Of a DNA stretch of 41,331 nucleotides, positions 1 to 41,331 are shown one piece after another (the first letter of the stretch is position 1; each line of letters starts with the position of its first letter). The notes under the pieces are model-generated. The model had not been told where the DNA came from and did no database searches. It saw only the letters and a program-made list of their open reading frames with translations. Both the position numbers and the translations under genes were made by a program. Source of the stretch: Verrucomicrobiota bacterium (GTDB taxonomy: Bacteria; Verrucomicrobiota; Verrucomicrobiia; Chthoniobacterales; UBA10450); assembly GCA_003219215.1 (NCBI GenBank), contig QHPY01000083.1, forward strand, positions 1-41,331, written 5' to 3'.

Positions 1-335
1 TCCCATTCCGCGGCTTCTTCCGGAAATTTTTCTTCAACTTCACGCCGCGTCATTTGTTCCCAGCGTCCGTGGTTAATTTCACGAAACCCGTCGCGCGCTT
101 GAACTTCAAGTTTATGTGGTCCAGCCAAGATTTGCGCCGTCTCAACCGTGCGACCCAAAGGCGACGCATAGACCGCCATGATTTTTTCGTGACTCAAGCG
201 ATCGGCCAGGCGCCGCGTTTGTTCGCGACCTTCATCGGACAGAGCGACGTCGGTCGCGCCGGCAAAGCGATCTTCAGCGCTCAATACCGTCGCGCCGTGA
301 CGCACCATGAACACTCGCGTGACCGCCGGCTTCAT
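1..335 (-). CDS. Histidine phosphatase (phosphoglycerate mutase-like), N-terminal part, cut by window edge
   Basis: The minus-strand frame opens at an ATG at 335 and runs off the left edge with no stop, giving about 111 residues. Residues 12-16 read RHGAT, the phosphohistidine loop of the histidine phosphatase superfamily. Near residue 52 there is YASPLGRTVETA, which matches the conserved SPL.R..ETA motif, followed by a REINHGRWE segment typical of cobalamin phosphatase/phosphoglycerate mutase-like members. The family removes or moves phosphate through a phospho-His intermediate. The substrate cannot be told: CobC-type, broad-specificity phosphatase GpmB-type and SixA-type enzymes share these motifs. 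The C-terminal half with the second catalytic His lies outside the window. Confidence 0.85.
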   Translation of the reverse strand, partial: MKPAVTRVFMVRHGATVLSAEDRFAGATDVALSDEGREQTRRLADRLSHEKIMAVYASPLGRTVETAQILAGPHKLEVQARDGFREINHGRWEQMTRREVEEKFPEEAAEW

Positions 336-416
336 AATCGTCGATCGTCATCGCGTAAATTCCGCGAAAACGCAATCCTGCCGGTGCGATGTCGATCTTG
401 CCACGCCGAATCGATC

Positions 417-1049
417 TTAACGCTCGATTCCAGGCAGCGTAGGCGTGAGGGCGAAGAAAAGGATCGGAATGAGGGCGGCAGCAACCGCGGACGCAATCGT
501 TAAAACGTTTATGATCCAAACCACCCCGACATTGTCCGGAGGCCACGACAGCCCCAGGATCGCAAGCGGCAGCAGAACGGCCAATATCGCGCTTTCGCAA
601 GCAATGAATCGACGCATTTTTGCTTTGCGACGCCGCTTCGACAGAGGAGTTTCGTCGCTTCGCGGGAACTTTTCAAAAAAGTCCGCTTGCAGATTGGAGA
701 CGGCGACCAGGCGTGGACTTTCAGCAGCCGGATTCTGCGAGACCAGACTTTCCGGCGGAGGCATCATCCGCGGCGGATGCGCGGGTCGGGCGGGCTTCAT
801 TTGAATTACATTTTGGGCAGCCGGCCGCAGCGCTTCGTTGGAAGGTTGCTCTGCATCGTTGTTGGCGACTGGAGCCGGATCCATCGCCGATGTGCGCATG
901 TTCCAGCGGAATTTTGGTTTCAAAGTGGGCTGAAACGGAATCTTCCTGACTGGCGCCTCGGGCTCCTCGTTCGTCGGCTTGGGTGAAGGAGTGACCGTAC
1001 GCATGAAATGATCGGGAAAACTGTACGACTCGCTCGGGATGAGAGACAT
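417..1049 (-). CDS. Hypothetical membrane protein with Pro-rich N-terminus
   Basis: The frame encodes 210 residues and I do not recognise a family. The first 130 residues are hydrophilic and rich in Pro, Ala and Glu. A basic patch (KRRRKAKMRR, about residues 137-146) precedes two hydrophobic stretches at about 150-168 and 176-203, so the likely topology is a cytosolic N-terminal region with a C-terminal hairpin in the membrane. The ATG at 1049 is used; an internal ATG at 1004 is an alternative and neither has a strong ribosome site. It lies upstream of the partial phosphatase on the same strand with an 81 bp gap and is divergent from dinB. The Pro-rich region is low complexity and gives no functional clue. 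Confidence 0.6.
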   Translation of the reverse strand: MSLIPSESYSFPDHFMRTVTPSPKPTNEEPEAPVRKIPFQPTLKPKFRWNMRTSAMDPAPVANNDAEQPSNEALRPAAQNVIQMKPARPAHPPRMMPPPESLVSQNPAAESPRLVAVSNLQADFFEKFPRSDETPLSKRRRKAKMRRFIACESAILAVLLPLAILGLSWPPDNVGVVWIINVLTIASAVAAALIPILFFALTPTLPGIER

Positions 1050-1157
1050 GGCCTGCGGGTGGGAGCCATATGTTTAGCGATTCCAATTTTTCCGGTCAAT
1101 CCAAACATCACTAGGAGCACCAGATGAGATTGACATCTTTTGAAGTTACATTGGCGA

Positions 1158-2231
1158 ATGACAAGCGATGCAACGCCGCGCGCCATCATTCACCTCGACA
1201 TGGATTGCTTTTACGCGGCCATCGAAGTGCGGGACCGGCCGGCTTTGCGCGGAAAGCCAGTCGGTGTCGGCGGCGCACGGGATCGCCGCGGCGTGCTGAC
1301 CACGTGCAATTACGAAGCGCGCGCGTTCGGCGTTCATTCCGCCATGCCGACGTTCATGGCACTGCAGCGCTGTCCAAATCTAATCGTCCTCCCGACGCGA
1401 TTTGATGTTTATCGCCGCGAAGCAGCGGTCGTTCGGGAAATCTTGCACCGCTTCAGTCCGTTAGTGGAACCGCTTTCGCTCGATGAAGCATATCTCGACG
1501 TGACAGCGCATCCCGACGCGCCCGGACCGCTCGCCCAGGTGATTCGCGATTTAATTTTTCAAAAGACTAAACTGACTTCGTCCGCCGGCATCGGGCCCAA
1601 CAAGTTGATCGCAAAAATCGCCAGCTCGACGCGAAAGCCGGACGGGCAATTGGAAGTCAGCATGGCTGAGGTTCCTGGATTTATGGAGAACCTGCCCGTG
1701 CGCGAAATCTGGGGGATCGGCGAAAAGACCGAACGAAGATTGCAGGAGCTCGGAGTCAAAACGTGCAGTGATCTTCAGCGGTTCTCGCGTCCGGAACTTG
1801 TGGATCTTTTCGGAAAATTCGGCGGCGAGCTCTTCGATCTTTGCCGCGGAATCGACGATCGCCCGGTCGAGCCGGACCGGCCGCGTAAGTCGCTTAGTAC
1901 CGAAGAGACTTTTCCGACCGATCTGGAGACGCTGGAACAATGCGAGGAACGCCTCGGAGAACTTTTTCAAGAACTCATGGCCGATTTGGCCCAGAAAGAA
2001 ACGACCCGGCGTGTCACAAAAATCTTTGTGAAGCTTAAATTTGCGGATTTCACCCGGACCACTACCGAACGCGCCGGTTTAGAACCATCGCTGTCTGCAT
2101 TCCGCAGTTTGCTGGCGGAAGCTTTTGCCCGCACCGGCAAAAAAGTGCGTCTGATCGGAGTTGGTGTGCGTTTCGCCGAAAGCGCGCCCGAGGAAATGCA
2201 AATGCCGCTGTTTTCCGGTGCGCCGAATTAA
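1158..2231 (+). CDS. dinB: DNA polymerase IV (Y-family translesion polymerase)
   Basis: This is a 357-residue protein. Residues 12-20 read HLDMDCFYA, which holds the first catalytic Asp (D14) and the steric-gate position (Y19). SLDEAY at 107-112 holds the second acidic pair (D109/E110). The helix-hairpin-helix thumb segment (REIWGIGEKTERRLQELG) and the little-finger domain follow. The C-terminus carries QMPLF at 348-352, close to the QLxLF consensus for binding the beta sliding clamp. The family copies across damaged DNA with low fidelity. I chose the ATG at 1158 because the homologous core starts right after it; an in-frame TTG at 1140 is possible. A good AGGAG site upstream serves an out-of-frame ATG at 1124 instead. 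No LexA-like operator was recognised. Confidence 0.95.
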   Translation: MTSDATPRAIIHLDMDCFYAAIEVRDRPALRGKPVGVGGARDRRGVLTTCNYEARAFGVHSAMPTFMALQRCPNLIVLPTRFDVYRREAAVVREILHRFSPLVEPLSLDEAYLDVTAHPDAPGPLAQVIRDLIFQKTKLTSSAGIGPNKLIAKIASSTRKPDGQLEVSMAEVPGFMENLPVREIWGIGEKTERRLQELGVKTCSDLQRFSRPELVDLFGKFGGELFDLCRGIDDRPVEPDRPRKSLSTEETFPTDLETLEQCEERLGELFQELMADLAQKETTRRVTKIFVKLKFADFTRTTTERAGLEPSLSAFRSLLAEAFARTGKKVRLIGVGVRFAESAPEEMQMPLFSGAPN

Positions 2232-2599
2232 CCCATGACTAATCGCACCAGGACAAGCGCGACAATCCCACCGGCAAACAGCGCGACGACTACGATCTCT
2301 CGTTTCGTTAACAGCGGCTCGGGTTTTCCATTTGGAATGGTGACCTCGCCATTGTTCTCGATCACGCCCAACACATCATCGTACAGCTTTCGGACATCCG
2401 CCGGCATTGCTTCTTCACTCGCGAACTGCTCACCGTTAAACACAAATTTTTTCTTCACCCCACCGTCATGCAGCGCTTTTTGGTAAGCCACGCGGACGTC
2501 GGGAGGCAAATCGGCCGGACTGGCGTATTCCTGCCCGTTGTAACGAATCTTCGTTTTCAGGGTAATGCTCACTGCCTGGCGGAAATCACAGCAATTCAC
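2228..2599 (-). CDS. Hypothetical tail-anchored small protein
   Basis: Up to 123 residues are encoded on the strand opposite dinB, and the two stop codons overlap by 4 bp. The protein has two similar segments: a KIRYNGQEYASPADLPPDVR-like unit followed about 35 residues later by KFVFNGEQFASEEAMPADVR, suggesting an internal duplication of a short module (FNG..-....-.P.DVR). A single hydrophobic helix (about residues 99-121) lies at the C-terminus, so a tail-anchored protein is likely. The start is uncertain: a GTG about ten codons downstream, giving VSITLKTKIRYNG, may be the true start. The function is unknown. Confidence 0.6.
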   Translation of the reverse strand: MNCCDFRQAVSITLKTKIRYNGQEYASPADLPPDVRVAYQKALHDGGVKKKFVFNGEQFASEEAMPADVRKLYDDVLGVIENNGEVTIPNGKPEPLLTKREIVVVALFAGGIVALVLVRLVMG

Positions 2600-2646
2600 C
2601 TGCCATCGGCTCTCGCGCTCTCGTTCTTGTGATAAATTAGCGCCAA

Positions 2647-5469
2647 GTGATCAGTGCCGCCGCTCAACAAAAGATCCGCGCTTCAGGCTGCGACGTGCGT
2701 TTCGATAATCTCACCCGCCAGCTTTACGCCACTGACGCTTCGATTTACCAAATCGAGCCGCTTGGCGTCGCCTTCCCAACCAGCGCGCAGGACGCGAGCG
2801 CGGTCATTAAAGCCGCAGCCGATGAAAACGTTCCGGTCACGCCGCGCGGCGCCGGTACCAGCCTGGTTGGAAACGCGGTCGGCGAAGGATTGATCGTCGA
2901 TTTCTCGCGCCACAATCGCAAGATCGACAACCTCAACATCGACAAGCGCAGCGTGCGCGCCGGCGCCGGTGTCGTCCTCGATCAGTTGAACGTGTTTCTT
3001 GAGCCGCACGGATTTTGTTTTGGCCCCGACGTCGCTACCAGCTCGCGCGCCACCATCGGCGGCATGATCGCGAACAATTCTTCCGGCGCGCACGTTCCAG
3101 TCTACGGCACGACTGCCGATCACGTTCTTTCGACGGAAATCGTTTTGGCCGACGGTCGGATCGTCATTGTCGGTCCGGCAAGTGAATCTTTGCGCGACGA
3201 ACAACGCAAGATCGACAATCTCGTTCGCGCGCACGCGGCAGAAATGGCCGAGCGCTGGCCGCCCGGTTTACTCAAACGTTGGCCGGGCTACGGCATCGAA
3301 CGTTTCTCGCGCACGCCGAACAACCTCAATGAGATTCTCGCCGGGAGCGAAGGAACGCTCGCCGCGATTTTTTCAGCCGAGCTAAAGATCTCGCCGCTTC
3401 CGCGCGACAAAGGACTCGGCCTGATCTTCTTTGCATCCGTCGCCGACGCGATGCAAGCAACCGTCGCGCTTCTCGATCTCAAACCCGCCGCTATTGAACA
3501 CATCGACCGCCCGTTGCTCGATCAAACAAAAGGGCAGCTCCATTTCCAAGCCGCGCGCGATCTGCTCGAGCTCGAGGCACAACCGTGTGAAGCAATCTTG
3601 ATCGTCGAATTCTACGACGATGCGGCCGAGCGCTTGTCGATCTTGCAGTCGCGCTACCTCGGTTTGCGGACGAGAATTTGCCGCGACCCGAACGAGATGA
3701 ATCTCGTTTGGTCGGTGCGCAAAGCCGGCCTTTCACTTTTGACCGGCTGCGTCGGTTCATCGAAACCGGTCGCGTTCATTGAAGACGCAGCGGTTCGTCC
3801 CGCGCAACTGCCCGATTACGTCCGCGGGTTGCAGTCGATCATGAAATCCCTCGGACTGGAAGCGAGCTACTACGGACATGCCGCGAGCGGCTTGCTCCAT
3901 GTCCGGCCCGTTCTCGATCTCCATAGTGCGGACGATTTGCGAAAGTTCAGGCTGGTAGCCGATCAAACTTCCGCGCTCGTTAGGCAATTCAAAGGTTCAA
4001 TTTCGGCCGAGCACGGAGTCGGCATCGCGCGCACCGAGTACATGCGCGATCAACTTGGCGACGCGTTGCTCAATGTCATGCGCGAGATCAAGCGCACATT
4101 CGATCCAAAAAATATTTTCAATCCAGGAAAAATTTTCGGCTTCGCCCACAAGATCGACAATCATCTCCGCCATAATTTCACGAAGTCGCTCGAGCTGCCG
4201 TTCGAGCCGCGCCTCGCGTTCGCGTTCAAGGACCGCTCGTTCATCGGCAATCTCGAGCAATGCAACGGTTGTGGCGGTTGTCTCAAACAGACCGGCATTA
4301 TGTGCCCGACGTTCATGGCGACGCACGACGAAGTCATGTCCACCCGCGGTCGCGCCAACATCATCCGGCGATCGCTCGAACTGCGCGGCAGTGGTCACGA
4401 TCCGTTGAAATCGGCCGAACTCGATGCCGCGCTCAGCAATTGCCTCTCCTGTAAAGGTTGCACGCCGGAATGCCCGTCCAACGTCAATCTCGCGCTGCTC
4501 AAAGCCAACATGCTTTATGCCCGCTACCAACGCGACGGTTTGCCATTACGCGAACGGTTCTTCAGCAACGTCGATCTGCTCGGCCGAATCGGATGCACGA
4601 TGCCATGGCTCGCCAATTCAATTCTCGATCATGCGCCGATGCGCGGGTTGATGGAGAAAACGCTCGGAATCTCAGCGAAGCGTTCGCTGCCGCACTACAC
4701 GGACAAGCGATTTGATCGCTGGTTTGGCAGAAATGCGCAACCAACCGGGGCGGATCGTCCGCGCGGCAAAGTAATTCTCTGGGACGACACGTTTGTCCGC
4801 TATCACGAGCCAAATATTGGCATCGCGGCGGTGAAGGTCCTCGGCGCGCTTGGTTTCGAGGTTGAGCTATTGCAAAATCGAAAATGTTGCGGCCGGCCGG
4901 CGTTCAGTCAGGGAAATCTCGACGCCGCGGGCGAAGTCGGACGCCACAATGTCGATCTTGTGAACGCCACCGCCGAAACGCCGATTGTTTTCCTCGAGCC
5001 GTCGTGCTGGTCAATGTTCGTCGAAGATTATCGCGAACTGGAGATCGACAACGCCGAGAAAATCGCAGCGCGCTGTTTTCTTTTCGAAAAATTTGTGGAC
5101 GATTTGTTGGAGCGCGAACCAGATGCCCTTCGATTCAAAGAGCGAGAGGTTAGCGTTGCGATCCATCCGCACTGTCACGCAAAGTCGATAATCAATCCGG
5201 CGTTCATGGCCACGCTAGTGGAACGGTTGCCGGGTCGCAAAGCAAACTTGCTCGATACTGCCTGCTGCGGAATGGCCGGCGCGTTTGGCGCGCTCGTCGA
5301 GAAATACGAGCTTTCGAAACAGGTCGCGGCCGATTTACTGCGCAAGATCGACAATCAACAACCGGACGTCGTGATTGCGTCCGGCACGAGTTGTCGGCAT
5401 CAAATTGTCGATCTTAGCAGCGTCTGGCCGAAGCACATGGCCGAGCTGCTCGCGGACGCACTCGCGTAA
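2647..5469 (+). CDS. FAD-linked oxidase fused to Fe-S protein (D-lactate/glycolate-type dehydrogenase)
   Basis: This 940-residue fusion joins a GlcD/Dld-like half to a GlcF/LldE-like half. Residues about 36-220 form the PCMH-type FAD domain (PRGAGTSLVG, then NNSSGAHVPVYGTTADHV). The FAD-oxidase C-terminal domain runs to about 500. Two [4Fe-4S] motifs follow: C539/C542/C545/C553 and C599/C602/C605/C609. Two CCG domains are marked by CC-G at 747-749 and 873-875. The family oxidises D-2-hydroxyacids (D-lactate, glycolate, D-2-hydroxyglutarate) and feeds electrons to quinone at the inner membrane face. The start is a GTG at 2647. The gene is convergent with the act/cco operon, with a 3 bp gap. 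It carries seven exact copies of the AAGATCGACA word. The precise substrate is not determinable here. Confidence 0.9.
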   Translation: MISAAAQQKIRASGCDVRFDNLTRQLYATDASIYQIEPLGVAFPTSAQDASAVIKAAADENVPVTPRGAGTSLVGNAVGEGLIVDFSRHNRKIDNLNIDKRSVRAGAGVVLDQLNVFLEPHGFCFGPDVATSSRATIGGMIANNSSGAHVPVYGTTADHVLSTEIVLADGRIVIVGPASESLRDEQRKIDNLVRAHAAEMAERWPPGLLKRWPGYGIERFSRTPNNLNEILAGSEGTLAAIFSAELKISPLPRDKGLGLIFFASVADAMQATVALLDLKPAAIEHIDRPLLDQTKGQLHFQAARDLLELEAQPCEAILIVEFYDDAAERLSILQSRYLGLRTRICRDPNEMNLVWSVRKAGLSLLTGCVGSSKPVAFIEDAAVRPAQLPDYVRGLQSIMKSLGLEASYYGHAASGLLHVRPVLDLHSADDLRKFRLVADQTSALVRQFKGSISAEHGVGIARTEYMRDQLGDALLNVMREIKRTFDPKNIFNPGKIFGFAHKIDNHLRHNFTKSLELPFEPRLAFAFKDRSFIGNLEQCNGCGGCLKQTGIMCPTFMATHDEVMSTRGRANIIRRSLELRGSGHDPLKSAELDAALSNCLSCKGCTPECPSNVNLALLKANMLYARYQRDGLPLRERFFSNVDLLGRIGCTMPWLANSILDHAPMRGLMEKTLGISAKRSLPHYTDKRFDRWFGRNAQPTGADRPRGKVILWDDTFVRYHEPNIGIAAVKVLGALGFEVELLQNRKCCGRPAFSQGNLDAAGEVGRHNVDLVNATAETPIVFLEPSCWSMFVEDYRELEIDNAEKIAARCFLFEKFVDDLLEREPDALRFKEREVSVAIHPHCHAKSIINPAFMATLVERLPGRKANLLDTACCGMAGAFGALVEKYELSKQVAADLLRKIDNQQPDVVIASGTSCRHQIVDLSSVWPKHMAELLADALA

Positions 5470-5472
5470 AAC

Positions 5473-6258
5473 TTAACTCTGCGGTTTGGGCGGAGCCGGA
5501 GGCGCGGGTTTCGCGGCTTCGCCCGGTTTTGGTGGAGCAGCTCCCGCAGGTGCGCCTCCGGGAAGTTCGGTTTCGGCCGGAACAGCGAGCACATCTGGCT
5601 CGGTGTACGATTCAGGATGACTTGCCAATTCTTTGCGTAACGCCGCAATTTGTTCCGCAGTCACCGGACTGGCATTGTTTCCCCACTCGCTTCGCTCGTA
5701 GGTCAGAACGTCGGCGATTTTTTGGTCGGTCAACGTCTTGTCCCACGGTTGCATGACGGCGCTGCCGAATTTTTGGCCTTTCACCGTGACCGGTCCCTGC
5801 AAACCTTTGAGAACAATCATGGCTGGTCGTTTCGAACCGCCCGTGGTGAATTCCGAGCCTGCCAGCGGCGGATATTGACTGGGAACGCCCAGACCGTTCG
5901 CTTGGTGACACGTCTGACAGTTGGCCGCGAAAATCTTTTTTCCGCGATCGCGCGGCGTTAATTCTTGTATCGGACCTCCCGGTCCAGCCGCACTACCTTT
6001 TTTCGCCGGCGGCGGTCCGCCTAACGGATCGAGACCATCACCGGAAAAATTTCCAGAGTAACGACCGAGGTAAGCGCCGCCGGTGAAAATCGCGAGGCCG
6101 TAAACGGCGATCAACCAAATCGAGAGCGGCTCAAGTCCGACGCGCGGTTCGCGTTTCTCGCGTTGGATCGCGGCGTGCACTTCATGAACGTCGGCAGTTT
6201 CGCCGTAATCCATTCCCTGCCGCGTTAAAGATGAGGGATCTGGAGTTTGATCGTTCAT
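5473..6258 (-). CDS. Membrane-anchored monohaem cytochrome c, last gene of act/cco operon
   Basis: This is a 261-residue protein. Its N-terminus is hydrophilic, a single membrane helix lies at about 44-64, and a class I cytochrome c domain follows with CQTCH at 114-118. The last 35 residues are Pro/Ala/Gly-rich. A canonical CcoP carries two haem motifs, so this is either a reduced CcoP equivalent or a dedicated electron carrier. The ATG at 6258 overlaps the stop of the ccoO-like gene as ATGA, which implies translational coupling. The longer upstream frame would run through ccoO and is rejected. The likely role is shuttling electrons between the quinol oxidase complex and a terminal acceptor in the periplasm. 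Confidence 0.88.
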   Translation of the reverse strand: MNDQTPDPSSLTRQGMDYGETADVHEVHAAIQREKREPRVGLEPLSIWLIAVYGLAIFTGGAYLGRYSGNFSGDGLDPLGGPPPAKKGSAAGPGGPIQELTPRDRGKKIFAANCQTCHQANGLGVPSQYPPLAGSEFTTGGSKRPAMIVLKGLQGPVTVKGQKFGSAVMQPWDKTLTDQKIADVLTYERSEWGNNASPVTAEQIAALRKELASHPESYTEPDVLAVPAETELPGGAPAGAAPPKPGEAAKPAPPAPPKPQS

Positions 6259-7346
6259 TTCTTCGGTGGCGCTGGAGGTGGCGATCCGGCTGGCGGCGGT
6301 GCTGGTGATCCGGCCGGTACAGCCGGAGGCGATGCGGCGGGCGGTGCCGCGCCCTCTGCGGTCTTCACCTCTTTCAGCGGATGCGATTGATCGAGCGACA
6401 TCAAATAAGCAACGAGACAGCTGGCGTCGTAGGTTGGAACAATTTCCCAACCCGTTGGCGGCGCATCAGCGCCAGTAAGCTGGAGCGCGTCGGCTGAACG
6501 TTCGGCGCCGATCTGATGTTTCTCGTAAAGAAATTTGTAGGCCGGCATGGTCGAATCTCGATTATCTGGACTCATGCTTCGTGGCGAATAAAGATGTCGG
6601 TGATGCCAGGCGGCAGAATAAACCGGCGGCATTCCGTTTGGATTGGGCGACGCCGACGGAGCCGGCGATGGATTCGCAGCGGCAGCCGATGCTGGAGAAG
6701 AACCTGCTGGTGGCGCAGGCGGAGATGCCGATTGTGGCGGCGCGCCAGCGCCCGGTTTCGGCGGAGCGGCATTCGTAGGTGGAGCAGAAGAAGAACCTGC
6801 TGGCGGAGGAGGCGAACCCGCTGGCGCTGCAGGCGCATTGGCATTCGGCGGTTTTGGCGGGGCAGAATTTGGCGATGGTGGCGGTTGCGCAGCTGCGGGC
6901 GAAGCTGCCGGAGGGTTTGCGCCTGGCGCCGCAGCCGGTTTTTCTTCTTCAGTCGGCGCGCGTTTACCAATATTGGACAGATCGGGGCCCATTCGTTCCT
7001 GTCCGAGCACTACCGGCCGATCAAAAATATAATCGCGCGGTGCGCTGCGGCGCTCAGCCCATTTCGGGCGAGGTGATGGCCCTGCGTCGCGGAGACGATC
7101 GACATCCGCGTAGGCGTAACCGGGCCGGATTTGCTGACTGTGGCAATAGATGCACCCGTTCGCCGCGTAAATCCGCCGGCCGCGGTCGGCCATGCCCGAT
7201 TTCGGAGCGGGATAAATGTCGGTGCCTTCTTCATCCATCTGCGGGTTGAGCGCGCCAATTTGCAGGTTCGGGATTACAGTCAAGCCGACCCACGAGAACG
7301 CGAACGTTCCGAAAACTCCGAGGAAAAGCGGGACCAATCCTTTCAC
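6255..7346 (-). CDS. ccoO: CcoO-like cytochrome c subunit with Pro/Ala-rich insertion
   Basis: This 363-residue protein has an N-terminal membrane helix (about 4-26). The haem site is CIYCHSQQIRP at 65-75, the hallmark of the cbb3 oxidase monohaem subunit FixO/CcoO. A GPDLSNIGKR segment follows. The family continues with W..HL..PRS...S.MP.Y, seen here as WHHRHLYSPRS and STMPAYKFL, the Met being the axial ligand. Between these two parts about 110 residues are almost pure Pro/Ala/Ser/Gly, whereas ordinary CcoO has a short link. It overlaps ccoN-like upstream and the cytochrome c gene downstream by ATGA junctions. Its partner lacks the oxygen site, so assignment as an oxidase subunit is by homology only. 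Confidence 0.88.
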   Translation of the reverse strand: MKGLVPLFLGVFGTFAFSWVGLTVIPNLQIGALNPQMDEEGTDIYPAPKSGMADRGRRIYAANGCIYCHSQQIRPGYAYADVDRLRDAGPSPRPKWAERRSAPRDYIFDRPVVLGQERMGPDLSNIGKRAPTEEEKPAAAPGANPPAASPAAAQPPPSPNSAPPKPPNANAPAAPAGSPPPPAGSSSAPPTNAAPPKPGAGAPPQSASPPAPPAGSSPASAAAANPSPAPSASPNPNGMPPVYSAAWHHRHLYSPRSMSPDNRDSTMPAYKFLYEKHQIGAERSADALQLTGADAPPTGWEIVPTYDASCLVAYLMSLDQSHPLKEVKTAEGAAPPAASPPAVPAGSPAPPPAGSPPPAPPKK

Positions 7347-8827
7347 AAGTGCGTCTCCGATCCCTCGGCTTCGACTGGATTCAAAAATGTCGGGACGGTT
7401 GAAGTGCGGCCAAGGCCGAACAACATCAGGCCAAAATGGAACGCGAAAATGAAATGCGAAATCGTCAATAACAGCGCTGCAACCGTGCGACCTCGTAAAT
7501 ATGGCAACGCGCTTGCCACGCTTTGAATGAACGACATTGAGGGATCATCTTGGGTCGCGCCCTGAGCAAACCCACCGACCAACAACATCAACGACATCAA
7601 TCCAACGCCGTAGGCCGATGCCCAGAAATGGAGTTTGATGAGCGTAGCGTAACGCCATTCACGACCGACCAGGCGCGGCACGGTGTAGTACATCGAACCG
7701 AACATGACCATCGTAAAAAACGCGTACAGTCCGAGATGTGAGTAGGCGATGCTGGCCTCCGTAAAATGCAAGTAGCGCGCGGTTGAGCGGAGCGAGATCA
7801 GGATACCGATGATGCTAAAGACCGTATACGACATCGCGCCGAAGACGGTGAACCGCAGCGTCGGGCTGTAACGCATCACCGGAAAATATCCCTGCATCGT
7901 CATGTGATGATTGAGTCCGACGGTCGCGACCGGAATGATGGTCAGGATCGTTGCGGCGATGCTCGCTGTAATCATCCATGCCGGGAATGGTCCATCGACA
8001 AGGCGCTGCATCCCAGTCCAACTCGAGAACAGCGCGTAGGTCCAAAATCCAATCGTCGCGAGATGATAACTGTAAACCGGGCGCCCGATCACTTTCGGGA
8101 TCATGTAATAAGCGGTGCCGAGCGCGATCGCGCCGAGCCAAAGAAAGAGCAGATTATTCGCGTACCACCAGCCGACCGCCGCCTGCATCACGCCTTGGAC
8201 CGGGACGACGAAGAGCATTGCTTGGGCGGCGGCGTAGAGCCATGGAAACCAGAGAAACGCGCCCAGCAAATACCATTGGGTGATGTAAATCTGGTCGCCG
8301 CGACGAAAGCGGAACATCAACACCGCCCACGACATAATCAGCGCATAAGCAACAAAAAGAACAACCGCGGCATAAGACGGAAACTCGAGCCAGTCGTAAC
8401 CGGTGCTGTAGCCCATGAGAATTCCGATTACACCAATCAGCACACCGATGTTCCAAAACCAAATCCCCGCCACAATCAGCAGCGGATGTCGTAAAGTCGT
8501 CCGGCACAATCGCGCCATCAGCCAGATCGCCGTTCCCATTGCGGCCATCGACGCCCAGCCGTAAACCATCACGTTCATGTGCACCGGACGCAGTCGGCCC
8601 CACGTCAAAAAGCTGACATCGGAGAGCCAGTCGGGTGAATGCAATTTGAACGAAACGAATCCGGCCAGCAGCGTTCCGATTAGTAACCAAACCATCGCTG
8701 ACGCGTAAAACATCAGCACCGGCACGCGCGTCGAAGCATCGATGCGCGCACGCTCGAGCTGTTCTGCGTCGCTAGCGGCAGCCGAAATGACCGGTTCTTT
8801 TAATGGAATGTCAGCGGTTGGAGTCAT
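7343..8827 (-). CDS. CcoN-like haem b protein lacking the haem b3/CuB oxygen-reduction site
   Basis: This 494-residue protein has about 12 membrane helices. It is clearly homologous to cbb3 oxidase subunit I: RLRPVHMN at 78-85, WWYANNLL at 220-227, FWTYALFSSWTGMQRL at 261-276, YSHLGLYAFF at 362-371. Compared without gaps to the canonical motifs, H83 and H364 match the two low-spin haem b ligands. The three CuB histidines are N224, Q274 and R275. The cross-linking Tyr is S268 and the haem b3 proximal His is Y362. These codons were read directly on the minus strand. By established chemistry it should bind one haem b and not reduce oxygen. It sits between a small anchored protein and ccoO-like in the act operon. 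A role in electron transfer or quinol interaction is inference. Confidence 0.85.
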   Translation of the reverse strand: MTPTADIPLKEPVISAAASDAEQLERARIDASTRVPVLMFYASAMVWLLIGTLLAGFVSFKLHSPDWLSDVSFLTWGRLRPVHMNVMVYGWASMAAMGTAIWLMARLCRTTLRHPLLIVAGIWFWNIGVLIGVIGILMGYSTGYDWLEFPSYAAVVLFVAYALIMSWAVLMFRFRRGDQIYITQWYLLGAFLWFPWLYAAAQAMLFVVPVQGVMQAAVGWWYANNLLFLWLGAIALGTAYYMIPKVIGRPVYSYHLATIGFWTYALFSSWTGMQRLVDGPFPAWMITASIAATILTIIPVATVGLNHHMTMQGYFPVMRYSPTLRFTVFGAMSYTVFSIIGILISLRSTARYLHFTEASIAYSHLGLYAFFTMVMFGSMYYTVPRLVGREWRYATLIKLHFWASAYGVGLMSLMLLVGGFAQGATQDDPSMSFIQSVASALPYLRGRTVAALLLTISHFIFAFHFGLMLFGLGRTSTVPTFLNPVEAEGSETHL

Positions 8828-8849
8828 TCGTTAGGCAAGAGCGACACGT

Positions 8850-9437
8850 TCACAATTGTCCCGGAGATACTGAAGGTGACGCGGCCGGCGCTACGGCCGG
8901 CGATTGCGGCGAAGCAGCCGGAGACGCCGAAGCGCCGGGTTGCGTCGATGGCTGCACTGCCGGCGGATTTACGCCCGCGGCGGGTTGCCCGCGCGCTTCC
9001 GAATTTTGACCGGCAACTGAAGTGGGTTTCGGTGTCCCGCTTGCCTGCGGCGAGGCGGATGGCGCGGGCGTGGCGGCCGCTGCCCCGCCGGGTGCCGCAG
9101 AAGATTCCGGGGCGGTGATCGCGTATGCGGGCGCGGGGTTTTTGTTCGCCAGATCGGCAACAGTTAATTCCATCGCGCGATCGATCGGCAAACGCACCGT
9201 GCCTTTGTTTTTATCGACCCAGGCATAAATCGTGAGCGCCTTCGCGTCTTCATCGCGCGCGTCCTTGAGTTTTTTGGCACGAGCCTCGGCGCGCATTTGT
9301 TCGTAAGTGTCGCCGCGCGGCGAAGGACCAACCACGGCCACAACAATGGCGCCGAAAAGCGCAAACAAGAGCACAACGCCGACCCATGTCGAAAATGGCG
9401 CAGGCGATTGCGTTCGAATTTGCTCGGTATCGGCCAT
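8850..9437 (-). CDS. Small membrane-anchored protein of the act/cco operon
   Basis: This is a 195-residue protein. One membrane helix lies at about 18-37, followed by a charged segment and a conserved-looking block (YAWVDKNKGTVRLPIDRAMEL, residues about 71-91). The final 80 residues are low complexity, rich in Ala, Pro and Ser. The gene starts 1 nt after the actF stop and ends 22 nt before ccoN-like, so it is part of the same transcript. Similar small anchored proteins with a W-D-K...VR-PI..AM block occur by act or oxidase genes in other phyla, to my recollection. No haem motif is present. It may be an assembly or linker subunit, but this is inference. Confidence 0.7.
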   Translation of the reverse strand: MADTEQIRTQSPAPFSTWVGVVLLFALFGAIVVAVVGPSPRGDTYEQMRAEARAKKLKDARDEDAKALTIYAWVDKNKGTVRLPIDRAMELTVADLANKNPAPAYAITAPESSAAPGGAAAATPAPSASPQASGTPKPTSVAGQNSEARGQPAAGVNPPAVQPSTQPGASASPAASPQSPAVAPAASPSVSPGQL

Positions 9438-9438
9438 G

Positions 9439-10641
9439 TCAGTTCACCAGTTTTAAAGATTCGACCAAGTGAGGATCGCGCACCGGGAAGAGCGAAGTTT
9501 TTGCAACGATGCGCAAATAAACGAAAGCCAAAGTCGCGCCGATGGCGATGAGCGCGGCAAAATCCCACAAACTCACGTGCACGCCGGTCCCATGGAGCGC
9601 TGGAAGAACGACGAGGTAGATGTCGAGCATTTGCATCAACAAAATCCACGCAGCCACGTAACAGAGCTGGCGCGGATGTTTCTTGATCGAGCGCAACAGC
9701 AAAATGGCGAATGGTCCGAAGAAACGGCCGAACACCAGCAGCATGCTCAATCCCCACCACGACTCCGTGTTTCGAGTCAGAAAATATTGGATCTCTTCCG
9801 GAATGTTCGCGTACCAAATCAGCATGTATTGGCCGAAGCCGATGTAGGCCCAGAAAACACAGAAGGCGAACATCCACTTTCCCATGATGTGGTAATGCTC
9901 GAGCGTGACCACGTTCTTGAGATAACCGGCGCGCTGGAGCGCGGTGATCACGAGCACAAGCAGCGACATCGAACTGCCGGCCGCGCCGGCGAAAATGTAA
10001 ACGCCGAACATGGTCGAGAACCAGCGGTAGTTGAGGCTCATCAGCCAATCGAACGCGCCGAAGGTCAGACAAAGGGCGAACAGTGGCAGACTGGCGAACG
10101 CGACTTTGCGCAGACGAATGGTGAATCGCGGATTGCCGTCCTTGTCTTGCCGGACCGAAAAGCGGCGCAACAATTGGGACGCGATGATGAAGAAACCGAG
10201 GAAAAACGCCGCGCGAAGCACAAAGAAATTGAGATTTAGATAGGCGCGCTTGGAATCGAGGTTCGCTTCTTTCCCCGGCGCGATGTTCATCCAGGCGTAG
10301 AGATGTTGCCGCAAGAGCAGGATCGGGATGAAAAAGATCGCGAGGACTGCAACCAAGACGGCGATGTTTTCCAGTTGCCGCCTGACGACCACCGTCCATT
10401 CCGCGTCCGTAGCGTAATGCACGATCGTCCAGAAAAAGCAGCCGGCGCACAAGGTGAAGAAGAATCCAAAGGCAAACAGCCAGGAGAAACTGAGCTGCTT
10501 CGGATCAATTGCGGCGCCAGCGCCGCAGAGCGCGAGTGCAACAAACGCCACAACGCCGAGCAAAACAGACAGGCCGGCAAAGCGGCCGCTCTCGAAATAC
10601 TCGCCTTCCGGCGTCGACCCGTTATGCAGGCGATCGCTCAT
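9439..10641 (-). CDS. actF: Alternative Complex III subunit ActF (quinol-binding membrane subunit)
   Basis: This 400-residue polytopic protein has about ten membrane helices. Position in the act order (after ActE) and sequence features such as WLMSLNYRWFSTMFGVYIFAG and FGQYMLIWYANIPEE identify ActF. This is a NrfD-related subunit that pairs with ActC in the quinol:electron acceptor oxidoreductase. ACIII replaces the bc1 complex in many bacteria. Its start overlaps the actE stop as ATGA (10638-10641), and the next small gene begins 1 nt after its own stop. The enzyme acts in the inner membrane, moving electrons from quinol to the c-haem subunits. No truncation was seen. Confidence 0.9.
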   Translation of the reverse strand: MSDRLHNGSTPEGEYFESGRFAGLSVLLGVVAFVALALCGAGAAIDPKQLSFSWLFAFGFFFTLCAGCFFWTIVHYATDAEWTVVVRRQLENIAVLVAVLAIFFIPILLLRQHLYAWMNIAPGKEANLDSKRAYLNLNFFVLRAAFFLGFFIIASQLLRRFSVRQDKDGNPRFTIRLRKVAFASLPLFALCLTFGAFDWLMSLNYRWFSTMFGVYIFAGAAGSSMSLLVLVITALQRAGYLKNVVTLEHYHIMGKWMFAFCVFWAYIGFGQYMLIWYANIPEEIQYFLTRNTESWWGLSMLLVFGRFFGPFAILLLRSIKKHPRQLCYVAAWILLMQMLDIYLVVLPALHGTGVHVSLWDFAALIAIGATLAFVYLRIVAKTSLFPVRDPHLVESLKLVN

Positions 10642-11396
10642 TTCTTTGGCGCCTCCGGTTTTGCTGGCGATTTGGTCTCGGCCGGTTTCGCTTCTCCAGG
10701 TTTCGCCTCCGCCGGCTTGTTCTCGGCTGGCTTTTCCAAATCAGCCCGATGTTCCGGCGGGACATCGACAATCCCCGCGTTCTGACTTCGTTGCAGCGCG
10801 CGAAGATAAGCGATGATCGCCCAACGATCTGCGACCATGATGTTTGGCCCGTAAGCCATCATTGTGTTTTTGCCGTTTGTGATCGTGTTGAAAATTTCGC
10901 CGTCGGCCATTTTGCGAATGCGATCGTCTTGCAAAGTAACGACCGTGTTGAGGCCGTACTGCTTGGTGATTCCATTCCCGGCCGCGGTCGCGCCATGACA
11001 CATCGCGCAGGTAATGTTGAAACGCTCGCGCCCGCGCTGAAGCAATTGCGCCGTGACCGGGACCGGGATTCCAGTTCCCCAACGGTCGACCATTTTTCCG
11101 GTGTCAATATAATCGGTGCCGACGCTAAACCCGGCAACGGGGTGAGACTCGGGCGCGCCGAGCGGTTGAGGTTTTGGCATTTCATAACCGATCGGCACCG
11201 TTCCGTTGACCGGCATGCGAGGACCGCGACCGTCCGCAAAAAAATTCAGCGGCGATTGCGCGCGCACTTTTATCTGGCGCACCATGTCGGGAAAAATTTC
11301 CCACGGCTCATTGGTGGTCTTTTCTCCGCGGAACCCGAGCACGGCCACGGCCGCAATCGTGAGCAAGAGAGAAATTAAAAGGAAGCCGCGCAACAT
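10638..11396 (-). CDS. actE: Alternative Complex III subunit ActE (monohaem cytochrome c)
   Basis: This is a 252-residue protein with an N-terminal membrane/lipoprotein-like hydrophobic stretch (residues 4-21). The haem site is CAMCH at 130-134, with a candidate Met ligand in NTMMAYGP near 187. The domain matches the ActE monohaem cytochrome, which with ActA carries electrons out of ACIII on the periplasmic side. The last about 30 residues are a charged Pro/Ala/Lys/Glu tail (repeats of KPAE/KPGE), which is unusual and resembles tails on other proteins of this operon. It lies 3 nt after the actD stop and overlaps actF by ATGA. Confidence 0.92.
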   Translation of the reverse strand: MLRGFLLISLLLTIAAVAVLGFRGEKTTNEPWEIFPDMVRQIKVRAQSPLNFFADGRGPRMPVNGTVPIGYEMPKPQPLGAPESHPVAGFSVGTDYIDTGKMVDRWGTGIPVPVTAQLLQRGRERFNITCAMCHGATAAGNGITKQYGLNTVVTLQDDRIRKMADGEIFNTITNGKNTMMAYGPNIMVADRWAIIAYLRALQRSQNAGIVDVPPEHRADLEKPAENKPAEAKPGEAKPAETKSPAKPEAPKK

Positions 11397-11399
11397 AAA

Positions 11400-11954
11400 T
11401 CAGTCCTCGTGCACGATCGTGATGTGTTGGCCGCCGCTGCGCTCCAGTAATTCGCGAGCTTCCAGTTCGGTGAAACGCGGGTCGCGCGCTTCGATCACGA
11501 GAAAAAATCCGTCATTGGTCGCGCGGCTGAATCGGTCCCAGTTGAAAATCGGATGATGCGGCCGCGGCAGGCCGTTCATGATCAGGACTGCGAAAAAAGC
11601 GGCAAAGGCGGAAAAGAGAACGGTCATCTCGAACATGATCGGGAAAAACGCCGGCACCGTTTTCCAATCGTACGGTTTGCCGTGCACCACCAATCGGTAG
11701 AGCCCCCATGACGGACCAAATTCAACGAGAATGGCGGTGAGCAATCCCGAAATGCCGCCCGCCAACACGACCGCGCTCAGCCAGGATTTGCCGAGTCCCA
11801 TCGCTTCGTCCATGCCGTGAATTGGAAATGGCGAATGCACGTCCCAGCGTTTGAAGCCGGCATCTCGCACTATTTTCGCCGCTTCATAAAGGGAGGCCGC
11901 GCTCGGATATTCCGCCCCCATCCCATAAACTTCATGACCGGTCGGCGTTCTCAT
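11400..11954 (-). CDS. actD: Alternative Complex III subunit ActD (DUF3341)
   Basis: This 184-residue protein carries two membrane helices (about residues 57-79 and 107-127). The segment [47 protein letters not shown] gives the DUF3341/ActD N-terminal domain; it is shown here only as landmark words [12 protein letters not shown] and [14 protein letters not shown]. ActD has no cofactor and packs between ActC and ActF in known ACIII structures. Its ATG overlaps the actC stop as ATGA (11951-11954). Length and organisation are normal for the family. Confidence 0.92.
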
Positions 11955-13405
11955 GTCCGCTCCCTTCCATCCGCTGCGACGGGATGATGTCCGTTAGGCG
12001 ACGCGGCGTGGGCGTCCGCTTCTGGCAAAACGATTTTCACTTCCGACATCGCGATCATCGGTAGGAACCGGATGAAGAGGAGGAACAGCGAAGTGAAAAT
12101 CCCGAGTGTGCCGATGAACGTCCAGATGTCGACCCAGGTTGGAATAAAAATACCCCATGCCGACGGAATGAAATCGCGATGCAATCCGCCAACGATGATG
12201 ATGAAACGCTCGAACCACATCCCGGCGTTTACGCACATGCAAACGAAGTAAACGACGAGAATGTTACGCCGGCACCAGCGGAACCAAAAGAGCTGCGGCG
12301 AAAGCACGTTGCAGAACAACATGCCCGTCCACCAGTACCACCAATACGGGCCGAGCACGCGGTTCCAAAACGCGAACCGCTCGTAAGCGTTGCCGCTGTA
12401 CCAGGCCACGAAAAATTCCATGGTGTAGGCGTAACTAACGAATGAGCCGGTCAACAAAATGATCTTCGCCATTTTGTCGATGTGCTGCGGCGTGATGATG
12501 TCGTGCAGTTTGAAAATGGCCCGCGCCGGAATGAGCAACGTCAGCACCATGGCGAACCCGCCGAAAATGGCCCCCGCGACAAAGTAAGGCGGGAAAATTG
12601 TGGTGTGCCACGTCGGCAAGATCGACGTCGCGAAGTCGAACGACACGACGCTGTGAACCGAGAGCACCAGCGGCGTGGAAAGTCCGGCCAACAGCAGATA
12701 CGCCATTTCGTAATGCCGCCAGTTGCGGTTCGACCCGCGCCAGCCGCAGGCGAACACGCCGAAGAGAAATTTTTTGATCTTGGTTGTGGCGCGATCGCGC
12801 AGCGTTGCCAGGTCGGGGATCAATCCGGTGTACCAAAACAAAACCGAGACCGTGAAATAGGTCGAGACTGCAAACACATCCCACATCAGCGGGCTGCGGA
12901 AGTTCGGCCAAATGCCGTAGTTGTTCCAAACCGGCGCGAGATACCACGCCATCCAAACACGGCCGACGTGCACGCCCGGAAAAATCGCTGCGCACATGAC
13001 CGCGAACAGCGTCATCGCTTCGGCCGAACGGTTGATCGACGTCCGCCATCTTTGCCGGAGCAAATACAAAATGGCGGAGATCAAGGTGCCGGCGTGTCCG
13101 ATACCGATCCAGAAAACGAAGTTGGTAATGTCCCACGCCCAACCGACCGGATGATTGAGTCCCCAAGTGCCGACGCCGGTGGAAATTTGGTACCCGAGAC
13201 AGAACAGACCGAACATCGCGATCGAGCCGGTGATGCTGAAACAAACCCACCACCAACGCGGCGCCGGTTGTTCTACCACGCCGGAAATGCGTTCCGTGAT
13301 CCAGCTGAAGTTGCGTTTGTTCAACACCAGCGGCGCGCGCTTGATCCGGGATTCCGCCGTCGATGCGGCCTCGCTCTCAATCACATCTGTTGGTGCGGCG
13401 TTCAT
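11951..13405 (-). CDS. actC: Alternative Complex III subunit ActC (NrfD/PsrC family)
   Basis: This 484-residue membrane protein of the NrfD/polysulfide reductase C family has about ten helices. Landmarks include [49 protein letters not shown] (read as the quinol-site helix pair) and [14 protein letters not shown]. The family binds quinol at the periplasmic side and passes electrons to the adjacent Fe-S protein (ActB). It follows actB with a 22 bp gap that holds an exact AAGATCGACA word at 13415-13424, and overlaps actD by ATGA. No missing segments were seen. Confidence 0.93.
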
Positions 13406-13427
13406 CAGTTAGCCAAGATCGACATCC

Positions 13428-16400
13428 TCACGCCTTCTCCCCCGGACAGGCGACGCCAATGTTGTCTGCGTCCGGCATTTTCGGATTTGGATTGCGGATC
13501 CGCCCCAGATAACTCGTGCGCGCTTTCACGTTCAAATAATCGAGCAGCCGGTAATTGCGGTCCTGCTGTTTCATCTTCGAAACTTTGCTTTCCGGATCTT
13601 TGATGTCGCCAAAAGTGATTGCTTCGTGCGGGCAGGCTTGCGCGCACGCGCTCGTGAACGAATCCCGCGGAATGCGAATGTCGCTCGACGCGCCGGCATG
13701 GACGTGGGCCGCGATCTTCGCTTCCTCGATTCGCTGCACGCAAAAAGTGCATTTCTCCATCACCCCGCGCATCCGGACTGTGACGTTCGGATTTTTTTGC
13801 ATCTTCGTGATGTCAGGCGCGCCTTTTTCGGTGAACGGCGCGACGTACTCGCGATAAATCCCAAACTCTCCCGCAATTTTCTTTTTCCCGATCGGCCGCT
13901 GGTTGTAATCGAAGAAATTGAATCGGCGCACCTTGAACGGACAATTGTTGGCGCAATAACGCGTGCCGACGCAGCGGTTGTAGGCCATGACGTTGAGTCC
14001 GTCCTCGCTGTGAATGGTGGCGTTGACCGGGCAAACGGTTTCGCACGGCGCGTTCTCGCAGTGCTGACACATCATCGGTTGGTGCACCATCTCCGGATCC
14101 TGGGGAAACTCGCCGTTATCTTCGTCGAATGGTTTCGCGCTCGCGTAATAGCGATCGATTCGGAGCCAGTGCATCGCGCGTCCGTGCGCAACTTGTAATT
14201 TGCCGACTATCGGAACGTTGTTCTCGGCCTGGCACGCGATGACGCAGGCGCTGCAACCGGTGCAAACATTGAGATCGACCGTCATTCCCCATTGCTGCGG
14301 CGCGTCCATTGGCGGGTGGCTGTAAAGCGATGGCAAATACGACTGCGGTTCGTCCATCCCACCGCACTTTTTCACGAACTCATTGTCTTCGCGGTATTTA
14401 TCCAGCGTTGCTTCGCGCACGACGCCGCGGCCTTCGATGCTCCAATGTTCCTGCGTGTTCGCGAGTGGATATTTCTTTCCGACCTTCGTCACGCGCACGC
14501 TCTCGATATTCTTGCCATCGGCGACTGCGAAATGCAGATTGCTCGCCGTGCGCAAAAGGTAGGTATTAAACCCGGATTCGTCGGCGATTGGGCCAGTCTT
14601 TTTCCGTCCGTAGCCGATCGGAATCGTGACCGAATTCTCGGCGTGACCGGGCAAAACGTACGCCGCGATCACCAGTTCGCGTCGAATCGGTCGATCATTC
14701 GCGTCTCTCGCCGTGTCGTTAATTGAAATTTGAATCAGATCGCCGGTCTCGACGTTGAGTGACTTGGCGAAGTTCGGGCTCATGATCGCCGCGTTGTCCC
14801 AAGTAAGTTTTGTTATTGGATCGGGCAATTCCTGGAGCCAGCCGTTGTTGGCGTAACGGCCATCGTCCATCGCGTAACTGCGAACAAAAACGATTTCAGG
14901 AGATTCCGACGTCGGCGCGGGCGTTGTGGTCCAAAGCTGGTGCGTCAGCTGGGCAGCGGCGCCGTCGTTGAATGTGACCGGTCGATCGCGCAACGGAACA
15001 TGCGCGGCAAATCCGTCCCGCAAGAATTTCGACCACGCGGTCGGAAGATCACCGGGAGGTTTGGTCGCGCGAAAAGTTTCCTGAACGAGCTCGGGTCCTT
15101 CGACTTTCGGCCGGCCAAGGAGCCCATTCATGATTTCGATTTCGCTCAGCCCGCCGAAAAGCGGCAGGATCATCGGTTGGATCGATAAATACGCGCCGTC
15201 CGAGGTGAGCGCGTCGCCCCACGATTCCAAATAATGCGCCAACGGCACGTGCCACTGGCTGATTGTCGATGTTGCGTCCTCGTGATAACCAACTCGCACC
15301 ACTTCCGGCACTTTCTTTTGCAGATCGGCCCAATCGAGCGGCGTCTTTTTGTCCGGATCCTGCCCGACTGCGCGCGGCGCGTTGTAAACCGGGTCGCCAC
15401 CGAAGATGAAAAGCGCTTTTATTTCGCCGCGATGCATCCGGTCGGCCAGCTGCAAAATGTTTTTCGTGTTCCGATTGCGCGGAAATTCCCGGACCACCAC
15501 TGTGCGTCCGATATTCTTCAGCGCGGAGTTCATCGCGTACGCGAGCAGTTGAACAACAACCGATTGCTGTTGGCCGGCGAGAACGATGCTCACGCCCGAT
15601 TTCGAGACCAGATCGTTCGCCAATTCAATCAGCCATTTCTCATCGAACGGCAGCGTCTCGGCAGGCGTGGCCAGGGTAGCGAGCAACGACAGCAGAGCGG
15701 AGTCTTTGGTCAGAGTGGCGATTTTGCCGGCGAGCACATGAGTGAACAGCGGGATCTGACTGGCGGCGCAGCGCAGCCGATGATCGGCCATCGCGCCAGT
15801 GATGGTGAACCTGTTCTCAACGACATAGAGCCGGTTCATCGTGTCTTTCGACGATTTCACGCGGCGTCGCTGCGTGAATGCGCGGGCGGAAGCGAGATCG
15901 CCTTCGCCGCAGTCAAGAAAATCGCTGTCGAGCGCGAGCACAACGTCGGCGCGGTCAAATCGCGGAATCAATCGCACATTTTCGCCGAAGCTGGTCCGGG
16001 TCGCGTCATCTTGCGCCTCGCTCAGCGCCGCGTCGTAGACGCACCACATCATTTTCGGGAACGCCTTTTCCAATTCGGCTCGCAATCTTTCTCGAGTCGG
16101 CGAATGCAATTCTTCAACCAGGAAAGCCAGACCATCGCCACCGTTCGATCCAAGCTGGCCCCGCAATTTGTCGATGTAGGCGTCAAACTCACCGCGATTG
16201 GAATCCTTGCCGCGATTCACGAAGCGCCGCGACCGCGCCGGATCGTAAAGATCGAGAACGGAGGCTTGCGCGAACGTGTCGGTGGCGCCGGCGCTGGCGG
16301 GATGAAGCGGATTGCCCTCCACCTTGATCGGCCGGCCGTCAACGGTGGTTGCGATCAGCGGAATTGCGCCGGTGCGGCGCGGCATCGCCGTGGCGTAGTA

Positions 16401-16688
16401 AAGAAATTTTCCGGGAATCGTCCACTCGGCGCTCTTAGTGAACGGAACGAGGTGCATTTCCGGACGGCGGCAACTCGTTAGACCAAGACCGGCCAATGCC
16501 ATTGAGGCGCCCATCAACTTCATGAAATCGCGCCGCGACCATTCGTCTTCGCTAATTTCGGAAGCGCCGGCCGGAAATTCGCGCTCCAGCCACTCGCGAA
16601 ACTCCGGGCTATTGCTGTATTCGCCGAGACTCCGCCAGTATTTCTTTCCGGTCAGCGGCTCAGGCGGATGTTGGAAAACGCGTTTCAT
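13428..16688 (-). CDS. actB: Alternative Complex III subunit ActB (Tat-exported Fe-S / molybdopterin-fold protein)
   Basis: This 1086-residue protein has a twin-arginine signal with RR at 52-53 (SRRDFMKLMGASMA), ending near a TSC that could be a lipidation site. A long molybdopterin-oxidoreductase-like domain follows (about 80-760); this region in ActB is known to lack the molybdenum cofactor. A ferredoxin-type domain then starts with C809/C812/C815/C819 and continues with further Cys groups (CQHCENAPCETVCP, CVGTRYCANNCP, CTFCV...CAQACP). These fit three [4Fe-4S] and one [3Fe-4S] clusters in the family. The ATG at 16688 overlaps the actA stop as ATGA, so the 33 extra upstream codons of the open frame are rejected. 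Confidence 0.95.
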   Translation of the reverse strand: MKRVFQHPPEPLTGKKYWRSLGEYSNSPEFREWLEREFPAGASEISEDEWSRRDFMKLMGASMALAGLGLTSCRRPEMHLVPFTKSAEWTIPGKFLYYATAMPRRTGAIPLIATTVDGRPIKVEGNPLHPASAGATDTFAQASVLDLYDPARSRRFVNRGKDSNRGEFDAYIDKLRGQLGSNGGDGLAFLVEELHSPTRERLRAELEKAFPKMMWCVYDAALSEAQDDATRTSFGENVRLIPRFDRADVVLALDSDFLDCGEGDLASARAFTQRRRVKSSKDTMNRLYVVENRFTITGAMADHRLRCAASQIPLFTHVLAGKIATLTKDSALLSLLATLATPAETLPFDEKWLIELANDLVSKSGVSIVLAGQQQSVVVQLLAYAMNSALKNIGRTVVVREFPRNRNTKNILQLADRMHRGEIKALFIFGGDPVYNAPRAVGQDPDKKTPLDWADLQKKVPEVVRVGYHEDATSTISQWHVPLAHYLESWGDALTSDGAYLSIQPMILPLFGGLSEIEIMNGLLGRPKVEGPELVQETFRATKPPGDLPTAWSKFLRDGFAAHVPLRDRPVTFNDGAAAQLTHQLWTTTPAPTSESPEIVFVRSYAMDDGRYANNGWLQELPDPITKLTWDNAAIMSPNFAKSLNVETGDLIQISINDTARDANDRPIRRELVIAAYVLPGHAENSVTIPIGYGRKKTGPIADESGFNTYLLRTASNLHFAVADGKNIESVRVTKVGKKYPLANTQEHWSIEGRGVVREATLDKYREDNEFVKKCGGMDEPQSYLPSLYSHPPMDAPQQWGMTVDLNVCTGCSACVIACQAENNVPIVGKLQVAHGRAMHWLRIDRYYASAKPFDEDNGEFPQDPEMVHQPMMCQHCENAPCETVCPVNATIHSEDGLNVMAYNRCVGTRYCANNCPFKVRRFNFFDYNQRPIGKKKIAGEFGIYREYVAPFTEKGAPDITKMQKNPNVTVRMRGVMEKCTFCVQRIEEAKIAAHVHAGASSDIRIPRDSFTSACAQACPHEAITFGDIKDPESKVSKMKQQDRNYRLLDYLNVKARTSYLGRIRNPNPKMPDADNIGVACPGEKA

Positions 16689-17410
16689 CGGTGGCAGGTT
16701 TGGCAATTTGTGCTCGGAGCGATGTCCCAGCGTTCCTTCAGTGTCTGACCGATCTCGTGCTGCGTCAGATGCTTCTTCTTCGCCCAATCCTCAGTCGCGC
16801 TTTTTGGCTGTCCGTACTTCGCTACGAACTCCGCCGGCTTCACATCGTCTGGTTTCCAATCGAGATTAAAGATCTGATCGTCGGGCCGGAGAAAATTTTC
16901 GGGGTGTCGATGGCACTCGAGACACCACGCCATGCTATGCGGTTCGGCTATTGACACCGTCGCCATGTGATTGACCGGGCCATGACAACTGAAACAACTG
17001 ATGCCGCGATTCACATGCGCCGCGTGGTTATAAAAGACGTAATCGACGGTGCGATGGAGCCACACCCATTCAATCGGTTTGCCGGTCTTCCAGCTTTCTC
17101 GAACCGGCTCGAGCTTCGGATTGTCCTTTTGCACCTGCGAGTGGCAGTTCATGCAGGTCTGTGTGTTCGGCACATTAGACTGCGCCGCAACTTCGACAAA
17201 GCTATGGCAGTAGCGGCAATCCATTCCGAGTTGGGTCACGTGAATGTCGTGCGGGAACGGCACCGGCTGGATCGGTTGATAGCCTACCTTGGTATATTTT
17301 GGCGTGACGTAATACCACGTCGCCGCGGTCAATCCGCACGCGATCAAAATGCCGGCGACTGCCATTTGCAGCGGCAACCAGTTGCACCAGCGGGGAAAGA
17401 AGTTCGCCAT
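16685..17410 (-). CDS. actA: Alternative Complex III subunit ActA (pentahaem cytochrome c), first gene of the operon
   Basis: This 241-residue protein has one membrane helix at about 14-33 and five haem c sites: CRYCH 65-69, CMNCH 86-90, CFSCH 139-143, CLECH 163-167 and CQTCH 236-240. This matches the pentahaem ActA subunit of ACIII, which together with ActE takes electrons from ActB. The ATG at 17410 is preferred since the membrane helix follows directly; an in-frame GTG at 17449 is a weaker option. The gene opens a ten-gene, about 12 kb minus-strand unit that ends at 5473. Confidence 0.94.
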   Translation of the reverse strand: MANFFPRWCNWLPLQMAVAGILIACGLTAATWYYVTPKYTKVGYQPIQPVPFPHDIHVTQLGMDCRYCHSFVEVAAQSNVPNTQTCMNCHSQVQKDNPKLEPVRESWKTGKPIEWVWLHRTVDYVFYNHAAHVNRGISCFSCHGPVNHMATVSIAEPHSMAWCLECHRHPENFLRPDDQIFNLDWKPDDVKPAEFVAKYGQPKSATEDWAKKKHLTQHEIGQTLKERWDIAPSTNCQTCHR

Positions 17411-17500
17411 AATCAGCGGAAGCCCTGTCCGGACCAACACAGCCGCCACTTTAGAAACGAATTCAAATCGGTCTCAGGATGTGCACACATCGAAGCCATC

Positions 17501-17528
17501 ATTCTATAAATCGAAATTCACTCGGCAA
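17501..17528 (-). promoter_or_regulatory. Candidate sigma-70-like promoter for the act/cco operon
   Basis: On the minus strand TTGCCG (17528-17523) and TAGAAT (17506-17501) are 16 bp apart, a 4/6 and 5/6 match to the -35 and -10 consensus, about 90 bp upstream of the actA ATG. The 226 bp gap 17411-17636 separates divergent actA and the amidohydrolase. It also holds a small inverted repeat TTCCG-ATA-CGGAA at 17574-17586 and a one-mismatch copy of the AAGATCGACA word (TGTCGATCTA at 17549-17558). This is by eye only, and verrucomicrobial promoters are not well defined. Confidence 0.3.
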
Positions 17529-17636
17529 AAGAAAACTCGTAGGTAGCATGTCGATCTAAATTCCCGGTAACTCTTCCGATACGGAAAAGGCGCCGTTTCG
17601 CAAAATGATCACGTCAAAACTTCGGGGAAGCGTCAA

Positions 17637-19337
17637 GTGAAAGCGCGCATTTCTTTGGCCTGTGGTTTGGCAATGTTCGGCGGCCCAGTTTTACAAATCC
17701 GCGCCGCCGAGGATGTCGATCTTCTCCTCTTCAACGGAAATGTTTACACGGTTAACGAAAAACTGCCGAAGGCGGAAGCGATCGCGGTCAAAAAGGACCG
17801 GATCGTTTTCGTTGGGTCGAACGACGACGCCAGGAAATTTCGCGCCCCGCGCGCAATCGATTTGCACGGTTACACCGTCGTTCCCGGCCTGACCGATTCC
17901 CATTGCCACATCTTTGGGATCGGCGAACGCGAGCTAACATTGAACCTCGAGGGCACAAACACGCTCGAGGATTTTCTCGCCAAAGTGAAAGCGCGTGGCG
18001 CGCAGACGCCGCGCGACAAATGGATGACCGGCCGCGGTTGGATCGAAACCTTCTGGAAGCCGCCTAGGTTCCCTACCCGCCAAGACTTGGATTCAGTTGC
18101 AGCGGATCATCCGCTTTTTCTCACCCGCGCGGACGGCCACGCCGCCATCGTGAATTCTGCGGCGTTGAAAATTGCCAAGATCGATAAGAACACGCCAAAC
18201 CCGTTCGGCGGCGAAATTCTAAAAGACAAAGCGACGAGCGAACCGAACGGCATGCTTCTCGATAACGCCCAGGAGCTAGTCGCAAAAAATATTCCGAAGC
18301 CAACCGAGGCGGAGCGCGAGCAAGCGCTGCTTACCGGAATCAATCGCGAGATCGGGCTTGGCTGGTGCGAAATTCAAAACGCCGGCAGCCACAAGGAAGA
18401 TGTCGATCTTATTAAGAAGGGGTTTGAGTCCGGCAAAATCAAAATTCGATTTATTAATTGCGTCTTTGGCCCGGGTGAAGATGCGCAGAATTTCTTGAAA
18501 GAAGGAGCGACCCTCAACGCGTTCAATCACCATTTCACCCAGCGCACAATCAAAGTGATTTTCGACGGCGCGCTCGGTTCCCGTGGCGCGGCGTTACTTA
18601 AACCGTACAACGATGCGCCTGAGACTTCCGGTTATCTCACCGAGAAACCGGAAGAGTTGCGCCCGATGTTCGAAGAAGCGCTGGGCCGCGGAATTCAAGT
18701 CGAAACACACGCGATTGGCGATCGCGCGAACCGAATGATCCTCGATCTTTACGAAGCCGCATTCAAAGCGGTCCCGCCTAACGAACGCAAAATTGGCGAG
18801 CCGCGTTGGCGGGTTGAGCACGCACAGATTGTCGATCTTGCCGACATTCCGCGGTTCGCCAAACTCGGCGTGATTCCTTCGATGCAGCCTTCCCACGCAA
18901 TCAGCGATCTATTTTTCGCGCCGGCGCGGCTTGGAATGGATCGACTCGCCGGCGCCTACGCGTGGCAATCTTTTCTCAAATCAGGAGCAATCATCTGCGG
19001 TGGCTCCGATGCGCCGGTCGAGCGCGGCGAACCGATGATCGAATTTTACGCGGCGGTCGCGCGCAAAAGCATCAAAGGCGAATCCGGCGACGGCTGGCAC
19101 CCGGAACAAGCCGTCTCGCGCGAGCAGGCACTGAGTATGTTCACGATTTGGCCGGCCTACGCGGCCTTCGAAGAGAACGAGAAAGGCTCAATCGAAGTCG
19201 GCAAGCTCGCTGATTTCACGGTGCTCTCGCAGGACATCATGAAAATTCCCGAGCCGAAAATTCTCAAAACTCGCGCCGAGATGACGATCATTGGCGGCGA
19301 CATTGTTCACGACGCGACCAAGAAGCAGACAGAATGA
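17637..19337 (+). CDS. Exported amidohydrolase (YtcJ-like, amidohydrolase family 3)
   Basis: This is a 566-residue protein. Residues 1-24 look like a signal peptide (hydrophobic CGLAMFGGPVLQI then RAAED). The mature part begins with the LLFNGNVYTVNE strand typical of metal-dependent hydrolases. DSHCH gives the HxH metal pair, VETHAIGDRAN and RVEHAQIV supply further His ligands, and GGSDAPVE the catalytic Asp region. The family hydrolyses amides, formamides or carbamates; the substrate cannot be read from sequence. The start is the GTG at 17637 with GGGGAAG seven bases upstream. The gene holds three exact TGTCGATCTT words, coding VDL each time. It is followed by a tandem nonamer region and is convergent with a DoxX-like gene. 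Confidence 0.85.
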   Translation: MKARISLACGLAMFGGPVLQIRAAEDVDLLLFNGNVYTVNEKLPKAEAIAVKKDRIVFVGSNDDARKFRAPRAIDLHGYTVVPGLTDSHCHIFGIGERELTLNLEGTNTLEDFLAKVKARGAQTPRDKWMTGRGWIETFWKPPRFPTRQDLDSVAADHPLFLTRADGHAAIVNSAALKIAKIDKNTPNPFGGEILKDKATSEPNGMLLDNAQELVAKNIPKPTEAEREQALLTGINREIGLGWCEIQNAGSHKEDVDLIKKGFESGKIKIRFINCVFGPGEDAQNFLKEGATLNAFNHHFTQRTIKVIFDGALGSRGAALLKPYNDAPETSGYLTEKPEELRPMFEEALGRGIQVETHAIGDRANRMILDLYEAAFKAVPPNERKIGEPRWRVEHAQIVDLADIPRFAKLGVIPSMQPSHAISDLFFAPARLGMDRLAGAYAWQSFLKSGAIICGGSDAPVERGEPMIEFYAAVARKSIKGESGDGWHPEQAVSREQALSMFTIWPAYAAFEENEKGSIEVGKLADFTVLSQDIMKIPEPKILKTRAEMTIIGGDIVHDATKKQTE

Positions 19338-19372
19338 ACAAAATTTTCAGAATGGCTTGTCTGTAGAATCAG

Positions 19373-19437
19373 AATTTTGTCGATTCTGTCAATTCTGTCC
19401 CCTCTCAAAAATCTGCGTTGTCCGCCTAATCCGTGGT
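19373..19437. repeat. Tandem nonamers in the amidohydrolase/DoxX gap
   Basis: The 105 bp convergent gap contains two runs of 9-bp units. At 19373-19399 there are three units ending TTNTGTC (AATTTTGTC, GATTCTGTC, AATTCTGTC). At 19411-19437 there are three looser units (ATCTGCGTT, GTCCGCCTA, ATCCGTGGT). Nothing else, such as a clear hairpin terminator, was seen in the gap. The function is unknown. Confidence 0.55.
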
Positions 19438-19442
19438 TCTGC

Positions 19443-19844
19443 TCAGGTACCGAGTAGATAAATCGCCACCAGCGTCAGCAAAAAATACGGGACCAGGATC
19501 GCCGCTCCAGCGTATTCCTTGGCCATTCGTTGACCAAAAAATAAACAAAGGATCGCGATCGCGGAAACTATTGCGCCGTAAAACGCGATCGTTGGATTGC
19601 GCGAAAAAATCAGCGCCAGAAATCCGATCCCACTCAAGACACCGGACGCGACTTCAATGATCGTGAGAATCGTGAACAACAGCGGCACAAGTCCTGCGAG
19701 CGGACTTTTCGAAAAATGGCCGCTCAGCCAACTCAGATTTCCTTGTCGATCTACGATCTTGTCGATGCCTGACTGCAAAAACAAAATCGCGAGAAATGCC
19801 GAGACAAGAAGTTGAAGTAAATACAGCGCGCTAGACGTCAGCAT
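19443..19844 (-). CDS. DoxX-like membrane protein
   Basis: This 133-residue protein has four predicted membrane helices: about 4-24, 50-72, 76-100 and 108-130. The pattern FLQSGIDKIVDR after helix one, then SPLAGLVPLLFTILTIIEVASGVLSGIGFLAL, fits the DoxX/MauE-like family of small four-helix proteins. Some members take part in thiol oxidation or quinone-linked reactions; no specific function is implied here. The ATG at 19844 is used. It lies 3' of a palindromic repeat (19846-19931) and is on the same strand as the aminomutase gene, from which that repeat separates it. Confidence 0.75.
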   Translation of the reverse strand: MLTSSALYLLQLLVSAFLAILFLQSGIDKIVDRQGNLSWLSGHFSKSPLAGLVPLLFTILTIIEVASGVLSGIGFLALIFSRNPTIAFYGAIVSAIAILCLFFGQRMAKEYAGAAILVPYFLLTLVAIYLLGT

Positions 19845-19845
19845 A

Positions 19846-19931
19846 TTGTCATGTCGACCGAAGTGGAGACATCTCTAAATATTTCTGAACGGAAATAGCA
19901 AGAGATTCCTCGACTGCGCTGGGAATGACAA
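19846..19931. repeat. Dispersed palindromic element, copy A
   Basis: The left arm TTGTCATGTCGACCGAAGTG and the right arm (reverse-complement TTGTCATTCCCAGCGCAGTC) are imperfect inverted repeats flanking about 24 bp. Related copies lie at 32679-32810 and 34023-34134. The common end is TGTCATTCCGAGCG...GAGGAATCTC. It fills the gap between the aminomutase stop and the DoxX start. It resembles a REP/MITE-type or terminator-like repeat. Confidence 0.65.
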
Positions 19932-19935
19932 AGCG

Positions 19936-21159
19936 CTACGAATACAAATATTCGTCGTGATACTCGCGCTGGGGAGCGAACTGGACGGTTTGGTCGCCGC
20001 CGGTTTCGGGATACTCGAAGATTTTTCCTTCGTAATTACGGATCACGATTTTTTCGTTGTCGTGATAGAGAACGTAGCCGGGATTGATCGGCACTTTGCC
20101 GCCGCCACCGGGCGCGTCGATGACGTATTGAGGGACGGCGTAACCGGTGGTATGGCCGCGCAATCCTTCGATGATCTCGATTCCTTTCGCGACCGACGTG
20201 CGCAAATGCGATGAACCGTTAATCAGGTCGCACTGGTAGATGTAATACGGACGGACACGGCACATGAGCAGCTTGTGCACGAGCGTTTTCATAGTCTCGA
20301 GATCGTCGTTCACGCCCGCGAGGAGCACGCTTTGATTGCCGAGCGGAATGCCGGCGTTGGCCAAACGCTCGAGCGCTTCTTTCACTTCAATCGTGAGCTC
20401 ACGCGGATGGTTCACGTGCACGCTCATCCAAAGCGGGTGGTGTTTGGCGAGAATCGCGCACAGCTCGGGCGTGATCCGTTGCGGCAGGAAAATCGGTACG
20501 CGCGTACCGATGCGGAGGAATTCGATGTGTTTGATTGCGCGCAGCCGCGTCAGCAACTTGTCGAGCTTGTCGTCAGAAAAAATCAGTGCGTCGCCGCCGC
20601 TCAGGAGCACATCACGCACTTCGGTGTGTTGTTCGAGATAGCGGAACGCTTCCTCGAAATCGGTGTGCAATTCCTGTTCGCCTACGCCACTGACCACACG
20701 ACTGCGAGTGCAGTAACGGCAATATGCGGCACAGCGATCCGTTACCAAAAACAGAACGCGATCCGGATAGCGATGCACTAAACCCGGCACCGGCATGTGC
20801 GAGTCTTCGCCACATGGGTCGGCCATGTCGTAGGGCGACGACCACGTTTCTTCGAGCCGCGGAATGACCTGACGGCGGATCGGATCATCCGGATTTTTTT
20901 CTCGCGGAATTAGATTGAAGAAGTGCGGAGTCACCGCGAGCGCAAGTTTGTCGCCGGAAAGAAGCACCCCGCTGCGTTCTTCGTCGCTAAGATCGATCCC
21001 GCGGTCGCGGGACTCGAGCTGAGCGAGTGAAGTGACCCGGTTCTTGAGCTGCCATTTCCAATCATTCCAAAGTTCGGGCGCAATCCCGCCGTCGCGGGAC
21101 CAATAGCCCAGCGCATGCGAGACGAACTCTCTTCCATCACCATTCCGAAGTGTTTGCAT
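19936..21159 (-). CDS. kamA: Lysine 2,3-aminomutase-like radical SAM enzyme
   Basis: This is a 407-residue protein. The radical SAM motif CAAYCRYC places the cluster cysteines at C143, C147 and C150. The SGGDAL segment (187-192) and the PGGGGK motif with the PLP-binding lysine K355 are the marks of the KamA family. The family interconverts L-lysine and beta-lysine using a [4Fe-4S] cluster, SAM and PLP. EF-P modifying EpmB is shorter, so a KamA-like role (beta-lysine for osmolytes or modification) is more likely, but no partner such as an epmA or ablB gene is nearby. The ATG at 21159 is chosen because homology starts soon after; the open frame extends 24 codons further. Confidence 0.9.
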   Translation of the reverse strand: MQTLRNGDGREFVSHALGYWSRDGGIAPELWNDWKWQLKNRVTSLAQLESRDRGIDLSDEERSGVLLSGDKLALAVTPHFFNLIPREKNPDDPIRRQVIPRLEETWSSPYDMADPCGEDSHMPVPGLVHRYPDRVLFLVTDRCAAYCRYCTRSRVVSGVGEQELHTDFEEAFRYLEQHTEVRDVLLSGGDALIFSDDKLDKLLTRLRAIKHIEFLRIGTRVPIFLPQRITPELCAILAKHHPLWMSVHVNHPRELTIEVKEALERLANAGIPLGNQSVLLAGVNDDLETMKTLVHKLLMCRVRPYYIYQCDLINGSSHLRTSVAKGIEIIEGLRGHTTGYAVPQYVIDAPGGGGKVPINPGYVLYHDNEKIVIRNYEGKIFEYPETGGDQTVQFAPQREYHDEYLYS

Positions 21160-21254
21160 TTTGAGTAGGACGAAAACGCTAAGACCGGTCAGAACCATGT
21201 CAACGCGCGCACCGCTAAGTGCGCCGCGCACTTCAATCGAGGCCGGATTTTGTC

Positions 21255-22640
21255 CTACTGAACGGCGACGACGGTGCCGATTGGGATTTCAGCAAAGAGT
21301 TTTCGCGCCGTTTCGCCGGGCAAACGAATACAGCCGTGGGACGCGGGGTAATTCGGCACGACGCCTTCGTGCATTCCGAAGTCGAGACAGCTCAACCGCA
21401 TGAAATAAGGCATCTCAACCTTGTAAATGGTCGACCAATGGTAGCGATCCTTATCGGTAATGACGTAATAGCCACGCTTGGTGGAATACCCGTCCCGACC
21501 GGTCGAACAGGTCGAATTCAAAATTGGCACGCCATCTCTGATGAGCGCCATGTGTTGCGAAGCGAGCGAAATTTCTATGCGCAGATGGTCGGGCGGCGGT
21601 CCGCTGCCGAGGAGAATCTGCGAAGCCCGCCAGTTTCCGAGCTCGGCCGCGAAATAAAGCGCGATCATTTTATAACGGCCGGTGGCACGGTTGCGATCGG
21701 CGCCGGCTTGCAACAGCGTGCGGACGTAATCGGTGCGACCCAGTCCGGCCGAGAGCATCAGGCAGGTAACGTCGCGATCGTCCTCAATGTAATTGCGAAA
21801 CGACTTCGACGGAAGTGCGTCCAGAAATTCCTTGTCGTATTTTGGCGGCAGAGTCGTGTTCACGTCTGCGCCGCAGTCCAGCAGGGTCGTAAACAGGGGC
21901 GCGTTATCGGTAGCAATCGCGTAGGCAAGCAGCGGAACGCGTTTCCCTTCCGGCGTAGGCGGAGGAATATGTTTCGAAAGCAGCAACCGCACTGATTCGC
22001 GATCCCCCGCGCGCAGAACATTGTCCAAAGCGCGCAACGCGCCGGCGCTCCATTGTTCAAGTCGCGGCAGTCGCGCAAGAATTTCCTGGGTAATTTTTGT
22101 GTTCGGGCTGCCGATAGCGAGCGTCAACAGTCCGGCACTGTCACCATAAGCCAATTCCAAATTCGGCGTAAGGCTCAAGAGGAGCTCGACGATTTCGAGT
22201 TTCTGGCCGTTAACAGCGTAATAGAGCGCGGAATGACCTGCACGGTCTCTGGCCGCAATGTCAGTCACATGTCCAGCCATCGCGCGAACCAATTCCAGGT
22301 CGCCATGCATCGCCGCTACCATCAGGGGCGTTACCCCCGCGTCGTCCGACAAGTCGCCGCTCGCTCCAGCATCGAGCAGTCTCCGGGCGATAATCCGTTC
22401 CTCCCGCAAAATCGCCGCGAAAAGCAAAGACCGATCATTCGCAGTTCGCGCGTTTGGATTCTGGTGCTCGCGAAAGTAACGATCGATCAATGAAGTTTGC
22501 TGCGTCTCCATCGCGCGAACGAATTCATCCGCGGGAATGGGCTTGGGGGCTTGACGCTCAAACGCAAGCCAGACAGCGGCAACCAGAAAGAGGGCGGCCA
22601 ACGTGCCAACCGAAACCCGATTCAACTTGAATGAACGCAT
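21255..22640 (-). CDS. Exported ankyrin-repeat protein with C-terminal L,D-transpeptidase (YkuD) domain
   Basis: This 461-residue protein has an N-terminal hydrophobic signal/anchor (about 8-28). From about residue 60 to 330 it has several ankyrin units (AGVTPLMVAAMHGDLELVRAM, AGHSALYYAVNGQKLEIVELL, TDYVRTLLQAGADRN). The last about 120 residues form a YkuD domain with MHEG...SHGCIRL, in which the His and Cys of SHGC are catalytic. YkuD enzymes cross-link peptidoglycan or attach lipoproteins at meso-diaminopimelate. The combination puts ankyrins in the periplasm. The ATG at 22640 is chosen because the hydrophobic segment follows. It is divergent from the HtrA gene with a 137 bp gap; a TATATTAT box at about 22670 on the minus strand may be part of its promoter. 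Confidence 0.88.
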   Translation of the reverse strand: MRSFKLNRVSVGTLAALFLVAAVWLAFERQAPKPIPADEFVRAMETQQTSLIDRYFREHQNPNARTANDRSLLFAAILREERIIARRLLDAGASGDLSDDAGVTPLMVAAMHGDLELVRAMAGHVTDIAARDRAGHSALYYAVNGQKLEIVELLLSLTPNLELAYGDSAGLLTLAIGSPNTKITQEILARLPRLEQWSAGALRALDNVLRAGDRESVRLLLSKHIPPPTPEGKRVPLLAYAIATDNAPLFTTLLDCGADVNTTLPPKYDKEFLDALPSKSFRNYIEDDRDVTCLMLSAGLGRTDYVRTLLQAGADRNRATGRYKMIALYFAAELGNWRASQILLGSGPPPDHLRIEISLASQHMALIRDGVPILNSTCSTGRDGYSTKRGYYVITDKDRYHWSTIYKVEMPYFMRLSCLDFGMHEGVVPNYPASHGCIRLPGETARKLFAEIPIGTVVAVQ

Positions 22641-22777
22641 ATCCGGAGAGAGACCGACCGATAATATACCATTAGTCAAGCGGCGTGCCGGTGCAATTCG
22701 CGCGCTGCTAGGCGCGACCCGCGAGTGGACTCCATCTCTTGAACATTGCATGTTTGATGCTGTCCAACTTCGAACAA

Positions 22778-24301
22778 ATGCGTTTGACCTCAATTTCATT
22801 TTTTATCGCGGCGCTCAGCACGATGTTCGCCGCCGCGAATCCGTCCTTTGCTGGATCGATCCTGGCCGCCACGCCCGAGATCGCGCCGACGCCGACCGTT
22901 CCAGCGGCCGCGGCCGAGCAGGGCAAAGATGTCGTTCATCAGTTGAACAATGCATTCGCCAAGGTTTTCGAGACGGTTGCACCGAGCGTTGTCATCATCG
23001 AAATTTCAAAGAAGAACGATAACGAAACCTCCGCGTTCGAGGACCTGTTCTTTCAAGGCCCGCCGGACGAAAGTAATCCGCGCCGAAACCCGAGAAATCT
23101 TCAGCCGATCCAAAGCGAAGGTTCCGGATTTGTCGTTCGGCCCGATGGCTACATTTTCACGAACTTTCACGTGGTCGAGGCCGCTGATAAGATCGACGTG
23201 AAACTCAAAGACGGCCGCGAATTTTCGGCGAAGGTCGTCGGCACTGACGAGAAAACGGACATCGCTGTCATCAAAATCGAGGCCAAAGATTTGCCAGTCG
23301 TGCAATTGGCCGACAGCGACGCGGTGAGAGTTGGGCAATTCGCATTCGCGATCGGCGCGCCGTTCAAACTCGATTACACGTTCACCTACGGCGTGGTTAG
23401 CGGGAAAGGCCGCAGCAAATTGCTCACGACCAGCGGCTATTCGATCTCGGATTACTTGCAAACGGACGCGTCGATTAATCCGGGCAATAGCGGCGGCCCG
23501 CTCTGCGACATCGACGGCAAAGTGATCGGCATGAACACGCTGATCAACGGAATCAATCGCGGTCTCGGCTTCGCCATTCCGATCAACATGGCCAAAGAGA
23601 TCGGCGACGAACTGATCGCCGGGCGCAAAATCATGCGCCCGTGGCTCGGGATCCGAATCGAGACGCTCGGCGACGATCCGGCCATCCGCGAACTTTTCAA
23701 AGGGGTCGACAAAGGCGTGGTCGTCCGGACGATCGAAGCCGACGCGCCCGCTTACAAAAGCGACCTTCGGCCCTTCGACGTCATCACCCATGTTGATGCA
23801 AACGCAGTTGCGACCGATTCGCAGCTGCAGCACGAGATTTTGAAAAAGAAAATCGGCCAAAAGGTCGAGCTGACCGTTTGGCGAAAAGGACAAACGCTCA
23901 GGGTCCCGGTCACGACTGGCGAGTTACCGAATGAAATTTCGCGTGCTTCAAACGAGCCAGCGCGGCCGCCGCAGAATCGAGAGGAAGAAGAAGTCGGGAA
24001 ATTTGGTCTCCAAGTGCAGGAGTTGACCAAGGAAATGGCGCAACGTTTCAAACTCGGCGTCCAGCGCGGCGTGATCGTGACCGACGTGACCGAGAACAGT
24101 CTGGCCGCGCAGCAAGGAATCGAACGCGAAGACGTAATCACCGAAGTCGACGGCAAACCGGTCACTGACGTGAAAACATTTCGGGAAGCGTTAAACAAAG
24201 CCGACCCAAAACGCGGCGTCCTGCTTTACCTCGACCGCAAAGGCAGCAAAACCTTCGCCGTGCTCAAAGCTGGTGGTGGCGAACCGCCGAGCGACCGCTA
24301 A
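22778..24301 (+). CDS. degP: Periplasmic serine protease of the HtrA/DegP family
   Basis: This is a 507-residue protein with a signal peptide at about 1-26 (ending FAGS). The trypsin-like domain carries the complete triad: H131 in TNFHVVE, D161 in TDIAVIK and S238 in NPGNSGGPL. Two PDZ domains follow, at about 280-370 and 400-495 (second: GVIVTDVTENSLAAQQGI). The family degrades or refolds damaged envelope proteins. The start choice rests on the signal peptide; ATG 22757 and TTG 22739 in frame are alternatives without good ribosome sites. The word variant AAGATCGACG lies at 23189. Compare the catalytically dead relative at 29620-30717. Confidence 0.92.
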   Translation: MRLTSISFFIAALSTMFAAANPSFAGSILAATPEIAPTPTVPAAAAEQGKDVVHQLNNAFAKVFETVAPSVVIIEISKKNDNETSAFEDLFFQGPPDESNPRRNPRNLQPIQSEGSGFVVRPDGYIFTNFHVVEAADKIDVKLKDGREFSAKVVGTDEKTDIAVIKIEAKDLPVVQLADSDAVRVGQFAFAIGAPFKLDYTFTYGVVSGKGRSKLLTTSGYSISDYLQTDASINPGNSGGPLCDIDGKVIGMNTLINGINRGLGFAIPINMAKEIGDELIAGRKIMRPWLGIRIETLGDDPAIRELFKGVDKGVVVRTIEADAPAYKSDLRPFDVITHVDANAVATDSQLQHEILKKKIGQKVELTVWRKGQTLRVPVTTGELPNEISRASNEPARPPQNREEEEVGKFGLQVQELTKEMAQRFKLGVQRGVIVTDVTENSLAAQQGIEREDVITEVDGKPVTDVKTFREALNKADPKRGVLLYLDRKGSKTFAVLKAGGGEPPSDR

Positions 24302-24519
24302 GTTTTTCGGCTACCGAGAGCGACCAGGACGATTCCGCCGACGAGACAGATGCCGCTCACGACCGGAGGAAAACTGATTCCGTGACCTTCGGTGTGCTTG
24401 ATTTCGAGAGGTCCTAGTTGGGCGTCTTTTTTTTCCTCTCTCCAACCTAAGCCGCCGTAGGCGAAGCCGATAATGCCAACGATGATGAGAATAATGCCGA
24501 CAATTCCAGCTGGTTTCAC
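24298..24519 (-). CDS. Small two-helix membrane protein (DUF3185-like)
   Basis: This is a 73-residue protein. Helix one (GIVGIILIIVGIIGFAYGG) is followed by a polar loop with KHTEGH, then helix two (VVSGICLVGGIVLVALG). This matches the pattern of DUF3185 proteins, short stress-associated membrane proteins of unknown function. Its stop overlaps the end of the convergent HtrA gene by 4 bp. It lies 10 bp after the stop of the next small membrane gene on the same strand, so the two are probably co-transcribed. Confidence 0.75.
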   Translation of the reverse strand: MKPAGIVGIILIIVGIIGFAYGGLGWREEKKDAQLGPLEIKHTEGHGISFPPVVSGICLVGGIVLVALGSRKT

Positions 24520-24529
24520 AGTGCCGATG

Positions 24530-24679
24530 CTACAGCGGCCGGCGACCGCTAATCAATTGGATAATGAGCACGACCAGCGCGATGAGGAGCAGCAAATGAA
24601 TGTAAGCACCGAGAACATGGAAGCCGACAAAACCGAGAAGCCAGAGAATCAGCAGAATAACAAAGATAGTCCAAAGCAT
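24530..24679 (-). CDS. 49-residue Lmo0937-like membrane protein
   Basis: The frame opens at ATG 24679 and ends at TAG 24530. The product begins MLWTIFVILLILWLLGFVG and ends LISGRRPL. The pattern W.IF.ILLILWLLG...G..IHLLL.IA...LI..LI.GRR is that of the Lmo0937/DUF5670 family of very small membrane proteins, often stress induced. AAAGG lies 6 bases upstream of the ATG as the ribosome site. It precedes the DUF3185-like gene with a short gap. It is too short for common gene-length cut-offs but well supported by the family pattern. Confidence 0.82.
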   Translation of the reverse strand: MLWTIFVILLILWLLGFVGFHVLGAYIHLLLLIALVVLIIQLISGRRPL

Positions 24680-24769
24680 AAAAAACCTTTCGTTTGCGGT
24701 TGTTGTCAATGGTTCGCTTCAACGTTCGCGGTCGCGCTTACCGAAAATTGCACGGAGGATTGTTTGCCA

Positions 24770-24788
24770 CGGCGAATCCGTTTCGCCG
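24770..24788 (-). terminator. GC-rich hairpin after the kinase-MurQ gene
   Basis: CGGCGAA-TCCGT-TTCGCCG forms a 7 bp stem about 46 bp downstream of the kinase-MurQ stop (24835). There is no T-run, so an intrinsic terminator is only possible. The same 155 bp gap has a direct repeat of GCGAATCCGT (24773 and 24795) and must also carry the promoter of the small membrane genes. Confidence 0.35.
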
Positions 24789-24834
24789 GTCGGGCGAATC
24801 CGTCCCGTGGCGGACCGGTGACGGATCGATTTTA

Positions 24835-29575
<4,741 letters not shown>

Positions 29576-29619
29576 TGGGAAGGCAGAGACCGGCGCTACA
29601 AATGCTCGTCCGGCTCGGA

Positions 29620-30717
29620 CTACGGCGTTCGTTCCGGCGCTGATTGCAGATTCAGCGGCATGGCGCGGTTCGTCTGAGAAGGAGGCGCAGCTATCAATGA
29701 TGGGAGAGCCGGCAAGCCTGGTAGGTGCGGCATGCCCCTAATGGCAGGATGAACATCGGCGTGCACGTTGAATGTCAGTCTCTCATTGCCGCGCATCACC
29801 GTGATCGGCACCACTTCGCCGGCGGTAAGAAAGAATGAGGCGTCGAGGATATCTTCGGGTTCGTGCACTTTCGTCCGTCCGATTTGAAGAACAACGTCGC
29901 CCGGTTTCATTCCCGATTCAGCCGCCGGCGTGTCTTTCACGACATCTTTGGTGACCGCCCGCGAGCCTTCCACTGGCTCAGCCGCTTCTGTCACGTTGGC
30001 GCCGATCCAACCATGCCGCGCTTCGCCGAAGCGCACAAAATCGTTGCGGATTTTTTCCGCTGCCTCGATCGGCAACGCGTAACAGGAGGAATTATTTTCG
30101 AAACTGTAGAGGAGAATTCCGACGACTTCGCCCTTTAAATTCAAAAGGGGAGCGCCGCCTTCGCCGCGTTGCGGCGGCAGATTTACTCGCAAATGCTTGG
30201 TTGAAAAATATCCGCCGAAGCATTTGCGATCGAATCCCCCGATCATGCCAAAGCTCGGCGTCTCAGCGAGATCGAGCGGATAACCAATCGCAACGACGGG
30301 CGTGGCAATCTCAAGTTGTTCCGCACTGCCGATCGGCAGCGCCGGGCTGGCCAAATCCACTTTTAACATGGCGATGCCGCTACGGAGATCAGCCAGGAGT
30401 TGCCGGGCTGGATATTTTTTTCCTTTGAACTCAACCGTCACGTTCTCCGCTTCGCCGCCGACCGAATAGGCGGTGTAAAGCGTGCCGGTCGGATCGACAA
30501 AGAACCCAGTGCCGGAAAGTTCGCCGTGTTGATCGGTCGCCTCGATTTTGACGACAGCCTTGGCGCAGTGTTCGAAAACGTCTTTGACTTCGCGACTAAT
30601 GGTGGTCGCCGAGTCCGGTCCTGGCTGCGCAGAAAGCGAAGCCGCCGCGGCGAAAAACGCAAGTTTTGCCAGCAAACGAAACCCTTCGACCGAACTAGAA
30701 CTTGAAAGTCGTCTCAT
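29620..30717 (-). CDS. HtrA-fold pseudoprotease with PDZ domain
   Basis: This is a 365-residue protein with a signal peptide (about 12-30). The trypsin-like fold is recognisable by GTGFFVDPTGTLYTAYSV, RSGIAMLKV, VAIGYPLD, and GEGGAPLLNLKGEVVGI. At the triad positions the His of TNAHVV is S85, the Asp of TDIAVLK is G114, and the Ser of GNSGGP is G187. All three are lost, so proteolysis is not expected. One PDZ domain lies at about 230-325 (DTPAAESGMKPGDVVLQIG). The C-terminus is Pro-rich. The gene overlaps the end of the anti-sigma-like gene by 23 bp in a sigma-factor operon. A peptide-binding or sensor role for the PDZ domain is inference. Confidence 0.85.
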   Translation of the reverse strand: MRRLSSSSSVEGFRLLAKLAFFAAAASLSAQPGPDSATTISREVKDVFEHCAKAVVKIEATDQHGELSGTGFFVDPTGTLYTAYSVGGEAENVTVEFKGKKYPARQLLADLRSGIAMLKVDLASPALPIGSAEQLEIATPVVAIGYPLDLAETPSFGMIGGFDRKCFGGYFSTKHLRVNLPPQRGEGGAPLLNLKGEVVGILLYSFENNSSCYALPIEAAEKIRNDFVRFGEARHGWIGANVTEAAEPVEGSRAVTKDVVKDTPAAESGMKPGDVVLQIGRTKVHEPEDILDASFFLTAGEVVPITVMRGNERLTFNVHADVHPAIRGMPHLPGLPALPSLIAAPPSQTNRAMPLNLQSAPERTP

Positions 30718-31183
30718 AACTCACAGGCACGCTGTCGAGCACGTAGCGAGGTGTGCCGCTCCGGTGAGTTTGGGCGCTTTCCGTCATATTGCGAAGCGAC
30801 CGCGTGTTAAAGACCCGTGTCGCCGCGGGCGATGCCAGAGTCCACTCTGGTTCAGCGCTGGCAGGCACGACCAACACCTGTTGATCTTTGACGGCAACCG
30901 TCGCCGGCTGTGGCGTCTGATAAATCTTGAGTGAAATGACTGCCGCACAAACGAGCACAGCTGTAACCGCAACTGGATAAGAAGTAAGGGTTGAGAGGTT
31001 GAAGGAGAACGCGAAATCGCGGGCCCGATCGACACAAATACGCCAGAGCGGCTGCCGCAAAAGTTCATCGCGTTGCCGGCGATGAAATTCGTGCAGGAAA
31101 TTGTCGAAGTAACCGGGCGGCGGTTGTTCGTAGCGTTTCAACCGAAGCAGCTTCGTTATTTGGTTGTCGTTGAATTCGTCCAT
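30695..31183 (-). CDS. Membrane-anchored protein, putative anti-sigma factor
   Basis: This 162-residue protein lies 9 bp after the sigma factor gene. A charged cytosolic N-terminal part (about 1-60, LLRLKRYEQPPPGYFDNFLHEF) is followed by one membrane helix (about 70-87) and a periplasmic tail of about 75 residues. Position and topology fit an anti-sigma factor. The zinc HxxxCxxC motif common in such proteins is absent and there is no clear sequence match. It overlaps the pseudoprotease gene. Function is by context only. Confidence 0.6.
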   Translation of the reverse strand: MDEFNDNQITKLLRLKRYEQPPPGYFDNFLHEFHRRQRDELLRQPLWRICVDRARDFAFSFNLSTLTSYPVAVTAVLVCAAVISLKIYQTPQPATVAVKDQQVLVVPASAEPEWTLASPAATRVFNTRSLRNMTESAQTHRSGTPRYVLDSVPVSYETTFKF

Positions 31184-31192
31184 TGGCGTTGA

Positions 31193-31789
31193 TCAGGTGA
31201 CCGGATTTTTTCGAAACTCGTCTAGATAATTTTGCAGTTGCCGGTTGGCGTAGAATAGCCTGGATCGTACTGTGCCTTCTGAAACACGCAAGATTTTACT
31301 GATTTCTGCGTGGGGCATCCCCTGAATATGGAACATGGTGACCACTGCTCTGTGTTCATCAGACAATTTCATCATCGCCTCGTTCAACCTTTTTTGCAGC
31401 TCGGAGAGGTCGGCTTCCCGCACCGGACTGGTGGAGGCGGTGGCCTCGAGAAATTCCTTGTCGTTTTGAATGCTGGTATCGACATCGTCCAGGCTGAGCT
31501 GAAAACGACGGCCGCGCTTTTTGAGGAAATTCAGCGTCATGTTCACCGCGATCGAATGGATCCAGGTGTAAAAGGAAGACTTTCCGCGAAAACCACGGAT
31601 TGCCTTGTAAGCCTTGGCGAAAATGTCCTGCAACAGGTCGTTGGTGTCCTCGTGGTTCGAGGTCATGTTGTAGACCAAGCCGTAAAGACGCGGCGTGTAT
31701 TTCACCACCAGCTGATCGAAGGCGCTCGCGTCGCCTTCTTGCGTGCGCGCCACCAATTGCTGGTCTTCGTCGGTCCGAGGCTGGTCCAT
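31193..31789 (-). CDS. RNA polymerase ECF (sigma-70 family) sigma factor
   Basis: This is a 198-residue ECF sigma factor. Region 2 runs from about residue 8 to 78 (DQLVVKYTPRLYGLVYNMTSNHEDTNDLLQDIF..FRGKSSFYTWIHSIA). Region 4 covers about 130-185, with the helix-turn-helix MPHAEISKILRVSEGTVRSRLF. The ATG at 31789 is chosen because the domain starts just after it. The frame opens further up to ATG 31882, which would add 31 residues with no domain, and is only 18 bp from the metallopeptidase stop. It is followed by the anchored putative anti-sigma and the pseudoprotease on the same strand, suggesting one signal-transduction unit. No autoregulated promoter was identified. Confidence 0.9.
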   Translation of the reverse strand: MDQPRTDEDQQLVARTQEGDASAFDQLVVKYTPRLYGLVYNMTSNHEDTNDLLQDIFAKAYKAIRGFRGKSSFYTWIHSIAVNMTLNFLKKRGRRFQLSLDDVDTSIQNDKEFLEATASTSPVREADLSELQKRLNEAMMKLSDEHRAVVTMFHIQGMPHAEISKILRVSEGTVRSRLFYANRQLQNYLDEFRKNPVT

Positions 31790-31900
31790 CGCGTTTCTTT
31801 TAGACTTAACACCGGCATCCGACCCGGACGACAACAAATCGGTCAGGCGTCGAGCTGGCGGTAACGCGATCGCAGGATTCATCTTCTTCAAGCCGCGCGA

Positions 31901-32599
31901 TCAATCGCGCCGGTCGCGCATCGACATCAACCAAAGCAAGTTGCCCAGCGCGGCGATGAAGGCGGCGACGTAGGTCAGCGCGGCGGCGTTGAGCACGTTG
32001 TTCACCCCGGCGACTTCTTCGCCGGGCTGCACGATGTGCATTTGTTGCAGAATAATTTTCGCGCGCCGCGAAGCGTCAAATTCCACCGGCAACGTGATCA
32101 ATTGGAAGATGGCGAGGATGAGATAACAATAAATTCCGAGCGTGATCAGGCCCGCAATGCGGAACCAAAAGCCGCCGATGATAATGAATGGCAGCATCTG
32201 TGAAGCAACCATTGTCACCGGCACAATCGCCATTCGCGCTTTCAGCGGTGCGTACGCTTTCGAGTGCTGAATCGCATGCCCGGTCTCGTGCGCCGCGATC
32301 CCGAGAGCAGCAACCGATGGTGTGTTGTAAACGTTGGTCGAAAGACAAAGCTTCTTCTTTGTCGGATCGTAGTGGTCGCCGAGGAAATCGTTTGTTTCGA
32401 CAACATCGACATCGTGGATTTGCGCGGCCTGCAAAATCTCGCGCGCGCATTCGGCCCCTGTAATGTTCGAGCTGGCCCGGACTTTTCCCCAGCGATTGAA
32501 CGCCCCGGTCACCCGAATCTGCGCCCAGATTCCCAGAATTGCCGGAACAATCAGGTAGAGAAACCAGTGCTGACCGCCGAAGCCAATTGGGTAGAACAT
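31901..32599 (-). CDS. YugP-like membrane zinc metallopeptidase
   Basis: This 232-residue protein has the zinc motif HETGH (HExxH) in AAHETGHAIQHS. A hydrophobic N-terminal helix (about 12-28) and three more (about 135-155, 160-180, 208-226) follow. The segments ETNDFLGDHYDPTKKKLCLS and YNTPSVAALGIAAHE are typical of the YugP/DUF2268-type (Zn_peptidase_2) family of neutral membrane peptidases. No substrate is established. It is the first gene upstream of the sigma factor on the same strand, so co-transcription is possible. No truncation was seen. Confidence 0.85.
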   Translation of the reverse strand: MFYPIGFGGQHWFLYLIVPAILGIWAQIRVTGAFNRWGKVRASSNITGAECAREILQAAQIHDVDVVETNDFLGDHYDPTKKKLCLSTNVYNTPSVAALGIAAHETGHAIQHSKAYAPLKARMAIVPVTMVASQMLPFIIIGGFWFRIAGLITLGIYCYLILAIFQLITLPVEFDASRRAKIILQQMHIVQPGEEVAGVNNVLNAAALTYVAAFIAALGNLLWLMSMRDRRD

Positions 32600-32678
32600 G
32601 CCTGTGGTAATCTAATTGGTTAATTTAGACGCTCAACTGTGAGCTTCGTTCATTCCCCAGGGCTTTCGGCAGATGCGT

Positions 32679-32810
32679 TGTCATTCCGAACGGAGTGAGG
32701 CATCGCACAGAAATACGCGCGTGACGCCGATCGCCGATGATGCTCATTCGCGAACAAGAATACCACATCCTCCGCTTAGGAGATTCCTCGCGCTCGCTCG
32801 GAATGACGAC
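32679..32810. repeat. Dispersed palindromic element, copy B
   Basis: The left arm (TTGTCATTCCGAACGGAGTG) and the right arm (GATTCCTCGCGCTCGCTCGG then AATGACG) are inverted repeats about 75 bp apart, filling the gap between M24 peptidase and YugP-like genes. It belongs with copies at 19846-19931 and 34023-34134. No gene was seen in the gap. Confidence 0.7.
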
Positions 32811-32828
32811 ACGCGGAAAAGCGCGGGT

Positions 32829-33956
32829 TCAGATTTCCAACTGCTTCGGAAAACGCGAGAGAATCTTGCAGCCGGTCTTCGTCACTACGACCACGTCTTC
32901 ATGCCGGACTCCGCCGAGTCCGGGATAATAAAGTCCCGGCTCGACCGTCAGCACTTGTCGATCTTTCAGGGTCACCTTTTGCAGCCGCGGATATTCATGG
33001 ATCTCCAGGCCGAGCCCGTGGCCGGTGCCGTGGAAAAATCCAACGTGTTTCCCTTTGCGAACTTCGGTGGGATAGCCGCGCTTCTTGAAAAGCTGCTGGA
33101 TCGCCTTGTGAATTTTCATTCCGTCGATCCCGGCTTTGATTTCCCGGAGCGCGAGCTCCTGCCCTTCCTTCACGGTCTCCCAGAGCTTGCGTTGCGCTTC
33201 ACTAGCGCGTCCGCGCACGACGGTGCGCGTCAAATCGCCCCAGTAACCGGTCTTCGCGTCGCGCGGGAAAATATCGAGGATGATCAAAGAATTAGAGTAG
33301 AGCGGACCGAACCCGCGCTCGTGCGGATCGCAAGCTTGATCGCCGCCGGCCACGATGGTGTTCGTCGGCGTTCCACCGGCACGTAGCATTGCGGAATCGA
33401 TTTCCGCGCGCAGCATTTCGGAGGTGAGCGTCTTGCCTGACCAGCGCAATTTTTTTCCAGACGGTTTCGACGCTTTCAAAACTTCCATCGCGCGCGCAAG
33501 TCCAGCTCCAGTGATGCGTAACGCGCGGCCGATTAACTTCAGCTCATCATCCGTTTTCGCTTCGCGCTCTGGCCAGAACAGGCCGTTGGTCGTCGCAAGA
33601 TCGACATCGTCCTTCGCGAGCGCGCGGGCGTAGCCGAGCGGAAAATTTGCCGGAACCACGGCGCTTTTTACGCCGCGCTTACGGAGAAAATGCGCCAGCA
33701 CTTTTTCATAAGGCGGCGCTTGTCTTGCTTTGCCCTGCACTTCTCGCTCGAGTTGGTTGAACGAAACAAACTCGTCGACCTTGGCCGTCCTTCGGCCGCG
33801 ATCCATCTCGAGATCGCTCAAAACGATTGTGCGCTTTCCATTTTGCTCGAGAAAAATGAACGGATCGCCCGCCAAGAATTTCGTCGCGTAAAGCATGTCC
33901 GCATCGATGTCGCTTGGCGCGACAATGAGTCGCGTTTCGTTATTCGTTTTCGCCAT
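32829..33956 (-). CDS. M24-family metallopeptidase (Xaa-Pro aminopeptidase-like)
   Basis: This is a 375-residue protein. The N-terminal half is a creatinase-type domain (ending about 140). The pita-bread domain carries the five metal ligands in order: Asp in LIILDIFP, Asp in GDLTRTV, His in GTGHGLG, Glu in TVEPGLYY and Glu in RHEDVVV. It should bind two divalent metals and remove N-terminal residues, often before Pro. The ATG at 33956 is chosen; upstream codons in the open frame overlap a hairpin. Two exact words (32956, 33597) lie inside. Confidence 0.92.
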   Translation of the reverse strand: MAKTNNETRLIVAPSDIDADMLYATKFLAGDPFIFLEQNGKRTIVLSDLEMDRGRRTAKVDEFVSFNQLEREVQGKARQAPPYEKVLAHFLRKRGVKSAVVPANFPLGYARALAKDDVDLATTNGLFWPEREAKTDDELKLIGRALRITGAGLARAMEVLKASKPSGKKLRWSGKTLTSEMLRAEIDSAMLRAGGTPTNTIVAGGDQACDPHERGFGPLYSNSLIILDIFPRDAKTGYWGDLTRTVVRGRASEAQRKLWETVKEGQELALREIKAGIDGMKIHKAIQQLFKKRGYPTEVRKGKHVGFFHGTGHGLGLEIHEYPRLQKVTLKDRQVLTVEPGLYYPGLGGVRHEDVVVVTKTGCKILSRFPKQLEI

Positions 33957-33974
33957 ACTGCTGTGCAATTGTAG

Positions 33975-33993
33975 GGCAAGCGCACCGCTTGCC
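33975..33993. repeat. Perfect 8-bp hairpin in the 5' region of the M24 gene
   Basis: GGCAAGCG-CAC-CGCTTGCC is a perfect inverted repeat located 19 bp upstream of the M24 ATG. It may be an operator, a repeat, or an RNA hairpin in the leader. A shorter related stretch (GTGGCAAGCGG) appears near 37790. Confidence 0.5.
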
Positions 33994-34022
33994 AACTAAA
34001 ACAGCGAATCGTTACCACGGAC

Positions 34023-34134
34023 GTGTCGTCCCGAGCGCAAGCGAGGGATCTCCTAATCGGAGCCTGGATCACACAAGCTAGTGAGCGTGATCAACGAGTC
34101 TGTGAGAGATTTCTCGCTCCGCTCGAAATGACAG
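34023..34134. repeat. Dispersed palindromic element, copy C
   Basis: The left arm (GTCGTCCCGAGCGCAAGCGA, then GGGATCTCC) and the right arm (GAGATTTCTCGCTCCGCTCG then AAATGAC) form an imperfect palindrome in the gap after the ABC gene. It belongs with copies A (19846) and B (32679). Confidence 0.65.
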
Positions 34135-34136
34135 AA

Positions 34137-37100
34137 CTACGTTCGTCGCACTTCGAGCTGCCGGCGCAGGATCAAATAGAGCAAACCGAGCAGGCCAAAC
34201 GTGGATCCAATCAGCACAATCGTGTTGAAAACAAAGACACTGACCTTGACTCCGAGGTAACGTTTTTCCGCGCCGAAGAAAACATTTGGCCGGCTGCCGC
34301 GGCGATAATCACTTTGCTCCATCTCCGCATTTGAAATCAGATCGGAAACTTTTTGGTTCACGTAAACCTGCTCGGCGGTGATCGTTCCCTTCGCGTTCTT
34401 AAAGGCGGCCGAATCAAACGACCGTTTTCGATCGAGCACTTGATCAACCTGCTTGAGATAATGATCGAGCTCGTCGGGCGACTTCGCTTCGAGCCCGGAC
34501 AAAAACGCCAGAACTTCTTTCAGCTCATCGAGCCGCTTCCCTTCGGCCACGTCCTGTCGATGTTTCGCGACGATGGAATCGATTTCGCGCTGCGAGCGCT
34601 CCTGTCGGGAAGTCAGTGGATTAAGTTTCGATTGCGCTACGATCACCTCTTCGTACGACCAGCGCATCGGAATAAACTGACAGACGAACGGCACCTGCAA
34701 TTTGCTGTCCATTTTTTTGCTGCGGTCTTTGGTCGGATGTTCCTGAAACCAGCGCGTCAGCGAATAAACCAGGCTGAGGTTACGGTTCATGTCTTCGTAT
34801 TTAATTAGAGCGCCGCTCATTAGAATCTGCGGAATCAAAACCAGCGGCACGATGTTGGCCGCGGTTTTGGCGTCAGAAACGAGCGACGAAACGAGAAGGC
34901 CGAGCGCAAGACTGCCGACTGCGGTCATGAACATCAACGCCAGATGCACCCAAAACATGCCCCGAACCTCGAGGACGTAATTGCCGATCAAGACGAACAG
35001 CACGCATTGGATCAGTGCGAAAACCGACAATGAAGACATCTTGGCAAAGATGTAATACGGCAATCGGACGTCGAGATTGCGCTCGCGCTGGAGCGTTGGC
35101 CGATCGCGGATGATGTCGTCGGCGCTGTTGGTCAGCGAAAGAAACATCGCCACCAACAATCCAAGAAAAAGATATGTCGGAATGTGGAAGGCCGACGCGA
35201 AATCGTATTTCCCGCTTTCCGAATAACGCAGGAGCGAGCCGATCAAAAGCGCCAGCACCGGCGCGGCGCAGGTGGTGATCCAAATATTCGCGCGGTTACG
35301 CAACTTACTGATGAACGAGCGCCGCATCAGCGCGCGGAACTGCGTCCACTCGTCGTGCCACCGAATCGGCCCGCGTTTTCGTTTTTGCACCGGTGCCGAT
35401 GGCAGCAGCGGCGCTTGTTCGCGGCGCAACGAAACTTGTTTGACGTCTTGGATCAGGCGAAACGCTTCGTACTTGTCGCGCCAGAACTCCGGCGAATAAC
35501 GGCGCGCCGCCACCAACTGGCCGCGGCTGTTCTCCTCGTAAATAATGTCGCCGCTCAAATCGCGCAGCGGCGTTTCCAGTACGTCAAAGATAAATTCCGG
35601 TCGCGTCGTCCCGCACGACGGACAGGCACCGAGATCCGCGCCGAACTGGTGCTGGTGTTCGGCTTCGGCAAAATAGCGAAGCATTTCCGTCGGCGTCCCG
35701 AAAAAGACCAGCCGGCCGCCTTTGTCGAGCAGGAGCGCCTTGTGAAATAATTGGAACAGCTTCGAGCTCGGCTGGTGGATGGTGACGATGATGATTTTGT
35801 TGTGCGCCATCGATCGAATGATCTCGAGGACGTGTTCGGAATCTTTAGATGAAAGACCCGACGTCGGCTCGTCGAAAAGATAAACGTCCGACATTCCGAT
35901 CATATCGAGGCCGATGTTGAGTCGTTTGCGCTCGCCGCCGCTCAACGTCTTTTTGATCGCGGCCCCGACGACCGCGTCGCGGCGTTCGCCCAACCCAAGC
36001 TCGACCAGTTTCGCTTCCAGTCGGCGCATTCGATCGCGCCGCGAAAGATGGGGCGAACGAATCGCGGCTGCGAATTGCAAATTCTCACCGATCGTCAAAT
36101 GCTCGTCGAACGCGTCCTCTTGCGGAATGTAGCTGATGTATTTTTTGAGATCGTCCACGTTCGGATAAAGCGAACGCCCATTCAGAAAAATCTGCCCGCT
36201 CGTCGGCTGAAGTTGTCCGGCGAGCACTCTGAGCAACGTGCTTTTGCCCGAACCGCTCGCACCCATCACGCACACCAGCTCCCCACGCGTCAGTGCAAAT
36301 GAATTTCCTTCCAGACCGGTGTCGCCGCTGCTGAAACGATGCGTCACCTCGCTCACCTCGAGCGTGCGAATGATGTTGCGCTCTTCCTCGATGATGCGCT
36401 CGGAAAAATTGCAGCGCAGGAATTGTCCGACGTCGATCCGGATCGTGTCGCAATCCTTCAGGGGATATGTGGATCTTACCGCCACATCGCCGACCATGAT
36501 CGGACGGTCCGCTTCGATCACTTCCAATTGGCCGACGCGTTGGTCATAATCGCAGAAAATTTTCAGCAAGACGTCGCCGCTCGTTCCGGGCGACAGCAAA
36601 ATGTCGTCGGGCTGCAATCGGCTCGGATCGTTCGAAACCAAATATTCCGATTTCGAGGCCTTGAGTTGAAACCGGCCACCGAACGCGCGTGCCCGCCGGC
36701 GCAGATCGCTCAAATCCATTTCGCTGTCGTTGTGGAAAAGAATTTTGTCGTCGAGCGCCGCTTCCACCTGCGCGCCGGATTTGAGTTTCACGCCATTGAG
36801 CACCGCATCGACGTCGCGCAATGCTTTTACCCGCACTTTCAATCCGAACGCGATCTCAAGCGCGCTTTCGCGAGTCCGCGCGCGCTCGAGACCGACTTCG
36901 TCCGCGTCTTTATTGACCCGAATGAAAATTTGCGGAACGGAAACGTTTTTCTTGGCGTTGAAATACTGGGCCAGCTCCTGATAGGTCAACACGTTGTCGC
37001 CCACTAAGATTCGCTGCCCCTGATAAATTCGGCAGAATCCGCCGCGCACCAGCGGCCGGCCGCGCACGGAAACATTTTGGCTGCTGTAATTCTTGAGCAG

Positions 37101-37751
37101 GATCAGGTCGCGATAGCGAAACGCCATCAACCGATCGCTCTCCGCCAGATTTTTCATTCGCACGTCCGCTTTTCCGTTGCTCGCAAACGAGAGCGATTCC
37201 AAAGGCGACGCGCCGCGCTGATAAATCGACGGGTCGGCATCTTCGGACGCGTTCAATTGGTAAACGATGTCGATCGCCTGCGCCGCCATGCCGAGTTGCG
37301 ACATAAACGAATAAAACGCGACCACCTGTTCCTGTTTCAGCCCGGCCTGCGAAATGAGATCGTAAAGTTGGACGCCGAGCATGATTTTGCGCTCGGTCGT
37401 CAACTGCATGCCCAGCTTTTGCGCCATCGCCGACAGATCTTGCTGCTCGTAAAGCGCTTGCCGGAAAAGTTGGCGGAGCTCTGAATAAACGGCTTCGGGA
37501 TAATCGTACCGCAAAAATCCGAGACTCGAGTCAATTTCTTCTTCCAGCAGGACGCCGTCGGCTTTGGAAAAACTCGCCAACACCTGGATCAGCACCGGCA
37601 ACAAGTTCGGACCTTCCGAAACGCTGCGCGGCTTGCGCAACGCGCGCCGCATCAAGCGCCGGCCCTGCCGCCGGACGCGATACGCGAACGGCGTTACCTT
37701 TTGCACCGCGCGATCCAGTTTTTCCGCGACCGTTGAAACGAGCTGAGTCAT
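34137..37751 (-). CDS. TerB-like / FHA-like / ABCG-type ABC transporter fusion
   Basis: This is a 1204-residue protein. Residues about 45-135 look like a TerB domain (LLPVLIQVLASFSKADGVLLEEE...MAQKLGMQL). A beta-rich, FHA-like region follows (about 220-470, RGRPLVRGGFCRIYQGQRILVGDN). The ABC domain has Walker A GASGSGKST near 497-505, signature LSGGERKRLN and Walker B VYLFDEPTSGLSS, of the ABCG type. A four-Cys-free CPSCG segment and a permease domain with about six helices complete it. Rv1747-like FHA-ABC exporters are the nearest known architecture. Substrate is unknown; an export role with regulation by the N-terminal modules is inference. The ATG is at 37751. Confidence 0.8.
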   Translation of the reverse strand: MTQLVSTVAEKLDRAVQKVTPFAYRVRRQGRRLMRRALRKPRSVSEGPNLLPVLIQVLASFSKADGVLLEEEIDSSLGFLRYDYPEAVYSELRQLFRQALYEQQDLSAMAQKLGMQLTTERKIMLGVQLYDLISQAGLKQEQVVAFYSFMSQLGMAAQAIDIVYQLNASEDADPSIYQRGASPLESLSFASNGKADVRMKNLAESDRLMAFRYRDLILLKNYSSQNVSVRGRPLVRGGFCRIYQGQRILVGDNVLTYQELAQYFNAKKNVSVPQIFIRVNKDADEVGLERARTRESALEIAFGLKVRVKALRDVDAVLNGVKLKSGAQVEAALDDKILFHNDSEMDLSDLRRRARAFGGRFQLKASKSEYLVSNDPSRLQPDDILLSPGTSGDVLLKIFCDYDQRVGQLEVIEADRPIMVGDVAVRSTYPLKDCDTIRIDVGQFLRCNFSERIIEEERNIIRTLEVSEVTHRFSSGDTGLEGNSFALTRGELVCVMGASGSGKSTLLRVLAGQLQPTSGQIFLNGRSLYPNVDDLKKYISYIPQEDAFDEHLTIGENLQFAAAIRSPHLSRRDRMRRLEAKLVELGLGERRDAVVGAAIKKTLSGGERKRLNIGLDMIGMSDVYLFDEPTSGLSSKDSEHVLEIIRSMAHNKIIIVTIHQPSSKLFQLFHKALLLDKGGRLVFFGTPTEMLRYFAEAEHQHQFGADLGACPSCGTTRPEFIFDVLETPLRDLSGDIIYEENSRGQLVAARRYSPEFWRDKYEAFRLIQDVKQVSLRREQAPLLPSAPVQKRKRGPIRWHDEWTQFRALMRRSFISKLRNRANIWITTCAAPVLALLIGSLLRYSESGKYDFASAFHIPTYLFLGLLVAMFLSLTNSADDIIRDRPTLQRERNLDVRLPYYIFAKMSSLSVFALIQCVLFVLIGNYVLEVRGMFWVHLALMFMTAVGSLALGLLVSSLVSDAKTAANIVPLVLIPQILMSGALIKYEDMNRNLSLVYSLTRWFQEHPTKDRSKKMDSKLQVPFVCQFIPMRWSYEEVIVAQSKLNPLTSRQERSQREIDSIVAKHRQDVAEGKRLDELKEVLAFLSGLEAKSPDELDHYLKQVDQVLDRKRSFDSAAFKNAKGTITAEQVYVNQKVSDLISNAEMEQSDYRRGSRPNVFFGAEKRYLGVKVSVFVFNTIVLIGSTFGLLGLLYLILRRQLEVRRT

Positions 37752-37859
37752 GCAGGGATTTGGAACCCGCCTTTGCTTAAAGCTACGGCGTGGCAAGCGG
37801 GAATTTTACCGCGATTAAGAAACTAAGCAATGCATCGGCTCGCCTGATCCTTGCTTATC

Positions 37860-37887
37860 TCGTCACTTGTCACATGTCACTGGTCAC
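37860..37887. repeat. Tandem heptamers NNGTCAC x4 upstream of ftsH
   Basis: TCGTCAC, TTGTCAC, ATGTCAC and TGGTCAC lie head to tail in the 251 bp gap between the divergent ABC and ftsH genes. They resemble heptameric short tandem repeats (STRR-like) or an operator array. The rest of the gap shows no gene and no convincing promoter boxes. Confidence 0.6.
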
Positions 37888-38002
37888 TTTTTCTAAAAAA
37901 TGGCAGTCCAGCTCGATAGTGCCAGTGCGGCCCGCACCCTGCTTTTTTTGCAATGCCAGACGTTCATGGTAGCCTCTCTTTTCGATAGTAATCGCACCCC
38001 TT

Positions 38003-40039
38003 ATGCCACAATCCGATCGTAACTCCCAACGCGAGAACAAGCCCCGCGGCAACGAGCCGAGCTTCAACTGGCGCGGCGTCATCCTGATCGCGGTCGCTTT
38101 CGGCTTTTTCGCCCTGGCGATGCTCTTCTGGCGCGGGAATTATCCGCAGCTCGAAGACGTTCCCTACAATCGCTTCCTCGAGCTGCTCGAGAACAAGCAA
38201 ATCGTGAACGACAAAAATGCGCCGCTCACTTTGTACGTCGAGGAAGGTCAGCCCACCCAACAGCTGCGCGGCAAATACATCAAGCAGGGCACCGGCGGCG
38301 CGCAAAACATGGAGTTGCCGTTTCGCACCGTCGTTTATCTCAATTTCACCAGCAATTTGCAGGACAAGCTCGCCGCTGCCGGAATTCAACCGGCCATCCG
38401 TTCCGAATCGCATCCGTTCGGCCAGGCACTCTTGAGCTTCGGCCCAGTGCTGTTTCTGCTCGCACTTCTCTATTTTCTTTTCCGCCAGCAAATCCGCATG
38501 GCTGGCAAAGGCGCGCTCAACTTCGGCAAATCGAAAGCGCGCATGCTGGCGCGTGACAAAAACAAAATCACGTTCAAGGACGTCGCCGGCGTCGAGGAAG
38601 CCAAGGATGAAGTCCAGGAGCTGGTTGAGTTTCTGCGCGACCCGAAAAAATTTCAGAAACTCGGCGGCCGAATTCCGAAAGGCGTACTGCTAGTCGGCCC
38701 TCCGGGCACCGGCAAAACTTTGCTCGCCCGCGCGATCGCCGGCGAAGCCGACGTTCCGTTCTTCTCCATCAGCGGCTCCGATTTCGTGGAAATGTTTGTC
38801 GGCGTCGGCGCGAGCCGCGTCCGCGATATGTTCGAGCAGGGCAAGAAATCAGCGCCCTGCATCATTTTCATCGACGAAATCGACGCGGTCGGCCGTCATC
38901 GCGGTCACGGTGTTGGCGGCGGACACGACGAGCGCGAGCAAACGCTGAATGCATTGCTGGTCGAGATGGACGGCTTCGACACGCAGGAAGGTGTCATCAT
39001 CATCGCCGCGACCAACCGCCCCGATGTTCTCGATCCGGCGTTGCTGCGTCCGGGACGTTTCGATCGACAAATCACGGTCAATCTTCCCGACGTGAAAGGC
39101 CGCGAAGAAATTTTGCGGGTGCACTCGAAGAAAGTGAAACTCGCGGAAGGTGTCGATCTTGCGGTAGTCGCGCGCGGCACGCCCGGTTACTCCGGCGCCG
39201 AGCTGGCCAACGTCATCAACGAAGCAGCATTGCTCGCTGCGCGTCGCGGATTAAAAGGAATCACACTCGCGGAGCTGGAAGAGGCGCGTGACAAAGTCCG
39301 TTGGGGCAAGGAACGCCGCAGTCTCGCGCTCAGCGAAAAAGAAAAACAAAACACCGCTTATCACGAAGCCGGTCATGCATTGTTGCTCGAACTGCTGCCG
39401 CACACTGAGCCGCTTCACAAGGTGACCATCATCCCGCGCGGTCCGTCGCTTGGATCGACCATGTGGTTGCCGGAGGAAGACAAATACACCAATCGCAAAA
39501 ACGAATTGCTCGCCAGTCTGGCTGTGAAAATGGGCGGCCGCGTCGCGGAGGAAATTGTTTTCGGCGACGTCACCACCGGCGCCGCCGGTGACATCAAGAT
39601 GGCGACCGCCATGGCCCGCAAGATGGTTTGCGAATGGGGCATGAGCGAAAAGCTCGGCATGGTCGAGTACGGCGAGCATGAAGATTACGTTTTCCTCGGC
39701 CGCGAACTGACCCGCAATCGCGATTATAGCGAAGCCACCGCCGAAGAGATCGATCGCGAAGTGCGCCGCTTGCTCGATGACGCGTACCAGACCGCCAAAC
39801 AAGCGCTCATCGCCAATCGCGATCACCTCGACGCGATCGCCAAAACGTTGCTCGAATACGAAACGCTCGACGGCTCGCAGATTAAGGAATTGATCGAGTA
39901 CGGCGAATTGCGAAATCCGCCGCCGACGGTGACACCGACTTCCGGTGAAAAAATGCCGCCCGAAAAACCGCCACGTCAGGTCGTCATCGGTCCCGAGGCC
40001 CCGCCCCTCCCCGGCGCTCTCGGCGGTGCACCGGCGTAG
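38003..40039 (+). CDS. ftsH: ATP-dependent zinc metalloprotease FtsH
   Basis: This is a 678-residue protein. Two membrane helices (about 25-43 and 139-157) flank a periplasmic domain. The AAA domain has Walker A GPPGTGKT at 232-239, the pore motif [15 protein letters not shown], Walker [12 protein letters not shown] and an arginine-finger SRH-like RPGRFDR. The protease site is HEAGH at 454-458. The C-terminus is Pro-rich. It degrades unneeded membrane proteins and some cytosolic ones. The ATG at 38003 starts a coding frame of normal family length. An exact word copy at 39151 encodes VDL. Confidence 0.97.
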
Positions 40040-40049
40040 GTTCGCAGTG

Positions 40050-40072
40050 TTAGACGAAACTTTTTCGTCTAA
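40050..40072 (+). terminator. Perfect hairpin after ftsH
   Basis: TTAGACGAAA-CTT-TTTCGTCTAA is a perfect 10 bp inverted repeat 10 bp after the ftsH stop. It lacks a following T-run, but its position and the start of the next gene at 40088 suggest a terminator or processing hairpin. Confidence 0.5.
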
Positions 40073-40087
40073 TTCCCCTCAGAATTA

Positions 40088-40474
40088 ATGCGCGCAGCCG
40101 CAATTTTCGTTTCGAGCGCGTTTCTCATATTTGGCTCGTTGCGCACGCAAGCAGTCGAAGAAGGAAAGTATTCTTTCTTGAACGCTACTTATGATCGCAT
40201 TTGGGTAGACATTGATACTACGCGCGGCAACGAGTGGCGGGACATGCCACTTGATCCTTCCCAGAGCGCTGGATTCGACGGCGAGCTGCTCCACGTTAAG
40301 GTGAGATTGCCATCCCGCGAAGTGCGCCACTTTAGTAAAAAACAGATCCGGTCTGTGCGTGTAAGATCGAGACTGAAGAGCGGAGATTGGTTAATAGACA
40401 CTTCCGGCATCCGGTTCGTCTCGCCTCGCGAGCGGCAGGAGATATTTCAGCGGCTGCGTAAGCCGCTCACGTAA
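40088..40474 (+). CDS. Hypothetical exported protein
   Basis: This is a 128-residue protein with a signal peptide (MRAAAIFVSSAFLIFGSLRTQA, cleaved near 22). The mature part of about 105 residues is polar with no motif I recognise. The ATG at 40088 lies 15 bp after the hairpin following ftsH, and the next gene (cupin) starts 19 bp after its stop. The function is unknown. Confidence 0.6.
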   Translation: MRAAAIFVSSAFLIFGSLRTQAVEEGKYSFLNATYDRIWVDIDTTRGNEWRDMPLDPSQSAGFDGELLHVKVRLPSREVRHFSKKQIRSVRVRSRLKSGDWLIDTSGIRFVSPRERQEIFQRLRKPLT

Positions 40475-40493
40475 ACCAAACTCTGCAGAGCCT

Positions 40494-40877
40494 ATGAGCA
40501 GCAAACAACTCGGCGTAATATTAAAACGGTTCGAGTCGCCGGATGAAGTGCGGGTAATGCAAAAAGGGAAATTTGAATTGGTGCACATCGGCGGAATGAC
40601 GATTGGGCGCGCGAATTACGAGCCGGGTTGGAAATGGAGCGAGCATGTCGGTCCAACCGTCGGCGCGACACGTTGCCATGTTGAACACGTTGGACTAGTG
40701 CTTTCCGGCGCGGCAACCGCCGCCTTCGATGATGGCCGCGTTGTCGAACTACACGCGGGCGAACTTTTTCACATTCCGCCAATTCCACACGACAGCTGGG
40801 TCATCGGCGATGAGCCGTATGTGTCGCTGCACTTTCTCGGCGCCGAGCATTACGCGGCTAAAGAAAGTAGGAAGTAG
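40494..40877 (+). CDS. Cupin-domain protein
   Basis: This 127-residue single-domain protein resembles small cupins: HIGGMTIGRANYEPGWKWSEHV, EHVGLVLSGAATAAF, and FHIPPIPHDSWVIGDEP. The cupin 1 motif G(X)5HXH(X)3-4E(X)6G is degenerate here, with candidate metal ligands His/Glu in SEHV...EHVG. Small cupins bind metals or act as stress and sugar-binding proteins. The stop TAG at 40875-40877 lies inside a heptamer tandem repeat. Confidence 0.75.
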   Translation: MSSKQLGVILKRFESPDEVRVMQKGKFELVHIGGMTIGRANYEPGWKWSEHVGPTVGATRCHVEHVGLVLSGAATAAFDDGRVVELHAGELFHIPPIPHDSWVIGDEPYVSLHFLGAEHYAAKESRK

Positions 40878-40897
40878 AAAGTAGAAAGTAGAAAAAT
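40863..40897. repeat. Tandem heptamers GAAAGTA around the cupin stop codon
   Basis: GAAAGTA, GGAAGTA, GAAAGTA, GAAAGTA and GAAAAAT form five heptamers. The cupin stop (TAG 40875-40877) is made by the repeat, and the next gene begins 5 bp after it. Repeat-number changes would alter the C-terminal residues and the gap length. Confidence 0.6.
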
Positions 40898-40902
40898 TTG
40901 TG

Positions 40903-41310
40903 ATGCGACTTCCGAAAATCATCGCCCTCGTCAGCGTAATCGTTTTTGGGGCGGCGCTGACCCGGAGTTGTTACTCCATCGAGGCGCACGATCCGAACGC
41001 GTCGTCTCCAGGGTTCTATTTGCTGTTGATCGGACCGATCGGTGTCTTGTACGGAATCTACGAGTGGCTGGCAAATCCGGTGTTACTCGCCGCGTGGATA
41101 TTTTCTTTCCTGGGAAAAAATAAAATCGCGCTGCTTCTCGGAATTGCGGCTTCAGCATTAATGGCCGCGTTTCTTTTCCGTCACACGATCATGGCCAGCG
41201 AAGCGCCGACGTATGCGAAGGTCACCGGCTACGCGGCGGGTTATTGGCTCTGGCTGACGAGTGCCGTGCTCATGATCGTGGGCGCCGCAGTCGGAATGCT
41301 GAAAAGTTAA
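40903..41310 (+). CDS. Hypothetical membrane protein
   Basis: This 135-residue protein has four predicted helices: about 5-22, 36-58, 73-90 and 107-130. No family was recognised. A GTG at 40900 is directly before the ATG at 40903; either may start it. It is the last gene in the window, ending 21 bp before the edge, and lies in the same direction as the cupin gene. Confidence 0.6.
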   Translation: MRLPKIIALVSVIVFGAALTRSCYSIEAHDPNASSPGFYLLLIGPIGVLYGIYEWLANPVLLAAWIFSFLGKNKIALLLGIAASALMAAFLFRHTIMASEAPTYAKVTGYAAGYWLWLTSAVLMIVGAAVGMLKS

Positions 41311-41331
41311 CGCTACTCGCGGCGTTGTTTC

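Follow-up and report, generated by a model that had tools for sequence, protein, structure and literature searches.

The window analysed here, 41,331 nucleotides, constitutes an entire contig (G000:C93) of a draft genome of 2.33 Mb in 199 contigs, and the named genomes closest to it are soil Chthoniobacterales/Spartobacteria MAGs (94% to AV11, 84% to a Candidatus Udaeobacter MAG). Its minus strand carries, from position 17449 down to 5473, a single tightly packed operon with the gene order ActA–ActB–ActC–ActD–ActE–ActF–p195–CcoN–CcoO–cytochrome c, in which all genes are co-directional, gaps do not exceed 22 nt and several neighbors overlap by 4 nt. The first six genes encode, in order, the subunits of alternative complex III (ACIII): ActA (16685–17449), a pentahaem cytochrome c recognized by profile matches and five CXXCH motifs; ActB (13428–16688), molybdopterin-like with Fe-S domains (TIGR04519 and Fe-S matches), for which an internal ATG was taken as the start on the basis of the TAT domain; ActC (11951–13405), the NrfD-like quinol-site subunit (PF03916, E = 1e-21); ActD (11400–11954; PF11821, E = 2e-53); ActE (10638–11396), a mono-haem cytochrome c (PF13442); and ActF (9439–10641), an ACIII membrane subunit assigned by its position and its conservation in ACIII operons. 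A preliminary description had placed the CcoN-like gene in an ACIII operon, and the Pfam and NCBIfam matches together with the conserved order bear this out.

The remainder of the operon begins with p195 (8850–9437), a protein of 195 residues with one apparent transmembrane segment and no match in a Pfam search, whose homologues occupy the same place between ActF and CcoN in most loci surveyed. The CcoN-like gene (7343–8827) is followed, with a 4-nt overlap, by a gene for a CcoO-like (FixO) mono-haem cytochrome c (6255–7346; PF02433, E = 5e-19) with a CIYCH motif at residue 65, and the ATG of the last gene, encoding a membrane-anchored, CcoP/caa3-like mono-haem cytochrome c with a CQTCH motif (5473–6258; PF00034, E = 2e-13), overlaps the CcoO stop codon by 4 nt. 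The ActA–ActB and CcoO–cytochrome c overlaps measure 4 nt given the starts chosen here. In the CcoO-like protein a Pro/Ala-rich insert of more than 100 residues separates the CXXCH part from the rest of the haem domain, and similar Pro/Ala-rich tails are found on p195 and the cytochrome c. Elsewhere in the window, positions 21255–22799 encode an L,D-transpeptidase (YkuD) domain fused to ankyrin repeats; scans of the window for RNA families, tRNAs and promoters returned nothing of use.

The CcoN-like reading frame is unbroken over 494 amino acids, as first described, and matches PF00115 with 202.9 bits. CcoN of Pseudomonas stutzeri (3MK7) aligns over most of its length (profile alignment; phmmer E = 4e-45) at 25% sequence identity. 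The predicted fold (pLDDT 87.7) has 3MK7 as its top Foldseek match, with TM scores of 0.86/0.92 and an rmsd of 2.0 Å, and the profile alignment, an independent MAFFT alignment and the superposition of the predicted fold on 3MK7 all yield the same register. We read this register against the cofactor assignment of the 3MK7 ligand positions, which we take to be established knowledge of the cbb3 structure. Both low-spin haem b ligands are retained (H60 = H83, H347 = H364), as is R57 (R80 in the window), which in CcoN contacts a haem b propionate. Every ligand of the binuclear center is replaced: the CuB histidines H207, H257 and H258 by N224, Q274 and R275, and the proximal haem b3 histidine H345 by Y362. 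The cross-link tyrosine Y251 corresponds to S268, and the active-site glutamate E323 to I340. Alignment to the P. stutzeri protein and structure prediction thus uphold all residue assignments of the preliminary description (H83, H364, N224/Q274/R275, S268 and Y362), and the absence of binuclear-center ligands agrees with its view that the protein is not an oxidase. Nor does the protein qualify as a nitric oxide reductase of the NorB type, because the positions matching the FeB histidine ligands, those of the CuB histidines, are gone. At 171.9 bits it falls short of the NCBIfam ccoN equivalog cut-off of 583 bits; since an intact ACIII-linked relative also scores below it (234.7), the missed cut-off alone is not telling. 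Judged by sequence and predicted fold, the protein would be a catalytically dead heme-copper oxidase subunit, a pseudo-CcoN, a proposition that we weigh below jointly with its possible role.

Could the protein still be an oxidase or a nitric oxide reductase, with its ligands relocated? One residue invites the idea: H255 is a new histidine, conserved in the window's family. It precedes the Y251 position by 13 residues, however, which makes it an implausible CuB substitute. H307/H308 are conserved in intact relatives as well, and a search of the window's family for other conserved histidines able to replace the CuB or haem b3 ligands found none; in the fold-supported register, no conserved histidine falls at or near either site in sequence. 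The other dead lineages likewise have no replacement ligand in common. We consider relocation very improbable. Still less credible is a pseudogene or a sequencing or assembly error, for which a draft genome in 199 contigs might give occasion: the identical loss is common to all 65 of 65 family sequences, their frames are open, and dN/dS is 0.05, and we reject this explanation. In a separate locus (L039), a single copy carries H207R in an otherwise intact CcoN, which could be the onset of decay or an error.

Loci were gathered by a genome scan and by class and phylum searches, and 80 class- or phylum-level regions were read with their context. A homologue is present in 50 of 58 relatives, and the operon ActABCDEF–(p195)–CcoN–CcoO–cytochrome c is spread through the class Verrucomicrobiae. 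After removal of duplicates there are 155 distinct ACIII-linked CcoN sequences, 36 with the complete binuclear-center ligands and Tyr251 and 119 without. None of the 65 sequences of the window's own clade has the complete set, and most other dead families have lost nearly every ligand. One genus (g20) mixes an intact copy (L138) with dead ones (L137, L049 and L141), and another dead copy (L163) sits within an intact group. One sequence 85% identical to the window gene, within the same operon, comes from a contig deposited as Acidobacteriota (L060), probably a mislabelled bin.

These distributions bear on the history of the loss. In a mixture-model tree from which the ligand columns were left out, parsimony requires at least four changes at the binuclear center and at least seven at the low-spin site. 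A single loss inherited by all dead copies was considered and rejected: an AU test rejects the tree that groups all dead sequences (p = 0.0075), and intact and dead copies occur inside one genus. The tree has long branches and its deep placements are uncertain; the L163 and g20 cases of repeated loss are independent of the deep branching. As read from the sequences, ligand loss is recurrent and class-wide, which goes beyond what the preliminary description expected.

Purifying selection on the gene is strong. Compared with its closest relative, CcoN has a dN/dS of 0.05, and pairs of family members that have lost the low-spin ligands give 0.05–0.10, similar to ActC; these estimates are rough, as dS often exceeds 1. 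Such values and the conserved operon support the earlier view that the gene is kept as functional. The intact sister clade has 131 conserved sites, of which 24 have changed in the window's family, including every binuclear-center ligand and the lining or polar-channel residues G211, T215, S240 and S276.

ACIII-linked CcoN proteins with all histidines and the tyrosine (L119–L135, L138, L142–L161) carry Gln, Leu, Ile, Thr, Ala, Met or His at Glu323, and homologues away from ACIII with the full ligand set have Gln at 323 (L042:1773-3260, L208, L209, L212, L213 and L214); the first of these is a second CcoN copy, from a genome that belongs to the same family as the window.

What does the retained low-spin haem site do? 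The window's protein probably still binds one low-spin haem b, to judge by its ligands, as a structural or side-path cofactor. Both ligands are present in 52 of the 62 scorable members of the window's family and absent in 10, and all 52 members with both ligands keep R57, H60 and H347; this retention suggests that the haem does something there. R57 is found in all 52 of these proteins, in 6 of the 10 without the ligands, and in 1 of 62 in the broad dead group. The preliminary description suggested a non-oxidase electron-transfer unit coupled to ACIII; with the low-spin haem b as its functional element, a b/c-type unit of this kind could move electrons between the periplasmic c-haems and the membrane interior, for example to or from quinone. 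The presence of H83, H364 and R80 in the window and in most of its family would fit such a unit, and the selective loss of only the binuclear center suggests that the low-spin haem was useful. Yet the low-spin ligands have changed at least seven times. In the window's genus group, L059, L060 and L007, close to the window at 85–86% identity, now have Y/D, Q/Q and Q/Q in their place, and the broad dead group lacks them almost throughout, with the operon unchanged. Moreover, a low-spin haem without b3 has no known acceptor. That the ligands were lost in relatives while the gene remained under strong selection makes haem b electron transfer dispensable. It may operate in window-type proteins but cannot be the general, conserved function, and we consider a haem b unit as the purpose of the gene to be a tentative alternative, less probable than the reading that we favor.

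The persistence of haem-free versions under purifying selection could also be accommodated by a role that needs no redox cofactor, in ion or proton handling or in conformational coupling to ACIII, as for the NrfD-like ActC and ActF. All groups share several charged or aromatic residues that lie away from the haem pockets, which is compatible with such a role. However, the window's family has lost the polar channel residues T215, S240, Y251 and S276; we regard this explanation as unlikely.

The haem c sites of the partner proteins have fared differently from those of CcoN. In addition to the CIYCH and CQTCH motifs of the window, the CXXCH motif of CcoO is present in all 115 ACIII-linked dead operons that have the gene in reach, and that of the cytochrome c in 100 of 102 dead operons, the two exceptions (L105 and L113) looking like truncated reading frames. 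The CcoO-like and cytochrome c partners named in the preliminary description thus retain their haem c sites. CcoN and CcoO genes occur together in ACIII-linked dead operons wherever the contig allowed. Their overlap and co-occurrence might be explained if CcoN did no more than help to assemble or anchor CcoO and the cytochrome c, touching neither ACIII nor aa3 directly, but such a role would leave the class-wide linkage to the ACIII operon unexplained, and we think it improbable, about as much so as a role in ion handling.

A complete oxidase, suggested earlier as something to look for elsewhere in the genome, is indeed encoded there: contig C178 carries an A1-like aa3 (A-type) oxidase operon with HPEVY and CuA motifs. 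In L253, a relative from the same genus, open frames that match the window's FAD-linked oxidase and DNA polymerase IV-like genes in size and strand separate the cytochrome c gene from CtaD; by this order, the aa3 operon on C178 may lie just beyond the window's left end (window 1–5469, L033). Among window-family operons, aa3 genes are found 3–7 kb past CcoN in 11 of 23, with none downstream within reach in 12; in dead operons of other families with room, they begin 1.2–2.5 kb past CcoN in 29 of 42, with none downstream within reach in 13. Genes for aa3 follow intact operons too (11 of the 19 with room), so adjacency to aa3 is no evidence either way concerning ligand loss.

We propose the following model. 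The ancestral protein would have been the catalytic part of a cbb3-like oxidase whose genes accompanied those of ACIII. Upon loss of the haem b3/CuB site, the protein may have been retained as the membrane body of a CcoN–CcoO–cytochrome c module that docks on ACIII. Electrons would then travel over c-type haems, from ActA/ActE to CcoO, the cytochrome c and the CuA of aa3, with oxygen reduced at the aa3 oxidase. One low-spin haem b probably persists in the window's protein and would be gone elsewhere. A dead oxidase that scaffolds, in the membrane, a cytochrome c wire leading from ACIII to aa3 is our favored explanation, to which, together with the catalytic death of CcoN, we assign a probability of roughly 55%; the linkage is known from genes, and the supercomplex and its electron path are a conjecture built on it. 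Such a c-haem scaffold fits the data better than haem b transfer. Against it stand the operons without adjacent aa3 genes and the low-spin site kept by 52 of 62 family members.

How does this module relate to known systems? With cbb3 oxidase of P. stutzeri it shares the CcoN fold (TM 0.86), the low-spin haem b ligands, the CcoO partner and the order N–O; it differs in its linkage to ACIII, its 25% identity and the absence of the CuB histidines, the haem b3 histidine, the cross-link tyrosine and E323. Intact ACIII-linked CcoN proteins of other Verrucomicrobiae (for example L121, L138 and L151) resemble the window's in operon, position and low-spin site, at about 45–55% identity, but have an intact binuclear center and tyrosine, the active-site glutamate being replaced by Gln or other residues. 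Like the cofactor-free NrfD-type subunits ActC and ActF, the protein may be a membrane body within a redox complex without cofactors of its own, although the fold is unrelated and CcoN is a former enzyme. The ACIII–aa3 supercomplexes of Flavobacterium johnsoniae and Rhodothermus marinus share the ACIII core subunits and an A-type oxidase as the likely terminal acceptor; to our knowledge, a CcoN/CcoO module is absent from the published ACIII–aa3 complexes. The F. johnsoniae supercomplex is a precedent for the scaffold (PMC8552683). It also counts against it, as ACIII there reaches aa3 without a CcoN/CcoO-type module, and even without ActE (PMC8552683).

In Methylacidiphilum, the same order, ActABCDEF–CcoN–CcoO–cytochrome c followed by aa3 CtaD, is found, and the ACIII-adjacent genes have been called a cbb3-type, high-affinity oxidase (PMC6688271, PMC8498564). 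In the pmoA-positive genomes surveyed here (L203, L210 and L211), presumably Methylacidiphilaceae given pmoA, the ACIII-adjacent CcoN lacks the ligands, including the low-spin ones, and aa3 CtaD follows. A search for a true cbb3 elsewhere in a complete methanotroph genome (G070) gave norB as the only other candidate, the remaining COX1 proteins being A- or B-like. On sequence grounds, the genes next to ACIII that are annotated as "cbb3 oxidases" in verrucomicrobial methanotrophs would thus belong to the dead group, and a heme-copper oxidase would have been made, repeatedly and independently across the class, into a non-catalytic ACIII–aa3 linker that includes several "cbb3 oxidases" of the literature; we judge the two propositions together somewhat more probable than their negation. 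A search of the open-access literature turned up no account of the ligand loss, and a prior remark in subscription papers is possible.

Counts of heme-copper oxidase genes in genomes serve as a basis for inferring oxygen affinity and lifestyle. Our reading would mean that an apparent high-affinity cbb3 is no oxidase in an abundant soil group, the relatives of Ca. Udaeobacter, and likewise in acidophilic methanotrophs, where it served to explain high oxygen affinity. Within one conserved operon, these genes offer a natural series from an apparently active enzyme to a haem-free pseudoenzyme, which renders the role of each cofactor in ACIII–oxidase complexes testable.
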